Shown here piece by piece: positions 1 to 64,000 of a stretch of 64,000 bases of DNA; position 1 is the first letter of the stretch, and each line of letters begins with the position of its first letter. The DNA is taken from positions 1 to 64,000 of the forward strand of contig NZ_JACOFZ010000002.1 of assembly GCF_014284155.1 (NCBI RefSeq), written 5' to 3'. This DNA comes from Affinundibacterium nitidum. Its GTDB lineage: Bacteria > Pseudomonadota > Gammaproteobacteria > Burkholderiales > Burkholderiaceae_D. The notes under the pieces were generated by a model, which did not search any database, had not been told where the DNA came from, and was given only the letters and a program-made list of their open reading frames with translations. The position numbers were made by a program, and so were the translations under genes.

Positions 1-470
1 TCACTATCGCGTCTTATCTTTACTTCTTGTGAACATTTGATATTTTTTAAGTTTCCTAACTACCGAAGTAGCTAGTCGCCTTCATTATCAAGTGCCCACA
101 TTTATTGACTGTTAATTGTTAAAGATCTTAAATTCTTTTCTGCTTCACTAGCACCGCTTTCGCTTTTTACTAGTTGCACTGCGAATCGTTTTGTTCGTCA
201 GCAGCAGAGAAACGAGATTATGCAGCCTTTCTAACTTCTCGTCAACCCCCTCCGTTTAAACTTTCTAAACTCCGCTTCGATTTATTTCATTTACATCAAT
301 CGAAACTCATCAGGATATTGACTGGCTTGCCACTCTTTTTCTTGCACCGCATTTCTGCGGGAGGCGAACTATAGCAAAGTTTACCGATGTCGCGCAAGTA
401 CTCATTTCATGCCAAGCAGAATGCCTCTGTTAAAATACGCCTTTGTATTTAATCGCAAGCTTATCTATCT
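1..470. other. AT-rich non-coding stretch at the left edge
   Basis: No convincing gene is visible. A 66-codon open frame at 174-374 has no usable ribosome binding site and reads like translated non-coding DNA. The last ~60 bases must hold the promoter of the FAD dehydrogenase that starts at 471, but I could not assign clear -35 and -10 boxes. Confidence 0.5.
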
Positions 471-2093
471 ATGTTACGCATAACTGATCTTCAACTTCCT
501 CTCGACCACGCCGAAGCCGATCTCAAAGAGGCGGTTTTGAAACGCCTGAAAATCAGCGAAGCTGAATTAATCAACTTCACTATATTTAAGCGCAGCTACG
601 ACGCACGCAAAAAGTCAGCGATTGTGCTTATTTATACCATCGATGTAGAAGTTAAAGATGACGAAGCCTTATTGCATAAGATCAAAAATATTCAAGGCCA
701 AGCAAAAATCGGCAAAACCCCAGACACTAGTTATAAGTTCGTCACCCATGCGAAGGACGGAAATTATCCTCGCCCAGTGGTCATCGGCTTTGGACCTTGC
801 GGCTTGTTTGCAGCTTTGATTTTGGCTCAAATGGGTTTCAAGCCCATCGTATTAGAACGAGGTAAAGCGGTTCGTGAGCGCACCAAAGATACTTGGGGTC
901 TATGGCGTAAGCGTGAGCTACAGCCAGAATCTAACGTTCAATTTGGTGAAGGTGGTGCTGGGACGTTCTCCGACGGTAAATTGTACAGCCAAGTTAAAGA
1001 TCCTAAACACTATGGCCGCAAAGTCTTGACAGAGTTCGTCAAAGCAGGCGCCCCTGAAGAGATCATGTATGTCAGCAAACCCCATATCGGTACCTTCCGT
1101 TTAGTAAAGATGATTGAAGAGATGCGTGCCAATATCATTGAGCTCGGCGGTGAGATTCGTTTCCAGCAAAAGGTTACGGACTTTGATATCGAAGATGGTG
1201 AAGTTCGCGGTTTAACTATCAATGACCAAGAACGCATCGCCGCAGATCATGTGGTGCTTGCGGTTGGGCACAGCGCGCGCGATACATTCCAACTCGTCTA
1301 CGACAAAGGCATTTATGTCGAAGCGAAACCTTTCTCAGTGGGTTTTCGCATTGAACATCCGCAATCGATCATTGATAAAGCGCGCTTCGGCCCGAACGCC
1401 GGCAATAAGATTCTCGGCGCTGCCGACTATAAACTAGTCCACCATGCCAAGAATGATCGATCTGTATATAGCTTCTGCATGTGTCCCGGCGGCACAGTCG
1501 TCGCTGCCACTTCAGAACTAGGGCGTGTGGTGACGAACGGAATGAGTCAATATTCACGAAATGAGCGCAACGCTAACAGTGCAATTGTGGTCGGCATCTC
1601 TCCCGAGGTTGACTATCCAGGCCACCCATTAGCAGGAATTGATTTCCAACGCAAACTCGAGAGCAAAGCATTTGAACTAGGGGGCAGCACATACAACGCC
1701 CCAGGACAATTGATCGGCGACTTCTTAGCCAACCGTCCCTCCAGCGAATTAGGTGAAGTCGTTCCATCTTACAAACCCGGAATTACCCTCTGTAATTTGG
1801 CAGATGCCTTACCCGCATTTGCAATCGAAGCAATTCAAGAGGCTATTCCTGAGTTTGATAAGCAAATAAAAGGATTCTCGCTAAAAGACGCGATTCTGAC
1901 TGGCGTGGAAACACGCACTTCATCACCAATTCGGATCAAACGTAAAGATGATGACATGCAAAGTCTAAATACGCGCGGCCTATTTCCCGCTGGCGAAGGT
2001 GCGGGATATGCAGGAGGCATTTTATCCGCTGCGATCGACGGCATTAAAGTTGCTGAAGCACTTGCGCTGAGTTTGCAACGCAAATACTCCTAA
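471..2093 (+). CDS. FAD-dependent dehydrogenase, COG2509 type
   Basis: A 540-residue flavoprotein of unknown substrate. An N-terminal domain of about 95 residues precedes a Rossmann dinucleotide-binding segment (VIGFGPCGLFAAL near residue 103), followed by the family-typical stretch with FGEGGAGTFSDGKL and, at the C-terminus, FPAGEGAGYAGGI, which contacts FAD. This layout and length match the uncharacterised FAD-dependent dehydrogenases of COG2509. The ATG at 471 is the first in the frame and gives the complete N-terminal domain. It is a single gene ending at a strong hairpin terminator that it shares with the converging HDOD gene. The family assignment is firm; the reaction is not known from sequence. 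Confidence 0.85.
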   Translation: MLRITDLQLPLDHAEADLKEAVLKRLKISEAELINFTIFKRSYDARKKSAIVLIYTIDVEVKDDEALLHKIKNIQGQAKIGKTPDTSYKFVTHAKDGNYPRPVVIGFGPCGLFAALILAQMGFKPIVLERGKAVRERTKDTWGLWRKRELQPESNVQFGEGGAGTFSDGKLYSQVKDPKHYGRKVLTEFVKAGAPEEIMYVSKPHIGTFRLVKMIEEMRANIIELGGEIRFQQKVTDFDIEDGEVRGLTINDQERIAADHVVLAVGHSARDTFQLVYDKGIYVEAKPFSVGFRIEHPQSIIDKARFGPNAGNKILGAADYKLVHHAKNDRSVYSFCMCPGGTVVAATSELGRVVTNGMSQYSRNERNANSAIVVGISPEVDYPGHPLAGIDFQRKLESKAFELGGSTYNAPGQLIGDFLANRPSSELGEVVPSYKPGITLCNLADALPAFAIEAIQEAIPEFDKQIKGFSLKDAILTGVETRTSSPIRIKRKDDDMQSLNTRGLFPAGEGAGYAGGILSAAIDGIKVAEALALSLQRKYS

Positions 2094-2110
2094 GGTAAAA
2101 CCGATAAAGC

Positions 2111-2141
2111 AAAAAAGGGCTGAATAATTCAGCCCTTTTTT
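2111..2141. terminator. bidirectional Rho-independent terminator
   Basis: AAAAAAGGGCTGAA, a short loop, then TTCAGCCCTTTTTT: a GC-rich stem flanked by A and T runs so that it can act on both strands. It lies between two converging genes (FAD dehydrogenase on +, HDOD protein on -). Confidence 0.9.
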
Positions 2142-2157
2142 AATGACATTGCTACGC

Positions 2158-2985
2158 TTAGTTTACCAAATCTTCCAAACCCGCTGAGAGTTCGGCTATT
2201 GGTGGCATCTCATCCAAAATCGCTTGATTCGTTAAGCCAATTTTCGCTACCACATCAGACGGAATAGTCGCTTCCAGCTCTTCTTTTGAATATTTGTTTT
2301 CCTCGGCACGAGAGCGCCATACAGCCAAGTGAACGACGCCAGACATTACATCAAAATGCTCTTTCTCTAGTGGCTCTGGGTATCCCTTAATTACAGTGCT
2401 GAAGTTATCTGGGAAACGCCAACGACGCGCCAACTCAGCACCGACGTCGGAAAAATTATAGCCAAATGACGTTTGCTCGACACTGAGGCGACGAGAATCC
2501 AAGGCTCCCGCGATCTTATCAATTTGCAGTGTTTGTTCAGGCATCGCTGCATGCATTACAAGTTGTCCAATCGCGTGCATCAATCCAACTGTGAACGCGA
2601 AATCAGAATTACCACCAATCTTTTTCGCAATCCATTTAGCGATGACAGCTGTATGCATACTATGGCGCCAGAACTGCTTCAGATCAACGCCAGGCATCGC
2701 TTTAAAACCACCGGTCAAACCGCTACTAATAACCAGAGTGCGTACCGTCATAAAGCCTAACATCAGAACGGCATCATCCACGGTGCCGATACTGCGAGAC
2801 GAATGATAATAAGAGGAATTCGCTAAGCGCAGCAACTTCGCACTTAGGACCTGATCAGCCGCAAGCTTTCGTGCAATATCATCGATGGAAACATTATCGT
2901 TGTTAAAACTATCGATTACCTCTTGAACCACTTTTGGAATGGTTGGTAATGCGTTTTGCTGCTGGAATAGTGTATCGAAATTCAT
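2158..2985 (-). CDS. HDOD domain protein
   Basis: A 275-residue protein made almost entirely of an HDOD domain, the HD-related output domain found in bacterial signalling proteins. Typical features are the N-terminal LPTIPKVVQEVI helix, the LSAKLLRLANSSYY segment near residues 47-60 and a central AVIAKWIAKKIGG helix. The ATG at 2985 is preceded by a GGGGGA ribosome binding site seven bases upstream. HDOD proteins lack the metal-binding HD residues and usually act as adaptors in motility, biofilm or stress signalling; the partner here cannot be named. It is transcribed alone. Confidence 0.85.
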   Translation of the reverse strand: MNFDTLFQQQNALPTIPKVVQEVIDSFNNDNVSIDDIARKLAADQVLSAKLLRLANSSYYHSSRSIGTVDDAVLMLGFMTVRTLVISSGLTGGFKAMPGVDLKQFWRHSMHTAVIAKWIAKKIGGNSDFAFTVGLMHAIGQLVMHAAMPEQTLQIDKIAGALDSRRLSVEQTSFGYNFSDVGAELARRWRFPDNFSTVIKGYPEPLEKEHFDVMSGVVHLAVWRSRAEENKYSKEELEATIPSDVVAKIGLTNQAILDEMPPIAELSAGLEDLVN

Positions 2986-3213
2986 GAAAAAATCCCCCTT
3001 TTATTACAGCATCAAATATGACCACGAAGGTCATACAAAGAATTAGGTACTCTTTTGCATCGAACGATAATGAAGCGAACTGACTCAAAATCATGTTCGT
3101 GAGGAAATCATACTACGTTCGATGCTTTAGGGGAATATTTTCATTTGCACTACGACAACCAAAAAACGACAGTGTTTAAAATTAGTTTAAATCTGACGCT
3201 TTCTCTCTCCGAA

Positions 3214-4674
3214 TTACTCATCTTTTGCACCTTCAATGCCTAACTCTTGGATCTTGCGGCTAATTGTATTACGCCCTATTCCCAAACGAATGGCGGCGTC
3301 ATTCTTGCGTCCATGAGTATGCTTCAGTGCAGCACGAATCAATACTGATTCGAAGTCACGGCTCATCACATTCATAATCTCGGGGATGTCGTCCTGCAGC
3401 ATTTCACTCGCTTTCAGTTCCAATAATTCATTCCAGCTGATGCCCTCAATCGGCGCACGAAGTGTGCCATCATTGTGCGCTGCACCTTGGGTGTGCGACA
3501 TGCCACTGTAAGAATTCGGCATGAGTTCTGACGGCAAATCAACCACTTCAACCACCTGCCCAGGCGCCATCACGGTGATCCAATTACAGAGGTTTTCGAG
3601 TTGACGAACGTTCCCGGGAAAATCAAGTCCAGAAATAAAATTCAAAGCTTGATCGGACAATCGCTTTGCATCAACCCCTAACTGCTTCGCGCTCTGCAAT
3701 AAAAAGTGCTTCGCCAAGACTGGAATATCCTCACGGCGCTCGCGCAAGCTCGGCACGCGAAGGCGAATCACATTCAAGCGGTGAAACAAATCTTCGCGGA
3801 ATACGCCTTCTTTCACCCGCTCTTCAAGATTTTGATGGGTTGCCGCAATCAGTCGCACATTTGCCTTGAGTGGCTGATGACCACCCACTCGATAAAAATG
3901 ACCATCCGACAAAACGCGCAGCAAGCGGGTCTGTAAATCGAAGGGCATATCACCGATTTCATCTAAAAATAAAGTGCCGCCTTCCGCTTGCTCAAATCGA
4001 CCACGACGCGAAGATTGTGCGCCAGTAAAGGCACCCCTCTCGTGACCAAACAATTCAGACTCCAGCAGGTCTTTAGGAATCGCTGCCGTATTTAAGGCAA
4101 TGAAAGGCTGATTCACCCTTGGGCTATGCTTATGAAGTGCGCGAGCGACCAATTCTTTACCACTACCAGATTCACCGGTAATCAATACCGTTACACTCGA
4201 TTGTGAGAGGCGACCGATTGCTCTAAACACCTCTTGCATTGCTGCAGCATGGCCAAGAATCTCGGTCTCGACATCTTGAATTTGCTCAACGGTAGTTTCG
4301 CGTTCACTCTCCTCTAGCGCACGGCGAATGAGCTCAACCGCTTTCGACAAGTCAAAAGGCTTAGCCAAGTACTCAAACGCACCACCTTTGAACGCAGCAA
4401 CCGCTGAGTCAAGATCAGAGAACGCCGTCATGATGATCACTGGGAGACTTGGCAAGCGTAGCTTCACCGTCTGCAGCAAGTCCAAGCCGGAAGCACCATT
4501 CATACGAATATCGGAAACCAAGACCTGAGGCAACTCTCCATCCTCATCCAACGCCTGCATCACCTCGTCTGGCTGTCTAAAACTACGTGTGACCAAACCT
4601 TCGCGCGCGAGAGCTTTCTCCAGCACCCAGCGAATTGAATCATCATCATCCACAATCCAGATTGTTTTTTTCAT
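3214..4674 (-). CDS. ntrC: nitrogen regulator NtrC
   Basis: A sigma-54-dependent response regulator of about 486 residues. Order of domains: receiver with the acidic pocket VDDDD and phospho-acceptor Asp in [11 protein letters not shown]+ domain with Walker A GESGSGKE, the sigma-54 contact loop GAFTGA and Walker [11 protein letters not shown]-terminal Fis-type helix-turn-helix ([18 protein letters not shown]). I use the ATG at 4674 because the longer frame would start at a non-standard codon outside the receiver fold. It follows ntrB with about 70 bp between them. Its likely targets include glnA, where a matching operator lies at 8246-8262. Confidence 0.95.
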
Positions 4675-4745
4675 TGTTCTTTGTGTTCCGTACAATCAAA
4701 TCAATCGAAGCCATCTCGTTCATCACCAACAAGCGCACGCCCAAT

Positions 4746-5822
4746 TTAAGGCAGTGGAATCAAAATGCGAAAGTCGGTACATCCTGGCCGGCTCTCGCAG
4801 TCGATTACCCCTGCATGTTGTGTAATGAATGCTTGTGCTAACGTCAAACCCAGTCCACTTCCACCATCGCGCCCCGATACCAGAGGGTAAAAAATTCGAT
4901 CGCGAATTTCAGCAGGAATACCAGGTCCGTTATCAATGATATGCAAATCTAATGCCAGCCTGTAACGAACCTTGGCCAATGTCACTTGACGCACAACTCG
5001 CGTCTTGAAAATAATCTCGGCATCGCCTTCTGCCATACGCATCACCAACGCTTGAGCGGCGTTATGTGCAATATTTAGCACAACTTGAATCAACTGCTGC
5101 TGATCCCCTCTGAATTCTGGAATCGATAAATCGTAATCACGTTTTATATTTAAACCCTTAGGAAATTCAGCGACGATCAAACTACGCACGCGCTCACACA
5201 CTTCATGAATGTTTACGTCGGCAATCACTTGTGGCAAGCGATTAGGCGCTAAAAGTCGGTCGACTAAGACCTGCAAACGATCTGCCTCTTTGATAATTAC
5301 TTGAGTATATTCACGCAGCTCTTTTGCCCTTCTCTCAGAGATATCTTGTTCAGGCAGTTCAAGCTCTAGCAACTGCGCTGCTCCACGTATACCTCCAAGA
5401 GGATTCTTAATTTCATGGGCGAGGTTCCGGATCAGCTCTTTGTTTTCCTTGTTTTGATCTTGCATACGCTCTTCGCGATCGAGCTTCAATTGCTGAACGT
5501 TCTCACGCAACTCGATTAAAACTGGCGTATCAACAAGGTCGAGTGAAGTCACGATGCTATGCACATGTAAAGCGTCACGGCCGCTTCGCTCGAGTATCAA
5601 ATCCTGGCGTTTTTCGGCGAACTGATGGCCTATCGCCTGCATAAAGCCATCAAACAATTCTTCACTATTAAGAAAAAGATCTCGAAGCGATGCATTCAAC
5701 AATAATTTGCTCGGGCGCTCCAGCAAATTCTCTGCCGCTGGATTGGCATAAACGACTCTTCCATCGCGATCAAGTACGATCACCGATGAAGCCAACAAAT
5801 CTAGACCAGAAAATTGATTCAT
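4746..5822 (-). CDS. ntrB: nitrogen sensor histidine kinase NtrB
   Basis: A cytosolic sensor kinase of about 358 residues without membrane segments. It has an N-terminal PAS domain (VIVLDRDGRVVYANPAAENLL), an H-box NLAHEIKNPLGG that carries the phosphorylated histidine, an N-box (NIAHNAAQAL) and G-boxes (DNGPGIPAEI and GGSGLGLTLAQ). It phosphorylates and dephosphorylates NtrC under PII control. The ATG at 5822 is chosen over an upstream TTG because it begins the PAS domain directly. It lies between the DUF4124 gene and ntrC on the same strand. Confidence 0.94.
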   Translation of the reverse strand: MNQFSGLDLLASSVIVLDRDGRVVYANPAAENLLERPSKLLLNASLRDLFLNSEELFDGFMQAIGHQFAEKRQDLILERSGRDALHVHSIVTSLDLVDTPVLIELRENVQQLKLDREERMQDQNKENKELIRNLAHEIKNPLGGIRGAAQLLELELPEQDISERRAKELREYTQVIIKEADRLQVLVDRLLAPNRLPQVIADVNIHEVCERVRSLIVAEFPKGLNIKRDYDLSIPEFRGDQQQLIQVVLNIAHNAAQALVMRMAEGDAEIIFKTRVVRQVTLAKVRYRLALDLHIIDNGPGIPAEIRDRIFYPLVSGRDGGSGLGLTLAQAFITQHAGVIDCESRPGCTDFRILIPLP

Positions 5823-5881
5823 CAATAGGAACAATCAAAAATTAAACAGATCAATAACAGAATTAACAACTGAGCACGCAT

Positions 5882-5910
5882 AAAAAAAGGTCGCGCCGGC
5901 GACCTTTCTA
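5882..5910 (-). terminator. Rho-independent terminator after the DUF4124 gene
   Basis: Read on the minus strand: AAGGTCGCC, a short loop, GGCGACCTT-like pairing (AAGGTCGC / GCGACCTT), then a run of seven T. It sits between the DUF4124 gene and ntrB, so part of the upstream transcription may stop before ntrBC. Confidence 0.8.
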
Positions 5911-5929
5911 CAGAATGCTGATCAGCGTT

Positions 5930-6418
5930 CTACTTTAGGTTACTGATTTCGCGCTTTAAAGCTTCTATATTTTTTTCAGAGCGCGCAACATCATTTTTCA
6001 GATTATTGACACGTTCTACATACTGCGCAGGTTGTCTTTCATCCGCCCTACGCTCAACATCGCCACCGTTATATTCTTTTTTTAGAGCCGCGAGTTTTTG
6101 TTCTTCCGTCTTTAATTCATCGATCAAAATCTGCTTACGATCTGAATCGCGTGATCGTTGTGTCGCATCATCCACTTTTGGGAAACTAGATGGTGTACTC
6201 GCCGACGATACTTTAGGCGCTGCCGCTTTTTTTACTGCAGCCGGAGCAGGGACCACATTCATGTGCGGCAATTCGACCAACTTACAGCCCTTCACGCTCC
6301 CCGTATTTTTATATTCTTTCTTGCCATTTGCATCGATGCAAAGATAAACGTCCCCCTGAGCAAATGCAGGCACGGCAACAACAGCAAACAATCCAAATAC
6401 AGTCAGGTAGTGCTTCAT
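5930..6418 (-). CDS. exported DUF4124 protein
   Basis: A periplasmic protein of about 162 residues. A signal peptide (MKHYLTVFGLFAVVAVPAFA, then Q) is followed by a DUF4124 segment with VYLCIDANGKKEYKNTG and a paired cysteine a little later. The C-terminal half is a charged coiled coil (DELKTEEQKLAALKKEY and following heptads). I use the ATG at 6418 rather than an upstream TTG. A gene of this type between glnA and ntrB is a recurrent arrangement in betaproteobacteria, but its role is unknown. Confidence 0.75.
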   Translation of the reverse strand: MKHYLTVFGLFAVVAVPAFAQGDVYLCIDANGKKEYKNTGSVKGCKLVELPHMNVVPAPAAVKKAAAPKVSSASTPSSFPKVDDATQRSRDSDRKQILIDELKTEEQKLAALKKEYNGGDVERRADERQPAQYVERVNNLKNDVARSEKNIEALKREISNLK

Positions 6419-6499
6419 GGTTGGCAATTAATAATGAATAACAGGCTAAGTGTAAGTCATGCCGCCATTTTGCACAATTCTTCCAAATTCCGCTGCAAG

Positions 6500-6527
6500 A
6501 AAAAAGCGGGGCGAACCCCGCTTTTTA
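6500..6527 (-). terminator. glnA terminator
   Basis: AAAAAGCGGGG, loop, CCCCGCTTTTT: perfect GC stem with a U run on the minus strand, seven bases after the glnA stop codon. Confidence 0.9.
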
Positions 6528-6533
6528 AAAGCA

Positions 6534-7949
6534 TTACAGAGAGTAGTACATGTCAAACTCAGCTGGATGCGTAGTCATACGCATACGCTGAACGTCTTGC
6601 ATCTTCAATTCAATGTACGCATCGATCATGCTGTCACTGAACACACCACCGCGTGTCAAGAATTCGCGATCTTTATCCAAGGCTTCCAAGGCTTGTTCCA
6701 AAGAATGGCAAACTGTTGGAATCAATGCATCTTCTTCTGGCGGCAAGTGGTACAAATCTTTAGAAGCAGCTTCACCTGGGTGAATCTTGTTTTGTACGCC
6801 GTCCAAACCTGCCATCATCAATGCAGCGAAGCACAAGTATGGGTTCGCCAATGGATCTGGGAAACGTGCTTCAACGCGACGTGCTTTTGGATTTGCTACG
6901 TATGGAATACGGATAGAAGCAGAACGGTTTTTAGCAGAGTATGCCAATTTCACGGGTGCTTCGTAACCTGGAACCAAGCGCTTGTATGAGTTTGTACCTG
7001 GGTTAGTAATCGCATTCAATGCACGTGCGTGCTTGATGATACCGCCGATGTAATACAAAGCGAATTCAGACAAACCTGCGTAGCCGTCGCCAGCGAACAA
7101 GTTTTTGCCATCTTTCCAGATAGATTGGTGAACGTGCATACCGGAGCCGTTATCGCCAACGATAGGTTTTGGCATGAAAGTCGCTGTTTTGCCGTAGGTG
7201 TGCGCCACATTCCATACGACGTATTTCAAGTTTTGAGTCCAGTCAGCACGCTCGACCAAAGTAGAGAACTTTGTACCGATTTCATTTTGACCTGCACCAG
7301 CAACTTCGTGGTGATGCACTTCAACTGGAATACCCAAAGATTCCAAGATCAAGCACATTTCAGAGCGCATATCTTGGAAGCTGTCGACTGGAGGAACTGG
7401 GAAGTAACCACCCTTCACTGTTGGACGGTGACCAGAATTACCGCCTTCCAATTTCTCACCTGTTGTCCAAGACGCTTCATCAGAATCGATCTTAACGAAG
7501 CAACCAGACATGTCGATTTTCCAGCGAACGCTATCAAAAATGAAGAATTCTGGCTCTGGACCGAAGTAAGCTGTATCACCAATACCAGAAGATTTCAAAT
7601 AAGCTTCTGCACGTTTGGCGATAGAACGTGGATCACGATCGTAACCTTTACCATCCGCTGGTTCGATCACGTCACATTGCATAAACAATGTTGTTTCTTC
7701 CATGAATGGGTCGATATTTGCTGTGTTTGGATCTGGCATCAACAACATGTCTGATGCTTCAATACCTTTCCAACCTGCGATCGAAGAACCGTCAAACGCG
7801 TGACCAGATTCAAATTTGTCCATGTTAAATTGAGAAACAGGTACGGTCACGTGTTGCTCTTTACCACGGGTATCAGCAAAACGGAAATCAACGAATTTTA
7901 CTTCGTTGTCTTTAGCCATTTTTAGGACGTCTGCTGGTGTCATTGCCAT
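6534..7949 (-). CDS. glnA: glutamine synthetase type I
   Basis: A 471-residue GSI subunit: glutamate + ammonia + ATP to glutamine, forming cytosolic dodecamers. Visible family marks are the N-terminal [30 protein letters not shown], the [17 protein letters not shown]-region motif, [17 protein letters not shown], and the adenylylation-site segment DLYHLPPEE, so it is the I-beta type controlled by GlnE. The ATG at 7949 has GAGGAG eight bases upstream. A sigma-54 promoter (8098-8112) and an NtrC operator (8246-8262) lie upstream, matching the ntrBC genes located just downstream. Confidence 0.98.
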
Positions 7950-8097
7950 TTGAAGCTCCTCAAATCAATCAAAAAATTAGTTAAAACCTGCCTGAAGACT
8001 GCTGAATAATCATTTCCCGAATGCAAGAAAACACATTAGCACGGCTACGCACTATTTCAATGCATTTTTCAGAAAATTTTCTTTCCCGTTCGTATTA

Positions 8098-8112
8098 GCA
8101 GAAACTGTGCCA
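8098..8112 (-). promoter_or_regulatory. sigma-54 promoter of glnA
   Basis: On the minus strand TGGCACAGTTTCTGC: the -24 GG and -12 GC are exactly ten bases apart and TGGCAC is a perfect -24 element. It places the start of transcription near 8086, about 137 bases ahead of the glnA ATG. Confidence 0.88.
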
Positions 8113-8245
8113 TGTTTGAGTGCAAAATCCGATTCGATTACCAGCACCTAAGTATTTGTTTTTGCGTGGATTTCTCAATCGACCGATTTATTTTTATAAA
8201 AATTACAAACACCTAAAGCTCTTTTTTAGTGCAAAACAAATCGAT

Positions 8246-8262
8246 TGCACCATGCTAGTGCA
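8246..8262. promoter_or_regulatory. NtrC binding site upstream of glnA
   Basis: TGCACCATGCTAGTGCA matches the NtrC palindrome TGCACC-N5-GGTGCA at all but one position. It lies about 135-150 bp upstream of the glnA sigma-54 promoter, the usual enhancer distance. Nearby GTGCAAAA repeats (around 8119 and 8229) may be weaker half sites. The rest of the 525-bp gap 7950-8474 holds only the upstream DNA of the formate dehydrogenase genes, where I could not assign a promoter. Confidence 0.85.
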
Positions 8263-8474
8263 AAAATTCACCCTAAACAAGTGCGAACTTCAAGCGGCGG
8301 TTTAGGATCTGAACCGAAAGTTGAGGAGCATCAAGAGCCCAAAAGGCGAGTATGCTGATATCTCAATAGATGCATCAGGGAGTAATTTTCAATCATGAGA
8401 GCGATGATTGGATCAAGTGAATATCTTACTGATATTATCTACTAGACAAACGATAAAACCGAGACGAGAACAAT

Positions 8475-10181
8475 ATGATCCCCATTATTCCCATTAACGA
8501 GACACGTCAACGTAAACGCCAACATAGTAAAGGGCGGCAGACCGATCCTCAGGCGCTCGACGAAGTGCGACAGTTATTAGGGGATGCTTCGCGTCAGAAA
8601 GATCTCTTGATTGAACATCTGCACAAGATTAATGACCATTTTGGACATCTTCCAGTGCAGCACTTGGTCGCCCTCGCCCAAGAAATGCGACTAGCCCAGA
8701 CAGAGATTTTTGAAGTCGCCAGTTTCTACCATCACTTCGATATTCGCTTCGAAGAAGACTCACAAGCGAAAGTACTTAAGTTACGCCTGTGCGATGGCCT
8801 CTCATGTCAAATGAACGGCGCCCAAGATTTGATTTCAAAACTCGGTCTGCAATATCAAAACAACGAAGTGCAAGTCGAGAGAGTTCCTTGCATAGGACGC
8901 TGCGAAGAAGCACCGGCGGCCTGCTTTGGGCAACATGAAATTCCCAGAGCAAGCTTTGAATCCGTTACTGCCAAAGTCGGCCAAGGGCTGCACAAGCCCA
9001 GAGAAGAGCCTTACATCGATTTTGATCACTACCAAACGAATAACGGCTACCAAATACTCAAGGACTGCTATGCCGGAAAAACCAACAAGGAGAGTCTACT
9101 CAAATTAATGGAAGACTCGGGATTGCGCGGCCTCGGTGGGGCCGGTTTCCCAGCCGGCAGAAAATGGCGGCTAGTATCAGCTGAACCTGGACCGCGTCTG
9201 ATGGCGGTGAATATTGACGAAGGTGAGCCTGGAACCTTCAAGGACCGCACTTATCTCGAGCGAGATCCTCATCGTTTTCTGGAAGGGATGCTGATCGCTG
9301 CCTGGGTGGTTGGCATTTCAGAGATTTACATTTACCTTCGAGACGAATATCACGCGTGTCGCCAACTGCTGGAGATCGAGTTAGAGAAGCTTCGTATATC
9401 TCCGCCAGTTCCAGAAATACCGAGTATTCAACTCAGGCGTGGTGCCGGTGCTTATATATGTGGTGAAGAATCGGCAATGATTGAATCGATCGAAGGCAAA
9501 CGTGGGCTTCCCCGGCTTCGACCGCCCTACGTCGCGCAGGTTGGTTTATTTGGTCGTCCTACCTTGGAACATAATTTCGAAACTTTGTATTGGGTGCCGA
9601 GCTTAATTCAAAATGGTGCCGAGTGGTTCAAACAACATGGGCGCAATGGTCGTCAAGGCTTACGTTCATTTTCGGTGTCCGGCCGCGTCAATAAACCTGG
9701 AGTTCATCTTGCGCCTGCCGGCATTTCAGTACGTGAACTGATTGATGAATTTGCTGGTGGCATGCAAGATGGGCATGAACTTTACGCCTACTTGCCGGGC
9801 GGTGCCTCGGGCGGCATTTTACCGGCCAGCTTAGGGCACGTCCCGCTCGATTTTGACACACTCCAAGCCTACGGATGTTTTATTGGCTCAGCCGCCGTCG
9901 TGATCTTATCCCAGCACGATAGTGCGGTGATGGCCGCACGCAATACGATGAACTTCTTTAAGCACGAATCCTGCGGTCAGTGCGCGCCATGCCGAGCCGG
10001 CACTGAAAAGGCGGTTGAACTTATTGAGCATGAACAATGGAATCTCGAACTGTTAAGCGATTTATCTGCAGTCATGCGTGACGCCTCCATCTGCGGACTT
10101 GGCCAAGCTGCGCCGAATCCAATCGATTGTGTGATCAAATATTTCCCGCACGAGCTAGCAAACAAGGAGTCGATAGCATGA
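8475..10181 (+). CDS. formate dehydrogenase NuoE–NuoF fusion (gamma+beta, diaphorase)
   Basis: A 568-residue fusion of the two diaphorase subunits that pass electrons from formate to NAD+. Residues ~25-155 are NuoE/FdsG-like: a helical bundle followed by a 2Fe-2S thioredoxin fold with cysteines in LCDGLSC and PCIGRCEEAPA. Residues ~175-568 are NuoF/FdsB-like: the FMN/NADH loop GLRGLGGAGFPAGRKW, NIDEGEPGTFKDR, GAGAYICGEESA, and the 4Fe-4S motif SCGQCAPCR with a later Cys in SICGLGQ. In well-known FDS operons (Cupriavidus) FdsG and FdsB are separate. It overlaps the catalytic subunit gene by 4 bp (ATGA), so the two are translationally coupled. Confidence 0.9.
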   Translation: MIPIIPINETRQRKRQHSKGRQTDPQALDEVRQLLGDASRQKDLLIEHLHKINDHFGHLPVQHLVALAQEMRLAQTEIFEVASFYHHFDIRFEEDSQAKVLKLRLCDGLSCQMNGAQDLISKLGLQYQNNEVQVERVPCIGRCEEAPAACFGQHEIPRASFESVTAKVGQGLHKPREEPYIDFDHYQTNNGYQILKDCYAGKTNKESLLKLMEDSGLRGLGGAGFPAGRKWRLVSAEPGPRLMAVNIDEGEPGTFKDRTYLERDPHRFLEGMLIAAWVVGISEIYIYLRDEYHACRQLLEIELEKLRISPPVPEIPSIQLRRGAGAYICGEESAMIESIEGKRGLPRLRPPYVAQVGLFGRPTLEHNFETLYWVPSLIQNGAEWFKQHGRNGRQGLRSFSVSGRVNKPGVHLAPAGISVRELIDEFAGGMQDGHELYAYLPGGASGGILPASLGHVPLDFDTLQAYGCFIGSAAVVILSQHDSAVMAARNTMNFFKHESCGQCAPCRAGTEKAVELIEHEQWNLELLSDLSAVMRDASICGLGQAAPNPIDCVIKYFPHELANKESIA

Positions 10182-12994
10182 TTACGACAAATAAAACGGT
10201 CACCGTTCAACTGAATGGTCAGCGCCGAGAATGCGCACCTGGCGAAAGTATTCTGACACTCGCTAAACGCGTTGGCGTCGAGATTCCTCATCTCTGCTTT
10301 AAGGATGGCTTGGCTACCGCGGGAAATTGCCGCGCTTGTGTCGTCGAAATTCAAGGTGAACGTACACTCGCCCCCTCTTGCTGTCGCACGGTTTCTGAGA
10401 ACATGGTAATTGAGAGCGCCAGCCCTCGCGCTGAACGAGCACAAAAGCTGGTACTTGAGTTATTACAAACCGATGCTCGTAACGAAGTGCGCGAAGAAAA
10501 GAATGAACTCACAACGTGGTCGAGAAAGATGGGAGTCACCACATCACGCTTTCCTGCTCGCTCGACGATCAACAAAGATCAATCTCACCCTGCGATTCAA
10601 GTGAATCTCGATGCGTGCATCTTATGTACACGGTGCGTACGCGCTTGCCGAGAAACACAAGTCAATGATGTGATCGGCTTAGCGTTCCGTGGTTCACATG
10701 CGCAAATTGTGTTTGATATGAAGAGCGACATGGGGGACTCGACTTGCGTGGCCTGCGGCGAATGTGTGCAGGCCTGCCCGACCGGCGCCCTGTTACCTGC
10801 GAACCCTGTAGCACAGCAAATTCCAGAAAAGACGGTCGATTCCGTATGTCCTTATTGCGGTGTAGGCTGCCAGTTGAGTTACCAAGTCAAGGACAATACG
10901 ATTATTAGTGTTGAAGGACGGGATGGGCCAGCGAATCACCAGCGTCTATGTGTTAAAGGGCGCTATGGTTTTGACTATGCTCAGCATCCTCAACGCTTAC
11001 GCACACCATTGATTCGTCGTGCAGATGCGCCCAAACGTTCAGACATGCAAATGGATCCCGAACGCATCATGGACATTTTCCGTGAAGCGACTTGGGATGA
11101 AGCACTTGCGCTTGCTGCAGGTAAATTAAAATCCCTACGCGACACTCATGGCAAAGCTAGCCTAGCTGGTTTTGGTTCAGCCAAAGGAAGCAACGAGGAA
11201 GCCTACCTCTTCCAAAAATTAGTTCGCATCGGATTCGGCACTAACAACGTCGACCACTGCACCCGTTTATGCCATGCCTCATCGGTCGCCGCTTTGTTAG
11301 AGGGGATTGGTTCCGGTGCAGTATCCAACCCGGTGATGGACGTGGATAAAGCCGAGGTTATCATCGTCATTGGCGCAAATCCTACGGTCAATCATCCTGT
11401 TGGCGCAACGTGGATCAAAAATGCTGTCAAGAATGGAGCAAAGCTAATTGTCTGCGATCCACGCCGTTCAGACATGGCGAGGATGGCACATCGTTTCTTG
11501 CAATTTCATCCTGATACTGACGTCGCCATGCTCAATGCCATGATGCATGTAATTATTGAGGAAGACCTACTTGACCACGAGTTCATAAAGGCGCGTACAA
11601 CTGGCTTCGAGGCAATCAAAGAGAACGTTAAAACGTACACGCCTGAGGCGATGGCACCGATTTGCGGCATTCCAGCAGAAACTTTGCGTGAAGTCGCGCG
11701 CCTCTATGCCACATCGAAAGGTTCAATGATTTTATGGGGGATGGGCGTTTCACAACACATCCATGGCACTGATAATGTACGCTGCCTCATCGCTTTAGCG
11801 TTAATGACCGGTCAAATTGGCAAGCCTGGTGCTGGATTGCATCCTTTACGTGGTCAGAACAATGTACAAGGCGCGTCAGACGCTGGTTTAATTCCGATGA
11901 TGTTCCCTGACTACCAACGCGTGGTAACACCTGGTGTCACTGCAAAATTTGAGCTGGCATGGAAACTCGCGCCCGGCACTCTCGACACGAAGCCGGGATT
12001 AACTGTCGTCGAAGTCATGCATGCGATCCAACATGGTGATATCCGCGGTATGTATATCATGGGTGAAAATCCAGCGATGTCCGACCCTGATGTCAACCAT
12101 GCACGGGACTCGCTATCCAAGCTTGAACACTTGGTCGTGCAAGATATCTTTTTTACCGAGACAGCCTACTACGCGGATGTGATCCTACCGGCGTCCGCAT
12201 TTCCAGAGAAAACAGGTAGTTTTACCAATACCGATCGCACGGTTCAATTAGGTCGACAAGCGATTGATCCACCAGGTGATGCGAAGCAAGATCTGTGGAT
12301 CATCCAACAGATGGGGCATGGCCTTGGCTTGGATTGGAACTATCAGCACGTCTCTGAGGTATTTGAAGAAATGCGCCATACAATGCCAAGCATCGCCGGC
12401 ATAAGTTGGAAACGTTTGGAAAATGAAGGCGCAGTTACCTACCCATGTTTACACGAGGAAGATATGGGGCAAGCGGTCGTTTTCACCGAGAACTTCCCGA
12501 CGGCAGATGGTCGCGCAAAATTCGTGGCCGCAGACTTAATCCATGCAGCGGAAAAGCCCGATTCTGAATATCCTATGGTCTTAATCACCGGGCGGCAATT
12601 GGAACATTGGCATACTGGCAGCATGACGCGCCGAGCTAGTGTACTCGATGCCATTGAGCCAGACCCAATCGCTTCGATACATGCGGATGATCTGGCGAAG
12701 CTCGGTGGTAAGCCAGGAGATTTAATCACTTTAGAATCACGTCGGGGTCAGGTTTCTTTGTATGCCCGTGTCGACAATAGCTCTCCTCGAGGCGCTGTCT
12801 TTGTTCCCTTCTGCTATTATGAGGCGGCGATCAACCGTTTGACCAATGCGGCGCTTGATCCCTTCGGAAAAATTCCAGAATTCAAATACTGTGCGATCAA
12901 AATCCACCTCGGAGGAACTCCACCTGTACAGACTAGCTTTGGCGGTGGTCAGGCAATTCTGAAACGTGGATCGGTGTTAAAGGAAACCGTATAA
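10178..12994 (+). CDS. fdsA: NAD-linked formate dehydrogenase catalytic subunit
   Basis: About 938 residues. It oxidises formate to CO2 at a bis-MGD molybdenum (or tungsten) centre. N-terminal to C-terminal: a NuoG-like 2Fe-2S domain (CRACVVEIQG and nearby cysteines), two ferredoxin 4Fe-4S sites (CILCTRCVRACRETQ; CVACGECVQACPTGA), a further 4Fe-4S site at CPYCGVGCQLSY, then the molybdopterin domain. The residue in the Sec/Cys metal-ligand position is a cysteine, within DHCTRLCHASSV. The true start is the ATG at 10178 with AAGGAG upstream; the frame extends further left inside the previous gene but without need. No fdhD (fdsC) or fdsD gene follows. Confidence 0.93.
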   Translation: MITTNKTVTVQLNGQRRECAPGESILTLAKRVGVEIPHLCFKDGLATAGNCRACVVEIQGERTLAPSCCRTVSENMVIESASPRAERAQKLVLELLQTDARNEVREEKNELTTWSRKMGVTTSRFPARSTINKDQSHPAIQVNLDACILCTRCVRACRETQVNDVIGLAFRGSHAQIVFDMKSDMGDSTCVACGECVQACPTGALLPANPVAQQIPEKTVDSVCPYCGVGCQLSYQVKDNTIISVEGRDGPANHQRLCVKGRYGFDYAQHPQRLRTPLIRRADAPKRSDMQMDPERIMDIFREATWDEALALAAGKLKSLRDTHGKASLAGFGSAKGSNEEAYLFQKLVRIGFGTNNVDHCTRLCHASSVAALLEGIGSGAVSNPVMDVDKAEVIIVIGANPTVNHPVGATWIKNAVKNGAKLIVCDPRRSDMARMAHRFLQFHPDTDVAMLNAMMHVIIEEDLLDHEFIKARTTGFEAIKENVKTYTPEAMAPICGIPAETLREVARLYATSKGSMILWGMGVSQHIHGTDNVRCLIALALMTGQIGKPGAGLHPLRGQNNVQGASDAGLIPMMFPDYQRVVTPGVTAKFELAWKLAPGTLDTKPGLTVVEVMHAIQHGDIRGMYIMGENPAMSDPDVNHARDSLSKLEHLVVQDIFFTETAYYADVILPASAFPEKTGSFTNTDRTVQLGRQAIDPPGDAKQDLWIIQQMGHGLGLDWNYQHVSEVFEEMRHTMPSIAGISWKRLENEGAVTYPCLHEEDMGQAVVFTENFPTADGRAKFVAADLIHAAEKPDSEYPMVLITGRQLEHWHTGSMTRRASVLDAIEPDPIASIHADDLAKLGGKPGDLITLESRRGQVSLYARVDNSSPRGAVFVPFCYYEAAINRLTNAALDPFGKIPEFKYCAIKIHLGGTPPVQTSFGGGQAILKRGSVLKETV

Positions 12995-13004
12995 AGGAAA
13001 CGAT

Positions 13005-13466
13005 ATGAGTAAAATGATTCTCGAGCAAGCCCGCAGCCTTGGGCAACAACAAGGCCTTCCTTACGCTGGCGCCATGTTACCAGAGGCAGCTTATGCGCTA
13101 TTACAGGAAGATACAGAGGCAGTCTTAGTCGACGTTCGTACAAATGCAGAACGTGATTGGGTGGGGCGAGTCATCATCGACGAAAGCCAACATCGGGCGG
13201 TGCAATGGAGTCTATACCCTGGCGGCTCTCCGAATCCAGACTTCCTGGTACAACTGCAGGAAGCGGTTCCAAACAAGAATACCGTTGTCGTATTTTTATG
13301 TCGATCTGGAGTGCGATCTCGTCATGCGGCAAAACTCGCCACTGAACATGGTTACACATCTTGTTTCGATATTCTGCAGGGCTTTGAGGGTGATAAAGAT
13401 CACCATGCCCACCGAAAAACAATTGGTGGTTGGTGCAGTGCTAACCTGCCGTGGGTAGGAGCGTAA
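13005..13466 (+). CDS. rhodanese-domain sulfurtransferase
   Basis: A 153-residue single rhodanese domain. The strand VLVDVRTNAERDWVGRV and the active-site loop CRSGVRSRHAAKLA, whose cysteine would carry the persulfide, are intact. It starts 10 bp after fdsA with AAAGGAAACG ahead of the ATG, so it belongs to the same operon. Formate dehydrogenases need sulfur transfer to their molybdenum cofactor, a job normally done by FdhD; a rhodanese here could take part in that, but this is inference from position only. Confidence 0.8.
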   Translation: MSKMILEQARSLGQQQGLPYAGAMLPEAAYALLQEDTEAVLVDVRTNAERDWVGRVIIDESQHRAVQWSLYPGGSPNPDFLVQLQEAVPNKNTVVVFLCRSGVRSRHAAKLATEHGYTSCFDILQGFEGDKDHHAHRKTIGGWCSANLPWVGA

Positions 13467-13511
13467 GCTGGCTCAACCACAACAAGTTATTACATGGTCT
13501 TCTGCTTGGGC

Positions 13512-14096
13512 TTATTCTTTGATTGCTTCAACGCTGAAAGATAAGCTCACTTCATCGCTCACAAATGGTGTGAAGCGTCCTAGATCAAAGTCGCTACGCA
13601 AGATTTTCGCGCTGCCGTTCGCACCACACGCGTTCTTAAAATACAGTGGCATAAACCGACAATTAAACTGTGAAAGCTCGACGCGAATATTGCGACTGAT
13701 ATTCTTGATCGTTAACTCGCCCTCGAGCGCGATTGGTTTTTTATCTTCACCAAAAACAATGTTGGTCGACTTAAAAACAATCTTTGGGTATGTCCCAGTG
13801 TCGAAAAAACGAGAGGATCGAAGCGCACTGTCAAATACTGAACTACCGGTGCTAATTGATGCCGCATCAATTTCAATCAATATACTTCCACTACGATTGT
13901 CAAAATCAATCTCGATTGAGCCCGAATTACGATCAAAGCGGCCGCGTTGGAGTGAAAGCCCCCAATGGTTGTATTCGAATGTTGAATAGGTGTGTTCTGG
14001 ATCGATCTTGTAACGATCAGCAGCAACAGCGAACCGCTCAGGCACTATTAAGCTGAGAAACAAGAGGATAAACAAGAAGCTTGCTCTGAAAATCAT
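13512..14096 (-). CDS. exported YceI-family protein
   Basis: About 194 residues with an N-terminal signal peptide (hydrophobic FLFILLFLSLIV, cut after AVAA) followed by a YceI lipocalin-like beta barrel: YKIDPEHTYSTFEYNHWG at the start and repeated beta segments such as GSIEIDFDN and VELSQFNC. YceI proteins are periplasmic and bind long isoprenoid or fatty-acid-like molecules. The ATG at 14096 is preferred; the longer frame would begin with a TTG. It is transcribed alone toward the formate dehydrogenase operon. Confidence 0.85.
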   Translation of the reverse strand: MIFRASFLFILLFLSLIVPERFAVAADRYKIDPEHTYSTFEYNHWGLSLQRGRFDRNSGSIEIDFDNRSGSILIEIDAASISTGSSVFDSALRSSRFFDTGTYPKIVFKSTNIVFGEDKKPIALEGELTIKNISRNIRVELSQFNCRFMPLYFKNACGANGSAKILRSDFDLGRFTPFVSDEVSLSFSVEAIKE

Positions 14097-14149
14097 GACG
14101 TAAATGTTCGTTGAAAAATACAATCGAATGATCGGTACTCACTATCAAG

Positions 14150-14454
14150 TTGCATTTGCACCGATCCTAGTTATAGATGCATGCTGGATTTGTAGAGCAA
14201 TTAAAATCAACTCTACATCTTTAACGTGAATAAAAAGTTAATACACAATCGCAACATCAAATCTTATCGTCACGTGGAAAGTGCAATTCAACCCAAATTT
14301 CCTGCCGTTTGTCCCAAATACATTGCTTCAACTCTAACAGACGATCACACTACACTTGATTCAATTGTACGTGAAAGTCTCAAGCTGAAGTACACATTGT
14401 TTCAACCTCCCTTTTTCGTCATCCCGACCTTCCGTCGCGATGACGATTTTTTTT
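14150..14454 (+). ncRNA. candidate small RNA with terminator
   Basis: This part of the 410-bp gap 14097-14506 has a possible promoter on the plus strand (TTGCAT at 14150-14155, 16 bases, TATAGA at 14172-14177) and, at 14416-14454, a stem TCGTCATC / GATGACGA followed by eight T. No plus-strand gene is upstream that would need this terminator, and the 82-codon frame starting at 14226 runs past it. A transcript of about 270 nt is therefore possible. Its existence is inference. Confidence 0.35.
14416..14454 (+). terminator. Rho-independent terminator without an obvious gene
   Basis: Stem TCGTCATC (14416-14423) pairs with GATGACGA (14439-14446) and is followed by a run of T. The polarity fits the plus strand only, so it does not serve the neighbouring minus-strand genes. 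Confidence 0.7.
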
Positions 14455-14506
14455 GCCTTACGCCTTTTTTGTAGGACCAGTATAGGCAGGAGTATGCGCC
14501 ATTGCT

Positions 14507-15526
14507 TTAACGACGTTGCTTTAAGAAACGAACCAATAAATCACCAAAATCGGCAATGTTCTTGTTACTAATAATATCCAGTGTGTCGTTAGCCGTGTGC
14601 CATTCTGCGAGATTGGTCCAATCGATAATATGAACGAATGGCACTCCGAGCTGGGCAAACGGTAGATGGTCATCTTCAATCAAAAGATTAACGGATGTAA
14701 TTTTGGTAGTACTCCTTTGAGCCAACAGCTTTTGTGCTAACTGAGAATTAGAGCCTCGAGTGATGAACAAATTTTGTTCCTTGTGACCAATCATGTCGAT
14801 GATCAATAAGGCCTTTATTGGAAGACCTTTATAGGCGATACCATCAAATTGCTTTTCAAGATTCGCAGCAAAAGCTCGCGATCCATGAATATTATCTTGT
14901 ACACCTAGCAGTCGTTCACCGTCGTTCCAATCCGCTAAAGTAGCCTCTTCGCCATCGAAGAAAGCGAGGCCAACAGTACAATCTAGAAACCGCCCCGCGT
15001 CATTACTTACTGTACGATTACTCGCTTCTGCTTTTCGTAATACCGATACAACGCGGGCCAACTCTAACATCGCCGCAGTTGAAGAACCGCCATCGTTCGC
15101 CCCCACAAACTTCATATTGGCGTACGGCTTGGTGTCATAGTGTCCGCCAATCAAAACAAGACAGCGATCACTCCCCTTCGACAAGGCAATAAGGTTTTCG
15201 CCTTCGACCTCCTTAACTGGGGTGGCCTTCTTATCTTTGCCACCTAATTTTTCTGACGCTGTGTTAGGAATCTTGGTCTTAAACTTCTGTACTTGAACAT
15301 CCCAGCCTTCTCGACTCAGATTTGCCCGCAGTTCTTGCGTATATTTTTTTTGCTCAAAGCTCGCCATTGGGTGCGGCGCTTTGACAAAGCGCTTCATCGC
15401 TTGGTCAATCTTCTCGACACTAAACAATGCGGCGTCTTGTTCGAACTCAAATGCGAATGCGGAGGACATCAACACTGAAGTTACGCAAGCCAAGCCTAAA
15501 AATTTTTTCACAAATACTACCGACAT
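14507..15526 (-). CDS. exported M28-family zinc enzyme, glutaminyl-cyclase-like
   Basis: A 339-residue protein with a signal peptide (LACVTSVLMSSAFA). The M28 metal ligands and neighbours are visible: GGHYDTK (His129, Asp131), GANDGGSS (Asp145), FFDGEEA (Glu193, Glu194) and EWHTANDTLD (His310). The stretch FFDGEEA…HGSRAFA and DDHLPFAQLGVPFVHIID resembles glutaminyl-peptide cyclotransferases, the single-zinc branch of M28 that makes N-terminal pyroglutamate, so either an aminopeptidase or a cyclase is possible. AAGGAG stands six bases before the ATG. Transcribed alone. Confidence 0.82.
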   Translation of the reverse strand: MSVVFVKKFLGLACVTSVLMSSAFAFEFEQDAALFSVEKIDQAMKRFVKAPHPMASFEQKKYTQELRANLSREGWDVQVQKFKTKIPNTASEKLGGKDKKATPVKEVEGENLIALSKGSDRCLVLIGGHYDTKPYANMKFVGANDGGSSTAAMLELARVVSVLRKAEASNRTVSNDAGRFLDCTVGLAFFDGEEATLADWNDGERLLGVQDNIHGSRAFAANLEKQFDGIAYKGLPIKALLIIDMIGHKEQNLFITRGSNSQLAQKLLAQRSTTKITSVNLLIEDDHLPFAQLGVPFVHIIDWTNLAEWHTANDTLDIISNKNIADFGDLLVRFLKQRR

Positions 15527-15710
15527 ACAAACTCCTTCAAGATACGATCAGGAAACGCCAATATTGAAACGAATTGTAATTTAAAAATGCCACACTATAA
15601 GGCTTTTAACTTCGCACCACATTACAATTTGTAACGACCTGTTGAGATAAGTGGCATTAAACTGAATTACCAAAACAACTGCAGTCCCCAACATTCTTCT
15701 CACACCCAAC

Positions 15711-18080
15711 ATGCTTATGACAAAATCCTTTTTATTGCGCACTTGCAATTTCGATAGTGTCACTACATCCATCGTCTTATGCCTTACCTTAACAGCCTGT
15801 GGCGGATCTATAGAAGAAGATCGGCAAACCTTCAGTTCACCAATGGCACCGACGCCCATAATCGGCGTACCTACGTTTAACAAAACGCGCGACAGTTATA
15901 CCATTTCACGCAATGCCAGCAGCATTTCGATTACAGATAGAACAACTGCTTCTTCTACAACACTACCAGCATCGACGGCAGCGGTTCAATTTAGCGATTT
16001 CAAGTTAAACTTTTTGGCGGCCGATGTCTCACAACTAGTGAACATGAATAGCCAGAATCAAATTATCGAGCTCTATATTGCATTTTTCAATCGCATTCCT
16101 GATGCTGATGGACTCGCATATTGGATAGAAGAGCTAAAAAAAGGCCAAACGCCAGAAGCTATCGCGAATAACTTCTACAATGCAGCCATCCTTTATAGTG
16201 CACAAACAGGCTATAACGCCAACATGAATAACAGCGACTTTGTTCGCATTATCTATCAGAACGTACTAGCCCGCACAGGACCAACGGCGCCGACTGACAC
16301 TGAAGTCAATTATTGGGCAACGCAACTAGACCAAGGAAAAATAAGTCGCGGTGGGTTAGTGATCAGTATGCTGACGTCTGCACATACGTTCGAAGGCGAT
16401 CCGACCTATGGCTGGGTGCCACAACTCCTCAATAACAAAATTACTGTCGCCAATTATTTCTGCCTTCAGCAAGGCTTAAACTATCTTAGTCCAGAGCTCT
16501 CTATTACAAAAGGGATGGCAATCGCTGCAGCCGTGACGCCATCAGATACTGCCGCTGCTATGACCCTTATTGGCGTCAATGACAGCGGCTTCAATCTTTT
16601 CTCGTCAGCGACGAATAAGGTAAGCATTCTCAAGTTAAATGCTATACCAAATCCGACTGGCATACGTTTCGGTTTTTGGGAAACATTTTCAAGACAAGAC
16701 GTAACTTTAGCGAGTATGGGAAAGAGGCCTACGAGCCGAGTAGGATTTGATAGTTGGGCATCAATTGAAACTAGCAAAGGAATTTATGACTTCACCGGTT
16801 TCGATGCCAGTAACAGTGCGGACAATTATCGACGAGTGCATCAGTATGGCGAGAGCATTTACGGCGCTATCAACATAGCCTTCTCTGCCGAAATTACCCC
16901 TGGTAAACAGGCCATACCAACATTTTATAATGGGCGAATAACGGATCCTGAAACGCGTCAAGCTGCCAAAAATTTCCTAGCAGCATACGTGCAACACATG
17001 CTGAAACTAGTCGGCAGTCTAACGCTAACTATTGACTACGAAATCATGAGCAATTATCGATTATCGGCGGCAGGTAGTGAGGCTCGCGCCAATGAGTGGG
17101 CTGATTGGTATGTGGAAGCAGCAGCCGTCGCACGCAAAGCGGCAGCAGAGATCGGGATGTCTGACCGTCTCAAACTACAACCCATCGTCAATAGCAACCC
17201 ACTTGATCCTAGCAGCCCAATTAGCAAAGGAAAAGAGTACAACAATTGGCTCGTTCGCGTAGTTGCTGCTTCAGACTCTTTAGCCTTAGATACCTACCAC
17301 AGCGATCCCTCACTTCCGAACACAGATCCTAAACGCACATTCGACATCATCAAATTTTGGATTGACAATTTTTCTGCGGGAAAAGATGTCATTGTCACTG
17401 AAAATGGCTTCAATTCGGTGACACAAGTCATACCAAGTATCACGCGAGCAGATCGAGATTGGAAGACGACAGGGACAGAAGCGGATCAGGCCGAATACTA
17501 TCGACTTCTGTTCGCACAACTTGCCGACGCGAACAAAAAGGACGGCATCTTTCATAATCAACTTAAATCATTTAACCTCTGGAGCATACTGGACAATCCA
17601 GTGAAGCCAGCCACGGATGAAGATCGATATTTTGGTTTAATCCGGCTTGACGGCACAGAAAAGCCAGCGGCTTCGGTCGTCAGAGAAGCGATTCGTCAAT
17701 ATGAAAATGACGCCTTTTCACGCCCTTGGAATTTGACAGGATTAGGTACGGACGTCACTAGTCTACTGAGCACAAACACTAGTACGCCAATCAATCTCAC
17801 CTACAGCAATGGGGATCAATTTGAATTTCTACGCTATAGCGAAAATAATCTGCCTTCGGCGAAGCAGTATTTACTCAACCTCGCCCTCACAAACTCCGCC
17901 AATGTAATCCTCTGCTTTAACGGCAATCAATGCATATATCAAGAAGGAAAAGCAAGCTACAGTATTGATGTCAGCAAATTTATGCGGCCCAACACAACTA
18001 ACACCATGGACATTTATTTCACAAATGCTGTATTCCCTGCGATCACCTCTATCAAGGGATTGCAGCTAAAAAAACTTTAA
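15711..18080 (+). CDS. lipoprotein with DUF4214 and glycosidase-like domains
   Basis: A 789-residue predicted lipoprotein: the lipobox LTAC ends at Cys30. Residues ~105-215 carry DUF4214 features (LYIAFFNRIPDADGLAYWIEEL and a second related stretch IIYQNVLARTGP), a module often found in secreted and S-layer-like proteins. Residues ~320-690 resemble a (beta/alpha)8 glycoside hydrolase: possible acid/base glutamate in IDYEIMSNY and nucleophile in VIVTENGFNS, with GIFHNQLKSFNLWSILDN near the end of the barrel. A beta-rich C-terminus follows. The joining of DUF4214 with a glycosidase-like barrel is unusual. The substrate is unknown; the gene stands alone and converges on msbA. Confidence 0.6.
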   Translation: MLMTKSFLLRTCNFDSVTTSIVLCLTLTACGGSIEEDRQTFSSPMAPTPIIGVPTFNKTRDSYTISRNASSISITDRTTASSTTLPASTAAVQFSDFKLNFLAADVSQLVNMNSQNQIIELYIAFFNRIPDADGLAYWIEELKKGQTPEAIANNFYNAAILYSAQTGYNANMNNSDFVRIIYQNVLARTGPTAPTDTEVNYWATQLDQGKISRGGLVISMLTSAHTFEGDPTYGWVPQLLNNKITVANYFCLQQGLNYLSPELSITKGMAIAAAVTPSDTAAAMTLIGVNDSGFNLFSSATNKVSILKLNAIPNPTGIRFGFWETFSRQDVTLASMGKRPTSRVGFDSWASIETSKGIYDFTGFDASNSADNYRRVHQYGESIYGAINIAFSAEITPGKQAIPTFYNGRITDPETRQAAKNFLAAYVQHMLKLVGSLTLTIDYEIMSNYRLSAAGSEARANEWADWYVEAAAVARKAAAEIGMSDRLKLQPIVNSNPLDPSSPISKGKEYNNWLVRVVAASDSLALDTYHSDPSLPNTDPKRTFDIIKFWIDNFSAGKDVIVTENGFNSVTQVIPSITRADRDWKTTGTEADQAEYYRLLFAQLADANKKDGIFHNQLKSFNLWSILDNPVKPATDEDRYFGLIRLDGTEKPAASVVREAIRQYENDAFSRPWNLTGLGTDVTSLLSTNTSTPINLTYSNGDQFEFLRYSENNLPSAKQYLLNLALTNSANVILCFNGNQCIYQEGKASYSIDVSKFMRPNTTNTMDIYFTNAVFPAITSIKGLQLKKL

Positions 18081-18088
18081 AGGCAGAA

Positions 18089-19825
18089 CTACACTGAAAA
18101 CTGCAAACGATGTAAATTGGCATAGGCAGAATCTCGCGCTAACAATTCAGCATGAGTGCCGACCTCAACGACCTTACCATCGACTAACACCACAATTCGA
18201 CTTGCGCGTTCAATCGTTGATAGGCGGTGGGCAATCACTAAAGTCGTTCGCCCTTGCATCAACTCATCAAGTGCCGCCTGCACCGCACGTTCTGATTCAC
18301 TGTCAAGCGCCGAGGTCGCTTCGTCAAGAATCAAGATCGATGCATTTTTGTAGATCGCACGTGCAATTGCCAAACGTTGGCGCTGTCCACCTGAGAGACG
18401 CATGCCATTATCACCAATTGTCGTATTCAAGCCATCAGGCATTTCATTGATCAAGTCACGTAAATAGGCGGAGTCAATTGCATAATCAATACGTTGTTGA
18501 TCTGGTGCCGCGTCGCCATAGGCAATATTGGCGGAGATAGTGTCATCAAACAAAACTACGTTCTGGCTGACCATGGCAATTTGTTGTCGCAGACTCTTAA
18601 GAGAAAGCTCAGACAACGGCATGCCGTCTAATAAGATCTCACCATGATTCGGTTCATAAAAACGTGGTACCAAATTCACCAGTGAGGTTTTCCCACCACC
18701 TGACATGCCGACCAATGCGATAGTTTCACCAGCAGCGATGTCCAGATTAATATTACTGAGAGCAGTTTGTTCTTGCCCCGGGTAGGCAAACTCGATTGTA
18801 CGAAAACTCAGCTGCCCTCGCGCACGTCCTTCTATCGTTCGACCTGTCTCTAGCTCTGCTTCAGTATCGACCATACCAAACACGGATTCCGCCGCGGCCA
18901 TCCCGCGCTGGATTGGCCCGTTCAAATCTGCCAAGCGTTTTAGCGGTGTTAACAGCATCATCATCGCGGTGATGAACGTAACAAAGTCACCCACGGTCGT
19001 CGCATCTTTACGGGCTTGTGCTAGCGCCAACATGATCACGACAGCAACTGCAATTGACGCAAGGATTTGTGTCAATGGAGTTGTAAAGGAAACGGCCACC
19101 GTACTCTTCATCGTGTAGCTTCCGAGCTTACGATTCTTTTCTTCAAATCGTTTCTGTTCGTAATCTTGGCCGCCGAAGATACGTATCACCTGATGCGCAC
19201 GAGTCGATTCTTCGATCACTTGCGTCAACTCACCATTCACTTCGAGTGATTGTTGATTCAATTTTCGCAAGCGTTTACTAACTCCTCGCACTAACAGCGT
19301 CATTCCTGGAATTAAAATGATCGTGACCAAGGTCAACTTCCAGTTTAACCATACTAGATACCCCATCAAAGCAATTACGGTAAGTGAATCACGAAACAGC
19401 GTCGTAATCGACACCTTGATCATTTCAACGATTTGCTGCGCCTCAAACATGATGGTGTTGATGATACGACCGCTGCTTTCTGCATGATAAAAGCCGACCG
19501 GTACATGCAATAATTTCGAAAAAATCTTGGCACGTAGCTCGTTCAACAAATTCACAGTGATGCGGCTCATCAAGTAGCTTGTCGTGAAGGTACAAAATCC
19601 ACGAACAACAAAAATACCTATCAAGCCCGCTGGCACATACCACAAAGGAAAGTGCATGCGTTGACCTTGAAAGCCATGGTCCAGCAACTTACCCAAGCCC
19701 CACGGCAAAGCAAGTTCTGTCAGCGCTGTGCCTGACATCGTGATAATCGTCCAAAACAAGTACATGCCGTACTTTGACACTGAGGTCCATAATCTCTTGA
19801 TGATGGAGCTATTAATCTTTGCCAT
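18089..19825 (-). CDS. msbA: lipid A export ABC transporter MsbA
   Basis: A 578-residue half transporter: an N-terminal domain of six predicted membrane helices, then a nucleotide-binding domain with Walker A GMSGGGKTS, signature LSGGQRQRLAIARA, Walker B ILILDEATSALD and the H-loop VIAHRLSTI. Length and architecture fit MsbA, which flips lipid A–core across the inner membrane as a homodimer. It lies 15 bp downstream of an O-antigen-ligase-like gene, which supports a role in envelope glycolipids over drug export. The ATG at 19825 is the first one in the frame. Confidence 0.85.
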   Translation of the reverse strand: MAKINSSIIKRLWTSVSKYGMYLFWTIITMSGTALTELALPWGLGKLLDHGFQGQRMHFPLWYVPAGLIGIFVVRGFCTFTTSYLMSRITVNLLNELRAKIFSKLLHVPVGFYHAESSGRIINTIMFEAQQIVEMIKVSITTLFRDSLTVIALMGYLVWLNWKLTLVTIILIPGMTLLVRGVSKRLRKLNQQSLEVNGELTQVIEESTRAHQVIRIFGGQDYEQKRFEEKNRKLGSYTMKSTVAVSFTTPLTQILASIAVAVVIMLALAQARKDATTVGDFVTFITAMMMLLTPLKRLADLNGPIQRGMAAAESVFGMVDTEAELETGRTIEGRARGQLSFRTIEFAYPGQEQTALSNINLDIAAGETIALVGMSGGGKTSLVNLVPRFYEPNHGEILLDGMPLSELSLKSLRQQIAMVSQNVVLFDDTISANIAYGDAAPDQQRIDYAIDSAYLRDLINEMPDGLNTTIGDNGMRLSGGQRQRLAIARAIYKNASILILDEATSALDSESERAVQAALDELMQGRTTLVIAHRLSTIERASRIVVLVDGKVVEVGTHAELLARDSAYANLHRLQFSV

Positions 19826-19840
19826 AAAAATTCTATTCCT

Positions 19841-21100
19841 TTAAGCTCGACTCTCGCGATTGTTTGCTAGCGGTATCGCTAGCATAATCATCATCGCCAA
19901 ACCAAATAAAGCGTCGCGCAAGATTGCATTAAAAGCTCCTGCAAACATCATGCTGACGGTGAGCATACAAAGCGGCATAGCGTAAGGCGATTTTTTCTTC
20001 GCCATTTGAAATGCCTCAAAAAGCTGCCTACCCCAAATGAGGATCAAAGCCAAAACCCCTAAGATACCAAGTTCGCACCAATATAATAGATACTCGTTAT
20101 GTGGAGTGGTCATATTCTCACTCATCTTGCCACGTGCCTCTTCTTTGTAGAGCGGCATCCACTGCCCGACACCATGTCCAGTCCAAGGGCGCTGCTCGAT
20201 CAAATGCCAGGTATTCTTGTAGATTTCCAAACGCATCCCATCTTCACTCACACTGCCTTGCTGTCCGAAATCGCGAACTTGTTGGATCGTACAAATACTA
20301 CGATTCTTGAAGATTTCCAGGCCATTCATCTGATAGCGATCGTGCATTTCTTTCGCCAAACAAGTGACAGGTGCAGGCGCATTTGCAGCAACATACAAAG
20401 ATGCACAACCACACGCAAACAAGGCCATAACGGCACCTATCTGCCAAAATTTAAAACGAAAATTACGACACAAAAAAACCATCAACAATAGGAAGAACAG
20501 AAGTGATGCGGTACGCGACTTACTACACAAGATAAGAGCCGCAAGTACATATAGAAACGCAAGCACTCGCGCCATCTTATGGTTGCGATGTATCACCAAT
20601 TCATGCAACATCCATGCTGCAGCCAATGCTAATAGCAGCCCCAACAGAATCGACTTATTCCCTTGGTAAATGACATAACTCCGAAACAGCGTATTTTCTG
20701 GGAGTAGGCCATAATTCGCGAGGAAGAACAAAGTTGCGGCGATAAGCGCGCCAATAAAAAAATTACGAACGGCTCTGGTCTGCCATGCACCTGCATCAAT
20801 CGCAATCATTGGCAACAAAAACCAATAGGTTTGGTAATGCAAAAATTGCACCCAGTATTCTTTGTCGGCCGGTGGATTAAGTAGAGTAGAAAAAACACAA
20901 ACTAAGCTCAATCCCAACGCTGGGAAAAACATGGCATGCTGCCGTATATTTTCCCACTTGTGTTTAAACTCCTCAGAGACCACAAAAGCGATTGAGAAAC
21001 AAAGCAAACCCAAATACATTAAGCCGACCGGAAAAAACAGCGTCAGTGGCAGTAACGCCAGCACTTCTTGAGGTAATTTTCTCTTGAATTCAGTTTGCAT
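19841..21100 (-). CDS. O-antigen ligase / Wzy-like membrane protein
   Basis: About 419 residues with ten or more hydrophobic segments and a large periplasmic loop that holds the family signature RPWTGHGVGQW followed by TPHNEYLLYWCELG. This places it in the Wzy_C / O-antigen ligase superfamily; members join polysaccharide to lipid A–core or to other acceptors, or polymerise repeat units. I choose the ATG at 21100; starting further upstream would overlap the end of dnaE and add a non-membrane tail. It probably forms an operon with msbA. Confidence 0.8.
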   Translation of the reverse strand: MQTEFKRKLPQEVLALLPLTLFFPVGLMYLGLLCFSIAFVVSEEFKHKWENIRQHAMFFPALGLSLVCVFSTLLNPPADKEYWVQFLHYQTYWFLLPMIAIDAGAWQTRAVRNFFIGALIAATLFFLANYGLLPENTLFRSYVIYQGNKSILLGLLLALAAAWMLHELVIHRNHKMARVLAFLYVLAALILCSKSRTASLLFFLLLMVFLCRNFRFKFWQIGAVMALFACGCASLYVAANAPAPVTCLAKEMHDRYQMNGLEIFKNRSICTIQQVRDFGQQGSVSEDGMRLEIYKNTWHLIEQRPWTGHGVGQWMPLYKEEARGKMSENMTTPHNEYLLYWCELGILGVLALILIWGRQLFEAFQMAKKKSPYAMPLCMLTVSMMFAGAFNAILRDALFGLAMMIMLAIPLANNRESRA

Positions 21101-21135
21101 CAATGTGTCGGCCCCGGGTTTTACGGTAACGCCAA

Positions 21136-24100
21136 TCAAGCGTATTCGATTTTGACATTTGCAGGCTGCAACCAATCACCTAATTTTTTGCGTAACTGAT
21201 CATCGGGGTTCACGCGCCAAGCATCTGACAAATACAGTTCTGCAGTGGCGACCGCATTTCCATAATTGATCAACACGGGACAACCTTCTTGATTCAAATG
21301 TTCACGCAAAATTTCAGCCAGCTTCTTGGTATCTGCATTAGCATCGAGCTTCACTCGCAAACCTTGAGAGAACTGTACGCGCGCCCGACCAATATCCATT
21401 ACTTTTTCAGCCGTGATACGTAAACCACCATTAAAGCGGTCTTCCGAAACTTTCCCGAGAACTGCCAGGAATTCATCTTCTTTAAACACAGACTTAAATT
21501 CTTCGGCGAGCTCGCCGTAGACAGTTACCTCAACCACTGCAGTGCCATCATCGAGCGTAACGATTAACAGACGACCGCGTTGCGTCATTTGTGAACGCAG
21601 GCCAGAAATCACGCCGCCAATCAATCGTAGGTCACGTGAAGGCTCCAACTTCGCCAAAGTGGTTTTAATGAACTGGCGCACCTCTGGTGCATAGGCGTCA
21701 AACAAATGACCGGATAGATAGAAACCGAGTGCCTGCTTTTCTTCGAGCAAACGCTGACGATCAGACCAATGCTCTGCCTTCACGTATTCAGGTGGCGGGA
21801 TCATATCGTCATCGTCGCCAAACAAACTGACTTGATTTGCCGAGGCTTCCGCTTGTTCAGCTACTTCCATCGCAAAATCGACACTTGCCAGCAAAACTGC
21901 TCGATCTTGTCCTAGGCAATCCATCGCTCCAGCACGAATCAAGGATTCAATCGTGCGACGATTGACTTGGCGTTTATCCACACGCTTACAGAAATCAAAC
22001 AAATCTGTGAAAGGTCCACCTTCGCGGCGTGCATTGACGATACTTTCAATCGCGTTTTGGCCCGAGCCTTTGACAGCACCCATACCATAACGAATTTGCG
22101 TCGCTTTTTTGCCGCTCTCCCCAACCGGAACAAAACGATAGTCAGATTGATTGATATCAGGTGGTAGCATTTTGAGCTTACAAATATCGATCGCATCTTC
22201 AACGAGGATTTTGACTTTATCCGTATCATCCATGGCCAATGACATATTGGCGGCCATAAACGCGGCGGGATGGTGGGCTTTCAAATATGCGGTGTGATAT
22301 GACAGCAAAGCATAAGCAGCGGCATGCGATTTATTAAAGCCATAGCCAGCAAACTTTTCCATCAAATCGAAAATTTCGTCGGCTTTTTCTTGAGATAGAC
22401 CATCTTTTGCGGCACCGTCACGGAAGATTTGACGGTGCTCCGCCATCTCTTCTGCTTTTTTCTTACCCATCGCACGGCGCAATAAGTCAGCACCACCGAG
22501 TGAGTAGCCACCAACCACCTGCGCCATCTGCATAACCTGTTCCTGATACACCATAATGCCGTAGGTCTCAGACAAAATGCCTTCGGTACGTGGGTCAGGG
22601 TAATCAAATTTTTCGCCGTGCTTACGCTTACAGAAGTCTGGAATCAAATCCATAGGGCCTGGGCGATACAGCGCAACCAGCGCAATAATGTCTTCGAAAC
22701 GATCGGGACGCGCATCTTTCAACATGCCCTGCATACCACGACTTTCCAGCTGGAAGACTGCGACTGTTTTTGCCTTCGTCAATAACTCGTAAGATGCGCG
22801 ATCGTCCAAAGGTAACTTAGACAAATCGAAGTCTTTCATCGCAGGATCGAGCATTTTGATGTAACGTACCGCACGATCCAAAATCGTTAAGGTAGTTAAA
22901 CCCAAAAAGTCGAACTTCACCAAACCGACTGCTTCAACGTCGTCTTTGTCGTACTGCGAGACCACGCCGGAATCACCACCTTGAGTGTATAGCGGACAAA
23001 AGTCTGTGAGCTTGCCTGGGGCAATCAACACACCACCGGCGTGCATACCGATATTTCGGGTGATACCTTCGACCTGCTGCGCCAAATCGAGCAAGGTCTT
23101 AACCTCTTCTTCGTTCTCCTGACGCTCCGCCAGCAAAGGCTCTTCGACAATCGCTTCAGCAATGGTCACTTGTTTGCCCGGCTTAAACGGAATGAGTTTA
23201 GACACACCATCGCAAAACATATAGCCGAAATCGAGCACCCGTCCAACGTCACGAATCGCTCCTTTTGCCGCCATGGTACCGAAGGTGGCAATCTGCGACA
23301 CCGCATCTTTACCGTAGCGATCTTTCACGTACTGGATCACGCGGTCACGACCTTCCTGACAGAAGTCAATATCAAAGTCGGGCATGGAGACGCGTTCTGG
23401 ATTCAAGAAACGTTCGAACAGCAAGTTGTACTGAAGTGGATCAAGGTCGGTAATCAGCAATGAATAGGCGACCAAAGAACCCGCACCGGAACCACGACCC
23501 GGACCAACAGGCACACCATTATTTTTTGCCCATTGAATAAAGTCGGCAACGATCAAAAAGTAACCAGGGAAACCCATCTTGATAATGGTATCGGTTTCGA
23601 ATTTCAAACGAGCTTCGTAACGTTCACGATTCTTCGCCAATTTTTCCGGATCTGGAAACAAATTCGCTAATCGGTATTCCAAACCCTTCTTCGCTTCGTA
23701 CACTAAGAAGTCATTCAAACTCATGCCATCTGGCGTCGGAAAGTCAGGGAGTTTCGGTTTGCCGAGCTCCAATTTCAAGTTGCAACGTTTCGCGATCTCG
23801 ACAGAGTTGGTCAAGGCGCCTGGTAAATCCTTGAATAGCTCGACCATTTCTTCGCGCGACTTGAAACATTGTTGGTCATTGAATTTACGCACACGACGCC
23901 CATTTGCCAGCATTTCGCCTTCGGCGATACAGGTACGGGCCTCATGTGCCGTGAAATCGTCTTTACTTAGAAACTGGATAGGATGTGTCGCCACCACAGG
24001 CAAACCCAAACGATGGGCCAAAGTGACAGCATGCCTCACATGGTTGTCCATATTAGGCTGTCCAGCGCGTTGGATTTCAATATAAAAATGGTCGGGAAAG

Positions 24101-24657
24101 ATACTGGCCCAGCGTTGGGCGCAGCGTTCAGCAAGCTCGAGATTACCGTTATCAATAGCGATGCCAATGTCGCCAAAATGTGCACCGGATAAAGCAATTA
24201 AGCCTTGTTCAGGATCGTTTTCAAAGAGCTCTTGCAGCCATTCGAATCGAATTTCAGCACGACCACGATGTTGATTCTCCAACCATGCACGTGCCAATAA
24301 TTCACATAAACGTAGGTAGCCATGGCGAGACTTCACTAACAACAACAAACGTGAAGGCTTATCGCGATCAGCATCATTGGTAATCCAAACATCACATCCA
24401 GCGATAGGTTTGATTGCTTTGCCACGCGCAGTCTTATAGAACTTCACTAAGCCAAACAGGTTACCAAGATCAGTCAGTGCTAGCGCTGGCTGTTTATCTT
24501 TTAACGCAGCTTTGATTACGTCATCAATTCGTACTAACCCATCAACAATGGAATACTCCGAATGCATGCGTAAATGCACGAACTGTGGGTAGTCCAAGTG
24601 AGAGTTGGCGCTTGGCGCCGTGGCGATTTGTGGGGCAATAGCGAGTTCTGTATTCAT
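21136..24657 (-). CDS. dnaE: DNA polymerase III alpha subunit
   Basis: A 1173-residue C-family replicative polymerase. N-terminal PHP domain (FVHLRMHSEYSIVDGLVR), the palm with catalytic aspartates in PDFDIDFCQEGRD around residue 425, GPGRGSGAGSLVAYSL, and late helix-hairpin-helix and OB-fold regions. The length is normal for DnaE1. The ATG at 24657 starts just before the PHP domain. It sits upstream of the O-antigen-ligase-like gene on the same strand. Confidence 0.97.
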   Translation of the reverse strand: MNTELAIAPQIATAPSANSHLDYPQFVHLRMHSEYSIVDGLVRIDDVIKAALKDKQPALALTDLGNLFGLVKFYKTARGKAIKPIAGCDVWITNDADRDKPSRLLLLVKSRHGYLRLCELLARAWLENQHRGRAEIRFEWLQELFENDPEQGLIALSGAHFGDIGIAIDNGNLELAERCAQRWASIFPDHFYIEIQRAGQPNMDNHVRHAVTLAHRLGLPVVATHPIQFLSKDDFTAHEARTCIAEGEMLANGRRVRKFNDQQCFKSREEMVELFKDLPGALTNSVEIAKRCNLKLELGKPKLPDFPTPDGMSLNDFLVYEAKKGLEYRLANLFPDPEKLAKNRERYEARLKFETDTIIKMGFPGYFLIVADFIQWAKNNGVPVGPGRGSGAGSLVAYSLLITDLDPLQYNLLFERFLNPERVSMPDFDIDFCQEGRDRVIQYVKDRYGKDAVSQIATFGTMAAKGAIRDVGRVLDFGYMFCDGVSKLIPFKPGKQVTIAEAIVEEPLLAERQENEEEVKTLLDLAQQVEGITRNIGMHAGGVLIAPGKLTDFCPLYTQGGDSGVVSQYDKDDVEAVGLVKFDFLGLTTLTILDRAVRYIKMLDPAMKDFDLSKLPLDDRASYELLTKAKTVAVFQLESRGMQGMLKDARPDRFEDIIALVALYRPGPMDLIPDFCKRKHGEKFDYPDPRTEGILSETYGIMVYQEQVMQMAQVVGGYSLGGADLLRRAMGKKKAEEMAEHRQIFRDGAAKDGLSQEKADEIFDLMEKFAGYGFNKSHAAAYALLSYHTAYLKAHHPAAFMAANMSLAMDDTDKVKILVEDAIDICKLKMLPPDINQSDYRFVPVGESGKKATQIRYGMGAVKGSGQNAIESIVNARREGGPFTDLFDFCKRVDKRQVNRRTIESLIRAGAMDCLGQDRAVLLASVDFAMEVAEQAEASANQVSLFGDDDDMIPPPEYVKAEHWSDRQRLLEEKQALGFYLSGHLFDAYAPEVRQFIKTTLAKLEPSRDLRLIGGVISGLRSQMTQRGRLLIVTLDDGTAVVEVTVYGELAEEFKSVFKEDEFLAVLGKVSEDRFNGGLRITAEKVMDIGRARVQFSQGLRVKLDANADTKKLAEILREHLNQEGCPVLINYGNAVATAELYLSDAWRVNPDDQLRKKLGDWLQPANVKIEYA

Positions 24658-24780
24658 CCCGCTATTTTACCGTGTTGCCTGTGATCTGGAGTGCAATACT
24701 TACACTCTCGAACAAGAATTTACTGCTGCTGACACCAAGGCCTAAGCGCGAGGAAAACGATAAAGACTCCTTCGCTTCGT

Positions 24781-26190
24781 TCAGTCGAAGTAAAGACGCT
24801 CAGTGTTAAAGAAAACACAATCCTCTTCCTCTTCTACTGCGATCTCAAGGTAATTTCGCTCTATTAACTCCTGAAAGCCCAGCAAAATCTTTTGCTCTGG
24901 AATATGAGCGTGCTTCTCAGAAAATTCCATCATCACTTGGCGCAGAACTTTCCCCCTTTGGCACAATGACCATAGGTCGTGCATTTCATTCGATTTCAAG
25001 TGCAAAGGTTGAACGGTGATTTTACTTTCATAGAAATGCACGTCTTGAATCATCGAGTCTTTTGATAGGGCAATAACTGCGCGACGTCGGGCCCAAAATA
25101 CCGATTCCGGCCAACGAGTTTCACGTTGATAGTATTGCCATTGCGTTTGTAAGTATTGACGGAAGTCTTGTTCAATCGCTTGCGCGTAGGTATCTAAAAG
25201 ACTGCCCTCTGAAAAGAGATGATCCACCGCGATGAAGGCACCATGAACGCCAGTTGCCAATGCGCGTGGAATACCAGAGGAAGAGATCGGATCATATGAG
25301 GCCACTGCATCACCAACCGCAACCCAGTCCCTGCCTCCTGCATTTCTCAAATAAGAGGAATAGCAAGGAAACGCTCGAGGTACATCATCAAACTCCAAGC
25401 TTTGCAAGGTACTACCAATTTGGGTTTTAGAAAATAACGCGCGCCACACTGCCGGCTGGCTACCATGAAGCTTGTTCAAAATATCAGGATCGCTCATCAA
25501 GACCACTGAAACACGACCATCCACCATTGGCGTAACATGCCACCATCCATATTCTGCTGCTTCCACGTGATTTTCTACAGTCAAACTGCCACCTTCAGGC
25601 AATCGACCAATGCATCCAACACCAACCAAACGATCGTGAACCGTTAGCGCCAAATTCAAATTAGTTCGCATGACTCCACGACGACCAGAAGCATCAATAA
25701 TAAATTTACAATGAGTAACGTAGGTCGCTCCTTGCTCGTCCTTGACCAAGACACGCCAACCACCTTGTGGTCTAGCCTCACATGTCACCACCTGATTACG
25801 AATCAGTAGTTCGCCGCCACGGGAGGTGAACGTATCAGCCAACATCTTTTCAAAACGAAGACGATTCAGTGCCCAACCTGTTCCGCTCTCAGCGAACATG
25901 TGCCCAAGGCGGCGAGATTCGGAACTACCCCAACTTACCTGGCTAAAAAATGGCTCTTGGCTTTGCGTCGCGCAAAATTCATCCCAAACACCAAGGTATT
26001 CCAGTGTCGAACGGACACTAGAGGAAAGTGACTCGCCGTACTTATGTTCAGAGTAATCACCACGTTCGACAATAGAAACGCGCACATCTTCGCGCTTCAG
26101 CAAGGCAATACCCGCGGTACAACCTGAAATCCCACCACCTAAAATCAGGACGTCAACTTCTTTGATGACTAGATCACTTTGGCTATTCAT
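24781..26190 (-). CDS. FAD-dependent, tryptophan-halogenase-like oxidoreductase
   Basis: About 469 residues. A GGGISGC dinucleotide motif (residues 18-24), YGESLSS near 51 and GDAVASYDPISSSG at 293-306 place it in the flavin-dependent monooxygenase/halogenase superfamily. The halogenase motif WxWxIP is replaced by GWWHVTP (215-221), so halogenation is doubtful; relatives such as the LodB/GoxB-type maturases oxidise residues in proteins. The ATG at 26190 has GAGG five bases upstream. A consensus sigma-54 promoter (26317-26331) drives it, in the same region as the FHA sigma-54 activator and the peptide cluster, so I infer it acts on the peptide product. The substrate is not known. Confidence 0.75.
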   Translation of the reverse strand: MNSQSDLVIKEVDVLILGGGISGCTAGIALLKREDVRVSIVERGDYSEHKYGESLSSSVRSTLEYLGVWDEFCATQSQEPFFSQVSWGSSESRRLGHMFAESGTGWALNRLRFEKMLADTFTSRGGELLIRNQVVTCEARPQGGWRVLVKDEQGATYVTHCKFIIDASGRRGVMRTNLNLALTVHDRLVGVGCIGRLPEGGSLTVENHVEAAEYGWWHVTPMVDGRVSVVLMSDPDILNKLHGSQPAVWRALFSKTQIGSTLQSLEFDDVPRAFPCYSSYLRNAGGRDWVAVGDAVASYDPISSSGIPRALATGVHGAFIAVDHLFSEGSLLDTYAQAIEQDFRQYLQTQWQYYQRETRWPESVFWARRRAVIALSKDSMIQDVHFYESKITVQPLHLKSNEMHDLWSLCQRGKVLRQVMMEFSEKHAHIPEQKILLGFQELIERNYLEIAVEEEEDCVFFNTERLYFD

Positions 26191-26316
26191 TTTGACCTCA
26201 ATTATGGTTTCCACTCAGATTCTGGAAAACACCCAACCCAGACTCTCATGAACACTCAATACGCTTAGATTTGTTCGATATTTTTGCCACACAAAAGCGG
26301 CTCTACACCACTAATA

Positions 26317-26331
26317 GCAATTCACGTGCCA
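26317..26331 (-). promoter_or_regulatory. sigma-54 promoter of the flavoprotein gene
   Basis: On the minus strand TGGCACGTGAATTGC followed by TA: a full match to TGGCACG-N4-TTGC with GG and GC ten bases apart. It predicts a transcription start near 26305, about 115 bases before the ATG at 26190. Confidence 0.9.
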
Positions 26332-26559
26332 GATCGCATTTACCTCAAAAGGCGCAGATTTTTGGTGTAAACTGCTTAAACTAAGAACAAGGTTTTGTAC
26401 GAAAAAAAGCTTTAAAAACCGAGAGTTATCATGAATCCATAAATAAAGTGATAATTTAAGCAACGAACTTCTTTTATTACGGGAATGTACTAGAGCTTTT
26501 CTGACATAGCCCTGAAGTTTTACCTACAAAACTAAGTAATTTTGAGTCGGATAAAAAGA

Positions 26560-26575
26560 AGGTATGGAAATTGCA
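26560..26575 (+). promoter_or_regulatory. possible sigma-54 promoter of the FHA regulator gene
   Basis: AGGTATGGAAATTGCA: GG and GC ten bases apart, perfect -12 TTGCA, weaker -24 (GGTATG instead of GGCACG). It would start transcription near 26586, about 140 bases before the regulator ATG, and would imply autoactivation. Confidence 0.45.
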
Positions 26576-26590
26576 GTAAGTGGCGGTGAT

Positions 26591-26693
26591 CACGTAAAAA
26601 AGTCGCTTGTCATGTAAATTTTCAAGCCTTTACGTGTAATCAATTTACGACTTAAAATTTTGACGTGTAAATAAAATGATTTTTTACACGTCA
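26591..26693. repeat. cluster of TACGTGTAA-type operator repeats
   Basis: Within ~100 bp of the 513-bp gap between the flavoprotein and the FHA regulator there are TCACGTAAAA (26590-26599), CATGTAAAT (26611-26619), TTTACGTGTAAT (26629-26640) and a perfect inverted repeat TGACGTGTAAA (26661-26671) / TTTACACGTCA (26683-26693) with an 11-bp gap, so arm centres are 22 bp apart (two helical turns). The same core recurs in front of the kinase gene that starts at 41260. The arrangement fits a dimeric transcription factor. The rest of the gap holds the two sigma-54 elements listed separately. Confidence 0.65.
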
Positions 26694-26727
26694 ATTGACA
26701 CCCACAATTTGACCAATTGAAGTAACG

Positions 26728-28299
26728 ATGAACAATATTGATTACACCATCACCTCGCCACTGAATGTGGTTGCCAAAGAAAGTAGGCCTTTGTTAGCGA
26801 TCACGATCGCTTGGCATCCAGATGTATCGCGCATCGGTGAGCAATTCATCGGAACCACTGAAGAAGGGGTGATTGAAGTAAGTCGCTTCATTCCGATGTT
26901 TCGCAAGAGCCATGGAGACACTTTGCCAATCGGGCATGGTGGCGTTTCTCGGGAACCCATCCGCGTAGTGCGAGACACTAGTGATGGCGTCACGATATGC
27001 CCACCAAAGAGCAGAATGGTGGTCGAGCTCAACGGCCAAATGATTATTGATCCAGTATGTCTCAGCGCGGAACAAATTGAGGCTGGAGCGATTTTGGCTT
27101 TAGGCCGTGCGGTTTACTTATGTATTCATTGGATGCGCTGCCTTCCCAAAGAAAACCCGGTCGAAGGTTTTATTGGCGTCGGCAGCGCTGCTATCGCAGC
27201 CCGCGATCTAATTCGTCTCGCAGCGAGCAGTGATGCCACGGTATTACTTCTCGGCGAAACGGGTACCGGAAAAGAAGTGGCTGCGCGCGGCATTCATCAA
27301 CTAAGTAAGCGATCTGCACATCGCATGGTGTCAGTGAATATGGCTGCACTCAACGAGTCACTTGCAGCGGCAGATTTATTTGGTGCAAGTAAAGGCGCCT
27401 ACACAGGCGCACAAAACGCGCGTAATGGTTTCTTCAGCGAAGCTGAGGGATCCACTCTCTTTCTCGACGAAATCGGCAACACTCCTGTTAGCATCCAACC
27501 AATGCTATTGAGAGTTCTCGAAACAGGTGAGTATCGTCCACTTGGGGCAACACGCGATAATAAATCGACTGCACGTCTGATCACCGCAACCGATCAAGAT
27601 CTCTATCATTCGTCTTTTAACCACGCTTTAGTTCGTCGCTTAGAAAGCTTCATCATTCGGATTCCACCTTTACGTGCACGCCGTGAGGACATCGGTTTAT
27701 TGATGATCAACTTGTTTCAAACACTTGAAGTCGGTTCGATTGATCCTGGGCAGATTCCCGCTAGTTTCATTGACAATGCACTCAATTACGACTGGCCAGG
27801 CAATATTCGCCAATTAGGCAACGTCTTCAAGCGAGCCATATTATCGATACAAATGGGTGAAACTCCGGTGCTCGCGAGTATGATTGAAGCTCCAAAATTG
27901 CAATCGGTCGACAACGCCGCTCAACTCCGAAAAATACATGCATATGGCATGCAAGATAATGTCATGGGTAAGTTGGGCAAAGTTGCCCCAGACCCCGAAG
28001 AAGTGCCGGTAGAGCGCAAGAAGTTGCGCGACTTGAGCGAAGATGATGTAGTCAACGCGATGGAGAAACACGCTTGGACGATCCAATATGCCGCGGAAGA
28101 TTTGGGCATATCCCGCCCTTCTATGTATAAACTTATCGAGGCCAACGCTCAAATTCGACGTGTGGAGCAAATCCCAACGGATGAATTGCGCGGACAATTT
28201 GACACGGCCGGCGGAGAAGTTGAAAAATGTGCATCACTTCTAAAGACACCGAGTGAAGCCTTGCGCCGCCACTTAAAAGGTTTAGGCTGGATTTCTTGA
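26728..28299 (+). CDS. FHA-domain sigma-54-dependent activator
   Basis: A 523-residue enhancer-binding protein. The N-terminus (~20-115) is FHA-like, with the phosphothreonine-binding region LPIGHGGVSREPIRV near 67-81; there is no receiver domain. The AAA+ domain has Walker A GETGTGKE (176-183), the sigma-54 loop GAYTGA (223-228), Walker B TLFLDEIG (243-250) and the arginine segment RARRED. A Fis-like helix-turn-helix (AAEDLGISRPSMYKLIE) sits before a ~60-residue tail. FHA domains bind phosphothreonine, so the natural input is a Ser/Thr kinase, and three kinase-like genes lie in the same region. It probably drives the sigma-54 promoters at 26317 and 37629. Confidence 0.9.
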   Translation: MNNIDYTITSPLNVVAKESRPLLAITIAWHPDVSRIGEQFIGTTEEGVIEVSRFIPMFRKSHGDTLPIGHGGVSREPIRVVRDTSDGVTICPPKSRMVVELNGQMIIDPVCLSAEQIEAGAILALGRAVYLCIHWMRCLPKENPVEGFIGVGSAAIAARDLIRLAASSDATVLLLGETGTGKEVAARGIHQLSKRSAHRMVSVNMAALNESLAAADLFGASKGAYTGAQNARNGFFSEAEGSTLFLDEIGNTPVSIQPMLLRVLETGEYRPLGATRDNKSTARLITATDQDLYHSSFNHALVRRLESFIIRIPPLRARREDIGLLMINLFQTLEVGSIDPGQIPASFIDNALNYDWPGNIRQLGNVFKRAILSIQMGETPVLASMIEAPKLQSVDNAAQLRKIHAYGMQDNVMGKLGKVAPDPEEVPVERKKLRDLSEDDVVNAMEKHAWTIQYAAEDLGISRPSMYKLIEANAQIRRVEQIPTDELRGQFDTAGGEVEKCASLLKTPSEALRRHLKGLGWIS

Positions 28300-28535
28300 G
28301 TAAACCGACCTCTATTCGGGCATGCTGAGTTGGGAAGATCTGAAAGAGACTGTGGTTTTTGCGATAGAAACTCGCTCTTTCAGACTCAAACAACGTGAAA
28401 TAGTAATACCATGTAGCAAGTTCCTACGAAAACCGTATCGAAATTCGCGTAGGAGCGAAGAGCAAGCTTAAGTAAATTCATCGCCGCAAGCAAACTTAAG
28501 TCACATTACTTCCAGATCACCGTTCGGAGAGTCCG

Positions 28536-28952
28536 ATGTCAAACTCATCGTTTCCACAGAAGACGCCCGGGGAGATGCGAGTGCTGGTCGTGGACGATGA
28601 TCCTTTACAGCTGGCTTATGTCAGCGCTCTACTCAAGTCTCTCAATATTACTCAAGTCACTACCGCAGATAACGGCACCCAAGCCGTTGCGGTTCTTGAA
28701 CAAACCAATGAAGGTCTAGATCTGATTATTTCAGACCTGATGATGCCGACCATGGATGGCTTCGACTTTCTCTGGCAGCTCGCCTATCGGCAGTCCAAGA
28801 TCCCCGTTATCATCATGTCGGCACAATCGATCGAAGTAATTCACAGTGCCGAGTTGGTAGCACAGCTTAAATTTCTGCAATTAGTGGGTAGCCTCGAAAA
28901 GCCTGTGACTAAAGAACGTTTCCATGACATGGTGAAAGGTCTCTTGTCATAA
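28536..28952 (+). CDS. stand-alone response regulator receiver
   Basis: A 138-residue CheY-like protein with only a receiver domain: acidic pocket VVDDD, phospho-acceptor Asp in ISDLMMPTMDG, switch Ser in IIMSA and the Lys in LEKPV. No DNA-binding output is attached, so it must act through a partner. It lies 236 bp downstream of the FHA activator on the same strand and converges with the last kinase gene, leaving 13 bp. It resembles the receiver encoded at 56707-57186. Confidence 0.85.
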   Translation: MSNSSFPQKTPGEMRVLVVDDDPLQLAYVSALLKSLNITQVTTADNGTQAVAVLEQTNEGLDLIISDLMMPTMDGFDFLWQLAYRQSKIPVIIMSAQSIEVIHSAELVAQLKFLQLVGSLEKPVTKERFHDMVKGLLS

Positions 28953-28965
28953 TTTACTGAAGGAA

Positions 28966-31167
28966 TTAGAGCTTACTTGGCTTGCGCAAATACAGAGGGT
29001 CTCGACGCAAGGATACCAAGTCGGGGTCAGCATCAATTAGTTTTGTTGGATAACCCAGAGACCTTGCTTTGAGCACCGCAGCAACTGCAGCTTCGCGTTT
29101 CCCCAAAACTTCGTAGCTCACCCCCACTCTAAATTGCGCCAACGGATTTTGCTCGATTAATCCATCTAAAGCAGCAATCGCCTCATGTGCGGCCGAGATA
29201 TCACCATTCTTTGCGTTATACAGCGCTGTGCGAGAAAGTAAGTCTGCGTCTTTGGGCGATTTGTCCAATTTAGGCTTAATCAAATCACGTGCAGTCGCGT
29301 AGGCATTTTTCGCGCTATCCATCCGCCCCGGAATCCATTGCAAAGTGTCTGCATATTTAGCCCAAGTTCGAAAATCTTCAGGATTACCCGTAACTTTATT
29401 GACCGCTCTCTCATAGGCGGTAGCCGCACCGACATAATCACCACGTAAGAACAAAGTATCACCAAGCTCCGCATACAGTTCGCCAGTTTCACGCAGTTTT
29501 AGACCTTGCTGCAAAGTTTGAATTGCCTCTTCGATCTGGTTCAGCTTCACCTGCGCTCGTGCTAAACCAATATAAGTTGCAGCGTTAGCCGAGCTACGCT
29601 CAATGCTTTGTTGATAAAGCTCGACCGCCATACTGTAATTTTGTTGGGAGACATAGATCTCGGCGAGCTGATGAGAAAAGCCAGCATTTTGTGAAAATAA
29701 TTGGGCCGCTTGCTGAGCCGATTCCATCGCCTCCTTCACTTTCTCTGCTCGCAGTTGTCCTAATATTTTGTTGAGCCACACTTGTGGATTTTTAGGGTCA
29801 AGAGCAAATGCGCGATCAATCTCCTGCTGCGCAGCCTCATGTTGCCCCCTCAAACTCAACACACGGCTATAGGCAATATGTGTCAGCGCTAAAAAATCAT
29901 TCTGCTCCAAAGCTTTTTTTGCATTGGCCTCAGCGCGCTCAAGAGCCGCTGTATTCTGCGCATCCAGCACATATCGATAGCTATCGACGAGTGCCAAACT
30001 GGCGCGAGCAGCAGTGTGCTCAGGCGTCTGCTCCAAGATACGGGTGAAATGTACTTCCGCTTGGTCTAACATTTCCGCCCGATCTGCCTGTTCAAGCGCT
30101 GCTAAGCCTGCTTTCATTTCTCGGGCTTCAGAATAATTCTTTAACTGCGTTTCGACCCGCGACCAATATGGTTGTGTCTGCCATCCAACAAATGCCAGTA
30201 TCAGCACAATAAAGACCAGCAAGATTGGACGCGAAGACTTAAACAAGCGTCGCCAATTAACAATGGGAGCTTCATCTTGCGGTGGCAATGCAGCAAGGTT
30301 AATGCCGCTCATCTTGAAGGAAGCCGAGCCCATCGATGGAGGGTCAAGCGCAATCAACTGATTGATCTGCAAAACCACTTCCTGCATTGATGCGATTCGA
30401 TTTTCAAGTTGACGCGCGGTCATGGCACGAACCAACTGACGCAATGCCAACGGCAAATGGTCAGGCCAAGGCCATTGATCAGAATTCGATTGAATGACTG
30501 CAGCGGCCAAAGCCAAACCTGAGAGATTGGCGAATGGTCGACTTCCAGTCAGAAGCTCGTACAAGATGACGCCCAGTGCATAGATATCTGAACACGCACG
30601 CATACTAGCGCCGGTCAAAATTTCAGGTGCCATATAGGCTATGGTGCCTTGAGGGTCTGCTTGCACTACCGATGTTGTCGCATCGCGATCGGCTTGACTC
30701 GCCAGACCAAAATCCAAGATGCGGACCGCGCCACCTGGCTCTTGCATTAAATTCGAGGGTTTGAGGTCGCCATGAATAAGGCCCGCGGCGTGTGCCTCCT
30801 GCATTGCCTGCGCGACTTGACGAACAATATCGAGAACTTGATGGATACTCGGTGGCTGCGTCTCAAGCAATTGACGTAGGGTCCGACCCGGCACCATTTC
30901 CATCACGATCGCTTGGCTATCTGAGGTTTGCTCGAGGGCATGAACCTTCACAAAGGCAGGATGCTGTAAAGATGCTGCAAGGCGGGCTTCACGCAAAAGA
31001 TCGACGCCAGCACTGACATTCTTTAAATATTTAATGGCAACTTGGCGATGTAATTTCGTATCCCACGCTTGAAACACTTGTCCAAAACCGCCCTCACCTA
31101 GGCTTTGACCTAGCTGATAGTGAAGTAAAAATTCAGGTTGTTGGGCAGTGACTTGGGTTACTGACAT
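28966..31167 (-). CDS. membrane Ser/Thr kinase with TPR domain, catalytically intact
   Basis: About 733 residues from the ATG at 31167 (a longer frame begins with TTG at 31251). Kinase domain 15-275: glycine loop LGEGGFGQVF (23-32), Lys46 in VAIK, catalytic HGDLKPSN (132-139), DFG (152-154), and the APE segment YMAPEI. One membrane helix lies at ~314-330, followed by about ten tetratricopeptide repeats to the end, predicted outside the inner membrane. All catalytic residues are present, unlike in its two paralogues upstream. It could phosphorylate a protein read by the FHA activator. Last gene of the minus-strand series, 157 bp after the previous kinase gene. Confidence 0.88.
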   Translation of the reverse strand: MSVTQVTAQQPEFLLHYQLGQSLGEGGFGQVFQAWDTKLHRQVAIKYLKNVSAGVDLLREARLAASLQHPAFVKVHALEQTSDSQAIVMEMVPGRTLRQLLETQPPSIHQVLDIVRQVAQAMQEAHAAGLIHGDLKPSNLMQEPGGAVRILDFGLASQADRDATTSVVQADPQGTIAYMAPEILTGASMRACSDIYALGVILYELLTGSRPFANLSGLALAAAVIQSNSDQWPWPDHLPLALRQLVRAMTARQLENRIASMQEVVLQINQLIALDPPSMGSASFKMSGINLAALPPQDEAPIVNWRRLFKSSRPILLVFIVLILAFVGWQTQPYWSRVETQLKNYSEAREMKAGLAALEQADRAEMLDQAEVHFTRILEQTPEHTAARASLALVDSYRYVLDAQNTAALERAEANAKKALEQNDFLALTHIAYSRVLSLRGQHEAAQQEIDRAFALDPKNPQVWLNKILGQLRAEKVKEAMESAQQAAQLFSQNAGFSHQLAEIYVSQQNYSMAVELYQQSIERSSANAATYIGLARAQVKLNQIEEAIQTLQQGLKLRETGELYAELGDTLFLRGDYVGAATAYERAVNKVTGNPEDFRTWAKYADTLQWIPGRMDSAKNAYATARDLIKPKLDKSPKDADLLSRTALYNAKNGDISAAHEAIAALDGLIEQNPLAQFRVGVSYEVLGKREAAVAAVLKARSLGYPTKLIDADPDLVSLRRDPLYLRKPSKL

Positions 31168-31324
31168 AGGAGAACTTCTACAAAAATCCAATTTGCTAAG
31201 CAGGCCACATTTTAACTCGGATTGTTTGTCGAAAATAGACGAACTCTGCAAATTGGAGTTCGTATCCCGTTAGAGGGTAATCAACGTATGTCTCAACCAA
31301 CAAAGCACTATGTTGAGAGCACCT

Positions 31325-33553
31325 TCATCGCATTTTGAAATCAGGGTAATTCGCGATCATGCCGGGCTCATAGCCCTGCCGCCGACTTTCTGCGAGTGCT
31401 GTGTTTGCTTGCTGCTGTTCCCCGAGGATCTGATAACTGAGCGCTAACCAAAAATGAGATTCGGCGGGAATCTCAGCAATGCTGTATGTCTTCTGTATAA
31501 ACTGATGAGATGCTTCCGAATTACCCAAACGCGCGTATATCACGGCTTGGATACTAGTGAGTATTGGGTCGCTCGGCGAGCGCTTCAACCGAAGCTCAAG
31601 CAAGCTCTGTGCTTTTTGATGCGCTTGCATCGCATCAGCTCGACGGTCGGGGATCTGAACTAAGGCCTCCGCATATTGAAACCATCGCAAATAACTACCA
31701 TTGACACCTTTGTTGACCGACACTGCATTTTCATAAGCTGAAGCAGCGGCAACAAAATCGTGTTCCTCAAAACGAATATTGCCCAAGGTGGTAAAAAGGT
31801 TCACATTCGAGCCAATGACTAAGCCTTTTTGAATGATAGCTAATGCCTCTTCACGCTTTCCATGCGAATACATGGCTTGAGCCAATAGAGAATAGGCCAA
31901 GAGAGATTCAGGTTGCCGACGAATGCTTTGCTCCAACACCACTATAGCGGATGGATAGTCGCTTCGGTTTAGAAAAATTCCGCCCATCAGATCTAATAAA
32001 AATCGATCATTAGGAAACTTACTGGCACCGAGAGCGCCAAACTTGATTGCTTCTTCGTTCTTTCTTGCCTCGAGCAAAACACTCATCTTGCAGTGCCAGA
32101 GCAGCAAGTTGTCAGGCTCTTTTTGCAAAGCCTGCTCCACACTTTGAAGTGCCAAATCGAGTTGATGATATCCTTGCTGGATACGGGCTTGAGCCAACAA
32201 ACTAGCCGCAGCCTCTGGCGCCAAGGACATCGCTTGCTGTGCACCTGCCGTCGCTTTTTGAAACCAAACCTCATCACGCGTACTTGCGTAATAGTTCGAC
32301 AAATTACTGATAGCGAGATAGGCGATCGCCTCAGCATTTCGCGGCTCACGTTCAATGACCTGTTGAAAATGTTGGATAGCACTAGCCAATTTAGCGGGAC
32401 GTGGACGAATTTGATACTCAGTCAAATCATTGAGCCCTTCGGCTATTTCATTGGAACTCGAATAAGGTTTCAAGGCACGCCAAAGTTGTGGCCCATTTTG
32501 CACCGCCTTCCATGCAAGCACTGACAAGATTGCGACAAGTCCCAATGCGATCACATACTGCTTCCAAGTTCGAGGCACGCCATACCGATATCGTTTCTTT
32601 TTCAAATCAAATCGATGTTCGATTTCTTCACGTAACTGACGCAAGTCTTCACTGTTGAGGCTCTGCGAAACCATATCCCTTGGGATTAGCGCTACACATC
32701 GTTCACGCAACTCCGTTGCCGACGGCCTCGCTGATGGATCCGCTGCCGTCAACTTCAATAAAATCTCACGCATAGGCATGGACATACTTTCTGGCCATTC
32801 CCATTGCGCCGAACTAGACTGCAGTTTCGCTGCCACCAAGGCTAAACCGTGCAGGCCCGCAAAAGGCAAGCACTGAGAAAAGTAGCGATACCAAATCACA
32901 CCAAGTGCATATAGATCACTCGCGGCGAGCGGTACAGCTTGAGAGAAACGTTCAGGAGCGGTGTAGATCAAACTACCGAAAGGATCTATCTGTGTTTCCG
33001 ATCCAAAGATGTTCGATGCGGTGCCGGGCGCAAGTGAAAAATTTAAGATTCGAATATGACCCGATGCATCAAGCACCAAATTTTCCGCCTTCAAATCTCC
33101 ATGAACTAATCCTAGTGCATGCGCTTCTTGAAATGCGCTTGCCACTTCAAACAGATACTTGGCCAACAAGGCCTCATTGGCAGTCACTGCTTCTAACTGA
33201 GTCAATGGCAGTCCAGTCACCGCCTCCATGACAACAAAGATGTTCTCGTCGACCTCTTCAACATTGTGAATGCGGGCAAAGGCGGGATGCTGTAATCCTG
33301 CGACTTTTCTGATCCGTTGACGTAGGGTCTCAATCGCTGCCTCGCGCTGATCGACAGTGCTGACTGCATCACTGTAAGTTTGTCCTTCCGCGAAAATACG
33401 CTGAAGGGGAAATTTACGTATCCATACCGGGCGCGATAGACTAGTGTCAAAAGCCTCAAACAACTCTCCATCCAGATCAAGCCGAATGCGTTGCCCAAGT
33501 CTATATTGCAAGATCTCTGTCGCTTGCCCTGAATTATCGTGAGAGTGAACCAT
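31325..33553 (-). CDS. membrane kinase-like TPR protein, probable pseudokinase
   Basis: A 742-residue paralogue with the same layout: kinase fold ~15-290, membrane helix ~333-349, TPR region ~375-742. The glycine loop is lost (RLDLDGELF), the VAIK lysine position reads VWIR, and the magnesium-binding DFG aspartate is replaced (NFS, 171-173), although HGDLKAEN (151-158) remains. It is therefore predicted to lack normal phosphotransfer and to act as a scaffold or allosteric partner. Begins 150 bp after the cyclase gene, on the same strand; no sigma-54 element was found in that gap. Confidence 0.85.
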   Translation of the reverse strand: MVHSHDNSGQATEILQYRLGQRIRLDLDGELFEAFDTSLSRPVWIRKFPLQRIFAEGQTYSDAVSTVDQREAAIETLRQRIRKVAGLQHPAFARIHNVEEVDENIFVVMEAVTGLPLTQLEAVTANEALLAKYLFEVASAFQEAHALGLVHGDLKAENLVLDASGHIRILNFSLAPGTASNIFGSETQIDPFGSLIYTAPERFSQAVPLAASDLYALGVIWYRYFSQCLPFAGLHGLALVAAKLQSSSAQWEWPESMSMPMREILLKLTAADPSARPSATELRERCVALIPRDMVSQSLNSEDLRQLREEIEHRFDLKKKRYRYGVPRTWKQYVIALGLVAILSVLAWKAVQNGPQLWRALKPYSSSNEIAEGLNDLTEYQIRPRPAKLASAIQHFQQVIEREPRNAEAIAYLAISNLSNYYASTRDEVWFQKATAGAQQAMSLAPEAAASLLAQARIQQGYHQLDLALQSVEQALQKEPDNLLLWHCKMSVLLEARKNEEAIKFGALGASKFPNDRFLLDLMGGIFLNRSDYPSAIVVLEQSIRRQPESLLAYSLLAQAMYSHGKREEALAIIQKGLVIGSNVNLFTTLGNIRFEEHDFVAAASAYENAVSVNKGVNGSYLRWFQYAEALVQIPDRRADAMQAHQKAQSLLELRLKRSPSDPILTSIQAVIYARLGNSEASHQFIQKTYSIAEIPAESHFWLALSYQILGEQQQANTALAESRRQGYEPGMIANYPDFKMR

Positions 33554-33703
33554 GCTGATTGATGTGGAGGCCCCGGAGTAATACCCTGAGTGGGCATAAT
33601 GAGATGTCCCTCATTCTAACGTCAATTACACTAAACAATGGCAAGTTTCCTCATATCGCGAGGTAAGCTAAGGTCTAGGCTAGGTTTAAGGCGGTTTTAA
33701 CTC

Positions 33704-34957
33704 TCAGCCAGGATTGGTCAGCAAAATCGTTGGCACTTTAAACGGGTCAACGAGGCGCAAATAAAAATGACCGATACCAGCTGTACCGAGCATTAGACTA
33801 GGGGTTTCACCAGCACCGCTGTTCCCGCACGGCCAAGGACGCCCCTCTTGTAGGATGTGTCGAATGCCATTTTCACCGACTTGTTCTGCGAGCTGTCTCA
33901 GGTCCGGGCGTTGAAGTTGATGTGCTGCTTGAATTAAGAGCTCTGCATTCCCCGCTTCACCATGGCAGAGTGAAAAATTAGCACGCCCGTTTTTCCATGG
34001 TCTGGCCAGCGCAGAAGAAGTGGTAGCTAAGGCCATTTCCAAGTCTTCTTGAATCTCCACATTCTCGGGCAAGATCTGCGCTTGACGCAATCGCGCTAAT
34101 CCGATTCCCGGCGCACCATGGCACCACGCCAAACTATAGTTTGGACGAGCACTCTTTACACCAGAAGGCGGAATGCGATGATCCGGCCAATTTCCAATCT
34201 CAGAATTCCTTTGTCGACGTTCAAAGCGCAAAGCACCAAGTGCAATCTTTAAATAGTCCTCATTTTTTGTCCGTGCGTACAACTCCAGCAGTGCCGTTGC
34301 GATCCCCGCACTACCATGCGAATAGCCATTTAAGTGCGGTTCCCTTGGATTGCTAGAAGTCTGCCACGAAACCTCGTCGCCCTTATAGACCGCATTTACC
34401 AATAAATGTTGGCCGTGCATTTCCGCTATATCGATGACTTCGGGAGCATTTAATACTGCGGACAAATGGAGCAATGCCGGTATCGCACCAGCACTACCAG
34501 TGACCACGTCAAGTGCAATCGGGGCCAACACTTGATTTCTCAAGGGAAGCAAGAGCTGTTTGCTGCGAGCGTATAGGTCATGTCGCCCTGTTATTCGGGC
34601 AGCCTTAGCCAACACAAAGGCTAGCCCTGTAGTACCCGAAAAGAAACTCGCGTTTGGATTTGCCTGGTTCTTTTCGTGCAAAGACAAGGCTTGATTCAGC
34701 GCGCCATCGATACAGCGCAATTGAAGTGGATCTTGGGTGAGCTGATAGAGTTCGGTCAAAAACAGAACGATTCCCGATGTCCCGCCGTATAAATCCGCAC
34801 CGAGTGCGCGGAACATTTGCGTGCTGCCATTAACCTGCGCCTCATGCGTCCAGCCCAGCCAAGTACAACGTCTACTGTCCCACAAAGCGTCGCGACACAA
34901 GCTTCTGCCGATCCGATCCGCCACCTCCAAGTACCGTTCTTTAGCAGCGTCAATCAC
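33704..34957 (-). CDS. LanC/LanM-type lanthionine cyclase
   Basis: A 417-residue all-alpha (alpha/alpha toroid) cyclase that would add Cys thiols to dehydroamino acids to form (methyl)lanthionine. The three zinc ligands are present: Cys279 in WCHGAPGIGLARL, and Cys331–His332 in LCHGEAGN; the catalytic-type His214 lies in GYSHGSAG. Several GxxG repeats (GGTSGI, SGTTGLA, GSAGA, GTAGIG) mark the barrel. WCHGAPGIGLARL and the C-terminal LMLGTAGIGHFYLRL look like the cyclase half of class II LanM enzymes, but no dehydratase half is attached. It overlaps the HopA1 gene by 4 bp. Confidence 0.92.
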   Translation of the reverse strand: MIDAAKERYLEVADRIGRSLCRDALWDSRRCTWLGWTHEAQVNGSTQMFRALGADLYGGTSGIVLFLTELYQLTQDPLQLRCIDGALNQALSLHEKNQANPNASFFSGTTGLAFVLAKAARITGRHDLYARSKQLLLPLRNQVLAPIALDVVTGSAGAIPALLHLSAVLNAPEVIDIAEMHGQHLLVNAVYKGDEVSWQTSSNPREPHLNGYSHGSAGIATALLELYARTKNEDYLKIALGALRFERRQRNSEIGNWPDHRIPPSGVKSARPNYSLAWCHGAPGIGLARLRQAQILPENVEIQEDLEMALATTSSALARPWKNGRANFSLCHGEAGNAELLIQAAHQLQRPDLRQLAEQVGENGIRHILQEGRPWPCGNSGAGETPSLMLGTAGIGHFYLRLVDPFKVPTILLTNPG

Positions 34958-35997
34958 TCCACTCCTCCGACAAAAAGTGGTTGTGCAAATAGATCAAATT
35001 CGCCTGAATTCAAATAAGGAGTATTCAAATCTATACCGACGTCACTAAAGCATTGTTCAATTAACGCCATTTTCCCGTCGCAATTATAGATTCCATTTGC
35101 ATTGGCCTTCAACAAAGCAAGAGCCACCAAACCGCAACGATGCATACCGAAACTGGCCCCTTTGCCTGGGTCTTGGGCAGCACCTATGCCACGAGCAAAT
35201 TCTCTTGTAAACATTGGCACTCCTGAACGTAAACCATCTCCCAATAAATCAGGTAGGCGGGTCAACAGATAGGCAACTATTTGATAGTGGCAACTTGCCA
35301 CATATAAAACCGCTGCATCAGCTCGTCCATAAGTTGCGGGATCGGCAAGTGCTTTAAAGTGATACGGTATGTAATAGTGGTTGAGTTGTTGACTCAAAAA
35401 CCGTAGCAGCGCAACGACCATGCTCGACTCAATATTGAAATAAAACCTCAACAACTTATACTCATCGAACTGATCCGACAAAGTCGCACCAAAAGTATGG
35501 AAAAAGGAATCTAATGGTGCTTCTGTGTAAGGGAACACTTTGAGCTTAACGATATCTCCGACTTTTGCACCTGCTCCCATCCAGTTGTCGAGCATATAAG
35601 TGCCGGCCCACGCAATTCGACTTTGATCCGCCCTTTTAACGTATGCTCTGCCATCATTTCCAAAATGGTAGATCTCCCAACCTGGGTCCCAAGATGGGTG
35701 TGTGCCATTAGCGATTTTTAGGTGCGCGACCAATTCCGCAATATCAGTTTGAATCGAGATCGGAGTTCGGATTGGTTTTTCGGAGGAACATAGTTGATTA
35801 TCACGTCCTGACTCAGGACGAATATAAAAATTTTTATATAGACGTCCGGTAAGTGTATCAAGCAACTGTGCGTGTGAAAGTGCATCTAACGCACCTTTCA
35901 ACAAGAACTCCTCACTAGCGAAAGAAATGCGATCAGCTTCAATCTTTACCCGTTGACAAATATCGAGAAGATCGGAGTGACAATGCGGCACGCTCAT
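34954..35997 (-). CDS. HopA1-family protein, predicted phospho-Ser/Thr lyase
   Basis: A 347-residue protein of the type III effector HopA1 family: an N-terminal LYKNFYIR segment, GRDN, a central RFYFNIE stretch, then DAAVLYVASCHYQIVAYLL and a late SFGMHRCGLVALALL. In thioviridamide-type RiPPs and class V lanthipeptides a HopA1 protein works with an aminoglycoside-kinase-like partner and eliminates phosphate to give dehydroamino acids. Here the kinase gene lies directly upstream with a 4-bp overlap and the cyclase directly downstream with a 4-bp overlap, so the three are made together. No secretion signal is visible, and no type III genes are nearby, so an effector role is unlikely. Confidence 0.85.
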   Translation of the reverse strand: MSVPHCHSDLLDICQRVKIEADRISFASEEFLLKGALDALSHAQLLDTLTGRLYKNFYIRPESGRDNQLCSSEKPIRTPISIQTDIAELVAHLKIANGTHPSWDPGWEIYHFGNDGRAYVKRADQSRIAWAGTYMLDNWMGAGAKVGDIVKLKVFPYTEAPLDSFFHTFGATLSDQFDEYKLLRFYFNIESSMVVALLRFLSQQLNHYYIPYHFKALADPATYGRADAAVLYVASCHYQIVAYLLTRLPDLLGDGLRSGVPMFTREFARGIGAAQDPGKGASFGMHRCGLVALALLKANANGIYNCDGKMALIEQCFSDVGIDLNTPYLNSGEFDLFAQPLFVGGVE

Positions 35998-37109
35998 GCC
36001 TCAAGTTCCTCAACTCTTGATTCGGTTGCGATTGCGAACCAATGTTTCACCAACATCAAAGGATCCTCGAACATCAGTTGAGCGAGTTGTAACACCATCG
36101 ACATACTGTTTGACATGTCCCTAGCAGTGAATACGCCCTCATAGCAAGTTAAAATCAGACGCGCCGCGACAAAACGTAGAACTGATTCAAGTTCATGCAA
36201 GTCATACTCTGTCCTCCCCAAACCATTTTGATAGGATCGCCAAAAAGTTTGTAAGCTCTGGCGCAGTGCTGCCTGCAGATCATTCTCACGAGCAATGAGC
36301 TCCACAATGTCCCTAGCAGGTGCTTGTCCAATTTCTCGCAGATCAGTTTCAATCCAAAACACCAGAAAAGAATGCATTAGGCCCGCGACATCCCAACGAG
36401 CATCTCCAATATCAATCAGTTCCCAATCAATCAATTTGAGTTGAGCCATCTGCTTTTCATCAGGATAGATCAGGCAATTATCCCATTTCATGTCTCCGTG
36501 CATGAGACAATCAAATCTCCAATCTCGTTTGAGTGCCTGCATTCCATCTCGAATTGCACCGAATTGCTGCATCGTCGCCAGCATTTGCTTAACACCATCG
36601 CTCGCGGAGTCTGAAACACGATCAAAGTTTAGAATCCAAACGGGATTACGCTGGCATGACTGCAGCAGCTCATGGGGCACATTCGCTAAGGTAACTGAAC
36701 GATGAAAATCCGCCAAAGCACCTCCAACCATACTTGCAATCAGAGTTGAAAAACGACGAATCCGCCAATGATATTGCGTCAAACTCTCGCTATGATTAAT
36801 GAACTCTAGAACGATACTATGACGCTCTCGGTCAATATCAAGCACGCGAGGTAGGTATTGATTCCAGGATGACTGAACTTGCGCCAACGTGTAATAGTCC
36901 ATCTCTCGTTTGAAATTAGCCAAACTATCAGGATCACTAGCCTTGGTTTGTTTAACAAACAGGGCTCTATTTGAATCAAGTTTGACGCAAAAATTTCGGT
37001 TTCGTCTTCCCAGCTCGGTCACACTAAAATCTCCATCGACAATCGTCGAAGGTGTTACAAGCTTCCGGGAAATCAAGAAATGTGCGAGGTTAGTCGACGT
37101 CAGAAACAT
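35994..37109 (-). CDS. APH-like kinase, predicted precursor-peptide Ser/Thr kinase
   Basis: A 371-residue protein of the aminoglycoside phosphotransferase/choline kinase superfamily. ATP-site Lys53 is in ALFVKQTK; the catalytic loop is HGDMKWDN (204-211) and the metal-binding aspartate is in LIDWE (226-230), so the active site is complete. In class V lanthipeptide and thioviridamide pathways such a kinase phosphorylates Ser/Thr of the precursor before HopA1-type elimination. Position directly between the precursor and the HopA1 gene supports the same job; antibiotic resistance is a less likely alternative. The ATG at 37109 has no strong ribosome binding site. Confidence 0.86.
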   Translation of the reverse strand: MFLTSTNLAHFLISRKLVTPSTIVDGDFSVTELGRRNRNFCVKLDSNRALFVKQTKASDPDSLANFKREMDYYTLAQVQSSWNQYLPRVLDIDRERHSIVLEFINHSESLTQYHWRIRRFSTLIASMVGGALADFHRSVTLANVPHELLQSCQRNPVWILNFDRVSDSASDGVKQMLATMQQFGAIRDGMQALKRDWRFDCLMHGDMKWDNCLIYPDEKQMAQLKLIDWELIDIGDARWDVAGLMHSFLVFWIETDLREIGQAPARDIVELIARENDLQAALRQSLQTFWRSYQNGLGRTEYDLHELESVLRFVAARLILTCYEGVFTARDMSNSMSMVLQLAQLMFEDPLMLVKHWFAIATESRVEELEA

Positions 37110-37134
37110 AAATAGCTAGAGGTGTCGCTAAACC

Positions 37135-37157
37135 GATGTATGCTTAGGGCATACATC
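37135..37157. promoter_or_regulatory. stem-loop between precursor and enzyme genes
   Basis: GATGTATGC-TTAGG-GCATACATC is a perfect 9-bp stem with a 5-base loop in the 146-bp gap after the precursor gene. On the minus strand it is not followed by a U run, so it is more likely a processing/stability element or partial attenuator than a full terminator. It could raise precursor mRNA above enzyme mRNA. Confidence 0.6.
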
Positions 37158-37255
37158 AGCGGCTAGCATGGAATTCTGTCACACTGACAAGGGACCGCTG
37201 AGTGAGTCAACTCTGCACGCACTCGCGGCCATTCTAAAAAAAAGTAAATCGGCCA

Positions 37256-37534
37256 CTATTTCAAAGCCGGGGCAATATAGTCGATTTGCTCGAGTCCATC
37301 GCCGCTACAACCACATGTCTGCGTGCATGTTTTCTGTGTAGCTGGTACGTCTAAGTCACCTGATGATAGCTGTTGTTGCGGAGGTACATAAAAATCAGCG
37401 CCGATGTCGCTCGTACATCCACAAGTTTGTGTGCATGTTTTTTGAGTTGCTGGCGTATTCACTGAAAAATCCGAACTATCTTTTACAACTTCATATTTAT
37501 CGTTTATCAGACTTTGGTTATCAAACGGTGCCAT
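37256..37534 (-). CDS. two-core lanthipeptide-type precursor peptide
   Basis: A 92-residue peptide with GGAG eight bases before its ATG. A leader of about 27 residues is followed by core 1, PATQKTCTQTCGC (28-40), a spacer, core 2 with the same 13 residues (64-76), and a 16-residue tail. Both cores hold four Thr and three Cys, ideal for methyllanthionine rings. Each core is preceded by an SS-D element and followed by an aromatic/proline patch (DFYVPP 47-52; DYIAPA 85-90), probable recognition or cleavage elements. The cores are identical in protein but differ at seven of 13 codons, all silent. A sigma-54 promoter stands upstream and the kinase, lyase and cyclase genes follow. Confidence 0.88.
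   Translation of the reverse strand: MAPFDNQSLINDKYEVVKDSSDFSVNTPATQKTCTQTCGCTSDIGADFYVPPQQQLSSGDLDVPATQKTCTQTCGCSGDGLEQIDYIAPALK
37307..37453 (-). repeat. tandem core repeats in the precursor gene
   Basis: Two 39-bp core units at 37415-37453 and 37307-37345, with a period of 108 bp (36 codons). They encode identical peptide but differ only at synonymous positions in Ala, Thr, Gln and Gly codons, which points to an old duplication held by selection on the peptide. Confidence 0.85.
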
Positions 37535-37628
37535 TAGAAAATCTCCATAGTAAGTTCATCAACATCAAATAATTTTCTTGATTTACCTTCTAGAAATATC
37601 AATTTCATAAAGAGTAAAAATAACAGTA

Positions 37629-37643
37629 GCACAAATCATGCCA
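37629..37643 (-). promoter_or_regulatory. sigma-54 promoter of the precursor gene
   Basis: On the minus strand TGGCATGATTTGTGC: GG and GC separated by ten bases, -24 TGGCATG and -12 GTGC differ from consensus at one base each. It lies in the 116-bp gap between the nitrilase-like gene and the precursor and predicts a start near 37617, leaving a leader of about 80 nt. Confidence 0.8.
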
Positions 37644-37650
37644 TTACTTC

Positions 37651-38973
37651 TTATTTTTCAACGCAACTAACAAGCGAGTATGCATCCCTCAGACCATAAA
37701 CATGAATCGCGCCTGTCCCGCCAACAAAATAATCTTCAAATGTCCCCGCTTTCAGGATTGGTTTGGGAACAGAGAAAATTGCTACATCATTGGTAGGCAA
37801 GTTAGAGAATGAGGCGGATTTTAATTTTGGATTATCTCCGACCGCTGGCGTATTGACGCGAGCCAACTGACTATGCGAACCATATTTATCGGTGCCATAA
37901 TTAATGTACAGAAATTCAGATCTAGGATCGCCATATTGCTGCACACCCGAGGTCGAATCAAGAACCATTTGGCCATCGCAATTGAACACGAAACCGTTCG
38001 CACTAGCTACAACGTTTGACTGGATAATTGCCGAGCCATATGACGGCACAAGTTGCACATGGACACTACCAATGCCGTCCTCACGGAGATTGGAGCGTAG
38101 TCGCGCATCGTCGTGATCAAGACAAATTTCGATACCATAATCAACAAAGCCAGTTGAGGAATTAACTCCATTCTGACGAAATATCGCATAGTTATCAAAA
38201 GCGGTTCGTTTCGAATCACCATTGGACAAATCAATATGCGCATAACTAACCATTTGCTCTGTGATCACATCGGCACGGCCACTTGGCTCACAGAGGATAA
38301 AATCTTCACCAGATAGAAAATACTTTTCCGTGGTCATTACATTGGTCGCCAATGTATGGGTCGGCGTATCAAGTGTAATTTGACTAAAAATAACAGCACG
38401 ATCACGTACCGTCACATCAGGACTTGCATGACAATCAGTCAGAAAGTTGGACAAAGTAGTGCTCACCAATTGCTCTGTAGGACCATATGTTTGTTCTTTT
38501 TGTTCGAGCAAAGTTTTGACAATCGCATTGCGTGCGCGCACGCTCTCGGATGAAAATAGACGATCAACATTTGCAACGTGTGCGGTAACGGCTGTACCAA
38601 AAACAAACACCCAATTTGCATAAGCAGGGGCACTAAAACTCTCCCGCACTTGCTGCAAAAGGTAAGGCAATGGATCTTCCTCAATAGAAGAGTAAAGGTA
38701 TGCTCCTCGAGTACCATGAAAGTAAAACTCTGGCGATAAGAAAACGTTGATAACACCACTATCAACATCGTTTGCCGGCAGTTGCGCGCGTGCGGTATCT
38801 ACCGCATTTTTTAAAATGTCGATGCGGGCCAGAATATCAGTTTCTTGGTCCTCGTTGCCTAAGTAACTTTCGCCACCCGGAACTTCACTAGATAACTCAG
38901 GTCCCGTAAATAAGCAGTAAGAGATGAATCGAATAGCATTAAAATTTTTATTTATTTGGCTCTGGTTCAACAT
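37651..38973 (-). CDS. nitrilase-superfamily-like protein
   Basis: About 440 residues from the ATG at 38973, which has AAGG nine bases upstream; a longer frame would overlap the preceding kinase gene. The sequence is divergent, but the Glu-Lys-Cys arrangement of carbon-nitrogen hydrolases can be followed: Glu82 in VFLSPEFYFHG, Lys217 in TTEKYFLSGED and Cys284 in YGIEICLDHDD. There is no signal peptide. Possible roles are amide hydrolysis or amide transfer on the peptide or on a small molecule; the family match is from motifs only. It sits 64 bp after the first kinase-like gene and ahead of the precursor. Confidence 0.55.
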   Translation of the reverse strand: MLNQSQINKNFNAIRFISYCLFTGPELSSEVPGGESYLGNEDQETDILARIDILKNAVDTARAQLPANDVDSGVINVFLSPEFYFHGTRGAYLYSSIEEDPLPYLLQQVRESFSAPAYANWVFVFGTAVTAHVANVDRLFSSESVRARNAIVKTLLEQKEQTYGPTEQLVSTTLSNFLTDCHASPDVTVRDRAVIFSQITLDTPTHTLATNVMTTEKYFLSGEDFILCEPSGRADVITEQMVSYAHIDLSNGDSKRTAFDNYAIFRQNGVNSSTGFVDYGIEICLDHDDARLRSNLREDGIGSVHVQLVPSYGSAIIQSNVVASANGFVFNCDGQMVLDSTSGVQQYGDPRSEFLYINYGTDKYGSHSQLARVNTPAVGDNPKLKSASFSNLPTNDVAIFSVPKPILKAGTFEDYFVGGTGAIHVYGLRDAYSLVSCVEK

Positions 38974-39037
38974 TTTTTGTCGCCTTAAATTCGAAAAAGT
39001 TCCGGACCTTCTCAAAGGTAAATAAGCGCGAATCTCG

Positions 39038-41260
39038 CTATGGATGATATCGATGATCTTTTCTGAGCCCATCGAAAATCGGATTACTTGCAAATTCTGC
39101 GGTAGGAAATTGCAAGTTTCGTGCGAGCGCGATCATCTTGAGTGCAGTTTCACGATCACCCGCAAGTTCATAAACGGCAGCGCCAAACAAATATGAATTT
39201 GCAGTCTCAGTATTTATTTCAATCGCCCGATGTATGGTTTGTTTAGCAGAGCTAAATTCACCTAAACGTGCTTGAATAAAGGCCATGTGTGACATAATAA
39301 AAGCGTCATCAGGAGACCTTGTCAGGCGTATTTCTAGGAGTGTTTTGGCGTTCCGAAAAGCTTCGATACCGTCCCTTTCCCTCCCCGGAACCCACATTAA
39401 CGCTTCACCATATTGATACCAACGAAAGTAACTTCCGAAAACACCCTTTTGCGGTGAAACAGCTTTACCAAATGCATCTGCCGCTTCAACATAAGCTCTC
39501 TTACGGAACATTATTCTTCCAAAAGCCCCGTATAGTTGTGCATTAGGTCGAATTTGCAGTCCTTGCTGCAAAAACTGCATTGCCTCGTTAACACGACCTT
39601 GCTCATCTAGGACATCTGCCAGCAAGGAATATGCATTCACCGAATCAGGCTGGCGACTAATACTCAAGCGATACGCTTCTTCAGCCCCTTTTTGATCTCC
39701 CAATGTTCCAAGTGCAACGCCATTCAATTCTGGTAAAACGCGGTCATCTTGAAATTTTTTAGTCCCGTCCTCGGCAAACTTGCGGAGGTCATTAACTTTC
39801 CCCATCTCCAGCAGAATACGCGCTTTGTTTATCCAGCAAATCAAATTGTCTGGTTCTAGCCTCAATGCGGTGTCCGTAGCATTTAATGCCTCCTGCATTC
39901 GATGATGCCACTGCAAAACTTTTGCATTTGCAATCTGACTAATTGCTAAATTTGGATCGAGGCTCATGGCCTGTTGCGCACTAGCTTTCGCTTTCTGCAT
40001 CCATGTCTCATCTCGTTTTTCGTTGTTATATTTACTCATATACACCAAGCTCATATACGCGACGGCCTTGGCGTTGTTCGGAGATCTCTGCAAGATGCGT
40101 TCGAAATGCTCATTCGCTTTATCAAGTTGATCTTGAATGGGCACTTGCGCATAACTGGAAAGGGCAGCGATACCTTGCTCCATCTCACGGCTTTCAGAAT
40201 AGGGCTTCAAGGCTTTTGCGATTTGAGGCCAATATGGTTTTGCCTGCCAAATTCCGATACCGGAGATGGCGACTACTAAGGCCAAGATGAGAGCTATTTT
40301 TTTCCGACGTTGACGTGCCATGCCATCGAGTTGCGCCTGCAATGCATTGAGCTGCAAAGAAACCGCGCTCACCGAAATCGGGTCGTCTGGCCGCATCTCC
40401 TGGCAGGCTTGCATCACCTCGAGGTAACTCATACGCTTTACTGAATCGCGTTTAGTCATACCCAATATTAGCTCTTTGGCTTTCAATGAAATTGAGCTGC
40501 TCCACGTCCACTGTTCAGATTGCGTTTGAACTTGCGCTGCGACCAATGCCAAACCATTCAAATTGGCAAACGGCAGCTCACCGCTTAGCATTTCGTAAGT
40601 AATAACACCGAGCGCGAAGACCTCGCTACTGGGGCTTGGCTCGACGTCACTAAAGCGTTCGGGAGCCAGATAAGCGATGCCTTGGTAAGCATCGACTTGC
40701 TGAAATTGTCTTAACTGCTGAAGCTCACCAACATTTCGATCTTGGCGCAGTGCGAAATGTAAGATTCGGATCTTGCCTGACTGATCAATCAACAAATTTG
40801 CTGACTGCAAATCACCATGAACTAAGCCGACTGCTTGTGCTTCATGGAGCGCGGCGGCGAGATGATAAACATACTCAATGATGTGCTTCTCATTGCCACG
40901 ATGGTTCTTAATCCATTCACGCAGCGGAGTTCCTTGAACCGCTTCCATGACAATAAACAGACTGTCGCCATCTTGCTCCAAGGCATGGATTTTAAAAAAA
41001 CTAGAATGCTTCAAAGAAGCGACCAAACGCGCTTCGTTTAGCATTGCCTCAAGATTAGCCCCCAAGCCTGCCATAACTTTGATGAGCACCTGACGGCGCA
41101 ATACGCTGTCCCAAGCTTGGTACAAGTTGAAAGCACTAGAGCTTAGAGAGGTATCGATCTGCCCCCGAATTTCGTAGTGAAGCAGAGAAGGCGGCAAGGT
41201 AGGGGCGTCAACTGCGAGCTCGACGGTATCATTCTTGTTATTGGTATCAACGATGCTCAT
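39038..41260 (-). CDS. membrane kinase-like TPR protein, probable pseudokinase
   Basis: A 740-residue paralogue of the two kinases downstream: kinase fold ~25-290, membrane helix ~322-338, then TPR repeats to the C-terminus. Lys61 in VLIK is kept, but the glycine loop is degenerate (IDTSLSSSAF), the catalytic loop reads HGDLQSAN (148-155, Lys to Gln), and DFG is HFA (168-170), so the metal-binding aspartate is missing. It should bind partners rather than phosphorylate. It is the first gene of the minus-strand series, with a TACGTGTAA repeat pair and a weak promoter upstream. All three paralogues share a KPY…E/M…G…L segment just after the membrane helix. Confidence 0.85.
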   Translation of the reverse strand: MSIVDTNNKNDTVELAVDAPTLPPSLLHYEIRGQIDTSLSSSAFNLYQAWDSVLRRQVLIKVMAGLGANLEAMLNEARLVASLKHSSFFKIHALEQDGDSLFIVMEAVQGTPLREWIKNHRGNEKHIIEYVYHLAAALHEAQAVGLVHGDLQSANLLIDQSGKIRILHFALRQDRNVGELQQLRQFQQVDAYQGIAYLAPERFSDVEPSPSSEVFALGVITYEMLSGELPFANLNGLALVAAQVQTQSEQWTWSSSISLKAKELILGMTKRDSVKRMSYLEVMQACQEMRPDDPISVSAVSLQLNALQAQLDGMARQRRKKIALILALVVAISGIGIWQAKPYWPQIAKALKPYSESREMEQGIAALSSYAQVPIQDQLDKANEHFERILQRSPNNAKAVAYMSLVYMSKYNNEKRDETWMQKAKASAQQAMSLDPNLAISQIANAKVLQWHHRMQEALNATDTALRLEPDNLICWINKARILLEMGKVNDLRKFAEDGTKKFQDDRVLPELNGVALGTLGDQKGAEEAYRLSISRQPDSVNAYSLLADVLDEQGRVNEAMQFLQQGLQIRPNAQLYGAFGRIMFRKRAYVEAADAFGKAVSPQKGVFGSYFRWYQYGEALMWVPGRERDGIEAFRNAKTLLEIRLTRSPDDAFIMSHMAFIQARLGEFSSAKQTIHRAIEINTETANSYLFGAAVYELAGDRETALKMIALARNLQFPTAEFASNPIFDGLRKDHRYHP

Positions 41261-41344
41261 ACTCAGGTGTGAACGCTTATTTTGTTATTCTCAGACAACT
41301 TTAAACTTTACCACCGTTTTTTTACGGCATGACTAAATTTCCAC

Positions 41345-41378
41345 ATTATCACACGTAAAAATAGTTTTTTTACACGTA
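41345..41378 (-). promoter_or_regulatory. promoter and operator repeats ahead of the first kinase gene
   Basis: On the minus strand TACGTGTA (41371-41378) and TACGTGT (41351-41357) form direct repeats 21 bp apart, and the second runs into an extended -10 TGTGATAAT (41345-41353). No good -35 is present, which suits an activator-dependent promoter. The remaining DNA of the 337-bp gap 41261-41597 contains only the trhO promoter region. I found no sigma-54 element here. Confidence 0.45.
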
Positions 41379-41552
41379 GCTAACTTCCATTAACATGATT
41401 AGATGCGTTTTTGCAGATTCAAGTAATTGTCATCACCAACTAGGAGGCGCAGTCCACATTACTTGAATCAAGTGGTGAAGAAAGTGAAAGATTTAAGCCA
41501 ATTCCACACCTTCAGTTCGTCGCGGAAGCGAACGAAAAGTCGATTTTCAGCC

Positions 41553-41558
41553 TATAAT
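41553..41558 (+). promoter_or_regulatory. -10 element of trhO
   Basis: TATAAT, 40 bp before the trhO ATG. A matching -35 box is not clear. Confidence 0.4.
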
Positions 41559-41597
41559 GCTGACAAATCAAAGACTTAACCTACTCCCTCAAGAAAC

Positions 41598-42488
41598 ATG
41601 ACTTCCGCGAACAACCCTTACGTTAATATTTCAGCCTACAAATTCATCACTTTCAACGATACGGCTGAGAAGCGCCCCGAATTCATCGCCAAGTGCCAAG
41701 AGCTCAATCTCAAAGGAACCGTGCTTTTGACACCAGAAGGTATCAATATGTTCCTCGCTGGTTTGCGCCACGAGATTGATGCCTATATGGATTGGCTGCA
41801 TAGCGATCCACGATTCGCCGACATCGTTGCCAAAGAGAGCTTTTCTGATCACCAGCCTTTCACTAAATTGCTGGTAAAGTTAAAGCCAGAAATTATTACC
41901 ATGCGTATGCCATTGATCAAGCCAGAAGATGGCCGCGCTCCCTCAGTAGAGCCAAAGACGCTAAAGCGTTGGTTAGATCAAGGTCATGATGACAATGGCA
42001 AACCCGTCGTTATGGTTGATACTCGCAATGACTTCGAAGTCGATGTCGGTAGTTTCGATAACACCATAGACTATCGCATCACGAAGTTCACCGAATTTCC
42101 AGCAGTGATTGAAGCAAATCGTGACAATCTCAATGACAAGACTGTAGTCACTTTCTGTACAGGTGGCATTCGTTGCGAGAAGGCGGCTATCCATATGCAA
42201 AACGTCGGTTTTGAAAGTGTGTACCAGCTCGAAGGTGGCATTCTGAAATACTTCGAAGAAGTTGGTGGGGATCACTATCATGGCGACTGCTTTGTGTTCG
42301 ACTATCGTACCGCGTTGAACCCTAAGCTCGAAGCCACCGATACTAAACAATGCTTCGCTTGCCGCGCTGTTGTTACACCGCGTGAACAATTATCTCCTTG
42401 GTACATCCCAGGTAAATCCTGCCCACATTGCAAAAAAGAGCAACGTGATGACGCGCCAGGACAGAAATCAAGCGAAGTATCTGCCTAA
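41598..42488 (+). CDS. trhO: tRNA uridine-34 5-hydroxylase TrhO
   Basis: A 296-residue cytosolic protein of the YceA/UPF0176 family that hydroxylates uridine 34 of certain tRNAs using oxygen. N-terminal ferredoxin-like domain (ISAYKFITF and [16 protein letters not shown]), central rhodanese domain with the active loop [11 protein letters not shown], and a C-terminal zinc-like cysteine cluster (CFACRAVV and CPHCKKEQ). Full family length. A hairpin with some terminator character follows. Confidence 0.93.
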
Positions 42489-42497
42489 ATACAATTG

Positions 42498-42530
42498 TTT
42501 CACTCCCGCCATGTGCGGGAGTGAATTTGA
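42498..42530 (+). terminator. trhO terminator
   Basis: TTCACTCCCGC, 5-base loop, GCGGGAGTGAA, then TTTGAGCTTTT: strong stem with an interrupted U tract, ten bases after the stop. Confidence 0.6.
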
Positions 42531-42685
42531 GCTTTTATCCCATCGTATCGCTTCCACTTCCCTTTCAGAAAAGTTGCACCTTACGCGACTTTTCAAAACA
42601 CCAGATGCAACTTCAGGTTTTTTGATTGCATGGCACCTCGCTTCAAAACAATAATGCGCTCTCCATAACAAGCCGTGAGGTGAAT

Positions 42686-43180
42686 ATGTTACAGCGTGGT
42701 CGAAGTCCCCAATTCGCATTGCTTTTACTCAGTCTCTCCCTTGCCACACCACTCTCCGCATTTGCTTCTTCCGCCGTCGACGATGGCCCATCAACAACTA
42801 CCGTAGCGCCAGCACCCTTACCAGATCCCGACTGCCCTTCTTGCGCTTTGTCGCGCGCTTCGAATGCTTTATCACAAGCGGCAAGCACAGTGGTTGAAGG
42901 CTCACTCAATACCATCGGTGCATCAGGGATGTTGGTGGTTACTAGTATTGAAGTGCTGGCACAAGGCTCTGTCGTCGTGCTCAAAGGCGTTTCAGATGGC
43001 GTGAGTGTCACCGTGCAATTGTCTGGTCAAGCGATCCAAGGTCTCGGTCTTGCAAGTGGCGCGATTGTTCAAGCATCTGCTGTCGCCACCGGACATGTAC
43101 TGATCTCCGCAGGCAAAGTCATTGCTTTCATCCCCAATGAATTGGGCAAAGCCTTAATCCATCATGAGAAGGTGCAATAA
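42686..43180 (+). CDS. exported hypothetical protein
   Basis: About 165 residues. I do not recognise the family. The ATG at 42686 has GAGGTGA just upstream. A signal peptide (ALLLLSLSLATPLSAFA) is followed by a short Pro/Thr-rich stretch, a CPSC pair and then a long run of small and hydrophobic residues (Ala, Val, Gly, Ser) that could form glycine-zipper-like beta or helical hairpins, as in some outer-membrane or pore-associated proteins. Its stop codon overlaps the start of the DUF2145 gene (TAATG), so the two proteins are made together. Confidence 0.65.
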   Translation: MLQRGRSPQFALLLLSLSLATPLSAFASSAVDDGPSTTTVAPAPLPDPDCPSCALSRASNALSQAASTVVEGSLNTIGASGMLVVTSIEVLAQGSVVVLKGVSDGVSVTVQLSGQAIQGLGLASGAIVQASAVATGHVLISAGKVIAFIPNELGKALIHHEKVQ

Positions 43181-43971
43181 TGCGCGCCGCTGTCATTGCG
43201 GGCAGTTTGTGCACTCTTGTTTTCATGAGCGCTCCCGTTCACGCAGGTCGTAGTTGCGATGAAAAACCTGCTGATCCGAATCGACTCATGCAAGGTTTTG
43301 AGCTGGCGCAAAAGGTTAAAGTCAGCCTGGACCAGTCTGGTGCGCAGCTCGCAATCATTGCGCGTATCGGTCAAGATCTATCGAAATATCGCCTCAAATA
43401 CTCTCATTTGGGCATCGTCAGAAAGCTCGATGATGGTCGTTGGATGGTGATGCATGAACTCAATCAATGTGGCACCGCACGCTCAGATTTATATAACGAA
43501 GGACTAGCCAATTTCTTTATGGACGATCCTTATCGTTATGAAGCCATGTTGATGATTCCGAATATCGAGATTCAACAACGCATTCTCAGCACAATCAACT
43601 CGTCAACACCGAAAGCGCTGCAGGACCCTCACTACAATATGCTAGCGCATCCCTTTTCGACCAAATACCAAAACTCCAATCAATGGGCATTGGAAACCAT
43701 GGCCGCAGCGTTGGCGAACGATGTCCAAGTTAGCAATCGCGAACAAGCACAAACCTGGTTGAAGTATGCGAACTATCGCGCCAGTACTTTGGAAATTCCA
43801 ATGTTGACACGTTTAGGTGGCCGCATGTTCCGCGCGAATATCGCCTTTGATGATCAACCGTTTGATCGACGCATGGCAGGCCATATTGATACTGTCACCG
43901 TAGATTCAATCGATCGTTTTCTACAAACACGAGACAAGAACTTACAACATCTCGTATTAACCTATCCTTGA
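43180..43971 (+). CDS. exported DUF2145 protein
   Basis: A 263-residue protein with a signal peptide (SLCTLVFMSAPVHA, then GRSC). The body matches the DUF2145 pattern: a segment YSHLGIVRKLDDGRWMVMHELN near residue 75 resembles the beta strand and histidine of NlpC/P60-like folds, followed by LYNEGLANFF and a late AHPFSTKYQNSNQW. A hydrolase function is possible, but no catalytic set can be assigned with confidence. Translationally coupled to the preceding exported protein. Confidence 0.75.
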   Translation: MRAAVIAGSLCTLVFMSAPVHAGRSCDEKPADPNRLMQGFELAQKVKVSLDQSGAQLAIIARIGQDLSKYRLKYSHLGIVRKLDDGRWMVMHELNQCGTARSDLYNEGLANFFMDDPYRYEAMLMIPNIEIQQRILSTINSSTPKALQDPHYNMLAHPFSTKYQNSNQWALETMAAALANDVQVSNREQAQTWLKYANYRASTLEIPMLTRLGGRMFRANIAFDDQPFDRRMAGHIDTVTVDSIDRFLQTRDKNLQHLVLTYP

Positions 43972-44010
43972 TCCAATTTAACTTTCATCATCTACTTATA
44001 AAAAGGAAAA

Positions 44011-44045
44011 GCCAAGCAAGTTTCCAACTAAGGAGCTTGCTTGGC
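44011..44045 (-). terminator. pirin gene terminator
   Basis: GCCAAGCAAG / CTTGCTTGGC stem of ten base pairs. On the minus strand it is followed by TTTTCCTTTTT, which fits termination of the pirin gene ending at 44085. Confidence 0.7.
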
Positions 44046-44084
44046 TCTACATATTAAGTGCTAATTCGGCACTTAGTTCTATCC

Positions 44085-44786
44085 TTAGCGCGGCAGGTCG
44101 AACACCAATACTTCGGCTTGTTTACCTGAATGCAAATGTAAGCTCGCCTCAGCTTGCATCAATAGAGCATCACCTGCTTTTAGCGAATGTCCATTCACCT
44201 CAAGCTCACCACGTGCTAGATGCACATAGCATAATCGATTCGGCGTTAGCGGATGCTCTGCACTCTCTGCTCCATCAAACAAACCAACTGAGAGCGTTGC
44301 ATCTTGATGTATTTTCACCGCACCTTCACGTGCATCAGGAGCCGCCACCACACGCAAGCGACCACGTTTGTCTTCGGAACTAAATCGTTTTTCTTCATAG
44401 CCTGGCTCTAAATTCAAACGATCAGGCATGATCCAAATCTGCAAAAGATGCGTTTTATTGACGGGTGAAGGATTAAACTCAGAATGGCGCACACCAGTTC
44501 CTGCCGTCATCCTTTGCACATCACCTGGGCGTATGGTGCTGCCGTTACCCATACTGTCTTTATGCGCAATCTCACCTTCCAAAACATAAGTGATGATCTC
44601 CATATCCTTATGCGGATGTGTGCCGAAGCCCATTCCCGCTGCAATCCAATCATCGTTGATTACACGCAGAGGTCCAAAGCCCATATGCCTCGGATCATAA
44701 TACTCGGCGAAAGAAAAGCTAAAGCGCGATTGCAACCAACCATGGTTAGCTTGCCCGCGTTCTTCTGATTTGCGCATCACGATCAT
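44085..44786 (-). CDS. pirin family protein (quercetin 2,3-dioxygenase-like)
   Basis: A 233-residue bicupin. The N-terminal cupin carries the metal ligands in FGTHPHKDMEIITYVLEGE (His, His and Glu) and a later His in TGVRHSEFN. This layout and length fit bacterial pirins such as E. coli YhhW. In the cell such proteins are thought to act on flavonoid-like or redox substrates, but the natural role here is unknown. Monocistronic, divergent from gluQ. Confidence 0.88.
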   Translation of the reverse strand: MIVMRKSEERGQANHGWLQSRFSFSFAEYYDPRHMGFGPLRVINDDWIAAGMGFGTHPHKDMEIITYVLEGEIAHKDSMGNGSTIRPGDVQRMTAGTGVRHSEFNPSPVNKTHLLQIWIMPDRLNLEPGYEEKRFSSEDKRGRLRVVAAPDAREGAVKIHQDATLSVGLFDGAESAEHPLTPNRLCYVHLARGELEVNGHSLKAGDALLMQAEASLHLHSGKQAEVLVFDLPR

Positions 44787-44924
44787 GTCGCTGCCCCTTT
44801 AAATTTGATAGACTAAAGCCTGCTCGCAAACAACTAAGACAACATCATTTTTGTCCTATGTTTTGCTCACAATAAAGCTATTTTACTCTTCTCTTTAGAA
44901 ACCGTTTTTTCAACATACTTTTCT

Positions 44925-45809
44925 ATGCAACCGTATCGCGGCCGTTTCGCTCCTTCACCTACTGGGCCTCTGCACATGGGATCACTTGTGGCTGCTATGG
45001 CAAGTTATCTTGATGCACGCGCGCATCAAGGTATTTGGATCGTGCGTATGGAAGACCTTGATTTTGATCGCAATGTCCTTGGTGCAGACCAAGCAATACT
45101 GGCATCGCTGACACGTTGCGGCATGCATTCAGACGAAGAAGTTGTGTGGCAGAGTAAGCGGACGCATTTGTATGAATCAGCACTTGAGAAACTCGATCCG
45201 CACGTGTTCCCCTGTGCTTGCTCGCGCAAAGAAATCGCCGATTCGCGTGTACGTGCGGGCCTGGAAGATAGTCAAATTTATCCGGGCAATTGTCGCCATG
45301 GCATCGGCGACGGTAAGCTGGCACGTTCTTTTCGACTAAGGGTACCCGATGGTGAGACAGCCGTCGTGCCATTTATTGACCGTTTGCTCGGACCTCAACA
45401 ACAAAATTTAAGTTCGGAAGTCGGTGACTTCGTTTTGAAACGCGCCGATGGGTTTTGGGCCTACCAACTTGCAGTAGTAGTCGATGACGGCGCTCAAGAA
45501 ATCACCGACATCGTTCGTGGTGAGGATTTACTCGATTCAACCGCACGTCAACTCTATTTGCAAAGCTTACTTAAGTTACCAACACCTCGCTATTTGCATG
45601 TCCCAGTCGTCGTCAATGAAGTTGGTGAAAAACTCTCCAAACAGACTGGGGCTTTAGCATTTGATCGCGGTGACAATGACTTACTCAATGAGGCACTGAT
45701 TCCTGCAGCGACATTTTTGGGTCTGCAGTTGCCGTCGTCCATCAAGAATCTGGACCAATTCTGGCAAGAAGCAACTATTACTTGGGCTCGAACCTATCTC
45801 ACAAAATAG
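44925..45809 (+). CDS. gluQ: glutamyl-Q tRNA(Asp) synthetase
   Basis: A 294-residue truncated class I glutamyl-tRNA synthetase paralogue that charges queuosine-modified tRNA-Asp with glutamate. The HIGH-like motif is PLHMGSL in FAPSPTGPLHMGSL, the KMSKS-like loop is KLSKQTG, and the zinc-site cysteines are in CACSRKEI with a later NCRHG. It lacks the anticodon-binding domain, as GluQ proteins do. The ATG at 44925 directly begins the catalytic domain. Confidence 0.94.
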   Translation: MQPYRGRFAPSPTGPLHMGSLVAAMASYLDARAHQGIWIVRMEDLDFDRNVLGADQAILASLTRCGMHSDEEVVWQSKRTHLYESALEKLDPHVFPCACSRKEIADSRVRAGLEDSQIYPGNCRHGIGDGKLARSFRLRVPDGETAVVPFIDRLLGPQQQNLSSEVGDFVLKRADGFWAYQLAVVVDDGAQEITDIVRGEDLLDSTARQLYLQSLLKLPTPRYLHVPVVVNEVGEKLSKQTGALAFDRGDNDLLNEALIPAATFLGLQLPSSIKNLDQFWQEATITWARTYLTK

Positions 45810-45818
45810 GCGCGAATA

Positions 45819-45859
45819 AAAAACGCAGACTCATTTCAGTGAATCTGCGTTTAAGTTTT
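45819..45859. terminator. terminator between gluQ and rhlE
   Basis: AAACGCAGA / TCTGCGTTT stem with A-rich left and T-rich right sides (TTTAAGTTTTT), able to work for the converging gluQ (+) and rhlE (-) genes. Confidence 0.75.
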
Positions 45860-45884
45860 TCAAGCTGTATCTGAATTAAATATT

Positions 45885-47342
45885 CTACGAATTCTTAATG
45901 GCGCCACCGAGTAAAGCAGCACGTTTTTGTGGTTTTGCCGTTTCGGTTTTCGCTGCAACGACTGGTTTTGTTGACGCTGCGCTTGCACTCGGTTCATAAG
46001 GTTTCAAGAACCAAGGATCGACTTTTTCACGTGGTGCTTGGTAGCCACGACTTGGCTTGTCCGCGCTACGTTGTTCGCGTTCTGCACCACGCGGCGCAAA
46101 AGCCGGTTTACGTTCGGCATGAACCGAGGTCGCCACAAATCCTGCCAAATGCAAACGTACAATTTTTTGCTTGATCAGTTTTTCGATATCGACCAGCAGG
46201 CGTTCATCTTTATCTGTATGCAAAGAAATCGCATCACCCTTAGCACCCGCACGACCCGTACGACCGATACGGTGTACATAATCTTCGGCATTGTATGGTA
46301 GGTCAAAGTTAATCACACAAGGCATTTCAGAAATATCGAGACCACGCGCAGCGACATCGGTTGCTACCAGAATCTCTACTTCACCACGCTTGAATGCTTC
46401 GAGTGCCGCCATCCGTTCTTGCTGCGATTTATCACCATGAATTGCAGACGCCTTCACGCCCTGTTTAACTAAGTGAACAGCCAAACGCGACGCACCCATC
46501 TTCGTATTCGAGAACACAATCACTTGCTTCAAACCGCGTTCGCGAATGATGAAAGAGACCGCGTCACGCTTTTCGTCTTCTTCAACTTTATACAAAACCT
46601 GCGTAACGTTTTCAGAAGTCGCATTGCTACGCGCTACCTCTATCGTGACGGGGTTCGACAAGAAGCTCGCCGCGAGTTTTTTAATCTCTGGTGAGAAGGT
46701 CGCAGAAAACATTAAGTTCTGACGCTTCTTCGGCAACAAATTAATGATGCGTTGGAGATCCGGCAAGAAGCCCATATCGAGCATGCGATCGGCCTCGTCC
46801 ATAATCAAAATCTGTGTTTGAGAGAGATTGATCGACTTCTGTGCAACGTGGTCCAATAAACGACCCGGCGTTGCAATCACGATCTCTACACCGCCACGCA
46901 AGGTCGCTGTTTGCGGTGCCATATCAACACCACCAAAAACCACGGTCGCGCGCAAATTTGTGTGACGTGAATAGGCTTTCACGTTGTCGGCAACTTGATC
47001 GGCCAACTCACGCGTCGGCGTCAAAATCAAAGCGCGCACTGGATGACGTGCAGGAGAGGCGCTGCTATTGGCATGTGCCATCAACAGCTGAATGATAGGT
47101 AAAGAAAAACCCGCCGTTTTACCAGTGCCGGTCTGAGCCGCACCCATCACATCGCGGCCTTGCAGTACCACAGGAATCGCTTGCGCCTGAATCGGTGTTG
47201 GGTGCACATAACCCTGATCATTCAAAGCACGCAGAATTTCGGGTGCCAAGCCAAAGGAGTCAAAACGTAGCGTATCAGCGACCGCCTCGAAGGCTGGATT
47301 GTTTTCTTGCTCTGGCGTTGTCTGAATGGGGGTATCTGTCAT
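45885..47342 (-). CDS. rhlE: DEAD-box RNA helicase, RhlE type
   Basis: A helicase of about 485 residues. Q motif (FDSFGLAPEILRAL…HPTPIQAQAIP), motif I AQTGTGKT, Ia PTRELADQ, DEAD in LIMDEADRML, SAT, and motif VI HRIGRTGRAG. A basic, low-complexity tail rich in Lys, Arg and Ala follows (~400-485), as usual for RhlE proteins that act in RNA decay and ribosome assembly. I start at the ATG at 47342; the upstream extension has no homology. Confidence 0.9.
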   Translation of the reverse strand: MTDTPIQTTPEQENNPAFEAVADTLRFDSFGLAPEILRALNDQGYVHPTPIQAQAIPVVLQGRDVMGAAQTGTGKTAGFSLPIIQLLMAHANSSASPARHPVRALILTPTRELADQVADNVKAYSRHTNLRATVVFGGVDMAPQTATLRGGVEIVIATPGRLLDHVAQKSINLSQTQILIMDEADRMLDMGFLPDLQRIINLLPKKRQNLMFSATFSPEIKKLAASFLSNPVTIEVARSNATSENVTQVLYKVEEDEKRDAVSFIIRERGLKQVIVFSNTKMGASRLAVHLVKQGVKASAIHGDKSQQERMAALEAFKRGEVEILVATDVAARGLDISEMPCVINFDLPYNAEDYVHRIGRTGRAGAKGDAISLHTDKDERLLVDIEKLIKQKIVRLHLAGFVATSVHAERKPAFAPRGAEREQRSADKPSRGYQAPREKVDPWFLKPYEPSASAASTKPVVAAKTETAKPQKRAALLGGAIKNS

Positions 47343-47552
47343 GTTGATCTTAAAGCCTACTGAGCATCGCACAGATTCGATGGGAAACCACCGGTGTGGC
47401 GTTAGCAAAAGTACAGGCGTGGGTGAATTTCAATAGTGGCGCATTATAGCACTATGCACCCTGATATCTCGGGACAGAGGCCAGTTTGCATGGAAAAATG
47501 CTTAAAATTTAGGCGATATTGATGGCAAAACGCCAAATCAATCAAGAGAATG

Positions 47553-47630
<78 letters not shown>

Positions 47631-47633
47631 TAT

Positions 47634-47660
47634 TTGCAGGCCGCAAATTGCGGCCTGCAA
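47634..47660. repeat. 13-bp perfect inverted repeat next to the tRNA
   Basis: TTGCAGGCCGCAA, one base, TTGCGGCCTGCAA. It starts four bases upstream of the tRNA 5' end (minus strand). It could be a regulator site or a 5' processing signal of the tRNA precursor. Confidence 0.7.
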
Positions 47661-47789
47661 AAGAGGGCTCATTGTATTACATCCGACACAATCCACACAA
47701 GGTCACAAACGGCGAAATGCTGGAATTCATTGGGATTGCACATGATTTCTCATCACTGAATCATTTCAGCTAAAAGACTTCTACAAACA

Positions 47790-47823
47790 AAAACCGCGCA
47801 GGTTTTACGCTGCGCGGTTTTTA
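47790..47823 (-). terminator. rpoD terminator
   Basis: AAAACCGCGCA, loop, TGCGCGGTTTTT: a stem of 11 pairs flanked by A and T runs 20 bp beyond the rpoD stop codon. Confidence 0.9.
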
Positions 47824-47840
47824 TGTGATCGCTTTCGAGA

Positions 47841-50800
47841 TTAATTTCCTTCGAGGAAGCTCTTCAACTTATCAGAACGTGAAGGATGACGCAGCTTACG
47901 CAGCGCTTTTGCCTCTATTTGACGAATGCGCTCACGCGTTACATCGAACTGCTTACCCACTTCTTCCAAAGTATGGTCGGTCGACATTTCCACACCAAAG
48001 CGCATACGCAATACTTTCGCTTCACGTGGCGTCAATGAATCCAACACATCTTTCACCACATTACGCATCGATGCATGCAAAGCCGCATCTGCTGGTGCCA
48101 AGGTGTGATTGTCTTCAATGAAGTCGCCCAAGTGAGAATCGTCATCATCACCGATAGGTGTTTCCATCGAGATTGGTTCTTTCGCAATCTTCATAATCTT
48201 GCGAATTTTATCTTCAGGCATTTCCATCTTGATCGCCAAAGTCGCTGGATCTGGCTCAGCACCAGTTTCTTGCAAAATTTGACGAGAGATACGATTCATC
48301 TTATTGATGGTTTCGATCATATGCACAGGAATACGAATCGTTCGTGCTTGATCGGCAATCGAACGCGTAATCGCTTGACGAATCCACCATGTCGCATAAG
48401 TTGAAAACTTATAGCCACGACGATATTCAAACTTATCAACCGCTTTCATCAAACCGATATTGCCCTCTTGGATCAAGTCCAAGAATTGCAGACCACGGTT
48501 CGTGTATTTCTTCGCGATAGAAATCACCAAACGCAAGTTCGCTTCGGTCATTTCACGTTTTGCTTTACGCGCTTTCATTTCGCCTGCCGACATCTTCTTA
48601 TTGATGCCGCGCAAATCTGGCAATGGCAACACCACACGCGCTTGCAAGTCGATCAATTTTTGCTGCAACTGCTGCACTGTCGGCACATTGCGACCCAACA
48701 CTGCACTGTAAGAATGACCTGCGTTAACTTCGCCTTCGATCCAGTTCAAGTTGGTTTCATTACCTGGGAACACCTTGATGAAATGGGAACGTGGCATACC
48801 ACAACGATTCACGACAACATCGAGGATTTGCTTCTCTACATGGCGCACTTCATCAACTTGACCACGCAAAGTGTCGCACAATTTTTCAACTACTTTAGCA
48901 GTGAAACGAATGCCCAATAACTCGTTAGAGATGGCTTCTTGTGCTTTGATGTAAGCCTTAGAGTTGTAACCCTCTTTTTCAAAAGACTTACGCATCTTGT
49001 CGAAGTTTTCAGAGATAACGGCGAACTTAGCGAGCGAATCGCGTTTGAGTTGTTCGAGTTGTTCAGCTGAGATGCCCGCTGCTACTGCACCAGCGTCGTC
49101 CTCTTCTTCTTCCTCTTCGTCCTCATCTTCATCTTCTTCATCTTCTTCAGCATCAGCAGCGACAACGGGAGCTTTCTCTTCTTCAGTTTCTGCGTTTGGA
49201 TCGACCAAACCATCAACAATGTCGTCAACCTTAATTTCGTCGCTAGCGATACGGTCGGCTTGCGCGAGAATTTCGGCGATCGTCGTTGGGCATGCAGAGA
49301 TCGCCTGAATCATGTCTTTCAGACCTTCTTCGATCTTCTTCGCAATGACAATCTCACCTTCGCGAGTCAACAACTCTACCGTACCCATTTCACGCATGTA
49401 CATACGCACTGGGTCGGTAGTACGACCGAAGTCGGAATCCACGGTAGACAAAGCTGCTTCAGCGGCCGCTTCTACTTCGTCATCATCGCTGGCTACAGTC
49501 ACTACATTGTCTGACAAAAGCAATGCTTCTGCGTCTGGGGCTTGTTCGTACACAGCCACACCCATGTCATTGAAGGTACTGATAATGCCTTCAATCGCTT
49601 CTGGGTCAACAACGTTTTCTGGTAAATGATCGTTAATCTCGGCAAAAGTCAGATAGCCGCGATCTTTACCCATCTTAATCAGGGTTTTCAAACGCTGACG
49701 ACGACGTTCGAGTTCTTCAGCAGTTGCTTCTGGGTCTGCAGAGAATGCATCTTTCAGCAAAGCTTTTTCTTTCGCTTTGCGATCTTTAGCCTTGGCCTTG
49801 TCGAGCGCTTTCATTTCTGCACGTTCAACGGCGTTCAAGGCTGCCATTTCTTCATTCTCTGGCTGGTATTCTTTTGGCTTACGTCCACGACGGCCAGGCA
49901 CTTTCACGCCAGGCAGGACATAACCGGAGGTATCGATGCTCGCCAATAAGGTAGCGTCGGTTGTTTGACTCACTGTTGGCGCGGATCCCGTTTTGATCTC
50001 TTGCACTTCAGGTGCCTTTTCAGTTTTAGCTGATGCACGAGTGGCTTTCTTTGCTGACTTAGCCTCGGCAGTTTCAGCTACAGTTTCAGTGATCTTCGTC
50101 GTTTCAGGTACGGCTTCTACTGCTGATTTTGCTTTCGATGCTTTTGTAGTCACGGAGGCTTTCTTCGTTGCGGTTACTGCCGATGCTGCTTCGACTTCTT
50201 TAATCTGTTTCGCTGAGACTTTTGCTGCTTCTTTAGTTTCTTTAATCAGCTTCGGTTCTGCTTTAGGTTCACTTTTTGTAGCACGAGTTTTCGACACTTC
50301 AACTTCCTTTTTACTCACCGACGATTTTACATCTTTACTTAAAATCTTGCTCTGAGCCAATTTTACAGACTTCTGTTCCACTTTAGGCGGTTTAACGTCT
50401 TTGGCAAGGACTTTTTTCTCGGACACTTTACTTGCAACTACTTTAGCTTTTGCACTGGGCTTCGCTGCACTCACTGGCTTAGCCTTCGATACCGTTTTTG
50501 CAGCGCTCTTCGCAGCCGTTTTTGCAGGAACTTTTGTGACAACTGCTTTTTTTGCTGGTGCCGCTTTTGCTTTCGCAACAGGCTTCACTGCTGCTTTGAC
50601 CGCGGGCTTAGATACTGGCTTACTTGAAGTTTTCGCGACCGACTTGGCAACCACTTTCGCTGGCTTTGCGGCCAGCTTGGTACCTACTTTTGCTGCTGGC
50701 TTTGCTTTGACTGCGGGCTTTGCAGCCACTTTACTGACAACTTTCATCGCCTTTGCCGGCGTTTTAGTCACAGGCTTAGCTGCAGATTTACTTGCCGTCT

Positions 50801-50912
50801 TACTGACAGCTTTTGCGGCAGGTGCGGCTTTTTTTGCGGCGGCCGTTTTAGTCGAACTTTTCGTCACTACGGATGTTGGTTTTTTCGCGGGTTTCTTCAT
50901 TGCACTAGCCAT
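47841..50912 (-). CDS. rpoD: housekeeping sigma factor RpoD with histone-H1-like N-terminus
   Basis: A sigma-70 of 1023 residues, far longer than the 613 of E. coli. Residues ~1-330 are a low-complexity Lys/Ala/Val/Pro run (repeated AKPA, KAAP, SKVA) like histone H1 or the AlgP-type tails. Region 1.1 is at ~405-460, region 1.2 at ~495-525 ([17 protein letters not shown]), an acidic non-conserved run (Asp/Glu) at ~585-607, region 2 at ~785-860 ([19 protein letters not shown] and [11 protein letters not shown]) and region 4 at ~965-1020 ([20 protein letters not shown]). The core is normal. The promoter is at 51154-51182. Confidence 0.96.
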
Positions 50913-51153
50913 TGAATCAAACCAGCCGAAACAAAAATTCGATGTAGAATCACTAAAAAATAAAGCACTGCCAACAGTAATTGCCTGCGGGGCAGCGCAT
51001 TTTTTAGTGGATCAAACGCACCAAAATTCTGAGTCGGTGTTTTGGGTTACTCGGAGGAGCAAAATGCTCACCTAAACAACACATTCTCGTTATTGTCATG
51101 ATCGACCCAACGAAGAATGAAAACAACCTAAGACCTTGAATCGAAAGCCTTTA

Positions 51154-51182
51154 ATTATAGCACCTGCCACTCTTTTACTCAA
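51154..51182 (-). promoter_or_regulatory. sigma-70 promoter of rpoD
   Basis: On the minus strand TTGAGT, 17 bases, TATAAT, with a predicted start near 51147 and a leader of ~235 nt. It lies in the 421-bp gap after dnaG (50913-51333), so rpoD can be transcribed apart from dnaG. A 7-bp hairpin (CTCTTTT / AAAAGAG, 51170-51191) overlaps the -35 region; nothing else is evident in this gap. Confidence 0.75.
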
Positions 51183-51333
51183 TGAAAAGAGCACTTCCAT
51201 GGTCTTTCATGTAAGCAATTTTTCATTTTAAAATGCTTCTTTTTGCACCATTTCCAAGCACTTTTACTGATTAATTTCTAAGCAGAAATTTTTACCTCTT
51301 CATTTACTTCTCTATTTACTTTATTTCAAGCAA

Positions 51334-53139
51334 CTAACTATCGGACATTCTCGCTGATGCCTCAGCCAAAGCCTCGCGTCGAATTGCTTCCTGCAACTGC
51401 ATAATTTCACGATAACGAGCAACATCTTGCGGTTCACGCAGACCACCCGCAACTAATTTTTCCATTTCCATTTTTAACACTTGTGTACGCATTTGTCGCA
51501 AAGCGCCCGCCAACTCCAGCGAAACGATCTCAACTCCTGACTCGACCTGCTCAGCTATTTCGGCAATTAGCGGATCAAAATCCGAACCTGTGGCCCGCAA
51601 ACTTTCCGCCAATGCTGCAAAATTGGCGTGCTCACCCAATGGTTGCGCGGTAGCAACCAACTGTTTGAGCATATCAGCACCGTCAGGAGAAAGTCTTGCC
51701 GCATCGTCAAGTACACTTTCACTTATCATGACAGCTAGAGAGGGATGTGCGACTAAAATTCGTAAAACTTGTCGCTCCAATCCAACGGGTGCACTCCTTT
51801 TACTTCTCGGCGGCGCAATTTTGACTCGTGCCACTGGCTGAGCCAACTCAAAAAGCGACTCAATTTCTGCTGGCGTCGACTGCGTAATATTCGCCAAACT
51901 ACGTACCAATTGCAGGCGCAACCCCGATGGTGCCATCTGCTGCAATAAAGGCTTAGCATCAAATTGCGTTTTTGCTCGTCCCTCAGCCGTCGACAAATCA
52001 TTCTCTCCAGCGACTTCCTTGATAAAGAATTGCGACAAAGGCATCGCATTTTGAACTTCTTGCTCAAAGGCATCCGCACCGTAGGCTCGCACGAAGCTAT
52101 CGGGATCATGCTCAACAGGCAAAAACAAGAACTTGATGATTTTGTTATCGTTCACATGTGACAAACAGGCATCCAACGCTCGGCGGGCAGCTCGTCGACC
52201 AGCACTATCACCGTCAAAACTGAAAATCACATGGTCAGTTTGACGCAAGAGTTTTTGCACATGGGTTGGCGTACACGCCGTTCCCAAGGTCGCGACGGCT
52301 TGCGGAAACCCAAGTTGCGCTAAGGCCACTACGTCCATGTACCCTTCGGTCACCAAAACATATCCGGCATCGCGAATCGCTTGGCGCGCCTCGAACAAGC
52401 CATAGAGCTCCAGGCCTTTTTGATACAAAGGTGTTTCAGGAGAGTTCAGATATTTGGGTTCTCCTTGATCTAGGATGCGCCCACCAAAGCCAATCACCTG
52501 CCCTTTGGTATTGCGAATTGGGAACATGATGCGATCGCGAAAACGATCATAGCGTTTTCTATGGGCACCCTCGTCATCGCTTTTATCGATGACCATGCCA
52601 GACTCCGCCAAGGCTGGGGCCTGATAATCAGAAAAGACCGAGCGCAAACTATCCCAAGCGTCCGGTGAATAACCAAGACCAAAGCGAGCCGCGATCTCGC
52701 CGGTAACGCCACGGCCTTTAAGATATTGAATCGCACGATCAGCAGAACGCAATTGTTGCCGATAATAATCGCAGGCTTTGGTCATCACATCACTAAGGGC
52801 AAGCGTCTTCGCTGTATGCTCTGCGCGTTGTGCGGGCAGCATTTTGTCATCATCGGGAACGATCATGCCATTATTGAGCGCCAAATCCTTGACCGCATCA
52901 ACAAAGCTCATCCCCGAATATTCCATTAGAAAACCAATGGAAGTACCATGCGCTCCACAACCAAAGCAGTGGTAAAACTGCTTGGTCGGACTCACCGTAA
53001 AACTTGGAGACTTTTCATTATGAAAGGGACACAAACCCATATAGTTTGCGCCGCCCTTTTTCAACTGAACGTACTTACCCACGACATCAACGATATCAAC
53101 ACGGGCCAGTAAATCTTGAATAAAACTTTGAGGTATCAC
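51334..53139 (-). CDS. dnaG: DNA primase
   Basis: A 601-residue replicative primase. The zinc-binding CHC2 domain is complete (CPFHNEKSPSF and HCFGCGAHG). The RNA-polymerase core and Toprim follow: VTEGYMDVVAL (Glu) and FSFDGDSAGRRAARRAL (Asp pair) near residues 265-320. The C-terminal third is the DnaB-interacting helical domain. The ATG at 53139 begins MIPQSFIQDLL, as in most DnaG proteins. It is part of the rpsU–yqeY–dnaG–rpoD block. Confidence 0.97.
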   Translation of the reverse strand: MIPQSFIQDLLARVDIVDVVGKYVQLKKGGANYMGLCPFHNEKSPSFTVSPTKQFYHCFGCGAHGTSIGFLMEYSGMSFVDAVKDLALNNGMIVPDDDKMLPAQRAEHTAKTLALSDVMTKACDYYRQQLRSADRAIQYLKGRGVTGEIAARFGLGYSPDAWDSLRSVFSDYQAPALAESGMVIDKSDDEGAHRKRYDRFRDRIMFPIRNTKGQVIGFGGRILDQGEPKYLNSPETPLYQKGLELYGLFEARQAIRDAGYVLVTEGYMDVVALAQLGFPQAVATLGTACTPTHVQKLLRQTDHVIFSFDGDSAGRRAARRALDACLSHVNDNKIIKFLFLPVEHDPDSFVRAYGADAFEQEVQNAMPLSQFFIKEVAGENDLSTAEGRAKTQFDAKPLLQQMAPSGLRLQLVRSLANITQSTPAEIESLFELAQPVARVKIAPPRSKRSAPVGLERQVLRILVAHPSLAVMISESVLDDAARLSPDGADMLKQLVATAQPLGEHANFAALAESLRATGSDFDPLIAEIAEQVESGVEIVSLELAGALRQMRTQVLKMEMEKLVAGGLREPQDVARYREIMQLQEAIRREALAEASARMSDS

Positions 53140-53221
53140 AGCGTAAGCCTAAACAAATAGAATCAAGCGGCTCCCCGCTCGAGGGGCCGCACACCATTGC
53201 TGCGCGTTCTAGCAAGTAAGA

Positions 53222-53668
53222 TTACTTTGCGAGGGCTGCTTTCACCATCGCAGAAACCACTGTCATGTCAGCACGACCTGCCAATTTTGGTTTCAATACA
53301 CCCATCAACTTACCCATATCTTGCGGACCGGCAGCGCCAGTTTCCGCCACCGCTTCATTTACTGCCGCTTGGATTTCAGCATCAGTCAAGCCAGCAGGCA
53401 TGTAAGCCGAAAGAATGACCAACTCAGCTTTTTCGATATCAGCCAAATCTTGACGACCACCCGCCTCAAACTGAGTAATGGAATCTTTACGCTGTTTAAT
53501 CATTTTTTCAATGATTGCCAACACCATTGCATCATTCAATTCCACACGCTCATCAACTTCTTTTTGCTTCATTGCCGCTGTAATGAGACGAATGGCACTG
53601 AGCTTGGCCGTGTCTTTTGCACGCATCGCCGATTTCATGTCTTCGGTAATTTGGTCTTTTAAGCTCAT
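53222..53668 (-). CDS. GatB/YqeY domain protein
   Basis: A 148-residue protein of the YqeY family, related to the tail domain of GatB, the amidotransferase subunit that binds tRNA. Recognisable pieces are the N-terminal LKDQITEDMKSAMRAKD, DAMVLAIIEKMIKQRKDSI and the end MGKLMGVLKPKLAGRADM. AGGAG lies six bases before the ATG at 53668; the longer frame starts from another codon without a site. It stands between rpsU and dnaG, a usual position in betaproteobacteria, but its function is unclear. Confidence 0.9.
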   Translation of the reverse strand: MSLKDQITEDMKSAMRAKDTAKLSAIRLITAAMKQKEVDERVELNDAMVLAIIEKMIKQRKDSITQFEAGGRQDLADIEKAELVILSAYMPAGLTDAEIQAAVNEAVAETGAAGPQDMGKLMGVLKPKLAGRADMTVVSAMVKAALAK

Positions 53669-53826
53669 TTTTACTCCTGAATTAAAGTGGGTTTTGCACA
53701 ACAAGGCTTACATCTACGTACAGCTCTCACGATAGAGGAAAACCGCGCAGTACTTATGTTGTGGCAAGATTGGACGGTGCAATCCCCAAAATAGAAAAAT
53801 TAAAGGACAACATCGAAAATAACAAA

Positions 53827-53852
53827 GCCCGCTGCGGAACACCGGAGCGGGC
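53827..53852 (-). terminator. rpsU terminator
   Basis: GCCCGCT / AGCGGGC stem-loop followed on the minus strand by a T-rich tract (TTTGTTATTTT), downstream of rpsU. It would separate part of rpsU transcription from yqeY–dnaG. Confidence 0.7.
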
Positions 53853-53917
53853 ATGCAAACCTTGAACAGTTTAACGCTGTCGACATCAAGCAATTGCTCA
53901 CTTAATGCCAAACAGAA

Positions 53918-54130
53918 TTAATACATCTTCTTAGGCAATTGCTGACTACGAATACGTTTGTAGTGACGTTTAACAGCAGCTGCTAAACGACGTTTGCGTT
54001 CTGCAGTTGGTTTTTCATAAAACTCGCGAGCGCGCAATTCGGTCAACAGACCGGTCTTTTCGATGGTGCGCTTGAAGCGACGCATGGCGACTTCGAACGG
54101 CTCGTTTTCTTTAAGGCGAATTGTGGTCAT
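53918..54130 (-). CDS. rpsU: 30S ribosomal protein S21
   Basis: A 70-residue basic protein with the S21 pattern: [31 protein letters not shown] and a basic tail ending KMY. It binds the 3' region of 16S rRNA near the anti-Shine-Dalgarno. First gene of the macromolecular synthesis block rpsU–yqeY–dnaG–rpoD. Confidence 0.97.
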
Positions 54131-54288
54131 TTAAGTTCGGAACCAAGTAAAAATTTATAGGAAGACCGAGATAATAACAGGATTTTTTTGATTTTGGAAG
54201 TTAACTGATGAAATCTTACGCAAAAAAGACAGCTGATGTTAAAAAATCACTATCATTTTTATAAGGTACACAGGGACTCCGCTAATAA

Positions 54289-55500
54289 TTAAACCACCTG
54301 CCCTGCAGCCACACCAGAGGCCCACGCCCATTGGAAGTTGAAGCCACCCAACCACCCTGTGACATCGACCGCCTCACCGACAAAATACAATCCAGGAACC
54401 TGCTTGACTTCCATAGTCTGCTGGGACAGTTCACGCGTATCGACACCGCCGCGGGTGACCTCTGCCTTACGGTAACCTTCCGAACCATTGGGAATAAGCT
54501 CCCAACGATTCATACGTTCACCTAATAAGCGAAGGCGCTTATCTTGCATATCGGCGATTTTCAAATTGCCATCAAAACCATGCGCCTGCAATAAACCGTC
54601 GACTAAACGCGCAGGCAGGTAGCTAGCGAGGAAATTTGCGAGATTCTTCTTTGTACTGGTCTTCGCATCAACCAATTCTTGCGCCAAATCGACTTCTGGT
54701 AAGAGATTGACGCGAATAGCTTGACCGCTATGCCAAAAACTTGAAATTTGCAAAACCGCGGGACCAGATAAACCGCGGTGCGTAAATAACAGGTCTTCGC
54801 GAAAGATAGCCTTATCTTTCTTGCCACCAGTCTCGATATCGACCTCGAGCGAAATGCCCGAAAGTGGCACGAAAGGCTCCCAACTGCTCGCTTCAAAGGT
54901 CAGTGGTACAAGTGCGGGACGCGGGTCAACAATCTTCAAATTAAATTGTTTTGCAATGCGATAAGAAAAATCTGTCGCGCCAATCTTCGGGATCGATAAA
55001 CCACCAGTAGCAATCACTACACTCTTAGCAGACACCGGTCCTTGGTCCGTTTGCAGTAAAAATCCCTGCTCTCCTTGGGAGATGTCTGACACGCCACAAG
55101 GCATGCGCCACTGGACTTTTCCTAAGTCACACTCCGCCTTGAGCATGCGGATGATATCTTCAGCACTTTCATCACAAAACAACTGCCCTTTGTGTTTCTC
55201 GTGAAAAGCAATCTTGTACCGTTTAATGAGATTTAAAAAATCTTGGGGGGTATAACGCGACAGAGCACTCTTACAGAAATGCGGGTTCTCAGACAAAAAA
55301 TTGTTTGGTCCTGCATGTAAGTTAGTGAAATTGCAGCGCCCGCCGCCTGAGATACGGATTTTTTCCGCAAGCTTAGTGGCATGATCAATCACCAACACGC
55401 GCCTTCCGCGCTGGCCCGCCACTGAAGCGCACATCATGCCTGCAGCCCCCGCTCCGATCACCACCACGTCATACTGGGTCGCTTGTTTATCGTGTGCCAT
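54289..55500 (-). CDS. YhiN-family flavoprotein (HI0933-like)
   Basis: A 403-residue FAD-binding oxidoreductase of the BaiN/YhiN (COG2081) group. Rossmann motif VVIGAGAAGMMCASVAG at the N-terminus, the family mark KIRISGGGRCNFTN, a mid-protein SVVIATGGLSIPKIGATD and the C-terminal FAD contact GLYFVGEAVDVTGWLGGFNFQ. Related proteins reduce unsaturated ketone bonds, but the physiological substrate here is unknown. Single gene, 37 bp downstream of the ybiB-like gene on the same strand. Confidence 0.9.
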   Translation of the reverse strand: MAHDKQATQYDVVVIGAGAAGMMCASVAGQRGRRVLVIDHATKLAEKIRISGGGRCNFTNLHAGPNNFLSENPHFCKSALSRYTPQDFLNLIKRYKIAFHEKHKGQLFCDESAEDIIRMLKAECDLGKVQWRMPCGVSDISQGEQGFLLQTDQGPVSAKSVVIATGGLSIPKIGATDFSYRIAKQFNLKIVDPRPALVPLTFEASSWEPFVPLSGISLEVDIETGGKKDKAIFREDLLFTHRGLSGPAVLQISSFWHSGQAIRVNLLPEVDLAQELVDAKTSTKKNLANFLASYLPARLVDGLLQAHGFDGNLKIADMQDKRLRLLGERMNRWELIPNGSEGYRKAEVTRGGVDTRELSQQTMEVKQVPGLYFVGEAVDVTGWLGGFNFQWAWASGVAAGQVV

Positions 55501-55537
55501 CGTAGTCCCGCCTAGAAAATAAGCTGCGCATTGTAAT

Positions 55538-56512
55538 TCAATTTACCTGCTGCTTGATGGCTTTCGCCGTTTTCAAGATGTGCTCAATCTGGTTTGCAAT
55601 ATTCGACGGTACCACACGCTCACCATCTAGAACTTGTTTCATCCAACGAGCTGTATCTTCTGCAGAGATGGTCTGCGGCAGGTCTTCGTGTTCAGCCGTC
55701 AATTGCGACTCGGGCTCCTGCAAAACTGATACCGCACCTTGAAAATATGCCGTAATTTGTTGTGCTCGCCCGGTACTAGCCACGGTTTCCCCTTCTGTAC
55801 CGCGCATTAAGAATGCGGCACCGCGCTGTGAACTCAATTTTTGAGTGAAGTAACCATCTAACATCACTTGATACTCTGGGTGCGTATAAGAAGTCAAACG
55901 CAGCGCTGGCTGAATAAAGGGTTGCAGCACTTTGACTAAGGTGTGAGTGGAATTGCGCAAACCCAGCACTCGCCGCATTTCAAGTAATCGATGCATCGCT
56001 GGCGCCAACACTTCAATTGTAATGAATGATAATCGGTTCTTTTCTAACTGCTGATTTGCCTCTTCTGCATTGTTGGCAAACTCAGTGCCCATCGCACGCC
56101 AAATGTCTGCAGAAGCGACACGCCCAAGGTCCGCCTTAACGCCATGCAGTAGCACTGGCACACCTTTGCGTGCCAACAACATCGCGAGTAATGGCGTTAG
56201 ATTTGGCCTTTTACGCGCCCCGTTATAGCTTGGAATAATCACTGGCGCAAATTCACTGTCGATTGGCGCATGCAGCAATTGCATACGTTTTTCTGCTGCA
56301 GCCAGAAAACCATGGATTTCATCTATAGTTTCGCCTTTGATGCGCATCGCCAATAAAATGCCGCCCATTTCCAAATCAGATACGCGGCCATCTAACATCG
56401 CACCATATAGTTCCTGCGCCTGCTCTTCAGACATGCTGCGCGCACCTTCCTTGCCGCGCCCAATTTCCTTAATATATTTTGCCGCAGCAAAGCGTTCAGT
56501 TTGATTTTGCAT
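55538..56512 (-). CDS. ybiB: YbiB-like nucleic-acid-binding TrpD2 protein
   Basis: About 324 residues with the fold of anthranilate phosphoribosyltransferase (TrpD) but belonging to the YbiB/TrpD2 branch, which binds nucleic acid rather than making phosphoribosyl anthranilate. Seen: YGAMLDGRVSDLEMGGILLAMRIKGET near the N-terminus and IIPSYNGARKRPNLTPLLAMLLARKGVPVLLHG. The KPxxR/GTGGD motif of true TrpD is not present (SYNGARKRPN instead). E. coli YbiB is linked to the DNA-damage response. The ATG at 56512 is preferred over an upstream start. Confidence 0.85.
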   Translation of the reverse strand: MQNQTERFAAAKYIKEIGRGKEGARSMSEEQAQELYGAMLDGRVSDLEMGGILLAMRIKGETIDEIHGFLAAAEKRMQLLHAPIDSEFAPVIIPSYNGARKRPNLTPLLAMLLARKGVPVLLHGVKADLGRVASADIWRAMGTEFANNAEEANQQLEKNRLSFITIEVLAPAMHRLLEMRRVLGLRNSTHTLVKVLQPFIQPALRLTSYTHPEYQVMLDGYFTQKLSSQRGAAFLMRGTEGETVASTGRAQQITAYFQGAVSVLQEPESQLTAEHEDLPQTISAEDTARWMKQVLDGERVVPSNIANQIEHILKTAKAIKQQVN

Positions 56513-56706
56513 GAATGATTTATCCGTTATATTTGCGCAACTTAGCAATCTTGCTTCATATTTTGCATGAAGTGCGAAGTTAACCGTGAGGCGAACTGTG
56601 GTCTGGCTGCGAATATTCGCGTTTATTTCATCTTTGCAACACAGATGTCATAATTTTTTCGCTATACTCTCTTGCACCTAATGACGCGACGTTTCACTCC
56701 GAAGCG

Positions 56707-57186
56707 ATGATTATGCCGCAAACTCAAGCAACAGCAGCAAGCCCAAATCCATTACATATTCTGTTAGTGGACGATGACGAGTTTTTACTCGATCTGATGA
56801 AGGATACTTTGCTCGATCTTGGCGCTACTACGGTAGTCCTTGCCCGCAATGGTATTGAAGGACTTAAGCTTTTTAAGCAAGCTAGTCCAAAACCCAATCT
56901 CATTATCTGTGATTTGTGCATGCCACAACTTGGGGGTATGGAATTACTCAGCCATTTATCCCGCGAAGCTTGCCAAGCTGAAGTCTTGATCATGTCGGGC
57001 CACAACCTTACCCCCCCCAAAGACCAACATTGGAACTTGTCGAATTACAGCGGTCCAGTGCTCAATCTGGCAGAGAAACTGGCTCGCATTCAAGGGATCA
57101 AGGTGCGCGCCACCTTTGAAAAGCCAATTACACGCATCAAAGTGGTCGACATGCTCAAAGCAGTCGGCTTTGACGTCAAAGAGTAA
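56707..57186 (+). CDS. stand-alone response regulator receiver
   Basis: A 159-residue receiver: acidic pocket LVDDDEF, phospho-acceptor Asp in ICDLCMPQLGG, Ser in LIMSGHN and Lys in FEKPITR. A ~20-residue insertion (LTPPKDQHWNLSNYSG) lies between beta-4 and beta-5, longer than in CheY. There is no output domain. It is similar to the receiver at 28536 in the peptide region, so the two may serve different arms of one signalling family. Begins with ATGATTATG; either ATG could be used. Confidence 0.82.
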   Translation: MIMPQTQATAASPNPLHILLVDDDEFLLDLMKDTLLDLGATTVVLARNGIEGLKLFKQASPKPNLIICDLCMPQLGGMELLSHLSREACQAEVLIMSGHNLTPPKDQHWNLSNYSGPVLNLAEKLARIQGIKVRATFEKPITRIKVVDMLKAVGFDVKE

Positions 57187-57227
57187 ATTTTTCTATTTGT
57201 ACCAATTTACGCCGAACGAAAGCAATC

Positions 57228-57593
57228 ATGATTCTTGGCCTTCGCACTAGTATCTATCCCGTCAGTGATCTGACCGCCGCCAAAACTTGGTATAGCTCTG
57301 TACTGGGAGTTGCCCCTTATTTTGATGAGCCATTCTATGTTGGCTTCACCGTTGGTGGTTTTGAGCTTGGTTTAATTCCTGATGGCACTTCTAGCGTCGA
57401 TGGATGCCAGGCGCTATGGGGTGTAGCGAATGCAGAACAAGCGATGCAACAACTTCTCAGCCTCGGCGCACATGAAGTCGAAGCGGTGACCGAAGTCGGC
57501 GGCGGCATCAAAGTCGCTTCTGTACGCGATCCTTTTGGTAACCGCTTTAGTATTATCGAAAACCCTCACTTTGACGTCTCAGCAGTCAGGTAG
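57228..57593 (+). CDS. VOC-family (glyoxalase/bleomycin resistance-like) protein
   Basis: A 121-residue single VOC module pair: LGLRTSIYPVSDLTAAKTWYSSVLGVAPY begins the first beta-alpha-beta-beta-beta unit and VRDPFGNRFSIIENP ends the second. Metal-binding candidates are few, with Glu in FSIIENP and no matching His at the start, so it may bind ligand without catalysis. Lies 41 bp after the receiver gene and could share its transcript. Confidence 0.8.
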   Translation: MILGLRTSIYPVSDLTAAKTWYSSVLGVAPYFDEPFYVGFTVGGFELGLIPDGTSSVDGCQALWGVANAEQAMQQLLSLGAHEVEAVTEVGGGIKVASVRDPFGNRFSIIENPHFDVSAVR

Positions 57594-57608
57594 TAAGCAA
57601 AAACAGTC

Positions 57609-58553
57609 TTACTCAAAACTGGTCTTAGTTCGAGAAAATTCAATTAATTTATCGTCATTTTTGAACAAAGGCGAGTTTCGTTCAGAATATTCTCGCAACA
57701 AATTCCATACTACACGTACACGCTGTAAACGATAAAGATCTACTGGCGCGACGAGCCAGAATGAACGCTCAGCGTGGAAGCGATCTTCCAGCACCGGCAC
57801 CAAATTATGATGATTGCGTACTGCATAAGGTGGAGCTAAGACTAGGCCTAAGCCCATTGCAGCGGCTTCACATTGCGCCATCATGCCAGTACAACATAAA
57901 CGGCGACGCGGTGTAAATCCAAGCTCTTCAAAGAAATTCAATTCACTACTTGCCAAACGGTCTTGCACGTAGTCGACAAACTCATGATGAGCAATATCAG
58001 CGTGCTCACGAATTGGCGGATGACGGGCCAAGTATTCCTTCGAACCGTAAAGGTATAAACGAAAGGTCGCCAATTTGGCCACCATATAACGTCCAGTGCT
58101 AGGTGGATCGAGCATGACCCCAATATCAGCTTCACGATTCGCCAAATTGGCGAAGCGCGGCAATAACAAGAGATCAATATTAAGATCAGGGTGCTCTCTC
58201 AACAGCGCGACCAACATTGGCGCTACCACTTGTGTACCAAAAATCTCTGGGGCACCAAGTCGCACCAAACCGCGCGCCGACACTTGGATACCAGCCAATT
58301 GCTCTGTCGCCGCTAAGGCTGCGCTCTCCATCGCTTCCGCATGTGGCAGTAGGCTTAACCCCATTTCTGTCAGTTGATAGCCCTCGCGACTACGGTCAAA
58401 CAAGGTCGTCCCAAGTTGTTGTTCCAAACGGTCAATACGACGCGCCACCGTCGTATGCTCCACAGATAATCGTCGGGAGGTACCAGATAGCGTTCCAGAG
58501 CGGGCCAACTCGAGGAAAAAGCGTAAATCGGTCCATTCAGGCAGGGTCGTCAT
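57609..58553 (-). CDS. LysR-family transcriptional regulator
   Basis: About 314 residues. Winged helix-turn-helix at the N-terminus (LRFFLELARSGTLSGTSRRLSVEHTTVARRIDRLE), then the periplasmic-binding-protein-like effector domain. The ATG at 58553 has AAGGTG six bases before it. It stands back to back with the TonB-receptor gene across a 270-bp gap, so it most likely controls the receptor/hydrolase/transporter genes. The effector is unknown. Confidence 0.9.
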   Translation of the reverse strand: MTTLPEWTDLRFFLELARSGTLSGTSRRLSVEHTTVARRIDRLEQQLGTTLFDRSREGYQLTEMGLSLLPHAEAMESAALAATEQLAGIQVSARGLVRLGAPEIFGTQVVAPMLVALLREHPDLNIDLLLLPRFANLANREADIGVMLDPPSTGRYMVAKLATFRLYLYGSKEYLARHPPIREHADIAHHEFVDYVQDRLASSELNFFEELGFTPRRRLCCTGMMAQCEAAAMGLGLVLAPPYAVRNHHNLVPVLEDRFHAERSFWLVAPVDLYRLQRVRVVWNLLREYSERNSPLFKNDDKLIEFSRTKTSFE

Positions 58554-58823
58554 GTGTTCACCTTGTGCATCAAAACTCAATCAGTTCGAGAATGTACTCA
58601 ATTTACCACGCCAACACACCAAAAACGCAACAAAAAGCCGGAAAACAACAGCTCATAAAATTACAAATTTCTTTTTAATTCATACACTTAATATTAGATG
58701 TGCATTAATGCACAGAGATTGGGCAAGTTCTCATCTTTCATAACAATTTGAATGCGTCCACACTGCGAACCCATATGCGACTTTGAGCGCATACGTTTTT
58801 CAAACAATAAAATGGAGACCACC

Positions 58824-61100
58824 ATGCGTTCACAAAAGAACATCAACTTGCTTTTCCGTCGCACCGCCATCGCCCTTGTCGCCGCTTCCGGCTTGAACGT
58901 GCAATTCGCTTATGCGCAAAGTTCAGATCAAGCTAAAGCGAGTGCAGACAATACAGAACCCAAAGTCGTCACCGTGACCGCCCGCCGCCGCGAAGAAACA
59001 CTGAAAGATGTGCCTGTCTCCGTGACGGAAATCGGTTCAGATCAGTTATCCAAAAACGGTATCCCTGATATCACAAGCATCTCCCAACTTTTGCCAAGTA
59101 CAACACTCTCTGCCTCTCGCGGCACCAACAGCACGTTGACAGCGTTCATGCGTGGTGTAGGTCAACAAGATCCAGTTGCCGGTTTTGAATCCGGTGTTGG
59201 CATCTATCTTGATGATATTTACTTGGCTCGCCCACAAGGTGCAGTTGCCGATATCTATGATGTCGAACGCGTCGAAGTTTTGCGTGGCCCACAAGGTACT
59301 CTATATGGCCGCAATACGATTGGCGGCGCGGTCAAATACATTACGCGCAAGCTTGGTCCTAATACGGACGTTCGCCTTAAAACAAGCCTAGGCACTTATG
59401 GACAAGCTGATGGCATGATCACTGCAGGCATTCCAGTTTCTGACACTGTACGCGTCGGCGCAGCTTTAGCGAAATTCACACGCAACGGTTTCGGCAAAGA
59501 TTTAGCCACTGGCCAAGACAACTACAACAAAGACATCACAGCAGCGCGCCTGAGCGCTGAATTTACTCCAAATAGTGATTTGTTTATTCGTATTGCTGCT
59601 GATACAACGCAAGATGATTCCAATGCCAAGCATGGTCATCGCTTAACAGTCGGCAAGATCAGCAATGCGCCTATCCTTGATAATGTCTATGACTCACGCG
59701 CCAATCTCAATTCAGTACTCGGACATCCACAACAAGTGACGCAAAGCGGCGCATCGGCTTTACTCGAGTGGCGCTTGAACAATGAACTCACATTCAAATC
59801 GATTACTGCGTCACGTCACGATACGTCGTATGCGCCTATCGATTTCGATTCATTGAATAAAGTTGATTTTGACGTGCCAGCGATCTACAAAAATCGTCAA
59901 ACTAGCCAAGAATTCCAGTTAGCTTTCAACACCAAAGCAGTACAAGGCTTGGCCGGCGTTTACTATATCGATGCTAATGCTTACAATAAATTTGACGTGC
60001 GCTTGCTGGGTACATCAACCTTTACCCAAGGTGATGTTGACACTAAAGCTTGGGCAGCCTTTGCAGATGCAAGTATGGATCTAAGCGATACAGTAAGTCT
60101 CTCTGCTGGTGGTCGTTATACAGTTGACCAACGCCAAGCTGCAATTTTGCGTCAGATCTACTTAGGAACAGCGGGCTCTCCGGCACTGGGAAATCCTAGT
60201 GCCGTCTTATTCCGCACCGACACTAATTTGAGCAAAAATGATCTTGACCGCACCGACAAAAAATTTACGCCACGTGTCTCCTTGAGCTGGAAAGCCACAC
60301 CTGAGCAGAGCCTCTATGCATCATGGTCCGAAGGCTTCAAAGGTGGTGGTTTCGATCCACGTTTAAATATTGTCGGTACCAAGTTATCACTCGACAAAGC
60401 CAAGAAAGGTTTCGAGCCAGAGTCGATCAAAACATTGGAATTAGGTTTGAAATCAGAATTTGATCATGGCCGCATTTTTACCAACGCTGCTCTTTTCCAT
60501 AGCGACTATCGCGACGTACAAATTCCTGGATCGATCGCCATCGATACCAATGGTGACGGTAAAGATGATAGCTTCGCTGGTGTAGTAACCAATGCAGGTA
60601 AGGCCAAAATCGATGGTTTGGAACTCGAAGCAGTTGCTAAACTCAGTGACAACTTCCGTCTTTCCGGCATGTATAGCTACATTGACGCCAAATACACACA
60701 ATTTATTGGTGCCACTGGTGCTGACGTAAGTGCGCAACGCGTATTCCAAAATACACCACGCAACTCCGGCAATATTCGCGGAACTTATGATTTCGAGTTA
60801 CCTGTGATGGGTCGTAATGGCAAATTGAGCTTAATCGCGAGTCTCACGCATCGCGGTAAAACTTATCAATTCGAAACACCAAACCCAATTTTGGATCAAG
60901 CAGCTTATCGCTTGTGGGATGCCAGCGTCGTTTGGACTAGCAGCGACAACAACTTACGCGTCGGTTTGCATGGCAAGAATCTCAACGATGCGCGCTACAA
61001 AGTCGCAGGCTACTTCTTCCCAACTTTGGGTGAGGGTAGTGTGACTGCGTTCTACGGCAATCCACGTACTGTAACCGCAACCTTGGAATATCGTTTCTAA
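58824..61100 (+). CDS. TonB-dependent outer-membrane receptor
   Basis: About 758 residues. A signal peptide (FRRTAIALVAASGLNVQFAYA) precedes the plug domain with VTVTARRREETLKDVPVSV, a TonB-box-like start, and GIYLDDIYLARPQGAVADIY…VEVLRGPQGTLYGRNTIGGAV, then a 22-strand barrel ending in an aromatic residue (LEYRF). GGAG lies six bases before the ATG at 58824. The substrate is probably a bulky organic compound, not clearly iron or B12; the following esterase-like hydrolase and ABC transporter support uptake and breakdown of such a molecule. Confidence 0.92.
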   Translation: MRSQKNINLLFRRTAIALVAASGLNVQFAYAQSSDQAKASADNTEPKVVTVTARRREETLKDVPVSVTEIGSDQLSKNGIPDITSISQLLPSTTLSASRGTNSTLTAFMRGVGQQDPVAGFESGVGIYLDDIYLARPQGAVADIYDVERVEVLRGPQGTLYGRNTIGGAVKYITRKLGPNTDVRLKTSLGTYGQADGMITAGIPVSDTVRVGAALAKFTRNGFGKDLATGQDNYNKDITAARLSAEFTPNSDLFIRIAADTTQDDSNAKHGHRLTVGKISNAPILDNVYDSRANLNSVLGHPQQVTQSGASALLEWRLNNELTFKSITASRHDTSYAPIDFDSLNKVDFDVPAIYKNRQTSQEFQLAFNTKAVQGLAGVYYIDANAYNKFDVRLLGTSTFTQGDVDTKAWAAFADASMDLSDTVSLSAGGRYTVDQRQAAILRQIYLGTAGSPALGNPSAVLFRTDTNLSKNDLDRTDKKFTPRVSLSWKATPEQSLYASWSEGFKGGGFDPRLNIVGTKLSLDKAKKGFEPESIKTLELGLKSEFDHGRIFTNAALFHSDYRDVQIPGSIAIDTNGDGKDDSFAGVVTNAGKAKIDGLELEAVAKLSDNFRLSGMYSYIDAKYTQFIGATGADVSAQRVFQNTPRNSGNIRGTYDFELPVMGRNGKLSLIASLTHRGKTYQFETPNPILDQAAYRLWDASVVWTSSDNNLRVGLHGKNLNDARYKVAGYFFPTLGEGSVTAFYGNPRTVTATLEYRF

Positions 61101-61139
61101 GCTCTCGACGATACTTTAGGGAAGCACTCCGGTGAGGGG

Positions 61140-61168
61140 CCGGCCAGTTTCTGGGGAGATCTGGCCGG
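61140..61168. other. stem-loop after the TonB receptor gene
   Basis: CCGGCCAG / CTGGCCGG stem with a 12-13-base loop, 40 bp after the receptor stop and 70 bp before the hydrolase start. It has no U run, so it may stabilise the receptor mRNA or cause partial termination. Confidence 0.5.
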
Positions 61169-61237
61169 TAGTCCTCTGTGCTCTCATGTTTACGACTTTT
61201 CCCCACCCCGAATCTCTTTTCAAACAGGATATTTGCC

Positions 61238-62110
61238 GTGGCCACTTTTAATGAAATTTACTTCCATAGCGACGATGGCCTCGCACTGTACGCAAGGGAT
61301 TACGCCGCCATAGGAAGCAAAGCCAAGTGCCCAATTATTTGCATCCATGGACTCACACGTAACTCTTCTGACTTCGAAGAGCTAGCACCTTGGCTAACGG
61401 AACAAGGTCGCCGTGTAATCGCTGTGGACGTGCGTGGACGCGGCAATTCGGCCCATGACAGCAATACTGATAATTACAATCCAGCGGTATATGCAAAGGA
61501 CGTGGCATGCTTAATGCATCAACTAGGAATTGCACGTGCGGTCTTTATTGGGACTTCCATGGGTGGCATTACGACTATGACGGTCGCGCTGCAAAACCTG
61601 AAGCTGATTGTCGCCGCAGTACTTAACGATGTCGGCCCTATCCTCTCCGAGACTGGCTTAAAGCGAATTGCCGGCTACGCTGGGAAAAACCGAACATTGA
61701 GTACCCTTGCTGAAGCGGCAGAATATGTGAAAGGTATTAATCAACACGCATTCCCCAATAATGACGACGCTGAATGGTTGAAATGGGCGAAACGTGCGTT
61801 TACCCAAAATCAAACAGGCGAATATGTGCCGCGTTATGACCCCAATATCGCTTTACCACTGCAGAACGGCAAACTAAAGGCTGAATCTTTCTGGGCCAAA
61901 CTGGCGTTCAAGAGGCTCGCTAAAAATCGTCCTACTCTTCTGATTCGCGGTAGCATTTCTGATTTGATTGAACCGAGCCAAGCAGCTTATATGCGAACCG
62001 TCGCACCGAAATTGCGTTATGCTGAGGTTGCTCACATCGGTCATGCACCAATGTTGACCGAGAGTGCGGCGCAAGACGCCTTACGCGCCTTTTTGCACGA
62101 TTGCGATTAG
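61238..62110 (+). CDS. alpha/beta hydrolase
   Basis: About 290 residues. Oxyanion-hole segment IHGLTRNSSDFEELAPWL, nucleophile elbow GTSMGG (Ser), a late catalytic His in VAHIGHAPML and the usual acid in a strand before it. Resembles enol-lactonase/epoxide-hydrolase-type enzymes that cleave esters or lactones. The likely start is the GTG at 61238, which has AGGA eight bases upstream; another GTG at 61178 opens the same frame. Placed between a TonB receptor and an ABC transporter on the same strand, it probably hydrolyses the imported compound. Confidence 0.82.
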   Translation: MATFNEIYFHSDDGLALYARDYAAIGSKAKCPIICIHGLTRNSSDFEELAPWLTEQGRRVIAVDVRGRGNSAHDSNTDNYNPAVYAKDVACLMHQLGIARAVFIGTSMGGITTMTVALQNLKLIVAAVLNDVGPILSETGLKRIAGYAGKNRTLSTLAEAAEYVKGINQHAFPNNDDAEWLKWAKRAFTQNQTGEYVPRYDPNIALPLQNGKLKAESFWAKLAFKRLAKNRPTLLIRGSISDLIEPSQAAYMRTVAPKLRYAEVAHIGHAPMLTESAAQDALRAFLHDCD

Positions 62111-62183
62111 GCTCTACCGAAAAAAAACAAAATAATTAAATTCATCTTAATAACCGCTAAATCCCCAAATAGCAGGAGACACC

Positions 62184-63404
62184 ATGAAACTAGCTTTCTC
62201 ATCCGGTCCAAGTTGCCGCCCTCGCCTGACATTAATGGCATTACCGTTCTTACTCGCCTTTAGCGCGACTACCATCGCCCAGGCGCAAGATCTTAAAATC
62301 GCCCTCATTACCGGAAAAACAGGTGTCCTAGAATCGTACGCCAAAGAAACCGAAACTGGTTTTATGATGGGTTTGGAGTACCTGACTGGTGGCAAGATGG
62401 AAATCAATGGCCGCAAGCTCAAAGTCATTATTAAGGACGATCAAAGTAAACCCGATATCGCTCGTACTCTTTTGGCAGAGGCCTACGGTGATGATAAAGT
62501 GGATCTCGCGGTAGGAACGACTTCATCAGGCGCCGCACTAGCGATGCTGCCGGTCGCTGCGGAATATAAAAAAATATTGTTGGTCGAACCCGCTGTTGCG
62601 GATGCGATTACTGGTGACAAATGGAATCGCTACATTTTCCGCACTAGTCGCAATTCTATGCAAGATGGTTTAGCCGCCGCTAGTACTATCAAAGGTGGCG
62701 GCAGCATTGCTTTCCTGACCCAGGATAATGCCTTTGGTCGTGATGCCGTAAAAGCGGCGAAGGAGTCTTTGACCATGGTCGGCAGCAAAGCGAATGTCGC
62801 CCATGAAGAGTACGCTGCTCCTAATACCACCGACTTCACCGCAGCGGCACAACGAATCTTCGAAGCACTAAAGAACAAACCTGAGCCACGGGTTTTACAA
62901 ATCGTCTGGGCGGGTCCGAATCCTATGAGCAAATTGGCAGAAATGAAACCCGAGCGATTTGGCATTGCCCTTGCTCCCGGTGGCAACATCTTGCCCATCA
63001 TGAAAACATGGAAAGCTTATGCTGGCACCCAAGGTACGATATTTTATTACTACGATTTCCCCAAAAACAAAATGAATGATTGGCTCGTTGCAGAACATAA
63101 CAAACGCTACAAAGCACCACCGGATATGTTCACGGCGGGAGGCTTCTCTGCTGCGAGTGCGGTGTACACAGCGCTAAGCAAAGCGAAATCAAGCGACACG
63201 GAAAAATTGATCACCGCCATGGAAGGCATGGAATTTGACACTCCAAAAGGAAAGATGAACTTCCGCAAAGAAGATCATCAGGCACTGCAAGTGATGTACC
63301 ACTTCAAGATCAAGAAAGAGCAAAAAAATGAATGGGATCTGCTGGAACTGGTTCGTGAAATTCCGGTCACAGATATCCCAGTCCCAGTCAAAAATAAACG
63401 CTAA
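62184..63404 (+). CDS. ABC transporter substrate-binding protein, LivK type
   Basis: A 406-residue periplasmic solute receptor with a signal peptide (LMALPFLLAFSATTIAQA) followed by the two-lobe type I fold typical of branched-chain amino acid and aromatic-acid receptors: LKIALITGKTGVLESYAKETETGF, VDLAVGTTSSGAALAMLPVA and GSIAFLTQDNAFGRD. Members of this branch bind many carboxylic and aromatic acids, so the ligand cannot be fixed. Operon with the ATPase gene that starts 41 bp later. Confidence 0.88.
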   Translation: MKLAFSSGPSCRPRLTLMALPFLLAFSATTIAQAQDLKIALITGKTGVLESYAKETETGFMMGLEYLTGGKMEINGRKLKVIIKDDQSKPDIARTLLAEAYGDDKVDLAVGTTSSGAALAMLPVAAEYKKILLVEPAVADAITGDKWNRYIFRTSRNSMQDGLAAASTIKGGGSIAFLTQDNAFGRDAVKAAKESLTMVGSKANVAHEEYAAPNTTDFTAAAQRIFEALKNKPEPRVLQIVWAGPNPMSKLAEMKPERFGIALAPGGNILPIMKTWKAYAGTQGTIFYYYDFPKNKMNDWLVAEHNKRYKAPPDMFTAGGFSAASAVYTALSKAKSSDTEKLITAMEGMEFDTPKGKMNFRKEDHQALQVMYHFKIKKEQKNEWDLLELVREIPVTDIPVPVKNKR

Positions 63405-63445
63405 GCATCACTTTCTGCATCTCGAATCACGACATTGAAGTAATT

Positions 63446-64000
63446 ATGATTGCACCACAATTTGCAACAGCACAGGCAGTAACCGTAGTAGAAAACAAAC
63501 CGAAACAAGTTACGCTATCTTCGCGTGATCTCAGCATCCGTTTCGGTGGACACATCGCGGTCAATCAAGTCAGTGCAGATTTTCATGCCGGAGAATTGAC
63601 CGTGATCGTTGGCCCGAACGGCGCGGGAAAGACCACTTACTTCAACCTGCTATCAGGTCAACTTATGGCAAGCACTGGTCAAATTCGTTTGGGTGAACAC
63701 GATATTACGCAATTAGGCGCAGCAGCGCGTACGCAAATGGGCATCGGCCGTGGCTTTCAATTGACTAACTTATTCCCGCACTTAAGTGTATTGGAAAATG
63801 TGCGCCTCGCCGCCCAGAGTAGAGCAAACAAAGGCTTTCGCTTATTTTCAATTTGGTCCGATCATGCCGAACTGATTGAAAGAGCTGAAGCTTGTTTACA
63901 GCAGGTTTCTCTTTACCATCGTCGACACGAGCAAACAGCCATCTTGTCTCACGGCGATAAACGCAAGCTCGAAGTTGCCTTAATGTTGGCGCTGGAGCCA
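63446..64000 (+). CDS. ABC transporter ATPase, LivG type (incomplete at window edge)
   Basis: The first ~185 residues of an ATPase of the branched-chain-type transporter that partners the preceding binding protein. Walker A GPNGAGKTT, Q-loop region RGFQLTNLFPHLSVLENVRL and signature LSHGDKRKLEVAL are visible; the end lies outside the window. The LSHGDKRKLEVAL wording is common in LivG- and urea-type (UrtD) ATPases. Permease genes probably follow to the right. Confidence 0.9.
   Translation, partial: MIAPQFATAQAVTVVENKPKQVTLSSRDLSIRFGGHIAVNQVSADFHAGELTVIVGPNGAGKTTYFNLLSGQLMASTGQIRLGEHDITQLGAAARTQMGIGRGFQLTNLFPHLSVLENVRLAAQSRANKGFRLFSIWSDHAELIERAEACLQQVSLYHRRHEQTAILSHGDKRKLEVALMLALEP

Follow-up and report, generated by a model that had tools for sequence, protein, structure and literature searches.

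Class Vb lanthipeptides are built by three enzymes, the kinase LanK, the lyase LanY and the cyclase LanC (PMC12328550, a 2025 review; PMC12291118, 2025), as in SmoA with its cyclase SmoC (PMC12328550, citing Pei et al. 2022). Class Va pathways (cacaoidin, lexapeptide, pristinin A3) resemble the locus described below in their dehydration pair of LanK (PF01636) and LanY (PF17914) (PMC9486802), but they contain no LanC and form AviCys with LanD and LanX instead (PMC12291118). Liang et al. (2022) took ORFs of <110 residues for their class V precursor survey and distinguished actinobacterial, cyanobacterial and mixed types (PMC9486802), the available sections of the review describe class V lanthipeptides as found in actinobacteria only (PMC12328550), and Kloosterman et al. 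(2020) reported that distant homologues of the kinase/HopA1 pair exist in Proteobacteria (PMC7794033).

The window, meaning the whole 64,000-nucleotide stretch of Affinundibacterium nitidum DNA analysed here, contains an operon at 33704-37534 that reads, on the minus strand, from a 92-aa precursor through a 371-aa kinase and a 347-aa HopA1-family protein to a 417-aa LanC protein. Overlaps of 4 bp join the kinase gene to the HopA1 gene and the HopA1 gene to the cyclase gene, whose start codon is GTG. The features are:

37628..37643, minus strand: sigma-54-like promoter TGGCATGATTTGTGCT, 109 nt upstream of the precursor, score 18/20
37256..37534, minus strand: two-core precursor, 92 aa, 6 Cys, 10 Thr
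37415..37453, minus strand: core copy 1, PATQKTCTQTCGC, precursor residues 28-40
37307..37345, minus strand: core copy 2, PATQKTCTQTCGC, precursor residues 64-76
37110..37255, minus strand: precursor-kinase gap, 146 nt, with a predicted hairpin (-47.1 kcal/mol, z -3.08)
35994..37109, minus strand: LanK-type APH kinase, 371 aa, PF01636 39.1 bits (cut-off 23.2)
34954..35997, minus strand: LanY-type HopA1-family phospho-Ser/Thr lyase, 347 aa, PF17914 114.1 bits (cut-off 22.7)
33704..34957, minus strand: LanC-type cyclase, LanM-like, 417 aa, PF05147 215.5 bits (cut-off 23.2)

This layout agrees with the preliminary description of the locus in its coordinates, strand, two-core Thr/Cys precursor, enzyme families and both overlaps, and the three separate ORFs support what was proposed there for a proteobacterium, a Thr/Cys precursor served by a kinase, a lyase and a cyclase that are fully split. 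The accompanying claim that such a combination is unknown from characterised pathways has to be withdrawn, as a split LanK/LanY/LanC set is published as class Vb (PMC12328550, PMC12291118). The operon has a stand-alone APH kinase, a stand-alone HopA1-family lyase and a LanC with putative zinc ligands, resembles class Vb in these separate enzymes and in having no AviCys (PMC12328550, PMC12291118), and most likely works like class Vb, a comparison made from the description of the Smo system. Unlike class Vb, the locus is proteobacterial, its tandem cores are identical, the precursors of its relatives are tandem or giant, and a sigma-54 activator and TPR kinases surround the operon. It looks like the same enzyme logic with a different precursor design. 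The substrate design appears new; literature searches, mostly at the level of listings, turned up no open paper that describes class V precursors of tandem-core or giant type.

Four other assignments were considered and rejected. Class Va was set aside since no LanD decarboxylase or LanX kinase-like protein occurs among the island proteins scanned, and a thioamitide pathway since the same proteins include no YcaO/TfuA pair. Among solved structures, the cyclase profile matches the LicM2 cyclase domain, from a class II LanM, most strongly, but a LanM dehydratase domain is missing here, dehydration being assigned to separate proteins, and the cyclase ORF covers just positions 545-932 of TIGR03897, below the cut-off. 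The LanKC and LanL enzymes of classes III and IV, as described in the literature sections available, follow the same kinase-lyase-cyclase logic; they are single polypeptides, whereas lyase, kinase and cyclase are three ORFs here and a kinase plus a fused lyase-cyclase in three relatives.

The active sites of all three enzymes are intact. The nearest NCBIfam model of the kinase is class V LxmK (NF038156, 77.7 bits, far below the cut-off of 315), and its residues K53, E69, H204, D206, K208, N211 and D228 are invariant in 16 of 16 sequences. The lyase profile, searched against solved structures, finds chain 9dk1_B (named lyase) as its best match (61.1 bits) and HopA1 at 25.1 bits. R184, K215, R225 and Y232 of the lyase are invariant in 13/13 sequences and are spaced exactly like CaoY R187, K219, R229 and Y236, residues that Liang et al. 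discussed or mutated (PMC9486802); mapped in this way, they would correspond to the CaoY catalytic positions. The cyclase, the sole PF05147 match in the genome, comes nearest to the C-terminal part of LanM (TIGR03897, 288.9 bits, cut-off 304). Its residues C279, C331 and H332, which we take to stand where LanC proteins bind zinc, are invariant across 18/18 aligned sequences, in keeping with the three-ligand zinc cyclase proposed earlier.

Taken together, it is highly probable that this is a lanthipeptide pathway of class Vb-like type with multi-core precursors as its substrates. LanK would phosphorylate Thr, perhaps Ser, within each ATQKTCTQTCGC core, LanY would eliminate the phosphate to give dehydrobutyrine, and LanC would add neighbouring Cys thiols, so that each core would carry two or three methyllanthionine rings; each chemical step and the ring pattern, like the processing, export and biological role considered below, are deduced from sequence. 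The sigma-54-like promoter may drive the precursor, and a similar one precedes the precursor in L023 and L024, a weaker one in L028 and none in most of 14 relatives. The hairpin in the precursor-kinase gap perhaps lowers read-through; no consensus terminator is listed in this gap.

The short precursor is found by sequence search in 3 of 44 genomes of the genus, all three HopA1-positive. Its two cores encode the same PATQKTCTQTCGC peptide and differ at 7 of 39 nucleotides, with seven silent changes and no replacement; in the nearest relative, L023, both cores are TTQSTCTQTCGC, and every one of 11 differences in 36 nucleotides is silent. The expected silent share of single changes in the cores is 22-23%, so that the chance of all-silent differences is 3.5e-5 for 7/7 in the window and 6.5e-8 for 11/11 in L023. 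As the core differences are all silent, far beyond chance, the precursor is a genuine gene under selection.

HopA1 relatives occur at 18 places in 17 of the 44 genus genomes, the window's own included. The other 17 places were fetched and annotated, and in 15 of them the kinase is immediately preceded by a Cys/Thr-rich ORF; in the remaining two (L030 and L032) the sequence stops before the precursor position, and with the window the count is 16/16 at the genus loci that no contig end truncates. At L032, the second locus of one genome, the LanC reading frame (296-1593) is split into two ORFs, which may mean a broken copy or an error in the contig. The short two-core form is seen in the window and L023. 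Other Undibacterium loci carry tandem arrays of TGPxSSxCTQTC with period 13 (nine copies in L007, seven in L033), and further genus repeats include THDTTPQCCQ in L009, TTTQTCCP in L024 and PATQTTCPQQTCGG in L035; L010, a relative from another genus, has DDCCWIVLATTGCST repeated four times. Six Undibacterium loci (L025-L029, L031) have giant precursors, 343-432 aa long, in which Cys number 29-39, Thr 48-52 and Ser 2-7, that of L029 being taken with the full ORF start.

Precursor composition bears on two alternative explanations. Across 26 precursors, whose counts are not independent because some are close relatives, Thr makes up 11.9%, Cys 8.1% and Ser 5.2%, against 4.1, 1.1 and 6.7% in eight kinds of island proteins, and in 310 of 716 cases the distance from Cys back to the nearest upstream Thr is 5 or 6 residues, versus 94 in shuffles. 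The trio might merely dehydrate the precursor, with LanC adding small thiols or rings forming non-enzymatically and no defined lanthipeptide resulting. Animal LanCL proteins have been reported to add glutathione, and the cyclase profile does match LANCL1 (69.0 bits) and LanC-like protein 2 (76.9 bits) chains, yet it favours the LanM LicM2 (161.7 bits; NisC 72.9). Some class V peptides do cyclise without a specific cyclase, according to the available sections of the review (PMC12328550); here, however, every core has its own Cys, and Cys follows Thr by 5-6 residues far above shuffles, so that this explanation is very improbable. Alternatively, the ORF, rich in Cys and with no scanned precursor reaching a known family, could be an unmodified metal-binding or disulfide protein that only neighbours the enzymes; Thr is enriched alongside Cys, however, and such an ORF precedes the kinase across several phyla despite differing repeats (counts below), which leaves this explanation exceedingly improbable.

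Beyond the genus, the class Vb-like trio was followed by scanning named genomes with the lyase alignment, which yielded 55 loci (13 genus loci already counted above and 42 outside); the scan rests on two conserved HopA1 peptides, so that close relatives are over-represented and the loci do not amount to a class V census. Although the loci were fetched by HopA1 alone, APH, HopA1 and LanC follow in that order on one strand in 51 of 55, including 39 of the 42 outside the genus; the LanC match is weak in one of the 51 (L088). The order is not seen at L084 or at L045, L072 and L089, which contig ends truncate, and HopA1 and LanC are fused into one protein in L065, L069 and L091. Pairwise distances are strongly correlated among the three enzymes (r 0.90-0.93; 0 of 999 Mantel permutations as high). 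This bears on another alternative, that the kinase-lyase pair makes a thioamide or AviCys-type modification with LanC as a bystander: homologous kinase/HopA1 pairs do serve thioamitide and class Va pathways (PMC9486802), but LanC distances follow those of kinase and lyase alike, and the island scan found no cysteine decarboxylase, YcaO or second APH-family protein over cut-off, so that this modification is very improbable.

Under a Cys/Thr-rich criterion defined after examples had been viewed, 38 of the 49 loci that could be tested, having enough sequence upstream of the kinase, carry such an ORF immediately before it; outside the genus the count is 26 of 37, and among control genes 28 of 419. 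The preliminary description had named homologues always lacking a Thr/Cys-rich peptide as evidence against the pathway, and these counts do not bear that out. One of the 38 (L059) appears spurious, and one of the 11 loci without a precursor by the criterion (L055) has a precursor but a split kinase frame. The protein just upstream of the giant precursor at L055 (3092-4615) presumably resembles a sedolisin-type (S53) protease.

Precursor ORFs outside the genus are often long: 415-591 aa in nine Flavobacterium loci (a tenth, of 288 aa, is cut at the contig start), 371 aa in Bradyrhizobium, 427 aa in Rahnella, and 692 and 1086 aa in two MAGs of the Thermoanaerobaculum group (Thermoanaerobaculia), the longest with 97 Cys; all lengths run from the first start codon, so the greatest may be overstated, and in the 1086-aa ORF a shared N-terminal domain starts at residue 87. 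This small domain forms part of the precursor in L051, L063, L066 and L077, whereas the giant-type Undibacterium loci (L025-L029, L031) and Sideroxydans L046 and L048 encode it in a gene apart, where it has a core-like tail of its own; a search of examples for a Pfam or NCBIfam family or a fold match found none. Flavobacterium precursors, unlike these, start with another shared N-terminal stretch. In a Gemmatimonadetes MAG (L090, 4856-5341) the precursor has a twin-arginine-like stretch, SRREALKHGVVGIAG, perhaps for export once modified.

The operon lies in an island within the 16.9-kb interval between dnaE and trhO in the window. In four HopA1-negative genomes (L093, L094, L095, L100) the island is absent and dnaE adjoins trhO at about 150-270 bp; in the other six of the ten HopA1-negative genomes fetched, trhO has different neighbours and is therefore uninformative on island absence. 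GC content does not differ between the island (46.8%) and its flanks (46.7 and 47.5%). The remaining island features are:

39038..41260, minus strand: TPR Ser/Thr-kinase-like protein, HGDLQ, with HFA replacing DFG
37651..38970, minus strand: nitrilase-superfamily protein, 439 aa, assigned to the nitrilase fold
31325..33553, minus strand: TPR Ser/Thr-kinase-like protein, with NFS replacing DFG
28966..31251, minus strand: TPR Ser/Thr kinase, HGDLK..N and DFG intact, start codon uncertain
26728..28299, plus strand: sigma-54 activator, PF00158 163.9 bits
26316..26331, minus strand: sigma-54-like promoter TGGCACGTGAATTGCT before the flavoenzyme, score 19-20 of 20
24781..26193, minus strand: LodB/GoxB/QhpG-like flavoenzyme, NF038171 273.2 bits, below the cut-off of 400

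Glu81, Lys216 and Cys283 of the nitrilase-fold protein, a possible nitrilase triad, are invariant in 10/10 sequences. Among the 44 genus genomes, 13 carry its gene: 11 are HopA1-positive and the other two are 73% and 70% complete, and the gene is absent from the six giant-type genomes. The flavoenzyme, whose group comprises enzymes modifying protein side chains, is found at >=54% identity in 12/44 genomes, with nitrilase-positive genomes making up 12/12, and only weaker matches occur in 13 more; its sigma-54-like promoter scores 19-20 of 20 at all six loci tested, the window included (the L033 start is approximate). The two TPR proteins with degenerate DFG motifs (31325-33553 and 39038-41260) may be pseudokinases. 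These island proteins (nitrilase-fold protein, LodB-like flavoenzyme and TPR kinases) probably serve tailoring, processing or control. No exporter or known leader protease was detected among the island proteins scanned; the one C39-type match is located on a different contig, and the ABC transporter at 18089-19825 occurs also in genomes without the island. Downstream of the island (43180-43971), a DUF2145 protein (242.5 bits) adjoins a small protein without a Pfam match.

The most unusual feature is the tandem and giant precursors of the relatives, which lay outside the view of the preliminary description: 36 of the 38 precursor ORFs exceed 110 residues, the upper bound of the survey of Liang et al. 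(PMC9486802). The long, sometimes enormous repeat proteins beside the trio in other bacteria are probably stitched by sulfur bridges. A more far-reaching reading is that the trio is a phylum-spanning branch whose tandem and giant Thr/Cys precursors, some led by a folded N-terminal domain and reaching up to 1086 aa and 97 Cys, are cross-linked tens of times and stay long thioether-ringed chains rather than small peptides; we propose this tentatively, with slightly more doubt than belief. In the L007 array the 13-residue units abut without linkers, and since such arrays leave little space for cutting between units, the proposal is kept at that level. If the trio works as read, enzymatic thioether cross-linking would extend to proteins of hundreds of residues, and class V would reach Bacteroidota, Acidobacteriota and others, compared with actinobacteria only in the available sections of the review (PMC12328550). 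The locus makes it testable how dozens of sites on one chain would be handled by three stand-alone enzymes, and whether the product is cut or stays whole.
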